Below, piece by piece: positions 1 to 64,000 of a stretch of DNA of 64,000 bases. Position 1 is the stretch's first letter, and the number at the start of each line of letters is the position of its first letter. The translations under genes and the position numbers were made by a program. Source of the DNA: Gautieria morchelliformis (lineage: Eukaryota > Basidiomycota > Agaricomycetes > Gomphales > Gomphaceae); NCBI GenBank assembly GCA_015179125.1, contig WHVA01000110.1, positions 1-64,000 of the forward strand, written 5' to 3'. Below the pieces are notes generated by a model, which saw only the letters and a list, made by a program, of their open reading frames with translations, was not told where the DNA came from and searched no databases.

Positions 1-1080
1 GATCAACCTCATCGATCCCAACAAGCACATGCGGTATTGACTACCAAAATGCCCCGAACACTTCCGAGAGGAACTATCGGCTAAGATAGAACGATACACC
101 ACTGCAAAGTGGTGGATTCTGGCAGTAGCGCAGCAGGCAGTGCCCATGCTGTGTGTGCCGAAGAAGAACGGTACGTTGAGAACCGTCTTCGATCTGCGCC
201 AGCAGAACGAAAACACGGTGAAGGACGTCACGCCCTTCCTGGATCAGGATATTATACGCAGCGACATGGCTCGCTGCCGATATCGAACAAAACTCGATAT
301 GTCAGAAGCATACGAGCAGATCCGGATCCATCCGGATCACGTAGCAAAGACAGCCTTTGCCACGATCCTTGGCACCTTCAGGAGCCAGGTGATACAGATG
401 GGGACTGTAACGCCCCATCAACATTCCAACGGCTGATGACAGCCATTTTCCACGACTGCATAGGTCGCTTCGTCCATGTATACATGGACGACATCTTCAT
501 ATTCTCGCTCTCAATATGAGAGCATGAAGAGCACCTCTACATCGTCTTTGACAGACTGAGGAAGAATCACCTCTTTCTGAGCAAGAAAAAGGTGGACCTC
601 TACTCCATCCGAATGGAGTGCCTCGGCCATATGATCGATGGCTGAGGGGTACATGCCGACGAGGATAAGATGCAACGCATCCGCGAGTGGCGCAGGCCAC
701 GGACGTTCAACGACGTCCAGCGTTTCCTCGGGCTCGTACAGTATCTGGCACACTACATGACGGATGTTAGCGCATATACCACCCCGCTCTGTTCTTCAAG
801 GGGGAAGGAGGCTGATCGAAATTATCATCGATCGGGCACATCAGATAGTCGGCCACTACGGCCATCTGAAGACTTCGAACTACATTCGAAGAGCATATTG
901 GTGGCCGGGCATGAGCCCAGACATAGAAGCGTTCTGCACATCGTGCGCGAGGTGTCAGATGATGAAAACCGGGCCACAACGGGCCAAAGGCCTACTACAC
1001 AGCCTACCCATTCCGGATAGGCCGTGGCAGTCGATTGGCATTGACTTCATGGGGCCCCTGCCCCTGCCCAAGTCCAACGA
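1..1080 (+). pseudogene. Ty3/gypsy pol fragment (RT, then integrase zinc-binding region), decayed
   Basis: Reverse transcriptase of a Ty3/gypsy retrotransposon, already open at the window edge. Frame 2 reads gypsy RT (VPKKNGTLRTVFDLRQQN, then KLDMSEAYEQIRIHPDH); near 400 the reading moves to frame 1, where the catalytic VYMDD follows at about 478-492. Stops TGA at 38-40, 517-519 and 643-645 break it. After FNDVQRFLGLVQYLAHYM (about 700-760) the sequence jumps, by an internal deletion, to a frame-2 integrase HHCC region (HQIVGHYGH, then CTSCARCQ) and the start of the integrase core (IDFMGPLPLP) near 1050. RNase H and most of the integrase are missing. At about 1080 it is cut by repeat X. It cannot encode a working polymerase. 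The same family recurs at 19970-20440. Confidence 0.9.
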
Positions 1081-2440
1081 CTCACTGCCACTCCCGCCCG
1101 CATCCAACCATCGCAACAGCCCTGTGGGGCCCTATACAGGAGGCACGAGTGCTTGCGGCATGCGTCGCCGCCGTAGGCGACGCAAGCCCGTCATGACGCC
1201 TGTAGGCCAATGGTGGAGGTAGCACGCCCATCCCATCGAAGGTGTGTCCACTTCCAGCCCTCCTATGGATATACTCTTCATCCTTGATTCGATTATGTTT
1301 GTCTATGTCGCATCAGCGGGGGAAGGTGTGGGGGATGTCGTGCAGGAGGCCTGTCGAGTTGGGAGTACGCACCAGTCGTCCGTCGAACATGCATACCCCG
1401 CCTCCGAGTCCGACAGACCGAGTCCAATGGATATGTCTTGCATGAAGCGTAAATCCAATACACCAGTAACAATACCTTGTCCCGCAATGCTCGTGTAGGC
1501 TCTGTGCACTTCACGACTAACGCTCCCCACATGCTCGTCTACCATCAGCCGCGTAGCGAAGCTAAGGCAACCTAATGAACTATACCTGCGCATCCGACAC
1601 GGTCTACGAGCTACTGCAGTATTCTAGGACACACGTACGCATTGGAAATGGACGTATACCTCGTCATGCTCATGGACCATACCATACATCACACCGTAAA
1701 AAAAAACACGCCTCATGAGGAGATACTCTACTAGCATGCACTCGTAGCTTAATTCTGCAAACCTAAACGCCGCTACTGAATCCTACCTGACGTTTCTCCG
1801 AAAAAATGTAATACCCGACATGGCCTCTCCCCCCTCCCTCCCGCAAGCGCCGTGACGTTGGAGCTCCACTCTGGATCGGATCGACAAATACTTAATTCCT
1901 CGCTATCCTTCTCTGCCTTCGCTCCATCGACCCTAGCGCTGATTCGTGCTGACCCCGTAGTACGTATGCACATGCACATTGGCTGTGCGTTACGGGATAT
2001 GCACGAATACCGCACAGCGAGGCTCGGAGTTAACGGCGCACGCTCGTCTGGGATAGCTGTGCATGTGAATGCGCGCATGGACTGGGATGTAGGGAGGGGA
2101 CTAGTGTGTGTTTGCGTTTGCGGGTGGAGAGGGGGAGGGGCGACGCCAAATTGGGGGGAAAAGGATTGAGAAGGGTTGACCGCTGAGCGAGGGGTGGCGC
2201 CTCGAATGGCGGTGTTTTGTGGATGGGTAGGGAAGTGTTCATTTCTCCCTCCGGCCAAGGGTGCTCCACACAGCTCAGCAACCAGCAACAGAACAAGAGT
2301 GCCCACGGACAAGGTAGGAAGGGAAGGGACACTCCGACAAGACGACCATCCACTGCCATCAGGATCCTGGCTAGAGAATCTCGATCAAAAGCACTACATT
2401 TTAATGTCGACGTTGGTCTGCTGCGTCATCGTCTCGTATT
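1081..2440 (+). repeat. Composite repeat X: block A remnant followed by R1 (+)
   Basis: About 1081-1260 is block A in the minus sense (matching 5930-6150 and, inverted, 2890-3000 and 54475-54600). From about 1490 it is block R1, matching 6330-7200 and 13330-14260 and, inverted, 31708-32458. No credible gene is present; the short open frames differ between copies. The block ends abruptly near 2440, where R1 joins R2 in the opposite sense, so this is a rearranged copy. Confidence 0.75.
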
Positions 2441-3560
2441 ATTGCCAAACGTGGCTGTCGACGAGGAGGCCGTGCTCGTGCCGGGGCGGTCGCGCGACTC
2501 GCGGGGGGGGGACGAGTTGGTGCTGGAGATTGAGCGGGTGGTTCGACTTTGCGGGGGCGGGCGGACGACGATGAAGGTCTGATCTAATACATGAGATCCT
2601 CGAGTGAAGGCAGGCAGAAATTGACGTGCCTCGTTCAAAGAGAGCTTTTTTCCTTGTGCTTCTTGTTTGAGTCCTTGGATGCTTCGCATCCTTGACCCCT
2701 GCTGGCTGGGCGTGTCGTCGGCGAGCTTGTCGAGTCCCCGGCGAGTGCGACGGGAAGGAGGAGAGTGTGGAGAGCATGTGGGTATAGCGGTGGGAAGAGA
2801 GAGGAGACTAGCGGCTGTGCCTGGAACTCGTATCCGTAAGTGCGGTGACGTCCCACCTGAGAAGAAGACACACCTTCGGTGGGATGGGCCCACCGTCGTG
2901 ACGGGCTTGCGTGGCCTACAGCGGCCACCCATGTCGCACGCACCGGTGCCCCGTGTATAGGGTCTGTTAGCTGTTGCGATGGTTGGCAGCGAGCGCGCTC
3001 CAACAATACAAAGCTCGTTGAGACGCACAGCTTCCTGGTGCAGCGATTGTTTCAGCACGGGGTACTGCGTCACGGCCCATACGCCAGGATGTCCACCGTC
3101 GACGCTGGCGACTCGCGAGGTGCGACCCACGTGTAATGCCGAGCTTGTCATACTTGACGCCTAAACGCCATTTGGCCTCGCAGAAGACGAGCCGGATGTG
3201 TGCTCGCCGGAAGGGGTGGCGCTAAGAATACACTGGGGACAGCTCTGTCGGTGCATGGCGTGGCCATATTCAGGCTTGGCACTTCGCGTTTGCGCGCACT
3301 GCAGATCCCCCAGGCGCCATCTGCCACGGCGATGCCCGTGCCCGCCGAGCCCCCGTTCCGCCGGCAGACGGCCACTCATCGACGTGCACCGCGTGCGCTC
3401 CCTCTGCCTCCTGTCTCGAGGAGCATGCTGGCGGTCGCAGGGGCCGGATCCGACGGCGCACGCGACGCTGGACACGTAGGTTGCTCAGATACAAGTGCAG
3501 CCTCCGACTGTGGTGAGTGTCGTGTGTTGCCATACGACTCTGATCTCGGGGCGTCAATTT
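2441..3560. repeat. Composite repeat X: R2 (-) fragment plus A blocks in both senses
   Basis: 2441-2860 matches the R2 block (other copies 5080-5510, 19100-19500 and, inverted, 57960-58400), read as coding on the minus strand. 2870-3120 is A in one sense and 3120-3560 is A in the other (matches 57600-57960). The sense switches indicate rearrangement. The open frames here are short, GC-rich and not conserved between copies, so no gene is called. Confidence 0.65.
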
Positions 3561-3997
3561 ATAAAGCCAGATTGTCTGTAAGTGTATTTTGCATTAGACT
3601 AGTGCCTACCTTGGGAGCATCGGCTGATTTTGAGCTCTTAGCGGTCTTATCCGAAGTGCCGCCAACTAAGAGAGGAGATAACAAGTGCGTCATAATAATT
3701 TAATGATATTGGATCATGTGTCGCTTACCAGATACACTAGTGGGCTTAGAAGGGACGGGCTTCGTACTCGCGGTTTCTTCATCCACCGGGGCAGCGTGAG
3801 GTATTTTTATTCAGAAGTTCTTAGAAGCTTTGAGCTGATTAGGTCGGAACCACTCTCGGACTCGGCCTCAGAGCTCTTCAGGGATGGTGGCGGCTGCCCA
3901 TATGGGTCGGGCGGGAAGGGATGGCTAGCCCGCATGAACTCTAGTGGCGGTGGTGCAGGTGCAGGGGAAGGTAAAGGATTAATTCCTCGTGGACGTG
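3561..3997 (-). pseudogene. Possible exon remnants of an unrecognised Pro/Ser-rich gene
   Basis: On the minus strand three coding-like stretches lie close together with splice-like edges. About 3990-3810 is Pro-rich then acidic (SLKSSEAESESGSD). About 3790-3730 reads HAAPVDEETASTKPVPSK and is followed by a GTAAGC donor-like site. About 3685-3625 follows a TTAG acceptor and reads SDKTAKSSKSADAPK before GTAGGC. The composition resembles a low-complexity tail of a fungal protein. No family is recognised. Frames agree only if introns are assumed, and the 5' part is lost at the poly-T run. It could be chance. Confidence 0.25.
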
Positions 3998-4734
3998 TTT
4001 TTTTTTTTTTTTTTTTTTTTCGATGACGCAGCGCGTTTATATTACACGATGATGCATTGCGCGTGTATGTACTTATGCAGGAATGTGGTGTTTGTACTCT
4101 AATTAGTACATGAGCTTTCAATAGCGTGAGCGCATTCTGGCTATGATTGAAAGGGCTGCGTATATGTATGCTAGGGTTGCGAGTATAATGTTCACATGTA
4201 TATGCTTGCTGTAACTTGGATCTGAATAGGTGTGTGGCCCATAGGACAAGGAAGTCATGAGTCCATACCATAGAATACATGTTTGTTCTGATGTGACAAT
4301 CAAAAGCAAATTTCTTGGCGCATCTACGGATTGTTACAGATTGATCGCATTTTTGGATCTATTTACCTGCCGTCGATGAACTCAGAGCACTGCCGAACAC
4401 CCGCAGTAACTCAGCTATTAATGGGCATATTCAGACTACAAATACTAACCCACAAAACGGGGTAAATACTACTCTTTAATAATGATTGGGACTGAGGATG
4501 ATCCGAGGAGCTGCTATCAGGCTTATGAGTCGAGTGGTACGGTCGTTGTCCAATCGAGTAAGTACCAATTGCTACTAAGTATGGTATGTCACGTAATTAT
4601 TGGATCTCCCACTCCGCTAGTGGCAAAAGTATCGGTCTCCCCCCATAATCCCTACATGTACGGTGCTGTTGGCCCGGGCTGACTAGTTATGTGTTTCGCG
4701 ACCCTCAGCGTATTTTCAGATGTTTGGGAATAGG
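3998..4734. other. Poly-T run and unassigned AT-richer sequence
   Basis: A run of 23 T (3998-4020) opens this stretch. The rest has no recognised coding frame, repeat or RNA gene. The poly-T could be the reverse complement of a retroposed poly-A tail, but no partner element is visible. Confidence 0.4.
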
Positions 4735-5430
4735 GAAAATACAGATCCCGATGTGCGCGCGCGCGCCCGGCGTGATTTCCTTGTCGAACCATACCTCTGC
4801 GGGCTCGAGCAGCGCGAGGTCCACGACCTCAAGCACGCGCTGGGGGAAACGGGCGACGCGCGTCCCGGCGTCGACGACGGTGTTGTGGTGGAGGCTGTGC
4901 GCGCTGATAGAGGGGGATGATCATACGGCGCGCGGAGGCGAAGGACGTGAAGGAGCTGGACGCGTAGAAGGCGGAGGAGTCGTAACTCGCGGAAGGCGTA
5001 GTCAGTCTGAGGTGAGGGGCGACAGCGGGGGCGGCGGAGCGCCATGGCCTTGCGCTAGATCTGTGGAGAACCGTTGATTGCCAGACGTAGCTGTCGACGA
5101 GGAGGCCGTTCCCGTGCCCGGGCGGTCGCGCGACGGGTGGTCGGGGACGAGCTGGAGCGGAGATTGAGCGGATGATCCCACTTTGCGATGGGCGACCGGA
5201 CGATGAAGGTCCAATCTGATACGTGAGATCGTCGAGCGAAAGCAGGCAGAAATAGACCGGCCTCGATGGGGAGAGCTTTTTTTTCTTGTGCTTCTTGTTC
5301 GAGTCGTCGGACGCTTTGGGGGCGTCCTTGAGCCCCTGTTGGCTGGCGCGTCGTCGAGCTTGTCGAGTCTCTCGGCGAGTTCGGCGGGTAGGAAAGAGGA
5401 GAGTGTGGAGGACATGTAGGTATAGCTGTG
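4735..5430 (-). pseudogene. R2: recurrent gene-derived block, copy 2
   Basis: One of at least four copies of a protein-derived sequence (others 2441-2860, 18722-19420, 58070-58741). On the minus strand the copies share, in order, a leader containing AERLDKLDDAP, a Lys-rich patch (SNKKHKKKK), a Ser/Pro-rich middle (STDLAQGHGAP), SSAFYASSSFTSFASARRMI, and a C-terminal part ending in VLEVVDL.LLEPAEVWFDKE. The last segment is conserved in sequence although small indels shift the frame at different places in each copy, so this is ancestral protein sequence now degraded. In this copy the terminal TAA has mutated and the frame runs on. I do not recognise the family. It could be a captured host gene or the internal gene of element X. 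Confidence 0.5.
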
Positions 5431-6290
5431 GGAAGAGAGATGAGTCAGGCAATGACGCGCGCGAGTCGTGACCGGGAACGTATACGTAAGTGCGGTGACG
5501 TCCCACTCAGTATAGCAGCTGCCCACGACACTAACCACCGGCGGAGGCGGCACTTGTGGGCACCCCGCGGCCAGACGCCCCTGTTAGCGCCAGCATGCTT
5601 CTCGAGACAGGGGGTGCGGGCAGAGGGAGCAAACGCCCGCGGTGCACGTCGATCAGTGGCGGTCTGGCCGCGGAACGGGGGCTCGGCGGGGCATGAGCAT
5701 CGGGAGATTGCGCCTGGGATCTCCATTCCAGGGCGCGTGCGCCGGATACTGAAATCCACGTGCGGGACCTGTCAAGAAGCACGCGCGAAGTGCCAAGCCT
5801 GAGTATCGATCGATCCGGCCACCTCCCTGCACCGCCATGCGCCGACCCTGTCCCTTATCTATTCTTAGCCTCGGCTTCTGCGCGGCTCAACGGCGTCTAG
5901 GCGTCTCGTATGACACGCTCGGCAATACACGCGCTCCCTGCCACTCCCGTCCGCATCGTTGAACCATCGCAACAGCCGTCAGACCCTACACAGGAGGCAA
6001 GAGTGCTTGCGGCATCCGTGGCAGCTGTAGGCGAGGCAACCCGGTCACGAGGCGGGTAGGCCAATGGTGGAGGCACTAGTAGGACGCCCATCCCATCGAA
6101 GGCGTGTCCACTTCCAGCCCTCCTATTGTAGTAGTGTTCATCCTTGTTCTGCATTTTCATTAGCTACGTCGCAGTTGCGGGGAACGCGCGGAGCATGTCG
6201 TGCAGGAGTCCTGTCGAGTGGGAGTTCGTTATCCACCCGCTGTTCGTCGAGCATGCATACCCCCGCCTCGCACAGCCCGGCTCGAATAGA
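5431..6290 (-). repeat. Composite repeat X: block A (-)
   Basis: Matches, inverted, 57330-57960 and 3120-3540, and directly 19500-19900. In R2's coding sense it lies immediately upstream of R2, where a promoter or 5' region would be. No conserved open frame was found. Confidence 0.65.
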
Positions 6291-7425
6291 CATGTCTGAC
6301 ATCGTAAGTCCAATATATCAAGTGCCACAGTGGCCGCGTACGCTCGGTGCACTCCATGATTAACCTCCCAACATGCTCGTCTAACATCAGCCGCGAATGG
6401 GAGGCCACCACCGAATCAACTATATGCGCCAGTGCGCCGCGTCCGACGTCTATAGCTATGAGCTACAGCAGCATTCTAAGCCACGCGTACGCATTTACCT
6501 TTCCAGGAAATCGACAGAAATTCACATATGCGTCGTCACGGGCCATAGCATACACCAGACACACTATAAAAAACACCTCGAGAGGAGATACATACCCTAC
6601 GTCGTGCACTCCTTGCTTATCAAAACGCACGCGCCGTTGCTCAACCTCACGTGACGTATCTCCGAAGATATGTAATGCGTGACATGGCCTCTCCCCCACG
6701 ACCTCTCCCGCAAACGCCGCAATGTTGGAGCTCCACCCCGGGGATCGGATCGCCCGCTATCCTTATCTGCCTCCGCGTCTCGTTCGACCCTAGCGCTGAT
6801 TGTGCTGTGCCACCACGTAGGCATGTGCACGTTGGCTGTGCGTCTACGAACGAATACTTATAACGCACAGCGAAACAGTGCATGAGAGGGGGCGCCTCCA
6901 TATATGAGGGAAAACGGTTTGAGACGGGACGGGTGATTGAACGCTGAGCGCTGCGCGAGGATTGGCGCCTCGACAGGGACCTCGAATTGCGGTGTTTGTG
7001 GGTGGGTGAGTGGGTACGGAAGTATTCGTTTCTGTTCCTACCTTTGGCCAAGGGTGCTCCACATAGCTCAGCAAGCAGCAATAGAACAAGAGTGCGCACG
7101 GACGGGGTAGAAAGGGAGGGACATCCACACAAGACGACCCACCCAGTGCCATCAGGATCCTGCCAGGGAATCTGGATCAAAGCCCTACCTCCATTTTAAA
7201 TGTCGCCATATTCGGCTGCAATGTCGTCTCGTATTGTTGTCACGTCGCGTCCTCTCGTGCTGTGTTCGTTGGTTTGCCGTCGTCCATCTCGGTCTGTCCT
7301 GTTATATATCGCCCCATCGCCCACTAATCCATACATCATAATCCAGCCGGACTGACCGCACGTGCCTCCGTCCCCGCGTCGCGTGTGACGCGTGTATCAT
7401 GCGGTGCGGGTGCAGGGACGGGTTG
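6291..7425 (+). repeat. Composite repeat X: R1 (+) followed by the tail block
   Basis: R1 from about 6291 to 7200, then the tail block (about 7200-7425) that also ends the copies at 14260-14470 and 58742-58960 and, inverted, starts those at 18480 and 25560. This is the cleanest uninterrupted R1, and it shows the empty target sequences for copia-1 and the MITE. Confidence 0.75.
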
Positions 7426-7800
7426 GGCGGCAACGCGAAGGACGCGGGGGCGGAGGTGGGCGAGCTGGTGTAGAAGGACGGGGTGGTGGGCAAGGGGGCG
7501 GCGGCGGCGGGTGCGGGTGCGGGTGCGGGGTGCGGGTGCAGGTACGGGCGCAGGTGCGGGTGCGGGTGCAGGTACGGGTGCGGGTGCAGGTACGGGTGCA
7601 GATGCAGGTGCTGGTGCGGGTGCAGGTGCGGGTGCGGGTGCGGGTGCAGGGACGGGTTGGGCGGCGACGCGAAGGACGCGGGGGCGGAGGTGGGCGAGTG
7701 AGGGGCGCGGAGGTGCTGGGGTGGGCGAGCTGGTGCAGGAGGACGGGGTGGTGGGGGAACGGGTGGCGGCGGGTGCGGGTGCAGGTACGCGTGCCCTGGG
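7426..7800 (+). repeat. GC-rich (GGGTGC)n-type low-complexity array
   Basis: Imperfect hexamer repeats of GGGTGC / GGGTAC, densest at about 7507-7655, flanked by two copies of a block reading GACGGGTTGGGCGGC (about 7417 and 7650). All three forward frames stay open because the repeat lacks stops, so the long open frames here are treated as artefacts. Confidence 0.7.
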
Positions 7801-8363
7801 ACACGAATGTGCCTGGGCCGTGGCGCTCTGCGGGAGTCGAGTGGTCAGACACCCTGGTATGACGAATACGGGCCGGGATACTCACGGAAGTTGGCCACTG
7901 GGGTTATGGGGGAGTTGACAGGGAGCTGCTGGTACTTGACGGCAGGCCTGTGGAGCTAAGCGAAAAGGCGCGATTGAAGAACAGGGTCAGCGGATGCTTC
8001 GAAGACTGGTGCAAGTTCATATGGAAGACGAGTGCCAAACCAAGAGAGGCTGAAGTGTCTGTGGTGCGTGGTGTTGTCGATGGTGCAGCGAGGTAAGCCG
8101 CCTATTATGAATCGGCATAACCTGACCAAGTTCGACTTGCCTTACCAACAATGGGAAATAACAAAAATAAAAGACAGCCCACCAAGTCAACACGAGCAAC
8201 GAAAAAGGTCAAAGAACCTCCAGAGGAACTGTTACCTGACGTAGCGGGAATTCAGGGCAAAGGTCGGTTTATATATAATGATGCTATTTCAAGCTCACCA
8301 GTTATTTAGAATCTGTTCAAACTACTAGCACTTTTCGACCGAAACGTCAGGCGGCAAAAAAAG
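7801..8363. other. Unassigned spacer with two weak open frames
   Basis: A 76-codon stretch (about 7863-8093) without a start reads ELLVLDGRPVELSEKARL and ends with a possible GTAAG donor. A 52-codon ATG frame at 8151-8309 begins MGNNKNKRQPTKSTRATKK (basic). Neither is recognised and both could be chance or remnants. The stretch ends at the truncated 5' LTR of the next element. Confidence 0.25.
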
Positions 8364-8505
8364 TAGAAATACTGTAGTGAATTAATTTCTAGGTAGTGTA
8401 TAATATTAATAGTGACAACTAAATTCACTGAGAGAGTGAATTAATTTCTAGTGTTCTTTTGAGCACCAAGTCCAAACCTACTGCCTATAATTCCTGTCCT
8501 CTACA
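8364..8505 (+). repeat. Truncated 5' LTR of copia-A
   Basis: Matches the last 142 bp of the 3' LTR (13134-13275) with two or three visible differences. Sequence to the left of 8364 is unrelated to the LTR, so the first ~360 bp are deleted or replaced. Confidence 0.85.
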
Positions 8506-8520
8506 GGTTATGGGCCCCGG
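8506..8520 (+). other. Primer-binding site, copia-A (initiator tRNA-Met half)
   Basis: GGTTATGGGCCCCGG abuts the LTR. Its complement contains GGGCCCATAACC, the anticodon-arm sequence of eukaryotic initiator tRNA-Met, implying priming by a cleaved tRNA half rather than the tRNA 3' end, as known for Drosophila copia. The ATG inside this site (8510) is also the first in-frame gag codon. Confidence 0.7.
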
Positions 8521-11500
8521 AGACACTTCACAGAAGCTTTTGGGTGTTGAGAAGCTTGCTACAGATGGAAGTAATTGGCCATTGTGGCTAGCCACTCTCA
8601 TCAGCTATTTCGAGTCCAAAAATCTACTCAAGCATGTAGAAGGGAGAATCACTCGACCTCCTGATCCTCCAGTTATGCCCCAGGCCATATTCTTGCAGAA
8701 GCTGAGGAGACTCAGATGGATAAGGCTGAGGAGAAGCTGGAGAGATATCTTGCTAGAGAAGGACAAGCCAAGACCCAAATCATCGTCTCAGTGTCAGAGT
8801 CACTGGCTCTGATGCTACAGAAACAAAAGACAGCAAAAGAGACTTGGGATGCACTGGTCAATGAAATGACCAAAAAGCCCAAGATGGTCCTCACCAGCCT
8901 GCAGAGACAACTCCGCAGTATGAGATGTCCTGAGGATGGAGACTTGAGAGACCACTTGGACAAGGCCCAAGACCTATATGCTCGTCTTAATGAGATGGGA
9001 GTCAGAGTTTCTGAAGAAGAATTCATGGACATAATCCTTGCGTCACTTCCACCATCCTATGAGGCAGTCATGAATGCCCTTACCACTTCGCTTGAAGAAT
9101 GCGGGAGACCCTTAGTCCCTGATGACATTATTAGGGTACTAAAGGCTCAGTATGACAGGAAGAAATCACTCCCGCAAGATGAGCAGGTGTTTATTGGTTC
9201 ATCTACCAAGAAGGACCAGAAGGGGCAGAAGACCCATACATGCAGTAACTGCAAAAAGCCTGGACATTCTATCGAAAATTGCTGGGCTAAAGGAGGTGGT
9301 AAAGAAGGTCAAGGACCACGTCAGAAGACAAAAGCCAAAGGCAAAAAGAAGAAGAAGGGTAAAGCAAAAGCGAATGTTGCTGAAGAAGAGACCTCTTCTG
9401 AGGAAAGTGATGATGGGCATCTTGCCTTCACCAATTTCGACGAGTGCTCTAATTTTAATTCGAGCACATCCTCAGGAGTTGTAGTCATACTCAACACCGG
9501 AACGACATCGCATATGACTCCTCATAAACATTTATTGAGGAACTACTGTCAATTCTCACAGCCGAGGACTATCCGAGCAGCCAACAAAGGCACTTTTGAT
9601 GCCTTCGGCTCAGGACTGCTCGTATTATCCAATAAGGTTGGAGATAAAACAGTAGAAGTCACGTTGCAAGATACATACTATGCACCAAAAATTGCTGCTA
9701 CCCTTGTCTCAATCGGTCGGTGCGATGATGCTGGCTACAATATTCGACTCGGTGGCCAGAAATGCACAATATCTAACACTTCTGGAAAGATATTGATGCA
9801 AGCACCGAAGGTCAATGGCTTATATCGACTAGACCTCCAGTCACCAAGTGCTCAAGCCCATATGTGTTTGTCTGCCATGGAAATTCATCAAAGGATGGGG
9901 CACATCTCACAGAAGTCCCTACAACATTTACTTAACTGTGGCATGATATTGGGCATTGAACTGAGCTCCACAGGCGATAAGATTGTCTGTGATGCATGCA
10001 TTCAAGCCAAGATTGCACGCAAACCTCTTCCTCAAGAACCCAGAGACCGAACATCAAAATTCGGTGACAGAATTTATTCTGATGTCTGGGGACCTGCAAG
10101 GCACCTCACAATCGATAAAAAGTCATATTATGTCTCTTTTATCGATGACTACTTAAGGGAATCGGTGATCTATCTCATGGTGAACAAATCAGAAGCATTC
10201 TCAAAGTACAAGCTCTACGAGGCTTTAATGCTTCGACAGAGAAATGTACACATCAAAGCACTTGTTTCTGATCGAGGGGGCGAGTATACGAGCTCTGAAT
10301 TCGAACAGCATCTAGCCAAACAAGGCACGAAGCATCAGTTGACGGTACACGACACACCAGAGTCTAATGGTGTTGCTGAATGTCTGAACCGAACTCTCAC
10401 AGAGAGAACTCGTGCCATGCTGTTGGAATCAGGCCTCCCTAAGATATTATGGGGCTATGCGATACAGCATGCCAATTATCTTAGGAATAGGACACACACA
10501 AGAGCTCTACCAGATAAAACGCCTTACGAGATGATTCACCATGAGAAACTGAATCTAAAAGACATTCATGCGTGGGGAACTGAAGTCTATGTTAAGATCA
10601 CTCAAGGAGCTAAATTGGCAGCTCGTGCCAAGAGAGCTTGGTGGATAGGAATTTCTGCGCAGAGCCATGGTCATTATATTTATTGGCCTGACTCGCACAA
10701 AGTTTCTGTCGAACGGAACGTTGTGTTTGATTCAGAGATGAAGAAGGGAAAGGTCCCAATCATTTCTATTGAGGAATCTAAGCTACCTACATCTAGAGAA
10801 GAGAAGAAGGCCATTCCGGCATCAGTCCCAGTGCCCGGTCGCTTAGTCAGCAAAGAGGCAAAGATCAAAGAAATTGATGAAAGTGCACCAGAGGAATATC
10901 TTGACAAGCTGCAACCCATTCAGGGAGTTGATGACAGACCTAGAGAAGCTGAACTGATAAGGAGAAGCGAACAGATCCATCAACAACAAGTGCAGCCGGC
11001 CCCAATAGGTCCCGTAACAAGATCTCAAACTCAGAGACAAGCTGGCACACATATGACTATGCTAGCTTATGAGGATGTTGAGGACCATAAAGAAAATCTA
11101 TTCGACCAAGAATTATCCTCCGAGATTGATGGCATCAGTAGTTATGAGTTTGCCATCAGTGCATTTTTTCCAACTGACGGTCAAAACAATAACAAGGCGC
11201 CGGATTTGAGTCAAATTGAACCTAGCAATGCAGACGAAGCTCTGAATAATCCTATGTGGAAGAAATCAATGGACAAAGAGTACAAGGCCCTAATCGACAA
11301 GGGAATGTGGGAACGAGCTAAACCACCTCCTGGAGCCAATATTGTCGGTAATAAATGGGTCTACCTTTGGAAGTGTAATCCAGAAGGGAAACCAATAATG
11401 CCTAAATCGAGAATGGTTGCCCAAGGCTTCACACAGAAGTTTGGAGTCGACCATGATGAGACATACTCACCTGTTGCTCGGTTATCCTCCCTATAGATCA

Positions 11501-12756
11501 TATGCGCCATTGCTGCTAGGAACGACTGGCCTATTCATCAAATGGACGTGGACTATGCATACCTCAATGCTACGTTGCCTGAACCTATTTACATGAAGCA
11601 GCCATATGGATATGAGTCTGGAGACAAAGACGAAGTGCTACTTTTGAAGAAAGCACTCTACGGCCTCAAACAATCTGGAAGGGAATGGTATAAACATCTT
11701 AGTGGTGAATTCCACAAGTTAGGATTCACTACATCAGCCACAGATGGGGCTGTATTTTATAGACGTGGCGGAAAGGGGCATGTGATTATTGCAACAGCTG
11801 TGGACGACCTCACCATCACAGCTGAGAATCAGTCAGTCCTGGACGAAGTCAAACGAGATCTTGCTCAGGTCTTCAGTATGAAAGATCTAGGCGAGATTCA
11901 TTGGCTATTGAACCTCAAAATCGAAAGAGACTGGCAGAAGAAAACCATTGCAATTTCACAACCCACATACATCGAGAAGATCATCAAAAAATTCAATCTC
12001 GAAGATGCGAAGACTTATGCTACGCCTCTTGATCCAGCCGTAAATTTATCTAAAGACCAATTTCCTTCTACAGAGAGAGGCAAGAAAGCCATGTCGGAGA
12101 TTCCATACAGGCAAGCCATAGGATCACTGATGTGGGCAGCTGTAGCCACTCGACCTGACATTGCATTTGCGGTGTCATTGCTCTCACAAATCCTCGAAAA
12201 TCCAGGTGGCACACATTGGAATGCAGTTAAACGTGTCTTCAAATATTTGAAAGGCACGAAGCATTACAAACTCACACTTGGAAGAAATCGAGACGGCTTG
12301 ATGGAGTATTCAGATGCGGATTGGGGTTCACAGAGTCATAGGCGTTCATATTCGGCATATTTATTTCAGATTGATGGAGGCACTGTTTCATGGAGTTGCC
12401 AGAAACAATCAATAGTAGCCCTCTCATCAACTGAAGCCGAATTCATCGCCCTGACCCATGCGGGCAAAGAGGCTCTCTGGATGCGCCATTTTATTTCTGA
12501 AATATTCCAACCGCTGAACAGACCCATCCAAGTTTATTCAGACAATCAATCAGTCATTGCAATCACGTATGGCACTCAACAACACATGAGAACCAAACAT
12601 TTTGACATCAGATTATATTTCCTTCGAGATATGATCAAAAATCAAGAAGCCAATGTCGTTTATTTGCCAACAGAACAAATGCTGGCGGATATTCTCACTA
12701 AAGGACTTCCTAGTCCTAGAGTGAAGATCCTCAACGAGAAGCTTGGAATATATTAG
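8510..12756 (+). pseudogene. Copia-A gag-pol polyprotein, broken by one frameshift and one stop
   Basis: Gag starts at the ATG within the primer site and reads in frame 2 to about 8685; a one-base indel shifts to frame 1, which runs to 12756 except for TAG at 11494-11496 inside RT. Domains: gag; zinc knuckle CSNCKKPGHSIENC (about 9240); protease, where the usual D(S/T)G is NTG (VVILNTGTTSHM, about 9484), i.e. the catalytic Asp is Asn; integrase HHCC (HQRMGHIS, CDACIQ) and DDE core (SDVWGP, SDRGGEY, then GVAECLNRT); RT (MDVDYAYLN, ALYGLKQSG, VDDLTI with Ala where YVDD has Tyr); RNase H (YSDADWGS, SSTEAEF). It is nearly full length but inactive by at least three lesions. Confidence 0.92.
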
Positions 12757-12769
12757 GCTTGAGGGGGCG

Positions 12770-13275
12770 TGTTGGGTGCATTTATGCTCCTGCACCAAAA
12801 TCAAGCCAAATAGATTCCATCATTTGTATTTCTTTCGATCTTGACTTGAAACCATGCTGACATTCATTCTATGATTTGTCAAATTTTTCTTTGATTTTTC
12901 AAAGCTGTATTTCTACTTCTTTTCATGTTCTGTCCAACCGACCCTTTGTGGGTGGTTGTGGACAAGTTTCCTTTTTGAGCTGCGGCTGTGCACTACCGTG
13001 CTACGTTCTACGGGCGCTTATCATGGCACACAATGGCATCACGGGCGCTAAAGCGCCGGCTAGTAGTACATGAAATTTCCCCCCTCTCTCAGTGACAACT
13101 AAATTAGTCTTGTTTCTTTTCGATTTGTTGACCTAGAAATACTGTAGTGAATTGATTTCTAGGTAGTGTATAATATTAATAGTGACAACTAAATTCACTG
13201 AGAGAGTGAATTAATTTCTAGTCTTCTTTTGAGCACCAAGTCCAAACCTACTGCCTATAATTCCTGTCCTCTACA
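12770..13275 (+). repeat. 3' LTR of copia-A (506 bp)
   Basis: Begins TGTTGGGTGC directly after the polypurine tract and ends CTCTACA. Contains the inverted-repeat-like stretch around TTAATTTCTAG. After it the R1 repeat resumes (CTGGCATCGTAAGTCC). Confidence 0.88.
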
Positions 13276-14470
13276 GTCTGGCATCGTAAGTCCCATATAG
13301 TAACTGCCGCAGTGGCCATGTACGCTTGGTGCACTCCATGATTAACGCCCCCCACATGCTCGTCTAACATCAGCTGCGTAGGAGAGGCCACCACTGAATC
13401 AACTATATGCGCCAGTGCACCGCGTCCGATGCCTATAGCTATGAGCTAGGGCAGTATTCCAGTCCACGCGTACGCATTCAGCTTTCCAGGAAATGGACAG
13501 AAATACACATATGCGGTGTCACGAACTATAGCATACACTAGACACAGTAAAAAAAGCCACGCCTCATGAGGAAAGACCCTACATGCGGTCCTTGCTCATC
13601 AAACAGCATACGCCATTGCTCAACCTCACGTGACGTATCTCCGAAATATGTAACACGTGACATGGCCTTCCCCCCATACACTACCTCTTCCACGAGCGCC
13701 GTATTGTCGGTACTCCACACCGGGGGTCAGATCGTCAATACTTACAGTAATATCAATCCCTCACTATGCTTCTCGGCCTCCGCTCCTTTGACCCTAGCGC
13801 TGATTCGTGCTGGGCCACCACATACTCACGTGCACATTGGCTGTGTGTCTATGAGGTCATACCGCACAGTGAACAGTGCATGATCAGGATGGGATAGCTG
13901 GGTATGTGCATGAGCGTGTACACTGGGATGTACGGAGAGGGACTAGTTTGCATTTGCAGCTGTAGAGGGGGGAGGGGGCGACGCCATATTTGGGGAAAGG
14001 TTTGAAGATACGGGTGGATGAACACTGTGCGAGGATTGGCGCACAGCAACCTTGAATTGGGGTGGGGTAGGGAAGTGTTCATTTCTCCCTCCGGCCACGG
14101 GTGCTCCACATAGCTCATCAACCAGCAACAGAACAGAGTGCGCATGAACAGTAGAAAGAGAGGGGCATCCACACAAGATGACCCACCCACTGCCATCAGG
14201 ATCAGAATCAGGATCCTGGCCTGGGAATCGGATCAAAAGCACTAACTGCATTTTAATGTTGACGTTGCTCTGCTGTGTTATCGTCTCGTATTGTTGTGAC
14301 CTCGCGTCCTCTCGTGCTGTGCTCGTTGGTTTGCCACCGTCCATCTCGGTCTGTCCTGCCATATATCATCCCATCTCCCACTAACCCATAATCATAATCC
14401 AACAGGACCGACTGCACGTGCCTCCACCCCGCGTCGCGTGTAACGCATGTATCATGCGGTGCAGTTGCGT
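13276..14470 (+). repeat. Composite repeat X: R1 (+) and tail
   Basis: R1 from its 5' part (CATCGTAAGTCC) through the tail ending near GTATCATGCGGTGC. Parallel to 6291-7425, with small deletions. No coding content is supported. Confidence 0.75.
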
Positions 14471-14471
14471 G

Positions 14472-14705
14472 TGCGTGTGCGGTACACTCGTGTGGTTCAA
14501 GGACGGACCCGGAGAAGTCGTACATTCTGTCCTGGGTATCTCCTGGAGCCCAGAAGGATTGTACCTTGCAAGTGGACACAGGAGTGGGGTCATAAGGTGC
14601 ATGGATTGGCAAGCAAATAAAGCATTTGACCTGAAAGCCGCGCAAGGAAAAAGTGCTTACAAGAAGGCTGTGAAGGTGCGCACAATGTCATCATTTTCGG
14701 ATTAG
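14472..14705 (+). pseudogene. WD40-like fragment
   Basis: The frame reads GTLVWFKDGPGEVVHSVLGI, then SWSPEGLYLASGHRSGVIRC and MDW, which fits one WD40 blade (...SPdG..lASG...g.Ir.wd). It stops at 14703-14705 with no further blade in frame. The upstream part is repeat X, so the start is not that of the original gene. WD40 proteins are beta-propeller scaffolds, but one blade gives no function. A second possible blade lies near 15.8 kb. Confidence 0.4.
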
Positions 14706-15770
14706 GATGTTAATTGGTGCCTTTTAACAAATAAGATCTATTGCCCAGTGGTTGGGACCACTGTGTTTGCCTCTCTTCTGTGTGCTGACTAAGCCTTTCG
14801 AGGCGCGTCTGGCACTGATGGATGAGAGTCACGTGACCGTGTCGACAGAAGAATGGTGTCGATCCAAGGGATAACCAAATCAAAAGCATTTGCTTTTAAG
14901 GTAGTATAGAGTAAACAGTGATAGTGAACCCTCAACGAAGATTTGGAATAAACTATCAAGATTTGAACTCTGTAGCTATCAAACAAGACTACAGTAGTTT
15001 CAGGGGATAAAATAATCGATTCTGGATAATCTCGTTCATACATTTGTACTAGCTATTTATACTATGTTAATAGTAACTACTAGTGTTCAAGATATTGGAC
15101 AGATGGGTCGAAAAGCTACTTGTTACTAAGGGGTGACTAATTTATAGTCATAAAGTCATGGGGTGATGGAGATAGTGTTAGGATTGTTCAGGCTTTGGAA
15201 TAGAGATATGTACCTAGCATACAAAGCCCTGTCCACATGATGTTAGGATAATAGTCAGTCGGTCGTGTCATGGAGTTCAAATAGAAAAATGGAGTTAAAT
15301 CTGCCCTGCCTAGCATAAATGCTAGGCTTGGTGATGGGGCTGCTGTCTCTGTGCCTTTTCTGTGGGGCAGCTAATTGAGTATGTGTGCTGTGGATGATAT
15401 TCTCAAATCACTCCACAGTACCCTGTGCTCCTGCTCAGTCTATTACTCTCTGCGGCGTTTGGTGCCTGTGGCCTGGTGCCTGTCGACGTCATGGCCGATG
15501 CCATCACTCGATAGGTGCGCTATCCCTGATCAACCGCATGTGGTCGATGCCCGAACCTCTGTACCTTACCCAATCTGTGGGTAAGGTAGCAAGTCGTAAT
15601 GAGTGTCATTTCTATCTCTTTTTAATCATTTTCTTGTTTTCTTTGTTTATTGGTTTCTTTTGTATATAAATGATGTAAAATAGGATAGCTGCGTTTATCA
15701 CAACAATCATAAACCCCACACTGACAGGAACAATTTTAGAGTCTTACGTGGGCGCCTTGGAACCCACACC
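14706..15770. other. AT-richer intergenic sequence, nothing assigned
   Basis: No repeat shared with the rest of the window and no conserved open frame. A small inverted repeat TAGCATAAATGCTA occurs near 15311. It may be intron or spacer of the decayed gene on either side. Confidence 0.3.
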
Positions 15771-17920
15771 TTCTTGCGACTGGTGGTAACACATCCGACC
15801 ACACAATGCGAATCTGGTCGATTTCCAATTTTGATACAACATCATCTGCTCCCGTTCACACATTGTCACTGTCCTCCGATATTTCCTCACCGCATTTCCG
15901 ACCCTGCGAGCTCCCCAAGGAACCCTGTGCCGTCCATATATTGTGTCTGTTTCATGCTGCTCACTTTAGCCATAAAGTCAGGCGTCGGGGTTGCCTGTTG
16001 TCTTGGTTTGGTAGCGCTCGCCCTTGCCAACATTCTGATGTGACCACACACGACAAAACCTCTACTCGCTCAGAATCGCCAGCCAGTATCCGGCCGATAA
16101 CACAATGCAAGGCACCATTACAAAATGCGATGGGAATATGCTGTGTAAAAACATTCATATTTGACATTGAATCCAACCAGATTAGCTTGTTACACATCAG
16201 GAAAACCGCGCGGGTCTGGTGTGACATCGTCACCACTTGTGACAATGGCTATACTGGACCCAGGAAGACGCACTATGGTGATTGATGCCAATAGATTGCA
16301 TGCTAGTCTCATAGCGGTAGGTCATGGCAACCTGGGTGACATCTTTATGTTTTGTGATAAAGGGGTATATTTCTGGCCTCACCATGCTCGTGCATTATCA
16401 CTGTTACAATTCCGGGGCGCGCCCGACTTCCAAACATCTTGAGTCTGACTGGTCCAAAAATCCGGTGAATATGGCGAAGAGTATGAGGATGTTGAGGATG
16501 ACTTGCATGACGGCGCAGCATTTGCCTATTGAACAAATACAGACCATAGATGTTCAGCCATCCCATATGTTACTACTACATGTACACCAGGTAGTCTTCC
16601 TGGAGATGAGAGACCTGCATGGAAATTAGTGTCTCCGGCCATGACCGGCACAAGTTCAAACTACTGTATCAGGTGACGCTCCGTGTCAGGACCTATAAAG
16701 ATACCGCGTCGGACACGGTGTCTCTTTCTCTATACCCGAACACCCTCATTGCGACCCACCATACTCTCATCATCAAGCTCGATGAAAGCACAGTTCATGT
16801 AGGCACCACCATGCAATCCACTGCTACCTCCGCAACTTCAAGTCGCAATGGTAGCATGCGATTCTCCTCCCCGTATGAGTTCACTCATATGGGGTCATGA
16901 ATCACATGCTACCACTGGACCTGTTATACCATGAGGACGTGGTTCAGCGACGTGAAACCTCATTGAGATGGTGGAACGGGTACGTGAACTGTTGTGGGGC
17001 AGATGCTGGCGCAATGGGAAGCCTTGGAGGCCAGGAGGGCCCATGTGTCTATAGTGTATTGTAACGGCTGCTACTTACTTTACCGATATATCTTCCATTG
17101 CCTGTCTTGGTGGTCATTTCTTGGTTATTAAATACCACTAGTGATAATTATGGTGGGCACAGACCATTGTTGCAGCCCATGGGTCCCGATGGTTATACAA
17201 TGGACACATGCTACCATCATGCTACCCCATGGCTGCCACATTACCTTTGGGTATTCCGGTGGTATAATGCTCTGGGATGACATTTTAGCACTTATTACAA
17301 TTTCATATATTATAATACAATTATAATCTTTTGTGAAATCTACGCGTTTTCCCTGATGCACTTACCGGTGTTTCAATGGAGACATTTTGATTCATGACAG
17401 GTACATTTTTTCCAATCTAATGATCGGATGACTGCAAAGCATGCCCGAAGTCATGCCTGAAGTCATTCTCGCTGTCGTCATTCTAATAATATCATTCTAG
17501 GTTAAAACTGCGACCGCGCGATGCCATCAGTCGCGGCGGGCCACCTGGAACAGCTCTCCATCATCACACAGCTGATACAGTACACCGAATGCACCACATC
17601 ACGGATGCCAGGGCGTTATGCCCCACTTCTTAGCACAGTAGTTTTCACCCTCGGCCGACCTCAGTTCCACTACATGCAGGACACCGAATTATCCATATCC
17701 TGATATACAGCCATGATGAGATGGTGCCTCTACTGAGACTATCTAGCATCGATGAACTTGCCCCAGGGCTGGTGATGCGGAACGATGCCACCAATGCATC
17801 ATCTTCACCATATGACGTGAGCTTGTCGCGGTTTGTTATCATCGAGATTCTTCTGGCGCTCACTTGGATTGCCAATGAGGACCAACTACATGCCATTCGA
17901 CGTCAAATTGTTTGAAAGGA
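15771..17920 (+). pseudogene. Decayed coding remnants, first part WD40-like
   Basis: Near 15790-15830 the frame reads NTSDHTMRIWSISNFDTTSS, typical of the end of a WD40 blade. Further coding-like pieces (VIDANRLHASLIAVGHGNLG near 16280-16340; VTLRVRTYKDTASDTVSLSL near 16675-16730; SLSRFVIIEILLALTWIANE near 17820-17880) lie in different frames, without visible splice sites joining them. This may be one degraded host gene or several. Only the WD40 resemblance is named, and weakly. Confidence 0.3.
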
Positions 17921-17969
17921 TCTCTAAAACCTCCGAATCACTTCCAGCCCATGCTGAACAATCTGACGA

Positions 17970-18224
17970 GAATAATCAGCCGGTTAACTATGTCTGATGC
18001 CTCAACGTGGTATTACTAACTTTAGTTGTTTTTGATATGGTGTTCATCTATCAGACCCATCTGTAGCCATGCTTCAGCGATGCTGTGAATATCTGTTGAT
18101 CTTGCCGCACCCATAGCTAGAATCTTATATATAGACATTCCGCGGTCTGCTACTCCAACCCCATATCGTTACACAAATTAAAACTTAGTCCCTTGTCTGC
18201 ATCCCAATTTTTCTTTCTTGCACC
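17970..18224 (+). promoter_or_regulatory. Promoter region of a DUF6533-like gene, copy 1
   Basis: Homologous (by eye about 75-80%) to the inverted sequence upstream of the ATG at 63005 and to 24398-24600. It carries a TATA-like TTATATATAGAC (about 18125) and a pyrimidine-rich leader (CCCAATTTTTCTTTCTTG) just before the ATG at 18225. Conservation of TATA, leader and start across copies supports a promoter role. Confidence 0.55.
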
Positions 18225-18356
18225 ATGGCTCAGACGGACCCCTCGGCCATTATCCAGATACTATCAGACAGGTACGTACTTACTGCATTCAGTGAGAAGC
18301 AGGAGAACTTATCTGAAGTAGCTCTGTGTTAGACTACGTCGCCTTCTCAGTGCTTG
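18225..18356 (+). pseudogene. First two exons of a DUF6533-like membrane-protein gene, truncated
   Basis: Exon 1 (18225-18271) begins MAQTDPSAIIQILSD and is followed by GTACGT. After an intron ending in GAAGTAG, exon 2 (18322-18356) reads SVLDYVAFSVL before GTATGC. Both exons and the intron match the start of the gene at 63005 (minus strand), where the protein begins MAQTEPSAFIQILSD. Beyond about 18420 the gene is replaced by the A/T-rich end of repeat X, so all membrane segments are absent. Confidence 0.65.
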
Positions 18357-18419
18357 GTATGCGTACATGTCCCATAACCTCGAAGTCCCAGTGTCCAAAA
18401 GCTGGCATTGCTACACTGT

Positions 18420-19965
18420 TCCTTGTTTTTTTTTTCTCCTCCTTTTTGTTTGAGGAAAATATGAACGGCGGCCGGTTTTTCCTGGGAAGCTCAGTGCTAG
18501 ACGACACGAGTGCACCGCACCGTATGATACATGCCTCACAAACGACGCGCAGGCACGTACGGACATCGATGTTACTGGGTCACGATATTGTAGACGATAT
18601 ATGACAAGACAGACCGAGATGGACGATAGAACATGACGGCCAACCAGCATGTCAGCATGGAACGTGACGTGATATACAACATGATACCCCAGCAGAGCAC
18701 GTCAAGATAAACATGTAGTGATTAGATCCTGATGTGCACAGGCGCGCGTGGTGTGGCATCCTTGTCGAACCACACCTCTGCAGGGTCGAGCAGCACGAGG
18801 TCCACGACCTTGAGCACGCGCTTGTGGAACTGGGCTGTGCAGGCGTCGGTGCCGGTGTCGAGTACGGTGTTGTTGGCAGACATTGTGGGCGCTGAGGTTG
18901 TGGAGGGGATGATCATGTGGTGGGTGGTGGCGGTGGACGCAAAGGACGGGATGGAGCCGGGCGCATCCGCGGAGAACGCATAGAAGCTGGAGGAGTCGGA
19001 GCTGGCGGAGGGGGTGCGGCGGAGGGCGTGGTCGGAGTCTGAGGTAGGGGTGATGGCAGGGGCGACGCAGCGTCATGGCCTTGCGCTAGATCTACAGAGA
19101 ATCGTCTATTGTCCAACGTGGCTGTCGACGAGGATGTTGAGCCCGGGCCCAGGCGCTCACGCGACGGTTGGGCTGGAGCGGAGATTGAGCGGGTGATTTG
19201 ACTTGGCGTGGGGCGGGTGGACGACGATGAAGGGCTAATCTGATATGTGAGGTCGTGGAGTGTGAGCAGGCTGAAATAGACCTGCCTTGTTCGAGGAGAG
19301 ATTTTTTTTCTTGTGCTTCTTGTTCGAGTTCTCGGACGCTTTGGGGGCGTCCTTCCTGCTGGCGAGGCACATTGTCGGCGAGCTTGGCATGCAGGAAGAA
19401 TTAAGGAGAGTGTGGAGCATGTGGGTATGGCGGTGGGAAGAGAGAGGAGAGCGGCCGCTGTCATCTCGTGACTAGAAATGTATACATAAGTGCGGTGATG
19501 TCCCACCTGAGTATAGCAACTGCACACGACACTCACCACCGTCGGAGGCTGCATTTGTATCTGGACAGCAGCATGCCGACCCAGTGCACGGTCAGACCCC
19601 CCCTGCTAGCACCAGCATGCTTCTCGAGAAGCGCACGCCGGTGGTGCACATCAATGAGTGGCGGTCTGCCCATGGAACGGGGGCTCGGCGGGCATGGGCA
19701 TCGCCGTGGGCGCCTGGGGGTTTGCATTCCAGCGTGCGACCTGTCAAGAAGCACACGCGAAGTGCCAAGCCTGAATATCGATCCATCTCGGCAAGTGCAC
19801 TGCCATGTGCCACACCAGACCTGCCCCTGGTACCTGTATTCTCAGCGCCAACCAGCTCTCTGGAGCTCAGAGTTGATGCGAGCCACAACGGCGATGACAG
19901 GCTCGGCGATACATGTGGGCTGTGCCTCGTCAGCGTCGGCTTCCTGGGGCACGCCGTGACTCAGT
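18420..19965 (-). repeat. Composite repeat X: tail, R2 and A, all in the minus sense
   Basis: From left: a T-rich end (18420-18450), the inverted tail, R2 (18722-19500) and A (19500-19930), i.e. the mirror image of 57500-59060. It joins a gypsy fragment near 19970, so the R1 part expected next is missing. Confidence 0.7.
18722..19420 (-). pseudogene. R2: recurrent gene-derived block, copy 3 (best C-terminus)
   Basis: Minus-strand protein remnant with the most readable C-terminal part: SDSSSFYAFSADAPGSIPSF, then THHMIIPSTTSAPTMSANNT, then VLKVVDLVLLDPAEVWFDKD, ending IRI and TAA (18722-18724). About 105 codons are open up to that stop, and the same segment is conserved at 4735-4930 and 58556-58741. 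The middle (VYFSLLTLHDLTYQISPSSS) lies in another frame, so an indel separates the halves. The length, if joined, is roughly 230 residues. Family unknown; no membrane segment or signal peptide is obvious. Confidence 0.5.
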
Positions 19966-19969
19966 GCTC

Positions 19970-20440
19970 AAACAATCGCAACGGTACATTACGAACCATC
20001 TTCGATCTGCGTCAGCAGAACAAGAAACAAGAACACGGTGAAGGACGTCACACCCTTCCCGGATCAGGATATCATCCGCAGCGACATGGCTCGCTGTCGG
20101 TATCGAACAAAACTCGATATGTCGGAAGCATACGAGCAGATCCGGATCCATCCGGATCACGTAGCAAAGACTGCCTTTGCCACGATCCTTGGCACCTTTA
20201 GGAGCCAGGTGATACAGATGGGAGACTGTAACACCCCATCGACGTTCCAACGGCTGATGACAGCCATTTTCCGCGACTGCATAGGTCTCTTCGTCCATGT
20301 ATACATGGACAACATCTTCATATTTTCACTCTCAATACAAGAGCATGAAGTGCACCTCTACACCATCTTTGACAGACTGAGGAAGAATCACCTTTTTCTG
20401 AGCAAGAAAAAGGTGGACCTCTATTCCATCCGAATGGAGT
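19970..20440 (+). pseudogene. Ty3/gypsy RT fragment, copy 2
   Basis: Same family as 130-640: NGTLRTIFDLRQQN, then KDVTPFPDQDIIRSDMARCR and VHVYMDNIFIFS. An 8-bp insertion (about 20024-20031, repeating the preceding bases) shifts the frame relative to copy 1. The catalytic motif is YMDN instead of YMDD (about 20303-20314), so even this segment lacks an active-site Asp. It ends at about 20440, where an integrase fragment on the opposite strand begins. Confidence 0.88.
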
Positions 20441-20719
20441 GTCTCCCCGCTCGGTTGCTCCATCCGTTTGGGGATGGAAGGCAGTTGACATGAGGAGGTT
20501 AGTCCCCATGAGTTGCTGTAGTTCACGCCAGAAGATCGACGTGAAATTCAAGTCTCTATCTGAGACGATGGATTTGGGAACCCCATGGAGTCGAATGATC
20601 TCTTTCAGAAACAGCCAGGCTACTCCCTTGGCTGACATGCTTGTCGTTGTTGGGACAAGGTGGACATGCGACATTAGTCGCAAGCTGTCCCCCTGATCCA
20701 GCACTTGATCAACACACAA
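20441..20719 (-). pseudogene. Ty3/gypsy integrase core fragment, inverted next to the RT fragment
   Basis: The minus strand reads LKEIIRLHGVPKSIVSDRDL, then STAFHPQTDGATER, i.e. the second catalytic Asp (VSDRD) and the Glu region of the DDE core. The first Asp region is absent. It ends at the junction near 20441 facing the plus-strand RT fragment head to head, so the pair arose by rearrangement rather than a simple deletion. Confidence 0.85.
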
Positions 20720-21034
20720 GTGCCTCTACTCAGTTAGGTCTATCAGCTGATTGGAAGCCGCCGACTTATGTTTCTGATGTCATGACATCACCAATATCCT
20801 TGTTGGCCCTTTAACCAGTAAGCATACTGGTTAACTATTAGATAACTCCTTTCAAAATCCTGTAATCGTGTTTTTAATATGTTCTGTTAAAGAGTGTGAA
20901 TGTTGGACTTAAAGAGAGTCCAGCTACAAGGCATTTATCACAACAGAAGATACACTCCCTGTGTCAGAAACTGGGTCGCACACAGCAAGCGATAAAGACA
21001 CATCAACCACCTACATTCCAAAAGGTCCTTCACC
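20720..21034. other. Spacer with two perfect palindromes
   Basis: TGATGTCATGACATCA (20775-20790) is a perfect 16-bp palindrome. TTAACCAGTA-AGCA-TACTGGTTAA (20811-20834) is a 10-bp-stem hairpin. The remainder up to the gypsy frame at 21035 may be degraded gag, but no gag motif (zinc knuckle) is visible. Confidence 0.5.
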
Positions 21035-24000
21035 ATGATTGAAGCGTTGGGAGCGAGCCCTTCCCAAACACTTGTGGTTGAATCCATTACCTCTCCAAAT
21101 TCGCTGAACCTCAAGGTAGAGATCCAGACAACAGACACTGCTGAGGTCAAAGGAGTGACTGCACTCCTTGACAGCGGTGTGACTGGGTTGTTCATCAACA
21201 GCGAATTTGTCGCCACTGAGAAGTTAATCATGCGATCACTCACGTGCCCTGTCCCTGTGTACAATGTTGATGGCACTCCCAATGAGGGTGGAGCAATTCG
21301 CAATGTTGTTGATGTCATCCTGCAATTCCATGACCACTCTGAACGTGCTGCCTTTGCCATTACAAACCTTGGGAAGCACAAGATGATCATCAGCTATCCA
21401 TGGCTCCGGGAGCACAACCCTGAGGTTAACTGGCGAACGCAGGAGGTGACACTGAATAGATGCCCTGCACAGTGCCACACCTGCAGAGCAACATTGCGGG
21501 AAGAGCAGAGGGAGAAGGCGAGGATACATGCATGCCACATGGGCCCCCTGCCTCAGATGGTGGAAGAGGAAGAGGGCGACACAGAAGGAGATGAGCCAGG
21601 TGATGTTGAGCCCCTTCTGGAGCCAGGCGACTGCCTGTTTGCGACTGTGTCCATGCCCAATGTACCTGTACCCATTATCTCAGCCACCACAACCACTTCA
21701 CAGCAGCTAGCTGAGAAGGCCCTTAGCAGTGTACCCCCAGTGGAAAAGGAACTCATCCCTCTATACCTCTGTGACTTTGAGGATGTCTTTGCTAAAGAAT
21801 CTTTTGATTCACTTCCTGAATGCAGGACATGGGACCATGCAATTGAGCTGGATCCAGGAGCCAAGCCATCTGCATGCAAGGTTTACCCACTTGCCCCCAG
21901 TGAACAGTCACAGCTAGATGAATTCCTGCAGGAGAACGTGCGCACTGGCCGCATTTGCCCCTCGAAATCGCCTATGGCCAGCCCAGTGTTCTTCATCAAG
22001 AAGAAGGATGGGTCGCTGCGACTGGTCCAGGATTATCGCATGCTCAATGCCATGACAGTGAAAAATCGCTACCCCCTTCCCATCATTTCCAAGCTGATTG
22101 CGCAGCTTCGTGGAGCGAAATACTTCACCAAACTAGATGTGTGATGGGGCTTTAATAATGTGCAGATAAAGGATGGCAATGAGTGGAAGGCTGCGTTCCA
22201 CACTAATCGCGGCCTCTTTGAACCCCTTGTCATGTTCTTTGGACTCACAAACAGCCCTGCGACATTCCAGACCATGATGAACGACATCTTCCAAGACCTC
22301 ATAATGGAAGGGCATGTGTGTGTGTACCTGGATGACATCCAGATCTTCACCGACACCCTTGAGGAGCATCGCCGACTTCTGCGAATAGTCCTTGAGCGCC
22401 TACAGCAGCACAAGCCCTATCTTCGCCCTGAGAAATGCGAATTTGAGCGAACAAAGATTGAGTACCTGGGGCTCATTGTGTCACATGGCAAGGTGGAGAT
22501 GGGCCCCATCAAGGTCGCAGGTGTCATGGACTGGCCAACCCCAGCAAATCGCAAGGAGGTGCAGGCCTTCCTGGGATTTGCCAACTTTTATCGCTGGTTC
22601 ATTGAGGGCTTCTCACATCATGCACGACCCCTGTTCGAGCTCACCAAGAAGGATATACAATGATCATGGGGTGATCGCGAACAGCAGGCATTTGATGGGC
22701 TGAACCTGCGATTCACATCAACACTGATCCTGCACTTTGCAGATGACAATCAACCATACCGGGTGGAGGCTGACAGTTCAGATGTTGCCACTGGTGCAGT
22801 CCTGCCCCAGCGATCTCCAGATGACGACAAATGGCATCCCATTGCGTTTTACTCCAAGAGTCTCACTCCGTGGAGCAAAATTATGAGATTCATGACAAGG
22901 AGATGCTGGTGATTATTTGTGCCCTAGAGGAATGGCGACATTTCCTTGAAGGCACTAAGCATCGCATTGAGATCTGGACAGACCACAAGAACCTGGAGTA
23001 CTTTCGCACTGCAAAGAGGCTTAATCGCAGGCAGGCTATATGGTCCCTCTACTTGTCGTGTTTTGATTTTGAGCTTCACCATCGGCCTGGTGTCACGATG
23101 GGCAAGTCAGACGCATTGTCGCGGCGCTCAGACCATGGGTCAGGATCAGATGACAACAGCGATTTGACACTCCTACGCCCAGAGCTGTTCATTGTTCGCA
23201 CCTTGGAAGGGCTCACCCCGGTGGGGGAAGAACGTGGGATTATTTGCGACGTGAAGAAGGCATTTGGGGATGGGTCACGGGAGGATGAGGTTGCAGGGGC
23301 GGTAAAGAGGCTGCGAGAGTCTGGTGGGAAATCGCTGGTGTCTGCAGAGTGGGCTGAGGTGGATGGGTTGATCACATTCCGAGGTAAAGTTTACGTTCCA
23401 GATGTACAGGACCTCAGGCAATGAATTGTCACCCAGCACCATGATTCGCAGGTCGCTGGTCACCCTGGGTGATTGAAGACCCTCGAGCTCGTCTCGCAAA
23501 ATTACTGGTGGTCCCACATGTCGCGGTATATTGGCGAGTACTCCAAAACGTGTGACTTGTGCCTGCGAACAAAGGCACAATGGCAGCCACCCCTCGGTGA
23601 ACTCCACCCGCTCCCTGTCCCTGAAGCTCGCTGGGATACGATCAGTGTTGACTTCATTGTGGAACTTCCTGACACACATGGTTACAATGCTGTGATGAAT
23701 GTAGTGGACTCGGTATCCAAGCGGGCACACTTCATCCCCACCAACACTACGATCACTGCAGCTGGAGCAGCGCGACTTTTCCTACACCATGTCTGGAAGC
23801 TGCATGGCCTCCCGCGAACAGTGGTGTCGGATCATGGGGTCCAGTTTGTGCGTGAATTCACTCTTGAGTTTTATCCCCTGCTGGGAATTCGCATCACAGC
23901 CTCCACAGCATACCACCCGCAGACTGATGGGCAGACGGAGCGACTCAATCAAGAGCTGGAGCAGTACCTTCAACTCTTTGTCAATGAGCGACAAGACAAC

Positions 24001-24417
24001 TGGGATGACCTCTTGCCCATGGCTGAGTTCCAGTACAACAACCATGTGCATGCTTCCACCCGTCAATCGCCCTTCATGCTGGACACTGGGGGGCACCCAC
24101 GAATGGGCTTCGAACCACATCAACCCCCATTCAACCTTGAGTCTGTCAACGAATTCAAGGAACACATGGAGGAGTCACTGTCAGAAGCGAAGTCGGCACT
24201 GGAAAAGTCGAAGGAGGACATGGCAACATACTATAATCGCCGACAGGAGCCAGCACCTACATTTTTGCCAGGCGACAAGGTTTACCTTGATGCAAGTGAT
24301 ATACACACCACCTGTCCTTCGAAAAAGCTAGCTCATCGGCGACTTGGCCCCTACATTGTCGAACACAAAGTTGGGTCACAAGCCTACCATCTCACCGCGG
24401 AAGGTATCTCTATATAG
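21035..24417 (+). pseudogene. Ty3/gypsy pol (protease-RT-RNase H-integrase), decayed
   Basis: Second gypsy lineage, different from the fragments at 1 and 19970. Domains in order: aspartic protease (ALLDSGVTGLFINS, about 21160); RT (FFIKKKDGSLRLVQDYRMLN, YFTKLDV, CVYLDDIQIF at about 22320); RNase H ([23 protein letters not shown]); integrase HHCC (HHDSQVAGHPG, CDLCLRTKA), DDE core (SVDFIVELP, VSDHGVQF, DGQTERLNQELE) and a GPY/F-type module (RRLGPYIVEHKVG). Lesions: TGA at 22142-22144 and 22661-22663, a frameshift near 22875, and TGA near 23422 and 23473. No gag, LTR or primer site is recognised. The 3' end is cut at about 24398 by the promoter-like repeat, so the last stop is not native. Confidence 0.92.
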
Positions 24418-25350
24418 GTTTCTGGCCATGGGTTCTGCCAGGTCGACAGGTATTCATAGCATCCTATATCAGTGCCGAAACATGGCACAATTACAAGCCG
24501 GAAGGGTCTGATCAAACATTGGATGTAAAAGAATTAAAATTAGCAATACAACGTCGAAGCATCAGATATAGTTAGCCTGGCTCGGGCGAGTAATTGAGCT
24601 CTGGCTTCTTGCCAGGAATTTGTTAGCAGATACGATTTGCCTGGGCGGCATGGTCGCCATGATCCGTTTAAAACTTGTCGTCAAGTAAGCACACTTGGCA
24701 CTCAGTGACGACTCAGTGCCGTGTCAGGGCCACACCACATGAGAACCAACTGCAACAAGCTCACTGGTGTATTAAGATGATGCTCCAGTGTGTCACCTTT
24801 GAAGAGGAAGTGAGATGAGATGATATAAGAGATCTAGCCTGGCCAGTTCAGATCAACGCCATGAATGTGGCTGTAATTCTACCGCGATGCTGGATGACCT
24901 CAGCAGATGTATCAGCTCGTGCCAATGTTGCTGGATACTGTATGGGGCCACGCGTTGATTCTCATTTTGGCGGCATGCGCATGTCCTGTACGACGTGAGA
25001 CGAGGTCTTATGAAGAGACCACGAATTTCAATGGAGCACCATCACATGGTATCCGCGCGATATTGTACACTCGCGGTATGATGACATAGAGGCTGTGCCT
25101 GGTATCCAGGAAGCTACTGAGGTGATCTGAGATGTGCTTGTGGGTCTATCGGTATGATATATTAGTATGAAGACAACGCGACCTGACAGGAATCTACAGT
25201 ATTGGACATCTGGGATGCTTTTGCAGCCATCCGCTGTCGTGAATCATAATGTCAGCTCCGTTGAAACACCGTAACAAGCCAAACTGGTTGGATCCACAGC
25301 CAAACGATGCAAGCAACATTACCCAGATACACTTCATCGAGTTTCATGAA
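24398..25350 (-). repeat. Duplicated promoter region of the DUF6533-like gene, copy 2
   Basis: Matches 63085-64000 at roughly 90% by eye over more than 900 bp, in the same orientation. In gene sense (minus) it ends at a TATATAGAG box followed by TTCCGCG, where the gypsy fragment replaces the transcription start and coding part. It is therefore an orphan promoter with no gene attached. Confidence 0.7.
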
Positions 25351-25534
25351 TTTCCATGCATGGCGTTATCGACCGGATACTGGCGATTCTGAGCGAATTG
25401 AGGCTTTGTCGTACTTGGTCACATCAAAATGTTGGCAAGGCCAAGCGCTACAAACACAGACAACATGCAACATCAACGCCTGACTCTATAGCTATCACGA
25501 GCAGCATGAGCATGACACAGACACAATATATGGA

Positions 25535-25952
25535 CGGCACTGGTTTCCTTGGGGAGCTCGCAGGGTCGGACCACACCAGTGCACCGCACCCGCACCGCAT
25601 GATATGCGCTTCACACGCGACGCAGGCACGGAGGCACGTGCGGGCAGTCCGGCTGGATTATGATTTATGGCTTAGTGGGCAATGGGGCGATATATGACAG
25701 GACAGACCGAGATGGACGACGGCAAACCAACACGCACAGCACGAGGGGACGGGACGTCACAACAATACGAGACGGTAACGCAGCAGAACACGTCGATATT
25801 TAAAATGTAGGTAGGGCTTTGATCCAGATTCCCTGGCCAGGATCCTGATCCTGCATTGGGTGGGTCGTCTTGTGTGGATGTCCCTCCCTTTCTACCCCAT
25901 CCGTGCGCACCCTTGTTCTATTGTTGGTTGCTGAGCTATGTGAAGCACCCTT
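25535..25952 (-). repeat. Composite repeat X: tail and 3' part of R1, minus sense
   Basis: Inverted match to 7040-7425. It continues at 31708 after the copia-1 insertion; the target CCCTT is duplicated at 25948-25952 and 31708-31712. Confidence 0.8.
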
Positions 25953-26567
25953 TAATATAAATCAGAGTAAGGGGTTGGGGTCGAGTGAATAATGATGTGA
26001 TAAAGATCTCAAGCAGTGTTCTAGTGAGAGATAAGAGCAATGTTCTAGAGTTCTAGATTTAAGCAATGTTCTTGGTGCAATAAGAGTTGAGGAGGAAACA
26101 ATAATAGTCCAAAGAAGCTTATGACTCGAAGCTCTAGGGAAAAAGATTGTTAAGTCGCTTGTTTATTCGTATCTAGAGTCCAAGTATTTAAGCAGTGTAG
26201 GATAGGGGGAAATAATCATGTGTGAGTGTAATAATCATGTGAAATATGATGCTACTTAGGGGATAGGAGCATAATGATGTCAACAGTGATGCAACAGCTC
26301 CTATATGGCTAATCTCTTCATAAATGATGGAGATGATGCAATAAATGATGTCAGACCAGTGGAATGATGACTCGACTCGATAATAGGCATGAAAATGAAC
26401 TCTTAACTCAATGGTACGCATGTCTGCGCCTCGACTCGATGTTTGACTCATGGTACGCATGTATGCGCCTCGACTCGACTTGGAATGATGGGAAAATAAG
26501 GTGAGTGATAAGAGAAATGAGAAGTGAGATTGTTCTGATTGAAACTGTCCTTCCTCCTCCAATAACA
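25953..26567 (-). repeat. 3' LTR of copia-1 (615 bp)
   Basis: Identical by eye to 31093-31707. Contains a direct repeat TGGTACGCATGT.TGCGCCTC near 26412 and 26450. The polypurine tract GTTTGAGGGGGAG (26580-26568, minus) abuts it. Confidence 0.95.
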
Positions 26568-26574
26568 CTCCCCC

Positions 26575-29500
26575 TCAAACTCGACGTATTCCTAGGAATT
26601 CTAGGATATGGAGATGTTTGCGTGGAGATAATGGCTTTGTGAGAATGTCCGCAGGATTGTCCATCGCAGGGATATAATGTAGTTTGATGTTCCCATTGGT
26701 GATCTGTTCCTTTGTGTAATGGAAGTGAACATCGATATGTTTTGTGCGACTGTTATTGATGTTGTCTTGGGAAAATGCGATGGAGGATTGGTTGTCGGTA
26801 AATATGGTGATGGGAGCAAGGTTATGCTGAAAATCTTTTCCCATTCTTATAAGCCATATTCCTTCTGCTGATGCAAAGGATCCTGCAACCAGTTCCGATT
26901 CCATCGATGATCGGCTCACAAGATTCTGTTTCTTTGATGCCCAAGAGATAGGGCCACCATTGAACATAAAAACCCATCCTGTGGTAGACTTCCTATCATC
27001 CTTGTCTCCTGCGAAGTCTGCGTCTGTGAATCCTGCAAGTCCATGAGCATATCCCTTTGTGCCATTACCATGACTTGAGAATGTGATGCCAAATTCTTTT
27101 GTGTTGATTAAGTAGCGTAGAATTCGTTTGGCAGCTTCCCAGTGAGTGATGTTGGGTTTGGATGCAAATTGTGCACATTTGTTGACTGCATAGGATATGT
27201 CTGGTCGAGTGGCCACTGCACAGTAGTTGAGACTTCCAATCAATGATGAATAAGATATATCCATAATATCATTTGGATTGGTGGAGATTCTGAATTCGAT
27301 GTTTGGGTCCATGGGTGAGTTTGTAGCACGTCCAGCTGTAACATCGAATCGTTTTGAAATAGAGTTGATAAAGGATGGTTGGGAAATGTGAATGGTGCCC
27401 AGTTCTTGATTCCTGATGATTCGAATTCCCAAAAGCCGGCTTGGTTCACCTAGGTCTTGGATGTCAAAGCTCCCCCTCACATCTCTGATCATTTTCTCCA
27501 TTGTTTCCTTGGAATTTGCAGCCATTAATCCATCATCCACATACCAGCCCACTACAGCCACCTCTCCTTTGTCTCCAAACCTGAAAAACATTGTTTGATC
27601 TGCTTCCCCTGCCTTGAACCCCATCTTCTCTAATTCCTTCCTCAAAGTATTGTGCCACACTCTTCCTGATTGTTTCAACCCATAGATCCCCTTGTTTAAC
27701 TTGCAGACAAGATGTTCCTCTCCTGGCTTGATAAAACCCTCTGGTTGGCGCATATACACAGTGTCCTCAAGTTTGCCATTGAGATATGCGCCCTTTACAT
27801 CCACATGGCGCAGTTCAAGGTTGTACTTGCAACCTAATGCAAGAATGAGTCGAATTGAGGTTAATCTGATAGTGGGGGAGAATGTTTCTTGATAATCGAT
27901 GCCTGGAACTTGTGAAAAGCCTTGTGCCACTAGTCTTGACTTGAAATTGTTTATATCGCCTATATTGTCTCGTTTGACTCTGAAAACCCAACGGCATCCT
28001 ATAATATTCGTGTTCGGAGGACATTCGACCAGGGTCCAGGTATAGTAACCTGTGAGTGTGTCGTATTCCACCTCACATGATTTCCTCCACTGTGATGCAT
28101 TTTCCGAGCTCATAGCCTCCTTGTAGTTGCTTGGTTCATCCTCTGCAAGAGTCACGAATGCTGCTTCCACCTCCTCAAGTTCCTTCCTCCCATGCGCCAT
28201 AGCAATCATCTCCTTCATCAGTGCTGCGTGTCTCCTTCCTCTTCCATACTCCACATTCGATGGATCCATCCATGGACCTTTGGAAAAATCCTTTGGAGCG
28301 ATTTCTTCTTCAATTTCTTCCTCTTCTGCCTCTCTGTCTTCTTCCTCTGTTCTCAGCTCCACTCCTTCGATCTCTTCCTCATGCTCTATCTTCTTCTCCT
28401 CCTCTTCAACTTGTTGTAATATTCCAGTGGTATCAGTCCTGTCAACGAATGGTAATTCTTCATCATACTGCCATTCCTGTACAGGCCTCGGCTCCTCAGG
28501 CTGGAAAATAACAGGGAGTCTGGATTCACGTTGCCAGAGCATAGGTGTGTCGTCTGCATCGGTTCCATGAATAGAAACTCGTTCTATGTGATTCAGCTCA
28601 TCAAAGACAACGTCCCTGGACTTCAGCAGTGTATGTGTGCGTGGAACCCAGACCTTGTAAGCCTTGGAATTGTCGAAATATCCAACAAATATTCCTTCCA
28701 CTGACTTGTAATCTCCCTTTCTCCTTGTTGCTTTAGGAATCAAGGCCCAGCACTTGGAGCCATAAGTGCGAAGCCAATTCACCTTTGGTTTTACTAGCCA
28801 GAAGGCCTCATAAGGTGATTTGTTGATCCTATGATGCAGAATTCGATTTTTGACAAAATTGACCGTGTGCACTCCAGAGACCCAAAATCGATTCGAGAGT
28901 CCAGCATCATGCTGAAGGGTTAATGCTCCTTCTTGAAGGGTCCTGTTGTACCTTTCAGCAATGGCATTATGCTCTGGAGTATAGGGAGAAGTGGTTTGAT
29001 GAGCGATTCCAAGGTCTTTGCATAACTTCTGAAATTCCTTCCCCATATATTCTCCTCCATTATCTGTCCTCACTCTCCTCACATCCTCTCCTTTCTGCTT
29101 CTTCAACCATGCAATATATCCCTTGAATGAGTTGGTAACAGTGGCACATTCCTTGTTCTTCAAGAAATCAATACTGACATAGCGAGTTTTGTGATCAATC
29201 CAGGTCACAAAATATCGAAAGCCATTGATGGAGACGTCGAATGGACCACAAAGGTCAGAGGAAATGGTATCTCCAATTTTCTCTGGTAATTCTTCTGTAC
29301 TTTTGAAAGGTGCGCGTGTTTGCTTGCCAAAGGGACAGTTTGAGCATTGGCTCATGTACTGGTCCTCCTCCACATCAGGGAGTCCATCAACTGTCTGCAA
29401 CCTCGACATAGTCTCCAGTGTTGATGGTGCGGCATGTGCAAGCCTATGATGCCAAAGTGTAAGCTCACTTGGCTCACCAGAATATTCCACAGTCTCTACA

Positions 29501-31068
29501 GGGTGTTGAACTGATGTTGCCATATATGCGAATAAATTGTTGATTTTTGTTCCTTTTGCAACAATTTCCCCATTATAGAGCAGTGAAGTGTCCCCTCGAC
29601 TGAAAACCACATCTACATTTGCTGTTGTCATCCTCCCAACAGAAAGTAGATTGGCATCGAGTTTTGGGACAAAAATGACATTTTGCAATGTCAACTCCAA
29701 GGGTGGTAGGTTCATAGACTCATCACTTTGAAGTGTGATGCGAATTGTCCCCTTTTGACTAGCCTCGAAGGCCTCACCACTTGCAGTCTCGACCAATATA
29801 GTAGGAGTCGAGTGGATTTCATCAAAGAGTTCCAATCTGCCGCATATATGACTTGATGCTGCAGAGTCCACCAACCACATATGAGATCTGTCTTGTATGG
29901 CTGATAGAGCTGATGTCTTTGTGGATAAGACAATACTTTTGGATTGGTCTTCTTCTTCAGAGATATATGCCATCATAACAATATTCTTTGTCGATGCATT
30001 GGCAAATCTTGATGATGGCACTGAAGAATTATTTGAAGAATTGTTGGCTCCTGCAGGCACAGTTTGATGCATCTGTGAGGCAGCTGTTGGAGAGTTCCAA
30101 ACAGGAGCTGATCGATTGCCACTTCCTCCCGGCCAAATACCCCCTCTTCCACCTCTTGCAACACTTGCTCCTCGACCCCTGCCTCCCCATGGGTCTTGTC
30201 CTGCCAGCCCCCCTCCTGGTGCGAAACATCTTGAAGCTGAATGACCCTCCTTTCCACAATTATTGCAGTTGTAAAATGGTCTCTGATTGTTATTTGTTGG
30301 ATAGGGGGTGTTCCATGGTTTTGTGGTGGGGTATGCAGAGTTATTAGGTCGTCCTGCACCCTTTGATTGTACCACAAAAGCCGTAGCAGCTTGATTCGAT
30401 ATTTCCACCGCACTTAAATCCGCCTCATGAGCCTCTAGCTTCTCCTCAATGACATCTATGTCCCCAGTGATCATCCTGATGGTTTGAGCGATAGGCCTCC
30501 AGGATTCAGGTACATTCCTGAGGACAGTGGCAGCATGGGTAGAATCAGCAATGATCTCACCCATTTTTGCCAATTGATTCCTGTACTCCTTCATTATAGT
30601 GAGGTAGGAGGAGACAGACTGTCCTTCGGTCATATGATAATTTTCATATCTTGTGCGAATGATGCTGATTTTGCTAGGGTCTGTAGACTCGAATTTCCTT
30701 GTCAGGATTTCCCATGCTATAGCTGAAGATTCAGTAGAGTCGATGGCTGTTTGGAGTTCAGGGGTAATACACAGGAGTATTTGGCTATAAGCCACATTGT
30801 TCCTGTCGTGCCACTCGTCCTGGAGTTGAGTTAATGGAATATTACCAACAGTCTCAACCCCATTGAGGATTACTACAGCCCTGTTGGTGACATCTGGATA
30901 GTCATCTGCTCCTGTGATCATTCTGTAAAGGCCTCTGTCTCGAGAAGTAGCCAACAACTCTCTCTTCCAAGACATCCAGTTATCCTTACTCAGCTTTGGT
31001 TTTATATCCCTAAACTTGTGGATATCATGTTTAGGATGAGGGAGGGCGGTCATGATCTGTTGGGCCAT
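26575..31068 (-). CDS. Copia-1 Gag-Pol polyprotein, 1497 aa, intact
   Basis: One open frame encodes all copia functions. Gag occupies roughly residues 1-260; zinc knuckle CNNCGKEGHSASRC about 269-283; aspartic protease WLVDSAASSHIC about 397-407; pre-integrase HHCC (LWHHRLAHAAPST, CSNCPFGKQ); integrase DDE at about D604 (SSDLCGPF), D669 (RTDNGGEY) and E705 (HNAIAERYNRT); a Glu-rich linker about 880-920; RT with VDVKGAYLNG, GIYGLKQSGR and catalytic YVDD about 1176; RNase H with FTDADFAGD about 1349 and NPADILTKPL at the end. All catalytic residues are present. The ATG lies only 25 bp after the 5' LTR. With the identical LTRs this indicates recent, possibly current, competence. Products act in cytoplasmic virus-like particles and nuclear integration (family knowledge). 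Confidence 0.97.
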   Translation of the reverse strand: MAQQIMTALPHPKHDIHKFRDIKPKLSKDNWMSWKRELLATSRDRGLYRMITGADDYPDVTNRAVVILNGVETVGNIPLTQLQDEWHDRNNVAYSQILLCITPELQTAIDSTESSAIAWEILTRKFESTDPSKISIIRTRYENYHMTEGQSVSSYLTIMKEYRNQLAKMGEIIADSTHAATVLRNVPESWRPIAQTIRMITGDIDVIEEKLEAHEADLSAVEISNQAATAFVVQSKGAGRPNNSAYPTTKPWNTPYPTNNNQRPFYNCNNCGKEGHSASRCFAPGGGLAGQDPWGGRGRGASVARGGRGGIWPGGSGNRSAPVWNSPTAASQMHQTVPAGANNSSNNSSVPSSRFANASTKNIVMMAYISEEEDQSKSIVLSTKTSALSAIQDRSHMWLVDSAASSHICGRLELFDEIHSTPTILVETASGEAFEASQKGTIRITLQSDESMNLPPLELTLQNVIFVPKLDANLLSVGRMTTANVDVVFSRGDTSLLYNGEIVAKGTKINNLFAYMATSVQHPVETVEYSGEPSELTLWHHRLAHAAPSTLETMSRLQTVDGLPDVEEDQYMSQCSNCPFGKQTRAPFKSTEELPEKIGDTISSDLCGPFDVSINGFRYFVTWIDHKTRYVSIDFLKNKECATVTNSFKGYIAWLKKQKGEDVRRVRTDNGGEYMGKEFQKLCKDLGIAHQTTSPYTPEHNAIAERYNRTLQEGALTLQHDAGLSNRFWVSGVHTVNFVKNRILHHRINKSPYEAFWLVKPKVNWLRTYGSKCWALIPKATRRKGDYKSVEGIFVGYFDNSKAYKVWVPRTHTLLKSRDVVFDELNHIERVSIHGTDADDTPMLWQRESRLPVIFQPEEPRPVQEWQYDEELPFVDRTDTTGILQQVEEEEKKIEHEEEIEGVELRTEEEDREAEEEEIEEEIAPKDFSKGPWMDPSNVEYGRGRRHAALMKEMIAMAHGRKELEEVEAAFVTLAEDEPSNYKEAMSSENASQWRKSCEVEYDTLTGYYTWTLVECPPNTNIIGCRWVFRVKRDNIGDINNFKSRLVAQGFSQVPGIDYQETFSPTIRLTSIRLILALGCKYNLELRHVDVKGAYLNGKLEDTVYMRQPEGFIKPGEEHLVCKLNKGIYGLKQSGRVWHNTLRKELEKMGFKAGEADQTMFFRFGDKGEVAVVGWYVDDGLMAANSKETMEKMIRDVRGSFDIQDLGEPSRLLGIRIIRNQELGTIHISQPSFINSISKRFDVTAGRATNSPMDPNIEFRISTNPNDIMDISYSSLIGSLNYCAVATRPDISYAVNKCAQFASKPNITHWEAAKRILRYLINTKEFGITFSSHGNGTKGYAHGLAGFTDADFAGDKDDRKSTTGWVFMFNGGPISWASKKQNLVSRSSMESELVAGSFASAEGIWLIRMGKDFQHNLAPITIFTDNQSSIAFSQDNINNSRTKHIDVHFHYTKEQITNGNIKLHYIPAMDNPADILTKPLSPRKHLHILEFLGIRRV

Positions 31069-31077
31069 GAAAAGTCG

Positions 31078-31092
31078 ATGAGACTCTTAATC
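31078..31092 (-). other. Primer-binding site, copia-1 (tRNA-Lys(CUU) half)
   Basis: Immediately inside the 5' LTR the element reads GATTAAGAGTCTCAT. Its complement ATGAGACTCTTAATC is the anticodon arm of eukaryotic tRNA-Lys(CUU), ending near position 40, so priming by a tRNA half-molecule is likely. The match is from memory of tRNA sequences, not from a search. Confidence 0.6.
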
Positions 31093-31707
31093 TAATATAA
31101 ATCAGAGTAAGGGGTTGGGGTCGAGTGAATAATGATGTGATAAAGATCTCAAGCAGTGTTCTAGTGAGAGATAAGAGCAATGTTCTAGAGTTCTAGATTT
31201 AAGCAATGTTCTTGGTGCAATAAGAGTTGAGGAGGAAACAATAATAGTCCAAAGAAGCTTATGACTCGAAGCTCTAGGGAAAAAGATTGTTAAGTCGCTT
31301 GTTTATTCGTATCTAGAGTCCAAGTATTTAAGCAGTGTAGGATAGGGGGAAATAATCATGTGTGAGTGTAATAATCATGTGAAATATGATGCTACTTAGG
31401 GGATAGGAGCATAATGATGTCAACAGTGATGCAACAGCTCCTATATGGCTAATCTCTTCATAAATGATGGAGATGATGCAATAAATGATGTCAGACCAGT
31501 GGAATGATGACTCGACTCGATAATAGGCATGAAAATGAACTCTTAACTCAATGGTACGCATGTCTGCGCCTCGACTCGATGTTTGACTCATGGTACGCAT
31601 GTATGCGCCTCGACTCGACTTGGAATGATGGGAAAATAAGGTGAGTGATAAGAGAAATGAGAAGTGAGATTGTTCTGATTGAAACTGTCCTTCCTCCTCC
31701 AATAACA
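31093..31707 (-). repeat. 5' LTR of copia-1 (615 bp)
   Basis: Identical by eye to the 3' LTR. In element sense it supplies the promoter. The right-hand TSD CCCTT follows at 31708-31712. Confidence 0.95.
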
Positions 31708-32458
31708 CCCTTGGCCCAAGGTAGGAACAGAAACGAATACTTCTGTACCCACTCACCCACCCACAAACACCGCAATTCGATGTCCTTGTTGGGGCGCCAA
31801 TCCTCGCGTAGCACTCAACGTTCAATCACCTGTCCCGTCTCAAACCGTTTTCCCTCAGATATGGAGTCGCTCTCATGTGCTGTTTCGGTGGGCGTTATAA
31901 GGTATTTGTTCCTAGACGCACAGCCAACGCGCACATGCCTACGTGGTGGCCCAGCACAATCAGCGCTAGGGTCGAATGAGACGCGGAGTCAGAGAAGGAT
32001 GGCGGGAGATCTGATCCCTGGGGTGGAGCTCCAACATTGCAGCGTTTGCGGGAGAGGTGGTGGGGAAAGGCCATGTCGCGCATTAGATATTTTCGGAGAT
32101 ATGTCACATGAGGTTGAGCAACGGCGCATGCGTTGTGATAAGCAAAGCGTGCACGTAGGGTATGTCCTCTTGAGGCGTGGCTTTTATAGTGTCTGGTGTA
32201 CGCTATGGCCCGTGACGACGGATATGTGTATTTCTGTCGATTTCCTGGAAATGTGAATGCGGACGCGTGGCCTAGAATGCTGCTGTAGCTCATAGCTATA
32301 GACGTCGGATGCGGCGGACTGGCGCATATAGTTGATTCGGTGGTGGCCTCCCCTACGCACCTGATGTTAGACGAGCATGTGGGGGACGTTAATCAATGAT
32401 CATGGAGCGCACAGAGCGTACGCGAGCACTGCCGCAGTTGCTATATTGGACTTACGAT
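31708..32458 (-). repeat. Composite repeat X: R1, minus sense (continues 25952)
   Basis: Inverted match to 6315-7050. Ends at CTTACGAT (32451-32458), the left target copy of the MITE. Confidence 0.8.
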
Positions 32459-33004
32459 TAGGGCTGCGCACCGTCCGTATTACAGATACGGCCGTACAAT
32501 GTACGGCGAGTTGACGGGTACGGCAGACCGTATACCGTCCGTATTTTCAGTACCTTTCCCCTCTGATGGTACGGTACGGGTACCGTACCGTCCGTATTAC
32601 AGTTCGCAGCAATATTTATATAGTCAAGCCATTGGAGGGTCAGTTAGTGACCGATCCGTGTATATATGACATTGCACAGCATTAGTATGTTGGGGCTATG
32701 CGACCTACACAGGTAGCTACGCTTTATGTCAGCCTATGCAAACAATTTAGGCAGGCCCGATGTATGTGCCTGCAGTAGCGCCCGTTGGGCCATGCCTTTT
32801 TGGGCTCGGCTAACAGGTTTTCGGCGTTTACCGATGCATGCCGTATATTGCCGTACACGGCCGTATTTGTACGGTAGCATACGGCGTCAACATGTACCGT
32901 ATACCGTGCCGTTGGCACAGGACACAGACCCTTGACGGTACGGGTGCCGTGGCCGTAACACGGCGCCATACAGCCGTGGGTTTACGGCACGGTGCGCAGC
33001 CCTA
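32459..33004. mobile_element. Non-autonomous hAT-like MITE, 546 bp
   Basis: Termini TAGGGCTGCGCACCGTCCGT and its inverted counterpart (ACGGTGCGCAGCCCTA) with the 8-bp TSD CTTACGAT at 32451-32458 and 33005-33012. The interior has no credible gene and is rich in CCGTA/TACGG motifs near both ends. The termini resemble those of the autonomous hAT at 49997-54446 (TAGGGCTCGGCACCGTACC), suggesting mobilisation by a related transposase. The empty site is visible in R1 near 6302. Confidence 0.9.
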
Positions 33005-33161
33005 CTTACGATGCCAGACATATCCATTTGACGCGGTCTGTCAGGGGCGGGGTATGTATGTTCGACGGACGACTGGTGCGGTGGGTACCTCCCCAATTCG
33101 ACAGGTATCCTGGCATCCTCCTCCATGCGTTCCCCGGTACTGCGACGTAGACAATGATTAT
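33005..33161. repeat. Composite repeat X between the MITE and the 16.8-kb element
   Basis: Continues R1/A (compare 57312-57470). Ends with ATGATTAT (33154-33161), the left target copy of the large element; the other copy is 49948-49955. Confidence 0.75.
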
Positions 33162-34669
33162 GGGGTAACCGCCAGACGCCCGCGGTATCAAATGTATACA
33201 GCCCGCTGTAAAATACATGTCCAGCCCGTTGTAAATATGTGTATAGCCAGGCTGTATATACAAATATATGGTTCACATGCACCGTACGCCCTCTGCACCT
33301 ACTGCACGTACAGTACACGTGCACCGTCCCCCCGTATGCAAGCACGGTGCATGCGCACCGTGCACCCTCCCGACATACGGTGCGCTCGAGCCATACGCCC
33401 TCTCCACTCTCCATGTGCGGTTCACGTCCACCGTCCTGCCGTATGCAAGTACGGTTCGCATCCACTGTCCACAGTACGCACGTATGATGCACGGGAACTG
33501 GACGCACAAACGGGGCATGGGAACCGACCGCCCCCTGTGAATGCACGTACGATTCGTGTGCACCGTCCACTGTACGCACGTATGGTGCACATGCACCGTC
33601 CCGCCGCATGCACGTACGGTTCACATCCACCATCCGCCATCTCCACGTACGGTGCACGTGCACCATCCCGGCGCATGCACGTACGGGTCACATCCACCGT
33701 CCGCCATCTCCACATACAGGTCGTGGGCACCGTCCGCTGTATGCACGTACGGTTCGCGTGCACCATCCGCTGTACGCACGTGGATGGTGAACAGGAACCG
33801 CACGCACGCACGGTGCACAGGAGCCGTACACGGTGAATGCACATACGGCTCACATGCACCGTCCGCCCTCTGCATGTCCGGTTCACGTGCACGTGCGCCA
33901 GTAGCCGTCTCTGCGCGAAATTTGGTCGTTCAGGACGAGATCAGCAAAAGATGGAGTATAGCAGGTACCATCCTCTCCATTCACGGATGGTGAAGGGTGT
34001 ACAGCAACCGTAAGCCCTCTCCCCGCACGGTTCACGTGGACGGTCCGCCCTCTGCAGGTCTGGCGCACAGGAACCGTACACCACCGTCGCCACGTATGGT
34101 TCACGCGCGCCACAAGCCGTCTCTGCGGGTAATTCAGTTAAGGTCTCCAAAAGGTGGAGTATAGCATGCACCATCCTTTCCACTCTCGAATGCTGAAGGG
34201 TGCACAACATATGGCGCTACTCCACAGCTGTCATCCATGTCTCTCAAGTGAGTTGGCCCTCACATCCAGCCGGATGGCCGTGAAAGTTGTCGTGGGAGAA
34301 GCAAGAAGCATGCAACGGCGCGTCGTGGGCACCTCATGTGACGAGTATGCAACGCGCGTCGTGGGCATGTCACGTGACACCATGGAGAACCAAGCAACAA
34401 TGCCTGCAACGGGTCGCAGGCATGTCACTTGAATACATACAGACTGATCCAACTGGTCATAAACTGCCACTCCAAATAATCTCCCTATGACTCCTGATTC
34501 ATAAGGAAAGAAAGGCCCTGGTTCAGGTTACAACATTCTGCATGCAGGCATTCAGATTGTAAGGAATGAGAGAACTGTGGCAGGTTCACATGGATGCAAT
34601 GAGGCAGTATAGGGGTACTGTTCTCCTATGGCTTGTACATAAACACTATTACATGCTAGCTGAGATGGT
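33162..34669 (+). repeat. Left long terminal inverted repeat
   Basis: Inverted copy of 48301-49947. In order: tip, AT-rich TATATACAAATATATGG (about 33257), a CGTACGG-type array, two paragraphs around GGTATAGCATGCACCATCC-like sequence, a GC-rich block with CGCGTCGTGGGCA repeats (34320-34370), and a stretch ending ATGCTAGCTGAGATGG where an LTR fragment cuts in. Apparent ORFs (e.g. 34154-34432) recur only because the DNA is duplicated. Confidence 0.8.
33270..33900 (+). repeat. 33-34-bp CGTACGG-type minisatellite, left arm
   Basis: Degenerate tandem units of the type TGCACGTACGGTTCACGTG followed by CACCGTCCGCC(A/G)T(A/C)T. Each unit holds short dyads (CGTACG, GTGCAC). Several frames lack stops over hundreds of bases, giving spurious ORFs of 150-330 codons on both strands. 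A small patch of the same unit lies at 37730-37870. Confidence 0.8.
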
Positions 34670-35977
34670 CATAGGTGCTCCTTCAGAGCCCTTCACCAAT
34701 AGCGCAGATAATAGTTCGAAGGCTAAGGTAATGAAGGTGTAGTATCAAAACTCACCAGTGGTGCTTAAGTCTTCCCCTGGTCGAAGATAGAAATCTACAG
34801 GAGAGGGCTCAAGACGATAGTCACAGCGAGGTCACGTTATGCACAAGATAGACGTATGATAATTGAACTGGGGAATGTACATGTGAATGTTAACTACTTA
34901 TATCTAATGCTCGTATGATACCAGTGAATAGCAAAGAGGCCATCTGGAGTCAGGGTTGGATAGGGGTGCGCAGTCATGATACAGAATAGATGGAACACAG
35001 ACACAATATAATGAAAGAGGAGTGTGAATATGAAACGACAGGAAGGAAAGGGGACAAAGGTACTTATGTATGAAAACACACCTTGGGACCCACATATACA
35101 CCGGCCTGCATGGATACTTTGTCTGCTGGGTTGATCCCACACGATCTACGGACAGGACGTCCCACGAATGCATTCTGGCCATATGAACACCTAAAGGGGT
35201 TGGATTGGGAAGGTGATGGGACCAGTGATGAACCATCAAGCTAGGTAAGGGATGTCAATCGTGTTTGATGGCGTGCCTGCTGGTGAATGATGCGAGCAGA
35301 GAATGGCTTTTCGGCGACTGCGACAAAGGGCTAATGGAATGATCATAGAAGAAGCATGGCCTGAGGGGAGGGTGAACCCGCGCGACCATAGAGGAGGACT
35401 GGGGGAAGGGACAATAGGGGTAGCTGGGTACAGGAAATAAACGAGTCACATCATCTGATTATAGGAACACCAGACGGGGTTTAAGCCGGGCAGGTGATAG
35501 GACCCATGATGAACCATCGAGCCGGGGGAGGGCGAGGATCATGCTTTTGATGGCGTGGCTATGTATGAATGACGTGGGAAGCGAATAAACATTCAGCGAA
35601 TTCAGCGAGGAGCGAACAGGGAGAATATAAAAGTGGAGTGACGAGGTTACTGGGCATAAGAAACAGACGGGTCATGACACTTGTCTACTAGTAGGTTGAA
35701 TGGTAGCAAGTTCATGTGAGCATCTGATATATCACGCGCCATAGTCCTCATTGCCCCCACCACGCCGGGTAGAGGATGTTGATCGTGTTTGATGGTATTC
35801 CTGCTGGCGAATGATGCGAGCAGCGAATGGTCATTCAGCAAATGGGGTGAAGAGCGAATGGAGTGAACATATGGGAGGAGTGGTGGAAGGGTAGGGCGAA
35901 CTCAGGTGAAGCTGCAGGAGGAGCGAGGAGGGGGATCGTAGAGACAGCGAGGTAAGGGAAATAGACGGGTCATGACA
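34670..35977 (+). repeat. Three tandem 3'-end fragments of the TGTCA...TGACA LTR family
   Basis: 34670-35455 starts inside the LTR (aligns with about 60425 onward). 35456-35679 and 35680-35977 each repeat only the last part of the LTR, the latter two ending GGGTCATGACA. No TSDs are seen, so these are rearranged remnants rather than separate insertions. Confidence 0.7.
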
Positions 35978-36062
35978 TCCCGCTCACAGTGGAACAGGCT
36001 TTTGTAGAGCATCTTCCGTTCATTGGGCTGGCCAGGTGAGCCAGTGCGAGGCAGTGTGCATG

Positions 36063-36986
36063 TGTCATGACCGGTTTATTTCTCCTACCGCACTACCTCT
36101 ATGTTCCCCCTCGTCACTCCCTAGCATCTTCGCCAGAGTTCGCTGCACCTACCGACCGCTTCCCCTCTACGTCCACTCCACCCGCTGTTCACCCCATTCT
36201 CCGAACCGCTATTCACTGCTCGCGCATTTCGTCAGCAGGCACACCATTGAATATGATTGATACCATTCACCCGGCATGATGGCTCATCATTAACCCCATC
36301 ATCTTCTTATTCCAACCCCATTGGGTGTTCGTATGGCCAAGGTGTGATCGCAGGACGTCTCTTCCATAGGTCGTGTGGGATCAACCCAGTAAATGAAGAG
36401 TCCGTGCAGGGTAGCATGTATGCGGGTCCCAAGACATGGTTTTGTCCATAAATGCCTTTGCTCCCTTTATTCTCCGTCGTTTCATATTCTCATTCTCCCC
36501 TCACTCTATTGTATGTTTATTCCATCTACCTAGTATCATGACCGCGCACCCCTATCCAACCCTGACTTGTGACGGCCTCTTTCCTTGGTCATCATCTTAA
36601 GCCTTCTCTTGGAGATTCCCATCTTCGACTAGCAAAGGACTTAGGCATCACTGGTGAGTTCTCATACGTCATCTTCGTTACCCTAGCCTTCGAACCATTT
36701 TCTGTGCTGTTGGTGAAGGGCTCTGAAGGAGCACCTTCGCCAGCGAAGGGACCGTCGAAACTTAGACAGCCCTTCCGCGATATCTTGCACGTTACATCGT
36801 CAAGAGCCATGGGCCATTTCGCTACAACTGTAGATAGGGTGAGCCCCAGTTAGGCAAACCCTCTTACCTTGTGAACATTCATTGGTTCACCTATTCGCCG
36901 AACGGCATACTTATTCGCACAAGTTATTCGGGCATTCGCTGTGTTCACTAATACACGATATTAACGCCTGAAAACCAATCTTGACA
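36063..36986 (-). mobile_element. Solo LTR, TGTCA...TGACA family, 924 bp
   Basis: Reads TGTCATGACC at the left and CTTGACA at the right, with TSD GCATG at 36058-36062 and 36987-36991. Shorter than its relatives (1248 and 1272 bp), so it has an internal deletion or is a subfamily. A solo LTR results from recombination between the two LTRs of a full element. Confidence 0.9.
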
Positions 36987-38379
36987 GCATGCCAGCATGT
37001 GGGGGCATGCACCAGCTTCTGCCACTTGTGCGAGACGATCTCGGCAGGAGCAGGTCATGCATGGCAGGTGCTGGAGATAGCGGATGCTCACCTCCGACGG
37101 GAACATGCTGACACTCTTTGTGTATCTTTCAAGCTGAAGGATCTGCCAAGATATGTAGCCAGGAAGACGCTGGGAGTGTAATTAAGAAGTATAATTAAGT
37201 TTTGACTATTCCCAGGTGAAGGAATGAAAGAACCTAGTTCTGGTTGTGACACATGTCTCAAAGTGTGTAATCAGTTTGTAAGGAATCAAAGAACCTGGTT
37301 TGGGTTCTGACCAGTGTCTGCATGTGTGTTTTCATTTTGGTATGGAATGAAAGAACCTGGTTCTGGTTCCGACACATGTCTGCATGCATGTAGTCATCTG
37401 ACCAGTGTCTGAATGTGTGTATTTATTTTGGTAAGGAATGAAAGAACCTGGTTTGGGTTGCAACATGTGTCTGTAAAGTGTATATTCATTTTTGTAAGGA
37501 ATGAAAGTGTCATGAGGACAGGTTTAACAGCCATGGATGTAATTTTCACTTCACCTATTTCACGACTTCAGGCATGTGCCTAATGACTCATAACACCCTC
37601 TATAACTATTTCACAACTATTTCAATATCTCTCCACTCACTTTCTATATCCGAGTCCAATCCAAGCTGAGGGACATGCACACCTATCCAAGTTCATCCCG
37701 AGCACCCCAGGACACACATACACACCCATAAACGTACGGTGCACAGGGACCGTCCAACCTCTGCACGTACGGCACAGGCGCACTGTCCACCATATGTGGT
37801 ACTTACGGTTCCTGCGCACTGTCCCGCACATCCGCAAACCATAGCTCTCCACCTATGGTGCACTTGGACCGAACACATGCAAGCTTCCCCGCCTATGTTC
37901 ATGTTGTCGCAGAGCAAATGGGTCCTTTTCAGCAGCACCTGATCTCATGAACCTTGAGAAAGCCGTACACTCACCCGCTGACATTCCATGTTTCAGCATA
38001 CATGGGTCAAATAATAGGACACGCAGTCCATTCCACCCACGAGTGAAATGCTAGTGTGTCAATGACATTATGTGGAGGATGCTTTGTATTTCCCATGCTT
38101 GACAGGTGGTCCGGCTCCTTTCTCTCTAGTTGCCCCTGTGCTTCCTGGGCAATAAGGTGATACTGTAGATCAATGTGGTGCGTGAGTATGATGTCTGCTA
38201 TGCCAATCAATACCATAGGTAGGCATGTGAGGAATAACCTGACAGGCAGGTATCCACAGTCACTGAAGGTCCCGCTGATTATGCACTTGTCACGTGATCC
38301 ACCAGGTGTCTGTGGTATCCACATCACTCTTATTCCAGCGGGGCTTTTCTAGTACTGCTCAAACCTGAATTTTTTGCAG
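36987..38379. other. Interior of the 16.8-kb element, no intact gene
   Basis: 36987-37180 has a short open frame (HLCETISAGAGHAWQVLEIA) that I do not recognise. Then a minisatellite (37217-37508), a patch of CGTACGG units (37730-37870) and unassigned sequence. A splice-acceptor-like TTTTTTGCAG at 38370-38379 precedes the next coding remnant. Confidence 0.4.
37217..37508 (+). repeat. Minisatellite, unit about 62-66 bp, about four copies
   Basis: Units begin AAGGAATGAAAGAACCTGGT and contain ACA.GTGTCTG and CATTTTGGTA. The third copy has an extra about 28-bp internal duplication. A diverged unit occurs in both terminal repeats (34500-34575 and 48390-48450), so the array belongs to the large element. 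Confidence 0.7.
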
Positions 38380-38641
38380 ACACATTGTTTGCTGTTGATG
38401 ACTTTCATGCCCGGGGGCACACCAAATGGTCACCCGCATCCTTTTTTTCAACTTATGCCACCCTGGATCCATGGCTTGCCCAGATCAACACAAGTGCTGT
38501 AGAGTGTGGCAATAGTGGATTGCACTGCATCCATAAGTTCATCACTACATGTCCCAATCACATGCTATTGTTACGTCATATACACCCATGTCTTCATTTC
38601 TGTATGGAACTGCCTGAAAAGACAAAGAATAGCCATCTCAG
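38380..38641 (+). pseudogene. C-terminal remnant resembling KDZ-transposase-associated fungal proteins
   Basis: After an acceptor-like site the frame reads TLFAVDDFHARGHTKWSPAS, then NTSAVECGNSGLHCI. Two small frameshifts later come YMSQSHAIV and YTHVFISVWNCLKRQRIAIS. The arrangement DxFHxxxHxxxSPA ... INxSAxExxNSxLxxI ... YMSQ resembles the end of cysteine-cluster (CxC) proteins associated with KDZ transposases in mushrooms. This is recalled pattern similarity, not a database match. The last codons (AS, ATG, stop) lie beyond copia-2 at 43798-43808, so the retrotransposon cut the gene three codons before its end. Confidence 0.4.
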
Positions 38642-38987
38642 TGTAATAATAACTATACGATAGAAATCTCAGTGTTTGCTCGGTTTGCAAACAGCTAGAT
38701 AATATTACCTATACGATAGAAATCTACAAGCGTATAAGTAATGGACACAGGACTCGTAATAAATGTCTTACCTCAGTGTTTGCTCGGTTTGCAAACAGCT
38801 GAGGGATAGGACTCGCTAGCTAACTACTTTATAGGCTAGCGAACAAAGGAAAATTATAACAATGAGACTGCGGAACGATCTATATATGTACTGTGGACAA
38901 TGGCATTCTATGAGACAATGGTTCCTGGATCATTAGTCACATGCTGTGACTCGGGTGACACGGTTTGCTTGCGTCACCCCTCCAACA
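38642..38987 (-). repeat. 3' LTR of copia-2
   Basis: Differs from the 5' LTR by one base that I can see (AACTATACG here, AACCATACG at 43455-43463). Contains two internal direct repeats, CTATACGATAGAAATCT and GTGTTTGCTCGGTTTGCAAA. Confidence 0.93.
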
Positions 38988-38994
38988 CTCCCCC

Positions 38995-41900
38995 TCAAAC
39001 CGCTGTCAACCCGAGTTCGATGGCGAAGTGCTTTACTTTCGCGGATGGTAAGGCCTTAGTCAGCGTGTCGGCGACCATATCGTCTGTGGGGCAGTATACA
39101 AGGCGAATGGCGCCTTGATCGATGATCCCCGTATGAAATGAAAACGTACGTCGATGTGTTTCGTACGCGCGTGATACTGATGGTCCTTTGCTAGTGCGAT
39201 TGCTGATTGATTGTCGGAAAACAGGGTTGTGGGAGCAAGCTGGATATCGAAGACCTGCTTTATGAGAGAACGAAGCCAGAGAGCTTCCTTCGCAGCGTGA
39301 GTCGCCGCAACATATTCACTTTCTGTTGTTGACAAGGATATGATATTTTGTCTTTTTGCACTCCAGGATACGGCGCCGCCATGGATTATGAATGCATAGC
39401 CGGAAATCGCGTGTCTGTCATAGGCCATACTGCCGTCAGTGTCGGCGTATCCAGTCAGTCCTCCGTCTCCATGCCCGAATGATAACCAGAGGTACGTAGT
39501 CCCTTTCAAGTATTGAAAGATTCTCTTGACAGCATTCCAATGCGTAGGGCCATACTTTGTCGAAAAACGCGACATGGATTGAACAGCGAACGCGATGTCG
39601 GGTCGAGTACCCAATGCTGCATACATCAGTGAGCCCACGGCTTCTTTATACGGCGTGTCACGCATAGCGGCCCATTCGGCTGTCGTTTTCGGAGTCGAGG
39701 ACATGTCCAGGAGCAGTCCATGCTGCATAGGAGTCGACGCGGGTTTTAGCTCATCGAAATTGAACCGTCGAAGGATGGAGGTAATGTAGGATTGTTGGGA
39801 AAGGTGTATGGTGCGACGAGTTCTGTTGCGTCTGACTTCGATCGCCAACAACCAGTGCAATTCGCCCAGGTTCGTTATTTCAACGTGTTCAGATATAGCT
39901 TTCTTGAAGTTGCTGATCAACTTTTCTGAGGATGCGGAAATGGTACAGTCGTCGACGTGAACTAGTACAACGGCAAAATCTTGGCCGTTTCGGCGAAAGA
40001 ATACCGCTTGGTCGACATCGCATCTGGTGAACTTAAGATGGTGAGTCATGATGTTGACGAGCTTCTGATACCACCTTCTTCCTGACTGTTTAAGCCCATA
40101 CAGTGTCTTTTTTAGACGGCACACCTTTCCTGAGGAGTTTGGCATGTGATAGCCAGGGGGTTGCGCCATATAGACGGTCTCATTTTCAGTGAGTTCACCG
40201 TTTAAATACGCGCCCTTGATATCAATTTGATGAAGCTCCATGTCATCTGCGGCAGCCAAAGCAAGCACGGTTCGAATGGAGGCTAGCTTGGCAACAGGGG
40301 CAAGCGTGTCGAAGTAGTCAACACCAGGCACCTGGGAGAAACCTTGCGCAACGAGGCGAGCCTTGTAGCGAACCACATTGCCCGCTGCGTCCTTTTTTGC
40401 ACGGAAAACCCATTTTGAGCCGACAATATTGGCATTTTCCGGTGGTGTGGTGAGTTCCCAAGTCCCAGCTTCTTTGAGAAGTGCTAACTCCTCAATTATC
40501 CCCTTTTCCCAGAGTTCCCAGTCGGGGCGGCGTCTTGCCTCGGCCAGAGATCGAGGCTCAATGGCTTCGACTTCGCTGGTTTCAGCTACTAGTGCGTACT
40601 CATCCAATTCTTCGCTATCATCATCCATTCAGCTGATCCCTCCCCCTCAAGAACTACATCTTGATTTTTAGCTGCAGGGAGCTGAATTCCAGGGGTGATG
40701 ATAGGGTCAGATTTACGGTGAGAAGATGTTCCATGTCCGTCTAGGATATCGCGGATGCGCTGACTAGGTTTACGCATCCGTTTGGCAGGTGCTTCAGCTT
40801 CAGATTCGGGTTCGGAGACTTCGATATTGGGCACATCTTGAGGTGGAGCGGGGGCGTTGGCAGCGGGGGCAGTGGTGGCGTTCAAAGCATTTGTTGGTAT
40901 GTCAGTTTTCGTTTCGATGAGTTGCCATTCCTCCCCCTCGAGACGAGAAACTGACGAGTTCCTGCTGTCAAAATGGACATTGCGCTCAACGCTGACTGTT
41001 TGTTTCTCAGGCCAGTAGATGCGGAATCCCCTGCTTCTTTCATCGATGCCCAACCAACGGCCCTCTGTAACACGTCCACCTAATTTGTCACCAGTCTCAG
41101 TGCGCACCCAAACCTTTTCACCCCATTCGCGAACGTTCCGTAAGTCCGGCTTCTTTCCAAATGCTGCCTCGTAAGGAGTCTTACCATCTACAGCTCTTGT
41201 TAGGGTGCGGTTCATGAGCCAGACTACATGGCGTGCCGCTTCGCCCCATAAAAACTTTGGGAGTCCGCTTGCATGCAAGAGGGCGCGGACACGCTCTACA
41301 ATCGTCCGGTTTCGACGCTCAGCAACTCCATTGTGCTGAGGAGTGTCGTGTACGGTGAGTTTTTGCATTGTACCTTTTGACTTCAGGTGTGATATGAAGT
41401 CCTTTCCTAGGTATTCACCGCCACGGTCCGAATGTAAGGTTTTTATGGTTGCGCCGAGCTGCGTGTTGCACCATGTCTCATACTCTTTGTATGAGCGAAG
41501 GCTTCATTTTTCGTGCGTAGGAGGTACAGGTGAGTTAGCCTAGACATGTCATCGGTGAAGGTGATATAATACCGCTTTCCACTTTTAGTAGCGACTGGCG
41601 CAGGTCCCCAAAGATCGCTATGGATTTCTTCGCCGAAATTTGATGCACGGCTGCCTTCTCTTGTCTTGGGGACAGGTTTGCGTGTCGCCTTGGTGTACAC
41701 GCAGGATTCGCAAAAGAAGTGATCTCCTGAAGGTGAATGTTCAAGCTTCACTCCTGTTACAAAACCCTTGGCCACTAGTTTTTTAGCCGTGTCAGCTGAG
41801 ATATGACCCATTCGGCGGTGAAACTGGTCCAAGGTCAGTACTTCTGCAGCCAAACTTGCTGCATCGGACTCATGCGAGACACGATAGAGACCTCGCCCTG

Positions 41901-43305
41901 ATTTCGGGACTGTGCCGATCAGCTCGCCGTTCCGCTCACGTATAGTACATTTGCCGTCTGCAAATGTGACATCAAGACCCGCATCATCCAGTTTTCCGAC
42001 GGATACAAGCGTGTAGCCGACTTCTGGGGAGTACAGGACTTCTGTGAGCCTTAGCTTCGAGATATCGACGTTGTTTGGTATGTCGATTGTCATCTCGCCC
42101 TTTCCAAATGCTTTAAAGCTTTGCTTGTTTGCAGCTTGGAAAGATCTTGGAGATATTTTGACGAAGTTTTCAACTGCGTCACGGTAAGGAGTTATGTGGG
42201 TGGTACATCCTGAGTCATAGACTTCGATGCAAGGTGAGGTTTTTGCAATGTCTTCGACTTCGACGCAGACTGCGTGTGCATGCTCCAGATCGGTGCCGTT
42301 GCGATTCATGTCACCACCAACAAGTGATAAACCCTCACTTTCGTTAGTGTCAGGTGACAGCTCCATTTCGCATTCATCGTCTGAATTGTCGCTAACCTCA
42401 GAGAACCAGTCTCCTGTGTCATCTCCAGTGATTTCACCATCTGAGTCCGAGTCGATGTTCGACAAAAGTGGTGGGAGCTCGCTGTCTGACTCATAGAGCT
42501 CATCTGCCATGAAGGCATACTCTGTTTCAGAACCGGATTCCACAGCAGCGTTAGCTGTGCCGCTGCTGCCCTGAGCCGCACTCTTGTTCATCGTTTTCGC
42601 AGGTTTGGGGCATTTGTCTTTGAAATGTCCCTTATCGCCACAATTCCAGCAGACACCGCGTGGCTTGCGTTCGGTGCGTTTCCCTTTTCCGCTTTGTGTG
42701 ACAGACATAGCCTCATCCTTATCATTCCCCTTGTTGCCACCACTTCGGCGCAATCTCTGTGCCACCTGTCGTTCGTACTCTTTGGAAACCAAGGAGATAA
42801 GTTCATCCGGATCTATGGTTTTCGAGGTGCTGTATAGTCTTGCCCCAGCAAGTAGATTTGAAGCGAAGGCAGAGAGATGAGGCGAAAGGGATTTTATTAT
42901 GGTGGAGCGATAGTCCTTCTCCTCGATGATGACGCCGTAGGTGGCCAGCTCCTCCTTTTTTACTCGCAGGTTGTCCAGGAACTCACGTACATTTCCTTTT
43001 TCAGGACACTTGGACTCCATGAACTGAGTGCGCAGGTCAGCCTGTGCAAAGGCACCTTTCGAAGAAAATTCCTTCGAAATAAGGTCCCACCGTTCCTTCA
43101 GGGATGACTTTCCATGGATACGGATTAGGGTCGAGTCGGGGATACGATGGGTGAGGAGGGCTTTGGCAGAGCGGTCTTCCTTGATCCACAGGGTAAGTGA
43201 AGCTTCCTCTTCGGCAGTGGGAGTGGCACTGAGGGTGGGGCGAACAGAAGTACCGTCGAAGTATCCCCACAATCCTTTTGCCTCGATCGCATCCTGGAAG
43301 CGCAT
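38995..43305 (-). pseudogene. Copia-2 gag-pol with three frameshifts
   Basis: Gag to first part of integrase (43305 to about 41492): zinc knuckle CWNCGDKGHFKDKC, protease YDSGCTTHI, HHCC (HRRMGHIS, CESCVYTKA), first Asp HSDLWGP. An extra base near 41492 shifts to the frame with SDRGGEYLG and HNGVAERRNRT (second Asp and Glu). A second shift near 40625 leads to RT (IDIKGAYLNG, TLYGLKQSGR, VHVDDCTI) and RNase H (STTESEYVAA). A third near 39108 separates the final TLTKALPS segment, ending TGA at 38995. All domains are present with catalytic residues. With LTRs one base apart the copy is young yet not translatable; single-base indels could also be sequencing errors. Confidence 0.92.
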
Positions 43306-43446
43306 GGCGAACGCTGTCCAGTTTAGGCCAGTCTACATGAGCTTGGGCACGGAGGACGGGAGGAGCTCTGTGGTAGTGAGCGCTGTGGTGGACATCGGAG
43401 TAAGGAGTGCTTATTTGAGGGTAGGGAGCGGGGGGGCCCAATAACC

Positions 43447-43792
43447 TGTAATAATAACCATACGATAGAAATCTCAGTGTTTGCTCGGTTTGCAAACAGC
43501 TAGATAATATTACCTATACGATAGAAATCTACAAGCGTATAAGTAATGGACACAGGACTCGTAATAAATGTCTTACCTCAGTGTTTGCTCGGTTTGCAAA
43601 CAGCTGAGGGATAGGACTCGCTAGCTAACTACTTTATAGGCTAGCGAACAAAGGAAAATTATAACAATGAGACTGCGGAACGATCTATATATGTACTGTG
43701 GACAATGGCATTCTATGAGACAATGGTTCCTGGATCATTAGTCACATGCTGTGACTCGGGTGACACGGTTTGCTTGCGTCACCCCTCCAACA
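43447..43792 (-). repeat. 5' LTR of copia-2
   Basis: 346 bp. Just inside it (43446 leftward, minus sense) the element reads GGTTATTGGGCCCC, like the other initiator-Met primer sites but with one extra T. Confidence 0.93.
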
Positions 43793-43811
43793 CTCAGCTA
43801 GCATGTAATAG

Positions 43812-44032
43812 TGTTAGTAATCGGGACGATGACACCGCCGAGGCAGAGCCGGCACGCATTTAGCCGGAGGTTCGAGATCGCTCTCGACCCCGGGTTACTG
43901 GTGCACCGGCATCGCATCGGCACAGCAGCTCGAAGAGATTGGTAATACAATGGACATCATATTTTGTATATAAGGCAGATGATCTTGTACAGATCGTAGA
44001 ATAACAAATTATTATATCTCCTTCGTTCCACA
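43812..44032 (+). repeat. 5' LTR of copia-3 (221 bp)
   Basis: Identical by eye to 48080-48300. TATATAAGG (about 43974) is a likely TATA box with the transcription start downstream. Confidence 0.95.
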
Positions 44033-44047
44033 GGTTATGGGCCCCGC
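44033..44047 (+). other. Primer-binding site, copia-3 (initiator tRNA-Met half)
   Basis: GGTTATGGGCCCCGC, the same 14-base core as in copia-A although the LTRs and proteins of the two elements are unrelated in detail. Confidence 0.7.
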
Positions 44048-44111
44048 GCATAACTAAACTACTACAAATCTAACTACGCTCTATACTCCAATAACTCAAT
44101 ACCGATCGACG

Positions 44112-47100
44112 ATGTCGAGTAGCAATAACACGTACAAGATCGATCCCTTGAACGGGGATAATTACGCGGCGTGGCGCCGGCGGCTCGAGTGGATACTCGA
44201 TGACTTAGATCTGTGGGACGTGGCTATCGGCAGGGAGACGGAACTGAGACCGGCAGATGCCGACAACGTCACTGCGACCGAGCAGCAGGAGATCGACGAT
44301 TGGAGAAGGAAGGACAAGAAAGCTAGAAAAGAGATTTGCCTCAGAGTTGCCGATGAACAACTAGTTTACATCAATCAGACGATGTCTGCATTTGCTGTAT
44401 GGACTAGTCTACAAGCTATATTCGAATCTAAGGGAGCAGTGGGGATTGTAAATCTCCGAAGAGACTTCTTCCGGACGCTTGCCGAGGACGGCGCGAACAT
44501 GGAGGAGCACGTACGCAAGCTCCGCGGCATTCAACAGGAATTGAATGCGCGGGGGCATTACATCAGTGACACCGAGTTCTCGAACACGTTGCTGACGTCA
44601 TTACCAGATTCTTGGTCGGCGTTTATTACGGCAGTAAACGCCAGTGGAGCCGGGACAACAGCTGATATATTAATAGCTCGGGTCCTCGATGAGGATCGAG
44701 CACGGAAAGCTGGATCGGCACGGCAGACGGCGCTTAAGGCGCAACAACGTCACAGGACCAGGAAAGATGACTCAGGAGCAACAAAGGGAAAGTGCCGAAA
44801 TTGCGGCAAGAAGGGTCATTACGTGAAGGACTGTTGGGCGAAAGGTGGCGGCAAGGAGGGCCAAGCACCGAAATGGTTCAAATCAGGGAACAAAGAAACA
44901 GTCAAACAAGCAGAAGAAAAGGACTTCGCATTTGTATCTAAGGAGGTAGCATACAGTGCTATATCCGCATCCGACTGGTTAGCCGATTCAGCGGCAACAA
45001 CACACATAGCTAGAAGCCGAAACGATTTCGCTAGCTATGCCGAGGAACCATCAGAAATCGAAGGAATTTCACCCGGTGCGGTACTACATACACAAGGCCG
45101 AGGCACTATATACATGGAATTCAAGATCGGCGCCAAGACGAACACGATCGAGCTACGTGACGTCAAACACGCACCAGATGCGCCGAACAACCTTATCAGC
45201 GTAGGGTGTTTAACTGATAAGGGCAACACGGCCACATTTTCAGGCACCGGCGTCGAATTCAAATCACGCGCCGGAGTTACCTTCGCACAGGGACAGAAGC
45301 GTGGGCGGCTATTCTGTATGAAGGCACGAGTCACTCGATCAGTCGAGGCACGGGACTTTGCCGCAGCGGCAAAAGGACGGTCATGGGACAAATGGCACAG
45401 GATACTAGGGCACGTCAATATAAACTCCATAAAATTGTTGAAGTCTAACGATTTAGTCACCGGACTTGAGATCGACGAGTCAAACGAGCCGAGCCAGTGC
45501 AAGGCATGCATACAAGGCAAGCGGCATGTGGAGCCATTCCCCAAAAGAGCCGAGGACACTGTAGAACAGGTCGGTGACCTGACAGTATCCGATGTATGGG
45601 GACCTGCCCAGACCGAGGGACCATCGCGTGAGAAATACTTTTATTCTTTCACGGACATCAAATCGAGGTACACCGTAATCTATTTTGGGAGCACCAAAGA
45701 TGAAGCGCTCAAACACTTCGAGACGTACAAGGCATTCCTCGAGACCCAAACAGGTCAGAAACTGAACAGGTTTCGCTCGGATAATGGAGGGGAATATGTC
45801 AATAAAAATTTCAAGGAATTTTGTGCAAAATATGGCATTATCATGGAGACCACAGCTCCATACTCCCCAGCCCAGAATGGAATTGCCGAACGACTCAACC
45901 GGACCTTACTCGAGCACGCACGGGCAATGATATTTGCCAAGAACCTGCCAAAAATACTCTGGCCCGAGGCCGTGGCTTACGCGTGTTATATCAAAAATCG
46001 ATCACCCACGCGAGCGCTTGGAGATGACGCAACGCCGTTCCAAGCACTATTCGGCAAGAAGCCGAACTAGCACGTCTAGAGGAATTCGGGACAAATTGTT
46101 GGGTTATGGTGCCGGATCAACGTCGAGCCAAACTTGATCCAAAGGCAGAAGAACATATATTCGTCGGAGTAGCTGAACATGCAAAGGCCTGGAGGTACTA
46201 CAATAAAGCCTCAAAGCACGTTCAAGTATCTAGGAACATTACATTTGACGAAAATGACAACCGACTCTACCCCATCCCAGATAACGACGATGACGACACG
46301 GCACCGCTCGAGGGGGAGCACTCACCGCGCGAGCATGTGCCGGACCCGATCACATCTACCCCACAGACGTCATCACCCCAGACAACACCCGTTCCTGATC
46401 CACCTGAACAAGCGCCAGCTCCACAGATTCGACGGAGCGCGCGTATCACTCAAAGACCGGATTACCGGAAGCTGAATAATTCAGGACGCACCGAGCAGGT
46501 TTACATAACGAGAGAAATCGTCACTGAACCTGAGAATTACAGAGCGGCGGTATCACGTGATGATGCGCCGATCTGGGAGAAAGCGATGGAAATTGAGATG
46601 GACCAACACAAGACGTTAGGAACATGGGAGCTAACAGAACTACCACCCGGACGAGTAGCTATCGGTTGCCGATGGGTATACGCTGTCAAAACACAACCGG
46701 ACGGACAATTCGATAAGGCTAAAGCAAGGGTTGTGGCTCAAGGATTCACACAGAGGCCAGGGATGGATTACTACGAGATAACCTCACCCGTGGTCAAATT
46801 CGATTCACTACGTGTTCTATTAGCGATCGCAAACACACTCGATTGGGAAATCGAAATGATGGATGTCAAAGGCGCCTACCTCAATTCAACCATAGATGAG
46901 GAGATCTACATGCGCCAGCCTGACGGATTTGATGATGGATCTGGACGCGTTCTAAGAATATACAGAGCGCTCTACGGACTCAAGCAATCGGGGCGAGCTT
47001 GGCATCAGCGCTTACGCAAATTACTACTCGATCTCGGCTTCCACCAAAGTACAGCCGATGAATGCGTCTACATCAGACAAGATAAGGACTCAATCGAAGT

Positions 47101-48085
47101 CATATCAGTATATGTGGACGACTTTGGACTATTTGCTGACTCCAAAGGAGGGATGATTAAGCTCAAGGGGGAGCTTCATGGAAAATTCCCCTTAACGGAT
47201 TTAGGAGAAATGAAGAAAATCTTGGGAATTAGAGTTGAGAGGAATAGGGATGAGGGAACACTGATCATGTCACAAGGACATTACATCGACATCATACTCG
47301 ATCGATTCAACATGACAACGGCACATTCCGTATCTACACCTCTGCATAAAATGATCAAACTCACGACACCCATGGACTCAACAGGTCCAACTGCCGAAGT
47401 ACCCTATGCTAAGGCGATCGGATCACTCATGTATGCAGCACTCAGCACGCGACCTGATTTGGCTTTTACCGTACAACATCTGAGCCAATTCACTACTACT
47501 TACGGAACCGAGCACTGGACGGCGATCAAGCACGCGCTCAGGTACCTCAAGGGGTCACGTGACGACGGCATAATCTTCCGACGAGACGCTGGTCTCGACC
47601 TCGAAATATTTGTCGACTCGGATTATGCTAATAGAAACGACGCACTATCTATTAGTGGCTATATAGCTATACTAGGAGGGGGAGCTATCGCATGGAGCTC
47701 GAAGAAGCAGCGAACGATCGCGCTATCTACCACGGAAGCCGAATACATGGCACTTACCGAGGGCGCCAAGCAATTAATCTGGCTGAGGCGTTTTATCGAG
47801 GAACTTGGAATCGATCAAACCCAGCCCACGTCACTTCGATCAGACAATCTAGGCGCCATTACACTATCGCATGACGCAACGAATCATGCGCGTACCAAAC
47901 ACATCAATGTCGCATATCATTTCATCCGTGAGAAAGTGGCCTCTCACGAGGCATCACTTACATACGTACCGACGAAGGAGAACGTAGCGGACATATTTAC
48001 AAAGGGACTAGACATGCATCAACATAGGTATCTATTAGGGAAATTAGGATTTTACCGAAGGGACTTCTCGCTGGGGGAGTGTTAG
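44112..48085 (+). pseudogene. Copia-3 gag-pol, single frameshift
   Basis: 44112-46070 encodes gag (YKIDPLNGDNYAAWRRRLEW), zinc knuckle CRNCGKKGHYVKDC, protease WLADSAATTHIA, HHCC (KWHRILGHVN, CKACIQGKR) and integrase DDE (VSDVWGP, RSDNGGEY, NGIAERLNRT). One base is missing near 46069 (GCCGAACTAGCACG, where an extra G would restore the frame). 46106-48085 continues the integrase C-terminus, RT (MDVKGAYLN, ALYGLKQSGR, YVDDFGL) and RNase H (VDSDYANR, STTEAEYMAL, ADIFTKGLD). The stop codon (48083-48085) is formed inside the 3' LTR. LTR identity and the single lesion imply recent insertion. Confidence 0.94.
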
Positions 48086-48300
48086 TAATCGGGACGATGA
48101 CACCGCCGAGGCAGAGCCGGCACGCATTTAGCCGGAGGTTCGAGATCGCTCTCGACCCCGGGTTACTGGTGCACCGGCATCGCATCGGCACAGCAGCTCG
48201 AAGAGATTGGTAATACAATGGACATCATATTTTGTATATAAGGCAGATGATCTTGTACAGATCGTAGAATAACAAATTATTATATCTCCTTCGTTCCACA
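48080..48300 (+). repeat. 3' LTR of copia-3 (221 bp)
   Basis: Identical by eye to the 5' LTR; followed by TSD AATAG and then the right arm of the 16.8-kb element. Confidence 0.95.
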
Positions 48301-49947
48301 AATAGTGTTTATGTACAAGCCATAGGAGAACAGTACCCCTATACTGCCTCATTGCATCCATGTGAACCTGCCACAGTTCTCTCATTCCTTACAATCTGAA
48401 TGCCTGCATGCAGAATGTTGTAACCTGAACCAGGGCCTTTCTTTCCTTATGAATCAGGAGTCATAGGGAGATTATTTGGAGTGGCAGTTTATGACCAGTT
48501 GGATCAGTCTGTATGTATTCAAGTGACATGCCCGCGACCCGTTGCAGGCATTGTTGCTTGGTTCTCCATGGTGTCACGTGACATGCCCACGACGCGCGTT
48601 GCATACTCGTCACATGAGGTGCCCACGACGCGCCGTTGCATGCTTCTTGCTTCTCCCACGACAACTTTCACGGCCATCCGGCTGGATGTGAGGGCCAACT
48701 CACTTGAGAGACATGGATGACAGCTGTGGAGTAGCGCCATATGTTGTGCACCCTTCAGCATTCGAGAGTGGAAAGGATGGTGCGTGCTATACTCCACCTT
48801 TTGGAGACCTTAACTGAATTACCCGCAGAGACGGCTTGTGGCGCACATGAACCGTACGTGGCGACGACGGTGTATGGTTCCTGTGCGCCAGACGTGCAGA
48901 GGGCGGACCGTCCACGTGAACCGTGCGGGGAGAGGGCTTACGGTTGCTGTACACCCTTCACCATCCGTGAATGGAGAGGATGGTGCATGCTATACTCCAG
49001 CTTTTGGTGACCTCGTCCTGAACGACCAATTTTCCCGCAGAGACGGCTGGTGGCGCACATGCACGTGAACTGGACATGCAGAGGGCGGACGGTGCATGTG
49101 AGCCGTACGTGCATTCACCGTGTACGGCTCCTGTGCACCGTGCGTGCGTGCGGTTCCTGTTCACCGTTCGTGCGTACGGTTCCCGTGCACCGTACGTGCG
49201 TACAGCGGACGGTGCACTCGAACCGTACGTACATGCGGCGGGATGGTGGACGTGCACCGTACGTGGAGATGGTGGACGGTGGACGTGAACCGTTCGTGCA
49301 TGCGGCAGGACGGTGCACGTGCACCGTACGTGCGTACAGCGGACGGTGCACGCGAACCGTACGTGCATGCGGCGGGATGGTGGACGTGCACCGTCCGCTG
49401 TATGCACGTACGGTGGACGTGAACCGTACGTGCATGCGGCAGGACGGACGGTGCATGCGGCTGGATGGTGTACGGTTCGAGTGCACAGTACGTCGGGAGG
49501 GCGCACAGTGCCTGCGCACCGTCCGTGCATACGGCGGACGGTGCACGTGAACGGTACGTGCAGGGGGCGATCGGTTCCCGTGCATCGTACGTGCGTACTG
49601 CGCACGGTGCACGCGAACCGTACATGCATACGGCAGGACGGTGCGCGGGCACCGTACGTGCATACGGCGGCGAGGGGGCGTACGGTTCAAGTGCGCCGTA
49701 CGTCGGCAGGGTGTACGGTGCCTGTCCACCGTACGTGCATACGGCGGGACGGTGGACGTGAACCGCACGTGGGGAGGGCGTATGGTTTGAGTGCACCGTA
49801 CGTGCAGTAGGTGCAGAGGGCGTACGGTGCACGTGAACCATATATTTGTATATACAGCCTGGCTACATACGTATTTACAATGGGCTGGACATGTATTTTA
49901 CAGTGGGTTGTACACATTTGATACCGCGGGCGTCTGGCGGCTATCCG
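48301..49947 (-). repeat. Right long terminal inverted repeat
   Basis: Inverted copy of 33162-34669, with a longer satellite section. Its inner end is interrupted by copia-3 and copia-2: the sequence CTAGCATGTAATAG between them (43798-43811) completes it. Ends GGCTATCCG before the target copy ATGATTAT. Confidence 0.8.
49060..49850 (-). repeat. 33-34-bp CGTACGG-type minisatellite, right arm
   Basis: About 22 degenerate units of the type GGACGGTGCACGTGAACC followed by GTACGTGCATGCGGC. Read on the minus strand it matches 33270-33900 but is about 160 bp longer, so the arms have changed repeat number independently. Confidence 0.8.
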
Positions 49948-49996
49948 ATGATTATATGGCTGGAAGTGGAAACACCTTCGATGGGGTGGGCGGGCT

Positions 49997-52900
49997 TAGG
50001 GCTCGGCACCGTACCGTATACGGGTACGGCCGTATGTCTTACGGCTACTTTACGGTGTCACACGTACCGTATCCGTTCCGTATCCTGGACCACCAGCATG
50101 CCACACGGTACGTGTGCGGCCACCATACGGGCGTACGGGAGGTACAGGCCCATAGGGATAGTTGAATTTGCGTTTGAGTAACTACATAGTCATCTGACAT
50201 ATTCCCTACATCCTTATTCACTACCATTGCGAGCTAATTTCACTTTCTGCTTAACAATCATTAGAGTGCGGATTGTATCCGGCTTCAAACTTGCCCGTGG
50301 CAGTAAGATTGTATCCCGACCCCCTGAGAAGATACGCTCGACAGCGACAGCAGAACCTGTCTGGTTTGAGTGTACTAGCAAAGCAATTGATAGAGTTAGC
50401 GTACCTGGTATAGTCATCATGTCGCGCACAAAGCGACTCAAAGTTGGGAACTGTGCCCTGCGGGCCCCCCACCATTGCACCGGGTCGCACTTGACCCATA
50501 TTTCAGCAGGGAGTCGAAAGAATTCATCGAGTTCACTTCGATGTGATATTGCAAGTGCACGATTGTTATACCTTGCCGTGAAATTAATCTTCTCTGGAGA
50601 GCCGAGGACGCCAGTTGGCAGAACTCCAGTGCTCAGATCGCTATGCATAGTAGAGGTGGAACCCAGCTGCTTCGAAGATGGCTTGCCCTTACTATAATGG
50701 TCAGTGTAATATTCTGCCATGCTATGCTTCGATGCCTCGATGTGTGCAAGCACATCGAGGTCATCTGTGTAATCAGCCTGCAGCCCCGCAATTGTGATTC
50801 TGGGATCCAGCACTATATAGAGAAGTTTAGCAATTATATAAACACGAAATAGTACATACTCGAAGCCCAGATGTAGTATGGTGACTGGTCAAACTTGTAA
50901 AAGTAGTCGCTTAGTTTGCAATGCGCCCACACCAGACTGGTTCGGATTTGTAATGGTGCGCTGTCAGGGAGGTTGCGCAAGTGCTTTGCGAGCTCCTTTT
51001 GCAGGCCTTGGAACACGGCATGAGTTGAGGAGAGTGTGGTATGTTTTGTTGCTGACATCTGTGTGGTGGCGTCCCGAAGCAACGGAGCCATAGTGTGACG
51101 GCTTTGATTCCATCCCAGTCCTCCTCGGCGAGTTCATATGTGCGCAACTCTTTGTTCTTTGCAACGTAGTTATCAATGTCATGTCGATAGTCTAAAGCTC
51201 GGCCTGGGAAGGTCCATTAGGATAGTATGGAAAAGAACAAACACACGCACGAAGCATTTGATGGGTGGAGGACCAGCGTGTCTTAACATCCAGAATAAGC
51301 ATCTTCGCATTACTGTCCTGCAGGCTATTGGTTCCCCTTTTATGTGAGGATGCGTCAACCTCTCCGATCCAGAGCTTTCGTCTCTGTGGACTTGACCGCA
51401 CCGCTCGCACGATCTTGCGTATCTGAGCATGGGACCAGCAAGTGAAAATGCTGCTGAAACATAACACAGTTAGGTGTACCTTCAATACAACACCTATGAC
51501 TTTTCCTAAGTCATCTTCATCTGTATATTCCTCAAGTTCATCTTCGCCAGTAACTATGTTATCATCAAACTCCCGATGGACCGGCAATGTGACAGCTTCC
51601 TGATAGTTTGCGTGTTCAACATACCGTCTCTGGGTAGGTGCAATGGCCCCAATGCCTTCTAGTAGCTAGAGTCTTGGTTCATCACGAGTGTTAGCCATTA
51701 GCAAGCACAACATTGCATACCTTCAGAGCCGCCAAGTGAATGGTGTGCGGCATGCATCGCATGCGAGCATGCTGCGCAGAAAAGACTATCCCTTCCTTCT
51801 TGCAGCAGCGTTCCAGTGAGAGCATCGTGGTATCATTGTTGCTGGCATTGTCAGCAACAATGGCTTGAATCTAATTAATCATTAACCAGTGGCCACCGAT
51901 GACACAGTAGACACTTACCCGCCCTTTCAACCCATATGTCTCCAAGGTTTTCCATACAGATATTGCCATATTTTCACCGGAATGCTCACCAAGAAGCTCT
52001 TGGAAGTCAATCAAGACTTCTTCTGACATTTATGAACACTGCATAAGTCCCCTGCAAGGCCTAGACTAATTAGCGAGGAAATACCTGGCTTCCAGTCATT
52101 TGAGATGTAGTGCATAACAATTGTGAGGAATGCAAAACCGTTGCTAGATGTCCATGCATCGAGTGACAAGCTAACCTTGCTGTCCAACTCCTGTTTCAAC
52201 ATTGTAAGCCGCTATTCACATAGCATGGTTAAATATGCACCGCAATGAACAACTTCATGTTATCAATAGTTGATGCACCTAGCTTCATTACCCGTCGTTT
52301 GACTGTAGTGGCACCTGGAATGTGCAGCGGAGTCGCACCGTGATGTGCATACTCAAGCATCGCTTTAAATTTGGCTTTTCAACCTCATCAAACGGTTGGT
52401 CACATGCAACCTGCCATTCAACCAAAAGCCTTTCAAATGTTCCTTGATCCCAAGGAACCTATCACCGGGTCAGTGGGAATTAGCCAAATGAGTGATCAAC
52501 TGACCGCATTTTTTGCAGCCTGACGTGAGAACGCAGCTGCTAATGGTCCCTGTTTCATGTCCAGAGACTGCAGGTATTTCTGCACGGTTTTAGATCCAAG
52601 TGGCACCTTGTTGGCGGCAATCTGTAGCTCCTCAAGAGTAGCACGTTGATCAGGACGGCTCTTGATGGTCTCCATGAGCCAGTGCATTTCAGGGAAGTGA
52701 GTTCGCAGATGGTTAATAAGACCTGAGTTACGAAGGGTCAGGGGTTCAGTGATCAGCTAGGAGCTCATCACTCTAGTGCTTTCAAACAGCAGTATCCTTA
52801 CCGTTCTGAGAACCTTTCATTTTCTTGGTCACCGTTAGGATCTTCCTCCGTCCATGATAGCATCGGTAATGTTTGTCGCCTTGTTGCCCGAGCTTGCCAA

Positions 52901-54446
52901 TGCTATTCTTGTCGACAACCTCATAGAATGAGTAGATCACAGGTCGTACTAGACCCGTCACTGTGGCCTGCATGTATGAAGTCATTATATAGTTCAACTG
53001 CGCTGACCACTGTGCCAGATTTATACCTTGGGATCCAACTCAGTGCCATTCTGGCATGCATCGTCATCAAGGTCAATGTGAACAATACTGGTCCCTTGTT
53101 TCTCCGTTGATGTCCCATCCTCATTAGTCACATCCCCCCCGAGACGGTCACTGCAGTCTACGAGTCGCTTCTTTGCCTGGTGTGTCTGCTTTGGCTGTCT
53201 TTTGCGTTTCTTTTCTTCAGATTGGATAGCGGCACCTCGTGGAGCACTCTGCATCCCACCTCTATTAGTCGTCTCCGGAATAGTCTTTCGTGGAAGAATA
53301 TCTGCAAGCTAATGACCCAATCAGGTAACGAGCATATGAGCGAGTCATACACGTACTTTAGCATTTGGGACAAAATCCTTGGGTTCATTCTGGTCATCTG
53401 AGTTTGTTTCGTCGTCACTGGTCTCATCTGCGTAGGCTGAATGACTCCTGGGCAAGTCAGGATTGGAATCCGATGCTTCCAACGCATCCTTATTCAAAGG
53501 AGCACCAGGACCCTCACAGACTGCCTGGTCCGACACTCATGGTGGCTTCTGTGCGCTTGCCTTTGCTTTCGCATTCGCATTCGTATCGGCGGCCTGTTCA
53601 CGAAGGCATATCAGCCGGCTTGGTTGATGAGTCTGGCGTGTTCTCCCCTGTGCAATAGTGACACTGTTTCCATCTCAAAGCTACATATCAGCCCCAGTGA
53701 GTTAGAAGCAGTGAATCTACATACCATCAATGTCCATCTCATCCCCCTTCGCACCAGCAGCGGTGGCAGCCCTGCACAATGCCTCGATCCAAAGTCTCAC
53801 CAGACTGACAGCCGCCTTGTCAGATTGTTTACCTATCTCCTCCAAGCACCACCGGATCAGGGCGACCGTTTTCGCGAGTCCTGTCCCACGCTCAGTGAGT
53901 ATAATGCCACTGGATTTCTCACCAAAGGCGGCATGCATTGCTTTGTTGAAGGCCGGCCACACACCCTCGTCCTGCAAAAACATGAAGTCAATGGTTGGTG
54001 GCAGTTTGGAGTTGGATGGCGTCTCTGGAAGAGTTGGAGGGAGGCGTTCGAAGAGGTGTACCATTTTGGCGCACTCATCCTGGACGAACGATGGCATGGT
54101 GGGAAGGACCTCGGCGAGGGACGTTAGAACAGTGAACCCGATATGTATAGCATAGACTAGACCACATACCATTATGGCCTATCGGATCGCGATCGGTGGG
54201 GTCATCGATGACCGTGTCCGAGACAATTTTAAGTTGGAGCTCTTGGTATTTTCAGCAGATGCATAGATACATACCTCAACCCATACGCTGCATAAATACG
54301 GCCGTATCGTGTACGGCTGCATACAGAGGTCATTACGGCCGTCACTGTCATATGGTCAAACCTGACTCAACAGGCATCGGTTCGGTTACGTGCCCGTAAT
54401 ACGGATGCCGTATGAACGGCTTGTACGGGTACGGTGCCAAGCCCTA
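49997..54446 (-). mobile_element. Full-length hAT DNA transposon, 4450 bp
   Basis: Left tip TAGGGCTCGGCACCGTACC, right tip (inverted) TAGGGCTTGGCACCGTACC, 8-bp TSD GGCGGGCT at 49989-49996 and 54447-54454. Subterminal regions are rich in CCGTAC/GTACGG. The interior holds one transposase gene on the minus strand. The empty target is visible in repeat X (GGGCGTGCTACCTCCACC, inverted at about 1213-1230). Confidence 0.95.
50214..54293 (-). CDS. hAT transposase, intron-rich
   Basis: Exons in order on the minus strand: an N-terminal part (PSFVQDECAKMVHLFERLPP, about 54095-53730) before GTATGT; an acidic linker (53530-53350); a divergent BED-like zinc finger (HYRCYHGRRK about 52870, GLINHLRTHFPEM about 52700); VSLSLDAWTSSNGFAFLTIV about 52160 with the first catalytic Asp; VADNASNNDTTM about 51840 with the second; RMRCMPHTIHLAALK about 51750; LDVKTRWSSTHQML about 51270; and the C-terminal dimerisation region (DPVQWWGARRAQFPTL, VERIFSGGRD) in the frame 50813-50214. 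Exon edges are GT..AG-like but were not all resolved, so continuity is unproved. The start at 54293 is a guess; it could begin near 54094. The protein would cut and paste this element and perhaps the MITE at 32459. Confidence 0.75.
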
Positions 54447-54454
54447 GGCGGGCT

Positions 54455-54914
54455 GCCTCCACCATTGGCCTAGAGACGTGGTGGGCTTGCGTCGCCTACA
54501 TGCAGCCGCGACGCATGCTGCAAGCACTGGTGCCTTGTGTGTAGGGTCTGACAGTGCTGTTGCGATGGTTGGATGCGGATGGAAGTGGCAGCGAGCGCGG
54601 TTAACTTCAAATGACTGGCATCTCAATGCAAAGCTCTTCAAGATGCACACTCTTGCTGGTGCATACGGGTCATACGCGAGTTGGACGCCTAGAAACCGTC
54701 GAGAGGAGCCGGAAGGGTTGGGGCTAAGAATAGATCAGGGACAGGTCCGCGTCAGCGCATGGCGGTGCAGGGAGGTGGGATCGATCGATTTGCAGGCTTG
54801 GCACTTCACGTGTGCTCCTTGACAGGTATGTACTGCTGCAGCATCCAGGTGCACGCATCCCGGAATGCAGATGCCCAGGCCCCATCTCCCACGGCGATGC
54901 CCCGCCGAGGGCCC
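54455..54914 (+). repeat. Composite repeat X: block A (+)
   Basis: Continues from 49996 (CCTCCACCATTGGCCTA, as inverted 1206-1222) to GCCGAGGGCCC, where a solo LTR is inserted. No gene. Confidence 0.75.
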
Positions 54915-56186
54915 TGTCATGACGCGTTTATCTCTCATACTCAGAAGCTCGGTTTTCCTATTTTCTCACCCCACCTTCGTGTTCGTTCCGATCACCATTG
55001 TTATGTTCAGCAACCAACTCTCGCTGTTCGCGTCAACTACCATAGCTGCGCCGCCAAATGCACGATTGACGTCCTGGGACTGACTCGGCAGTCATCACTG
55101 GGCCTACCACCTCCTCTGCTCAACCCTCTTCTGATGGTGTTCGAATAGTTGGATTGTCATGACCTATGTATTTCCCGCACCTTGGTATCCCCATTTTCCC
55201 TTTCGCTACTCCTCCTCAGTGTTCGCTCAGCTTCGCCCTCCACCTCGACCTCTCCTCCCCTATGTCACCTCTGTTCACCCTTCCTTGCATTTCGCCAAAC
55301 GGCTATTCGCTGCTCACATCATTCGCCGGCAGGCACACCATCAAATCCGATCGATACCATCCACCCGGCATGATGGTTCATCATTAACCCCATCGTCTTC
55401 TTAATCCAACCCCATTGGGCGTTCGTATGGTCAAAATGTGTTCGCAGGGCATCTCTTCCATAGGTCATGCAGAATCGACCCAGTAGACCAAGAGTCCATG
55501 CAGGGTAGCATGTATGCGGGTCCCAAGACATGGTTTTGTCCATAAGTGCCTTCGCCAGCTTTACTCTCCATCGTTTCATGTTCCCCCTCTCCTCACATTC
55601 TATTGTATGTTTATTTCATCTATGCTGTATCATGACTGCGCACCCCTATCCAACCCTGACTTGTGATGGCCCCTTTCCTATTCGCTGATACCTTACGACA
55701 TTCGATATAAGTAGTTTGCATTCGCATGTATATTCCCCCGTTCAATTATCATACATCGTCCATCTTGTGCAAACTTGACCTTGCTGTGATCATCCTCTTG
55801 AGCCTCTCCTTGAAGATTTCTATCTTCAACCAGCCAAGGACTTAGGCATCACTGGTGAGTTCTCATACTTCATCTTCGTTACCTTAGCCTTCGAACTACT
55901 TTCTGTGCTGTTGGCGAAGGGCTCTGAAGGAGCACCTTCACCAGCGAAGGGACCGTTGAAACTTAGACAGCCCTTCCGCAATATCTTGCACGTTACGTCG
56001 TCAAGTGCTGCGAGCTATTTCGCTACGACTGTAGATAGGGAGAGCCCCGTTCGGGCAGCCCTCTTGTTTCATGAACATTCATCGGTTCACTTATTCGCTG
56101 AACGGCATACTTATTCGCACAAGTTATTTGGGCATTCGCTGTGTTCACTAATACACAATATTAACGCCTAAAAACCAATCTTGACC
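54915..56186 (-). mobile_element. Solo LTR, TGTCA...TGACA family, 1272 bp
   Basis: Starts TGTCATGACGCGTTTAT, ends CAATCTTGACC (last base A changed to C), TSD GGCCC at 54910-54914 and 56187-56191. Shares long blocks with 60196-61443 inverted. Contains many ATTCGC/GCGAA words. No coding frame is supported. Confidence 0.92.
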
Positions 56187-56703
56187 GGCCCGTTCCGCGG
56201 GCAGAGCGTGGAACGGGCCCTCAGCGGGGCATTGCCACTCATCGACGTGCGTGCGCTCCCTCTGCCCGGGCCTTGTCTCGAGAGCATGCTACCGATAGCA
56301 GAGGGCGGGACCCGACGGCGCATGCGACAGGTCGGCACGCTGGACACGCAGGGTGCTCGGGTACAAGTGCAGCGTCCGACGGTGGTCAGTGTTGTGATAA
56401 GCAAAGTGTGCACGTAGGGTATGTCCTCTTGAGGTGTGGCTTTTATAGTGTCTGGTGTATGCTATGGCCCGTGACGACGCATACGTGTATTTCTGTCGAT
56501 TTCCTGGAAATGTGAATGCAGACGCATGGCCTAGAATGCTGCTGCAGCTCATAGCTATAGACGTCGGATGCGGCGGACTGGCGCATATAGTTCATTCGGT
56601 GGTGGCCTCCCTTACACGGCTGATGTTAGACGAACATGTTGTGGGGGACATTAATCAGTGAGTGCACTGAGCGTACGCGGCCACTGCGGCAGTTGCTGTA
56701 TTG
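56187..56703. repeat. Composite repeat X: end of A (+), then R1 (-)
   Basis: 56187-56395 is A (GTTCCGCGGGCAG...CAGTGTTG). From 56396 it switches to R1 in the minus sense (matches 32130-32440). The last five bases TATTG are the left TSD of the next solo LTR. Confidence 0.7.
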
Positions 56704-57311
56704 TGTTATGAATAGGAAAATCGAGCTATACATTCATATTCATCACTAACAAACTCCTAACGACCTTCTGACTCCATATCTACACCCATATGCAATCCCA
56801 GCGCACTCTAGGGCATGCACGCGCGCTGTCACTCGCGCGTGCCTCTAACCAGTGGCTTTGACCCTAAGCCGGGTTCCGGGGTTGACCGAGGCACAGATCC
56901 GATGGAGCGTGGAAGGCGCTCCATCACTTCTGATGCATACATTAAATTCCATATGATAGGCACAGCTCCGGCGCCGGTGCATGCATCACGCACTGGCGGC
57001 ACTTGATCGCTCCACAACCCCTTTCCACTTCTATCCTAGTATAGCTTTGTCCCAAGTAGCTAAATATCTAGCTACTGTACAATAACAATCCAGGCAGTTA
57101 AACTCCAACCTTGCGCTATTGATTGAAGCCCACAGAGGCTAGTTTTTCCTTTGACTGGATGGAGCAATATCAGTCGGTGTCTAGCGTAGTTGTCACTGCA
57201 CGCCGTGTTAGTGCAAACAACTGAAGTTGTTCTCATCTTATTCTCTCTACACGCTTTTACGACCTCACGAACCCTCACTGTGTATGCAACCCGCCGGCAA
57301 TACTTTCCACA
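56704..57311. mobile_element. Solo LTR of a further family, 608 bp
   Basis: Starts TGTTATGAATAGG, ends TACTTTCCACA, TSD TATTG at 56699-56703 and 57312-57316. The R1 sequence on both sides joins cleanly when one TSD is kept. TGTTA...CA termini suggest a copia-type LTR, but no internal region of this family is in the window. Confidence 0.8.
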
Positions 57312-58069
57312 TATTGGACTTATGATGCCAGACATGTGCATTCGAGGCGGGCTGTGCGAGGCGGGGGTATGCATACTCGACGAACAACGGGTGCGTGAGG
57401 AACTCCCACTCGACAGGCCTCCTGCACACATGGTCCGTGCGTTCCCCGCTACTGCGATGTAGACAATGATAACAATGGCAGGCTGGATGTGGACACACCT
57501 TCGATGGGATAGCTGCCTCCATCGTGATCCTCTCCTGGCGCAGCAACTGTTTCAGCACTGCGAGCCACGGCGTACCTTAGAATGTCGACGCTGACGAGGC
57601 GCCGCCCACGTGTATTGCCGAGCGTGTCATACGAGACGCCTAGACGCCGGTAGCCGCACAGAAGCTCGCCGAGCCTAAGAATAGATCAGGGACAGTGCAG
57701 GGAGGGGCCGGATCGATCGATGTCAGGCTTGGCACTTCGCGTGTGCTTCTGACCCCAGGCGCCATCTCCCACGGGCCGGCGATGCCATTCTCGCCGAGCC
57801 CCCGTTCCGCTGGCAGACCGCCACTCATCGACGTGCACCGCGGGCATGCGCTCCCTCTGCCCTCTGTCTCCTAGGAGCATGCTGGCGGTCGCAGGGGGCG
57901 TCCGACGGCGCACGCGACGCTGGACGTAGGGTGATACAAGTGCAGCCTCAGACTGTGGTGAGTGTCGCGTGCAGGGTTGCCATACTCAGGTGGGACGTCA
58001 CCGCACTTACGTATACGAGTTCAGGGCACAGCCGCTCTCCTCTCTTCCCACCGCTATACCCACATGCTC
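57312..58069 (+). repeat. Composite repeat X: R1 end (-), A (+), 5' part of R2
   Basis: Contains the empty target site of the 16.8-kb element (GTAGACAATGATAACAATGG, 57461-57480). A runs to about 57960 and leads into R2 in the R2 coding sense. Confidence 0.7.
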
Positions 58070-58741
58070 TCCACACTCTCCTTCTTCCTGCCCGCCCCAC
58101 TCACCGAGAGACTCGACAAGCTCGACGACGCGCCAGCCAGCAGGGGCTCAAGGACGCCACCAAAGCGTCCGAGGACTCGAACAAGAAGCACAAGAAAAAA
58201 AAGCCCTCCTCCATCGAGGCAGGTCTATTTCTGCCTGCTTTCGCTCGACGATCTCACGTATCAGATTGGACCTTCATCGTCCGGTCGCCCATCGCAAAGT
58301 GGGATCATTCAATCTCCGCTCCAGCTCGTCCCCGCCCACCCGTCGCACGACCGCCCGGGCACGGGCACGGCCTCCTCGTCGACAGCCACGTCTGGCAATC
58401 CACGGTTCTCCGCAGATCTAGCGCAAGGCCATGGCGCTGCGCCGCCCCCGCTGTCGCCCCTCACCTCAGACTGACTACGCCTTCCGCGCGTTACGACTCC
58501 TCCGCATTCTACGCGTCCAGCTCCTTCACGTCCTTCGCCTCCGCGCGCCGTATGATCATCCCCCTGTATCAGCGCGCACAACCTCCGCCCCAACACCGTC
58601 GTCGACGCCGGCACCGAGACGCGCGTTGCCCGTTTCCCCAAGCGCGTGCTCGAGGTCGTGGACCTCCCGCTGCTCGAGCCTGCGGAGGTATGGTTCGACA
58701 AGGAAATCACGCCGGGCGCGCTCGCGCACATCGGGATCTAA
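58070..58741 (+). pseudogene. R2: recurrent gene-derived block, copy 4
   Basis: Plus-strand counterpart of 18722-19420: TERLDKLDDAPAS, SNKKHKKKKP, VYFCLLSLDDLTYQIGPSSS, then YDSSAFYASSSFTSFASARR, and the conserved end VLEVVDLPLLEPAEVWFDKE, with TAA at 58739-58741. The segments alternate between reading frames, so at least two indels have accumulated. The conserved C-terminal motif and the stop at the same relative place as in copy 3 show descent from one protein. Function unknown. Confidence 0.5.
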
Positions 58742-59060
58742 GCACTTCATTGTTATGGTGACGTGTTCTGCTGGGGTATCGTGTCGTATCTGGCGTCGCG
58801 TCCTATGCTGACATGCTGGTTGGCTGTCGTGTTCTATCGTCCATCTGGGTCTGTCTTGTCATATATCGCCTACAATATCGTAACCCAGTAAGAATGATGT
58901 CCGTACGTGCCTGCGCGTCGTGTGTGAGGCATGTATCATGAGGTGCGGTGCACTCGTGGGGTCCAACAGTGAGCCTCCCAAGAAAAACCGGGCGCCGTTC
59001 CTAGTTTACTCAAACCAAAAAAAAGAAAAAAAAAAAAAAAAAAAAAAAACAAGAAACAGC
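58742..59060 (+). repeat. Composite repeat X tail with A-rich end
   Basis: Tail block (matches 7210-7420 and inverted 18480-18720) followed by CCCAAGAAAAACCGGGCGCC and an A-rich run (8 A, G, then 24 A at 59026-59049). The same A-rich end, inverted, closes the copy at 18420. Confidence 0.7.
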
Positions 59061-59978
59061 GTACCAACGTCATGTTTTCTATCCTGGGACTGCGGGGTTA
59101 GGATTCCGCGTGCTGCGAGGTGTGCGGCGATCACTGGGTTGCACTCTAAACTCTCTCCTGCATCTCGAACCGGGCGATTGTTCCAAGCCACGCCCCTTCT
59201 CCCCCAATTCAACGCTCATCCTACAAACGTGTACTCCCTGCGTTCCAACTCTTACTTGCCTTATCTACACCCGGCACATGCACCCCCCCCACCCCCCAAG
59301 CATCCCTCTGCTGGTAGAGACACCGGGAACATGACGAGTTCATGTCCGTGGGAGGGAGAGGGCTGTGTGAGATATGATGCCTGGGAGGGAGGTATTAGTG
59401 TTGTGTGAGGGGAGGTGGAACCAGGACGTTCAATGGAGGTAGGGGTAAAATGTATGATCTTGAGGGATAGTGGATGGTGTGAGAAGAATGGACGGGATGA
59501 CATGTACATACCATGTAACGACAACATCAGGATATGTCTATGTCCATGTCCATGTCTGCGTCATGCTGCTCATTGTAACTATGGAAGTAAGCATGTTTGT
59601 CTTAGTTTTGTGGGCGTGAGTGGCTTGGGCACGATGAACTCTTCACTCAGAATTATCAGTATCAAGTCAATAAGTATTTCCAAAAATTCGATGAATAAAT
59701 TACAAACAAAGTCAAATTTGAAGTGTCACAGCATATATATGTTTTTTTTTGACAATATGGGTGGCCAGAGCAAATAGATAGCCAGATATTCTATGGTGAC
59801 TAATTTCAGAGCACTGCAATAGATTGGTAGATTGGAAAAGGTGAGAATGGGATGGTTAATGTAAGTCTCTGCATCTCAACTGGTGGGCCTGAGGGGTTTG
59901 GATTGGAATTGCAGTTATGATGCATTAGCTGGGATGTTGTCATCAAACTGTGCTGGGCTTCCGGACTCTACCAAACCA
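59061..59978. other. Downstream flank, nothing assigned
   Basis: Low-complexity C-rich (59281-59298) and CATGTC-rich (59537-59554) patches. Open frames are short and not convincing. It lies 3' of the minus-strand membrane-protein gene and may include its 3' untranslated region. Confidence 0.35.
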
Positions 59979-62900
59979 TTAACCAGTGTCTGAAAGAGAC
60001 ATCAACTGCTCACTGGAGACAATAGGCCCTGCCATTTCTACATCTCCAGGACATCCAGTGGCCCAAGGAAACTCATCCAACTCTATCCCAGCAGGCCCAG
60101 CCTCTTCATGCTGACTTTCCTGAACAGGCATATCATCCTCCAAAGTCTCAGCACTAAAAGCCTGGCTCAAATCTGGGTTCCCAAATTCAGCCACGTGTCA
60201 AGATTGGTTTTTAGGCGTTAATATCATGTATTAGTGAACACAGCGAATGCCCAAATAACTTGTGCGAATAAGTATGCCGTTCGGCGAATAAGTGAACCGA
60301 TGAATGTTCACGAAACAAGAGGGTTGCCCGAACAGGGCTCGCCCTATCTACAGTCGTAGCGAAATAGCTCGCAGCACTTGACAACGTAATGTGCAAGATA
60401 TCGCGGAAGGGCTGTCTAAGTTTCGACGGTCACTTCGCCAACAGCACAGAAAGTAGTTCGAAGGCTAAGGTAACGAAGATGAAGTATGAGAACTCACCAG
60501 TGATGCCTAAGTTCTTGGCTGGTTGAAGATAGAAATCTTCAAGGGGAGGCTCAAGACGATGATCACAGCGAGGTCAAGTTTGCACAAGATGGACGACGTA
60601 TGATAATTGAACTGGGGAATATACATGCAAATGTAAACTACTTATATCGAATGCTCGTACAGTATCAGCGAATAGGAAGGGGGCCGTCACGAGTCAGGGT
60701 TGGATAGGGGTGCGCAGTCATGATACTAAGGAGATGGAATAAACATACAATAGAGTGAGGGAGGAGTGCGAACATGAAACAACGGAGAGTAAAGGTGGCG
60801 AAGGTACTTGTGTACGAAACCATGTCTTGGGACCCGCATACATGTCACCCTGCACGGACTCTTCGTCCACTGGGTCGATCCCACACGGCCTACGGAAGGA
60901 ACACCCCACGAACATACTTTGGCCATACAAAAACCCAAAGGGGTTGGATTTAAGAAGATGATGGGGTTAGTGATGAATCATCACGCCGGGTAAATGGTAT
61001 CGATCGTATTTGATGGCGTGCCTTTGTTGGCGAAATGTGCGAGCAGCGAATAGCAGTTTGGCGAAATGCAAAGGAGGGCGAACATTGATAGAATAGGGAA
61101 GGAGAAGTCGAGGTGGAGGGCGAAGCCGAGCGAACACAGGGGAGGAGTAGCGAATGAGCGAATGGGGGTAACAAGGTGCAGGAAATACATAGGTCATGAC
61201 AATCTGATTGTCAGATCACCATCGGGAGAGGGTCGGGCAGAGGAGGTGGTAGACCCAGTGAGGACTTGTCAAGTCAGTCCAAAGCCGTCGGTCGTGCGTT
61301 TAATGGCGTGGCGATGGTAACGGGCACGAATCAGTGAACATCAGTTGCCGAACATGACAATGGCGATCGGAACGAACACGGAAATGGGGTGAGAAATGGC
61401 AGGGCAGAGCACCTGAGTTATGAGGAATAAACGCGTCATGACACCACGATGACATTGTGAACACTTTGTCTGGCAGCTTGAAAGGTGGAGAATGAAAGAG
61501 TAGGTAATGAGGGGCTGTGAAGTTGACTGTGTCTCTCTTGGAGAGTTAGATGGAACCGGCAGATAATAATCACTGACAAGCTGTATGTGCACTGTTAGTA
61601 CAATCATGTCCTTCTTCGTAAGTTGGTGAGCATATACCTGTTCTGAAGAGGGCTTAAGACACCATCAAGGCTTGGCTTTATATCATCGAGGAGCTGATAT
61701 TAGCCATTTTGTTATTATGATCAATACCACCCTTAACACCTATATTGAGAGAGAACACTAAGTGAACTCTGTAGCTCAACGGGTTTATAAGTAACCATAC
61801 CTTGCGTGTGATAATACTAGCCAAAGTAATTGTAAGCACAAATCTGAATATGAATCAGATATATGTAATATCATAGGGGACAACATTCTATACCCATATC
61901 TGACAAAGCCTTAACTTGTAGATTAGTTATATATCCACACATGTAAGCACTATGTTGCACACTCACCTTGGTAAATCACTAGACTAATGAGAGATTTCTT
62001 ATCCTGGATTTCACCTTTCCGCCAAAGTTTCAAGGTTTCAATTGAGCTCAGGATGGTTACTAGCACAACTCCAGTGTCAAAAAGGATTACAGTAACATCT
62101 TGTATGGTATCCACTGTCAAAGGTGTTCAGACACAGTTTGGGAAAGTCCAGGCCTCTATATCTTACCCCTGGAGAATCTTTTAGTATAAATCTAGGTAGA
62201 AAGTCCTAGTCCATACTGACAAATTGAATGCATTAAGTTGTGAATCAGTGGGATTGCAGGTGTCCAAAACAGACACATACTATATCCAGTGAAGTGAATA
62301 TATGTTATTTATGTAAAGTCTGGACAGGCACATACCGCTTCAGCAATAATAGCACCAAGAATAAGCAGCCCAAGAACAGCCATAACTGTTTTATTCTGAA
62401 AGGAGATAGCATAGGTGCGAGCTAGCAGAAGCCTAAGCAAGTAAATTGTGTTGATATCTCTAATTGACAAGTAGATGGGTATTATCACTCACCCTGTACT
62501 CCGATCAGAGAAGGGAAACTGAAAACATTAACTAGATGAGATATAATATCACATTTCCTTCAAATATACGAGTCTCTAGGTTGTGTCTTCATAATGAAAG
62601 AAAGTCATACTAGATCCTCATTCAAATCAGTAGGGTTGTTACATATGAGAACCTTGGTAATCACCTCAAGGGATATGTTACATAAATTGAGATATGCGTT
62701 AAGAAGAAGCAAACCCAAGGCCAGGTAACGAGCGAGTAAATAGAGAATGGTGCCAATTTTGACATTCTTGCACCAAATGCATGTGACCTCAGATGGCAGT
62801 GTGAGAAGAGTGTCGTAGATGAGCAGTGCAAGCTATGGAAATTATGGAATTAGGCGGTGGACATATATGCATACCAAGCCCTCGAAGATGACACAGTTGA

Positions 62901-63005
62901 ACGCAAAGCTTGTTCAGGTAAGTTTTTCTGCATCTCACTGAATGCAGTAAGTACGTACTTGTCTGATAGTATCTGTATAAAAGCCGATGGCTCCGTCTGA
63001 GCCAT
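59979..63005 (-). pseudogene. DUF6533-like multi-pass membrane protein gene, split by a solo LTR
   Basis: Start ATG at 63005. Exons 63005-62959, 62908-62875, 62832-62611, 62518-62493, 62459-62336 and 62279-62217 chain in one frame through GT..AG introns; later ones (about 62113-61967, 61843-61801, 61739-61690, 61580 onward) are less certain. Exon 3 carries LLIYDTLLTLPSEVTCIW, the DUF6533-type motif, then a hydrophobic TILYLLARYLALGLLLLNAY. Other hydrophobic segments: VMAVLGLLILGAIIAEA, ILFDTGVVLVTILSSI, VLRVVLIIITKWLI. The last exon begins SVIIICRFHLTLQ and ends acidic at 59979. The family is basidiomycete-specific, membrane-bound, of unknown function. A 1248-bp solo LTR sits in this exon at an in-frame point; the gene is therefore disrupted unless the C-tail is dispensable. 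Confidence 0.7.
60196..61443 (+). mobile_element. Solo LTR, TGTCA...TGACA family, 1248 bp, inside a gene
   Basis: TGTCAAGATTGGTTTTTAGG at the left, CGCGTCATGACA at the right, TSD CCACG at 60191-60195 and 61444-61448. Best-preserved member of the family in the window. It interrupts the last coding exon of the gene at 63005-59979. Confidence 0.95.
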
Positions 63006-64000
63006 GGTACGAGGAAGAAAAATTGGGATGCAGGCGAGGGATTAAGTTTTGCGTAGCGATGTGGGGTTGGAGTAGCAGAACGCGGAAGGTCTCTCTATAT
63101 GAGATTCTGGCCATGGGGGCTGCCAGGCCAACAGATATTGATAGCATGCTCTATCAGTGCCGAAGCATAGCACAATTACAAGGCAGAAGGGTCTGATCGA
63201 ACATTGGATGTAAAAGAATTAAAATTAGCAATACAACGTCGAAGCATCAGATACAGTTAGCCTGGCTCAGGCGAGTAATTGAGCCCTGGCTTCTTGCCAG
63301 GCATTGGTTATTATATACGATTTGCCTTGGCGGCATGGTCGCCATGATCCGTTTAAAACTTCTCGTCATGTAAGCACACTTGGCACTATTGACTCAGTGC
63401 CGTGTCAGCGCCACACCACATGAAAACCAACTGCGAGAAGCTGACTGTTGTATATTAAAATGACCCTTCCCTAGTGTGTTGTTGAAGAGGAAGTGAATTG
63501 CGATGATATCAGAGATCTAGCCTGGCCAGCTCAACCCATGCATGTGGCTGTAATTCTATAGGGATGCTGGATGATCTCGGCAGAGGTATCAGCTCGTCTC
63601 AATGCCGCTGGATGCTGTATGGGGCTACGCGTCGATTCACATTTTGGCGGCATGTCCTGTGCGACGTGAGAAGAGGTCGTATGAAGAGAACATCGCGAAT
63701 TGCAAATGGAGCACCATGACATGGTATCTGCGATATTGTGTACTCGGGGTATCATCTGTCGTGGAGATAGAGCTGTGCCCGTTGCAGGAAGCTACTGAGG
63801 TGATCTGCGACGTGCTTGCAGATCTAACTTGGTATGATATGTGAGCATTAAGACAACGCGACCTAACAGGAATATGGCTCTGGCATGCTTTTGCAGTCAT
63901 CCGCTGCTGTGAATCATAATGTCAGCTCCCTTGGAACACCGGTAACAAGCTAACCTGGTTGGATCCACAATCAAACAATGCAAGCAACATTACCCAGATA
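63006..64000 (-). promoter_or_regulatory. Promoter and upstream region of the DUF6533-like gene, copy 3 (gene attached)
   Basis: In gene sense: a CATATAGAGAG TATA-like box about 85 bp before the ATG, a pyrimidine-rich leader (CCCAATTTTTCTTCC), then ATG at 63005. Upstream sequence to the window edge matches 24398-25330 (about 90% by eye) and, near the gene, 17970-18224. No other gene is seen here. Confidence 0.55.

Follow-up and report, generated by a model that had tools for sequence, protein, structure and literature searches.

A probable decayed DNA transposon with palindrome-array arms and a CxC4-KDZ-like gene remnant in Gautieria morchelliformis

Two long arms in inverted orientation bound a 16.8-kb segment of a contig from Gautieria morchelliformis (NCBI GenBank assembly GCA_015179125.1, contig WHVA01000110.1). 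This raises the question of whether the segment is one mobile element and, if so, to which transposon family it belongs. The window analysed here is the whole 64,000-nucleotide stretch of that contig, positions 1 to 64,000 of the forward strand. The original prediction, made from the sequence alone, was of a giant, non-autonomous or gutted relative of the KDZ (Kyakuja-Dileera-Zisupton) transposons.

Results

Tips and target site

Positions 33162-49947 form one mobile element, with paired non-identical tips, inverted arms, an 8-bp target site duplication (TSD) and an empty-site paralogue. Its borders are as follows.

33154..33161, no strand: left TSD copy ATGATTAT, same as 49948-49955
33162..33188, plus strand: A tip (left) GGGGTAACCGCCAGACGCCCGCGGTAT, with genome-wide tip-pattern matches
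33178..33256, no strand: tip-proximal 22-23-bp repeat with TACAGCCCGCTGTA (TRF), similar at the C220 and C806 ends
49921..49947, minus strand: B tip (right) CGGATAGCCGCCAGACGCCCGCGGTAT, read inward
49948..49955, no strand: right TSD copy ATGATTAT, same as 33154-33161

The predicted direct repeat outside the tips was confirmed, and ATGATTAT occurs on the given strand of the 64-kb window at these two places only. The prediction of two inverted arms with matching tips held for the arms, but the outermost bases are unlike, being GGGGTAACC at the A end and CGGATAGCC at the B end. The ends form an imperfect terminal inverted repeat (TIR) of GGGGTAACCGCC and CGGATAGCCGCC, followed by AGACGCCCGCGGTATC, which is common to both. 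Within the window, the tip sequence CCGCCAGACGCCCGCGGTAT occurs once, at 33169 on the plus strand, and its complement once, at 49921. When the element is taken out and the flanks are joined, they align over 194 columns at 77% to a paralogue lying at about 57318-57508, leaving a gap of 5 bp where the flanks meet, as expected of the uninterrupted site that had been proposed there. Their alignment to 1443-1221 is poorer (69% over 230 columns), and that to about 6085-6309 falls into two separate pieces.

Across the genome, the tip pattern of both classes (three or fewer mismatches) matches 29 places, compared with none for the reversed control. A perfect 8-bp TSD flanks six of the nine tip pairs, window included, and none of 72 mismatched tip pairings. 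The three other pairs are C446 (4/8, or 7/8 by eye if one end is shifted by one base), C167 (1/8) and C419 (2/8, its A tip being lost). All eight pairs with both tips readable consist of one A and one B tip. Arms occurring singly at other loci had been named as evidence against one element. The nine pairs, six of them with a perfect TSD, speak to this point in part; only 18 of the 56 listed tips or near-tips belong to them, and most listed tips are unpaired at the search sensitivity. The suggested search for same-tip copies carrying a transposase likewise yielded TSD-flanked pairs and, between the tips of C446, a gene whose KDZ-like exon contains one in-frame stop.

Palindrome arrays in the arms

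33257..34672, plus strand: A arm, in which an 18-bp palindrome recurs at 33/34-bp spacing as a subterminal array; inverted match to 48301-49693, and sibling matches reach 34672
48306..49947, minus strand: B arm, with its subterminal array of the palindrome in the opposite orientation to that of the A arm

The arms, of about 1.4 kb, match in inverted orientation at 87.2% over 1407 columns (33274-34650 against 49693-48301). A 33-34-bp minisatellite had been predicted in each, and we found 33/67-bp units in both, with the 18-bp palindrome sitting inside the minisatellite unit. If the arrays are docking sites, binding to this unit would be expected to depend on ACGGTGCACGTGCACCGT. With up to three mismatches, the palindrome has 27 matches in the window against 0.03 expected, and 26 of these lie in the arms: nine in A and 17 in B, each compared with a shuffle mean of 0.02. 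The remaining 47 kb of the window contain no palindrome array.

Palindrome arrays are present in the arms of both diverged subfamilies and are mirrored across both arms in C220, C446, C892 and the window element. The 18-bp core is kept between subfamilies with different spacers, with the exception of the C167 B piece (719 bp), which holds a single GTACGG, while the number of array units differs from copy to copy. In the roughly 1.5 kb fetched around each locus, the palindrome was absent from 14 of 24 CxC4 or 3'-exon loci; around their genes, C409 and C436 had none and C344 had one. None of 30 canonical KDZ loci had it nearby, which is a weak control because those 14 of 24 loci also lacked it in short flanks. 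Close to the C185 gene, another 33-bp repeat was considered as the same array and rejected: it has two copies, and their sequence is unrelated.

For the arms, the observed/expected CpG ratio is 0.99 and 1.17, as against 0.39 for the core and 0.8 for the remainder of the window. We do not claim that the arms are protected from CpG decay, since several arm units have ATGG for ACGG and CCAT for CCGT, and the high ratio may simply reflect the motif. We read the arms as probable transposase-docking arrays.

Nested insertions in the interior

34673..36990, no strand: for the most part one or more nested repeats from another family, arranged in inverted fashion (self-BLAST)
36991..37144, no strand: internal segment common to subfamily 2 (C220, C892); DNA match of 88% over 36991-37221
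37145..38641, plus strand: element core common to siblings, 95% to C806 and C263
37219..37507: internal 61/91-bp minisatellite in the core
~38343..38614, plus strand: remnant of the transposase, covering the C-terminal portion of its KDZ-like exon; the reading frame breaks close to the end
38642..43792, minus strand: Ty1/copia LTR retrotransposon 1, LTRs of about 346 bp, 5-bp duplication CTCAG, gag and RVT_2 domains
43812..48300, plus strand: Ty1/copia LTR retrotransposon 2, identical LTRs of about 221 bp, 5-bp duplication AATAG

The predicted giant size is true of the 16.8-kb span, which consists mainly of nested retrotransposons: the two Ty1/copia copies account for about 9.65 kb, leaving a net element of about 7.1 kb. 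The LTRs of the first differ at one of 349 aligned bases, and sibling C806 carries the sequence without either insert. Copies similar to the nested repeat, which takes up most of 34673-36986, lie at 54915-56185 and 60197-61443; this segment is partly common to sibling C263, and its 35980-36059 part to C220 and C892. Two copia elements and at least one other repeat have since entered the window copy. A search of the window against Rfam returned no matches at gathering scores.

A CxC4-KDZ-like gene in related copies

The remnant is 89% identical in protein, in two pieces, to the KDZ-like exon of the C446 gene, and at the DNA level 38362-38641 shares 89.7% identity with the exon of C549. The original prediction had likened a remnant here to proteins that accompany KDZ transposases; a link to KDZ is likely, but the remnant is part of the transposase itself. 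In C446, the gene lies between both tips and encodes a CxC4 cysteine cluster (PF18717, E 9.6e-43; 31 matches in the genome) upstream of, and on the same strand as, an exon that shows distant similarity to the KDZ domain. No CxC4 match was found in C549, and none of the copies found has an uninterrupted gene between two tips (C549 is seen at one end only).

Ten of 11 exons match the Pfam KDZ profile (PF18758) at E<=1, the best at 1.3e-5. The bit scores shown, 19.3 for the C549 exon and 25.1 for C167, are below the Pfam cut-off of 26.6, the other exons being given by E only. A profile-profile comparison (hhalign) of the 11 exons (A1) with canonical KDZ loci of the same genome (A2, 14 of the 30 that were fetched) gave a probability of 0.2% and an E of 0.36. 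We did not locate the first catalytic Asp of KDZ in the exon, and a search of A1 against solved structures gave no matches at E<=1. Because of the weak Pfam match and the low hhalign probability, KDZ membership (Zisupton/Dileera-like) is likely rather than proven.

Of 33 CxC4-KDZ 3'-exon loci, ten have a listed tip no more than 3 kb away, compared with 0.09 expected by uniform chance, whereas none of 46 canonical KDZ loci has one even within 7 kb. C446 and C549 have the gene's 3' end facing the A tip. In C344, a B-type and not an A-type tip lies about 1.9 kb past that end, so the gene has no constant orientation with respect to the tips.

Sibling copies measure 6.2 kb (C171), 6.4 kb (C806) and 13.1 kb (C446) between tips. 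C806, C171 and C263 share a rearrangement in which the CxC4 part runs towards the A arm and the last ~280 bp of the exon are inverted and adjoin the B arm; C680 is consistent with it by coordinates. Since the small copies have this rearranged gene in common but sit at different sites, with their TSDs intact, they appear to have moved in trans.

Discussion

The window element is probably a decayed, non-autonomous DNA transposon of the cut-and-paste kind, from a KDZ-like lineage that carries CxC4, with its arrays as docking sites; the CxC4 and KDZ content suggests that it is of fungal type. This bears out the proposal of a gutted KDZ-type member with 8-bp TSDs, given the six of nine pairs and the C446 sibling with its CxC4 and KDZ-like gene. 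The transposase, probably through its CxC4 cluster and as a dimer, would bind the palindrome arrays of both arms. The array-bound protein would pair the two ends, and the KDZ-like domain would cut at the tips and join them at 8-bp staggered sites. Small copies would be mobilised in trans by protein of other copies.

The two long inverted arms could also stem from a segmental duplication in inverted orientation that happens to be bordered by an 8-bp repeat; satellites are prone to recombine, and many tips are single at the search sensitivity. We rejected this explanation as extremely improbable, since the same paired tips recur at five other loci with different perfect 8-bp TSDs; empty-site paralogues and the constant A/B polarity of all eight readable pairs also speak against it. 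The gene could instead be a passenger in an element of another superfamily with 8-bp TSDs, such as hAT, P or Merlin. This TSD length is not unique to KDZ, and hAT usually makes it (PMC12730594). The sub-cut-off KDZ scores and the hhalign result would fit such a passenger. However, no hAT or other DNA-transposase domain was found among the ORFs scanned in C446, C549, C220, C263 and the window (part of the ORFs, introns unmodelled), and of two gene sets tested for tip linkage the CxC4-KDZ set alone was linked, which makes this reading improbable.

The transposon may also be as we describe it but with satellite arms that arose by neutral array expansion and play no role in transposition. Tandem arrays do expand neutrally, unit number varies between copies, and the flanks of the C409, C436 and C344 genes hold one palindrome among them. 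Against this, the core persists across subfamilies despite their different spacers (the C167 B piece excepted) and is mirrored in both arms of four copies. We consider neutral arms unlikely, though with an appreciable chance of being correct.

Placement of the window element with KDZ transposons is consistent with its 8-bp TSD, its TIR and the accompanying cysteine-cluster class. Many short subterminal transposase-binding repeats in mirrored arms occur in EnSpm/CACTA-type elements, which the arms here resemble. The gene content here is different, and that clade has 2-5-bp TSDs and mostly CA..TG ends (PMC12730594). Kyakuja belong to the KDZ group and occur in Agaricomycotina, but have 7-bp TSDs, CA..TG ends and no TIRs (PMC12730594), unlike the 8-bp TSDs, GG../CG.. 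tips and TIR found here. Zisupton and Dileera occur in fungi and share 8-bp TSDs and TIRs, the latter stated for Zisupton; the families described in PMC12730594 carry a TET/JBP gene, whereas PF12851 had no matches in this genome, the control genomes being likewise silent. The words "subterminal", "minisatellite" and "CxC" are absent from the main text of that paper. Published KDZ elements already include some that are 9-11 kb long and make 8-bp TSDs (PMC12810828). These Cryptococcus neoformans elements, KDZ1-KDZ3, are alike in TSD (8 bp; 4-8 bp for KDZ2/3), length (~9-11 kb) and the pairing of KDZ with a zinc-chelating CxC domain. They differ in having CxC1 and TIRs of 139-241 bp, compared with CxC4, ~1.4-kb palindrome-array arms and a sub-cut-off KDZ match here, and the word "subterminal" does not occur in the text of PMC12810828. 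Mushroom KDZ elements with characterised TIR motifs are described from Marasmius oreades (PMC8290104). The giant KDZ elements of Ectocarpus and Chlamydomonas are also large with nested insertions of other transposons, which are generally fixed among copies (PMC12477816), whereas the two copia inserts here are missing from C806.

KDZ elements are large, widespread in mushrooms and have been called understudied (PMC8290104), and Pfam describes CxC4 solely as associated with KDZ transposases. Our analysis ties together ends, TSD, an empty site, gene-bearing relatives and apparently trans-mobilised derivatives in one genome. It gives the CxC4 cluster a biological context of tips and sites, and names a concrete candidate binding site, the 18-bp palindrome. 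It is possible, though on balance doubtful, that the CxC4-KDZ-like elements are a transposon lineage of their own, in which each end is a long array of a palindromic site bound by the transposase, the two arrays mirror each other, and array and CxC4 cluster co-evolve. If so, the superfamily would gain a new mode of end recognition, through a subterminal platform of many sites, and the interior could turn round when the inverted arms recombine, leaving the gene's 3' end towards the A tip in some copies (C446, C549) and towards the B tip in another (C344).

Paired tips and target-site duplications

Searching with the first 200 bp of the element at window 33162-49947 returned at least 54 DNA matches, and 40 of 60 candidates were scored. 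The tip pattern, with up to three mismatches, occurred at 29 places in the genome and the reversed control at none. The tips fall into two classes, A (GGGGTAACC, GGGGCAACC and similar) and B (CGGATAGCC), which form the left and right ends of the window element. A manually compiled list of 56 tips, which excludes the partial match C419:28145-28192 and in which some matches stop short of the outermost bases, contained nine pairs of tips facing each other no more than 20 kb apart.

Tip pairs, by contig (C numbers), with length; those marked "about" are from match coordinates
Window: 16,786 bp
C171: 6,201 bp
C806: 6,379 bp
C263: 8,690 bp
C446: 13,139 bp
C167: 4,269 bp
C892: about 16.5 kb
C220: about 9.8 kb
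C419: about 11.6 kb

A perfect 8-bp target-site duplication (TSD) was found in six of the nine pairs (ATGATTAT, ATACTGCT, CAGCAGCT, CTTTACGG, GGTCTTGT, GTACAGCC), compared with none of 72 mismatched end pairings. C446 matched at four of eight positions, or seven by eye with one end moved one base, C167 at one, and C419, which has lost its A tip, at two. Wherever both tips of a pair could be read (eight pairs), one was A and the other B. The 16.5-kb C892 copy (loci L082 and L083, about 2082-10166) also holds a gypsy-like retroelement, its frames judged by eye.

The window element is inserted into a repeat

The window was placed on contig C114 of the 122-Mb assembly (1113 contigs). Two facing tips bound the element, ATGATTAT flanks it on both sides, and its parts are as follows.

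Parts of the window element
33274-34650 and 49693-48301: arms, inverted, 87.2% identity
34673-36986: largely a further nested repeat, with other copies at 54915-56185 and 60197-61443
36991-37221: segment common to the window, C220 and C892
37145-38641: core
39063-43332, minus strand: open frames of the first copia insert
44058-48082, plus strand: open frames of the second copia insert

The flanks were joined by script without the element and aligned against the remaining window. They matched 57318-57508 unbroken over the junction (77%, 194 columns, with a 5-bp gap at the junction) and, more weakly, 1443-1221 (69% over 230 columns); the match to about 6085-6309 came as two separate pieces. This agreement of the rejoined flanks with repeat paralogues across the junction indicates that 33162-49947 is a unit inserted into an already existing repeat.

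Open frames in both copia inserts contain Ty1/copia domains (gag, Pol_BBD and RVT_2), the middle frame of the first lying outside the scan. Aligned with each other, the two LTRs of the first insert show one difference in 349 positions and those of the second none in 223; 5-bp duplications are present at both inserts (CTCAG and AATAG). The sibling copy C806 contains the sequence free of either insert; by coordinate arithmetic, the window element without them measures about 7,136 bp.

Elsewhere in the window, 25953-31708 is a Ty1/copia retrotransposon that looks young: it has a single open frame of 1503 codons, and its 616-bp flanking direct repeats show 100% identity. A further copia element (8364-13276) has 143-bp terminal repeats with 98.6% identity, and its two long frames are separated by a stop. 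A GC-rich 1.1-1.6-kb repeat family occurs in both orientations at 4743-5931, 18375-19974 and 57548-59100 (70-83% alike); one long frame, 57685-58758, gave no Pfam match at E<=0.01.

Palindrome arrays in the arms

A 22-23-bp repeat with TACAGCCCGCTGTA adjoins the tip, and inward of it 33/34-bp units extend over up to ~1 kb or more. Nine copies supplied 17 arm pieces (about 24.8 kb in all), in which GTACGG occurred 245 times reading from the tip inwards and its complement 133 times (row sums), most commonly spaced by 34 (65 times) or 33 (48 times); 47 kb of background held 25, counting both strands. The unit core, CGTACGGTKCACnTGCACCGTCC, can be read as the palindrome ACGGTGCACGTGCACCGT, which with up to three mismatches occurs 27 times in the window versus 0.03 expected: 26 times in the arms and once in the core.

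Palindrome sites (up to three mismatches) in the diverged subfamily 2, with which C446 is grouped
C220: end pieces 20 and 32, interior 2
C446: end pieces 10 and 8, interior 0
C892: end pieces 17 and 14, interior 0

The palindrome was absent from 30 canonical KDZ loci (103,899 bp), but equally from 14 of 24 CxC4 or 3'-exon loci taken with ~1.5-kb flanks, including C409 and C436; such flanks may be too short to include the element ends. With the same flanks, C344 has one site and C549 three. We regard the arrays as putative docking sites for a transposase dimer: the ends would be recognised via the arrays and cleaved at the tips, and the element would move by cut-and-paste into target cuts staggered by 8 bp. 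Both subfamilies also have a second minisatellite, internal and of about 61/62 bp (L081 2539-6566, L067 2589-3781 and window 37219-37507).

A CxC4-KDZ-like gene is linked to the tips

Between the C446 tips lies an ORF with the cysteine cluster CxC4 (E 9.6e-43), followed by a KDZ-like exon (...TGGIMCCWCTH...VVYDFACAL...DDFHxxGHTKCS...NTSAAECGNS...) interrupted by one in-frame stop. Two further loci carry this exon as an open frame: C549, with an A tip and no CxC4 match, and C344, with a B-type tip nearby. The gene faces A in C446 and C549 and B in C344; inverted-arm recombination could cause this variable orientation.

Eleven of 12 distinct exons >90 aa from fetched loci were aligned, leaving out that of L047. 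Ten of these matched Pfam KDZ at E<=1 (best E 1.3e-5), and the bit scores seen, 19.3 and, for C167, 25.1, lie below the cut-off of 26.6. The 11 exons were also compared, as a profile, with canonical KDZ sequences (14 of the 30 loci fetched); this gave a probability of 0.2% (E 0.36), the single alignment being collinear over TGG/CxxxH, YDxAC and FH. No solved structure matched the exon profile at E<=1.

Merging 35 match rows gave 33 CxC4-KDZ 3'-exon loci, of which ten lie within 3 kb of a tip (0.09 expected) and 12 within 7 kb. None of 46 canonical KDZ loci (91 merged rows, excluding the C167 row as the present lineage) lies within 7 kb of any of the 56 tips. Four of the ten tip-linked loci keep the longer exon (C446, C549, C344 and C167), four are rearranged small copies (C806, C263, C171 and C680), and the other two, C337 and C507, resemble small copies in tip and orientation. 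Four canonical KDZ loci (C251, C419, C626 and C992; L019-L022) have identical match scores over two exons, which suggests that a separate KDZ family was recently active in this genome.

Among known systems, PMC12810828 describes Cryptococcus KDZ1-3, elements of ~9-11 kb that carry CxC1, TIRs of 139-241 bp and TSDs of 8 bp (4-8 bp for KDZ2/3). Other papers report 8-bp TSDs for Zisupton and Dileera and 7-bp for Kyakuja (PMC12730594), giant algal KDZ elements carrying nested insertions (PMC12477816), and nematode Zisupton relatives with TIRs and a TSD undetected there (PMC9297572). TIR motifs of KDZ elements have also been characterised in Marasmius oreades (PMC8290104). Within the portions surveyed of the KDZ, Zisupton, Kyakuja, CxC4 and subterminal-repeat literature, founding papers lying outside the survey, we found no description of palindrome-array arms.

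Gutted copies, decay and probable mobilisation in trans

Of the 54 substitutions separating the window core from C806 (L041 3244-4759), 45 are transitions, and 37 of these (raw count) fall in CpG-type context. CpG observed/expected is 0.39 in the core versus 0.99 and 1.17 in the arms. This pattern suggests possible cytosine methylation of these copies.

The same gene breakage is found in C806, C171 and C263: the CxC4 part points to the A arm, the KDZ-like region is about 235 bp shorter than in C446 through a missing stretch, and the final ~280 bp of the exon is inverted, adjoining the B arm. The layout of C680 agrees by coordinates. C171 also has a ~223-bp piece resembling the LTR of the window's second copia element, and C263 an additional insert. 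The window element keeps only the second half of the small-copy core (95% to C806 and C263), with a transposase remnant at 38343-38614 and no CxC4 match. Since one shared broken gene occurs at different sites with intact TSDs, we infer that the small copies were mobilised in trans by the protein of another copy.
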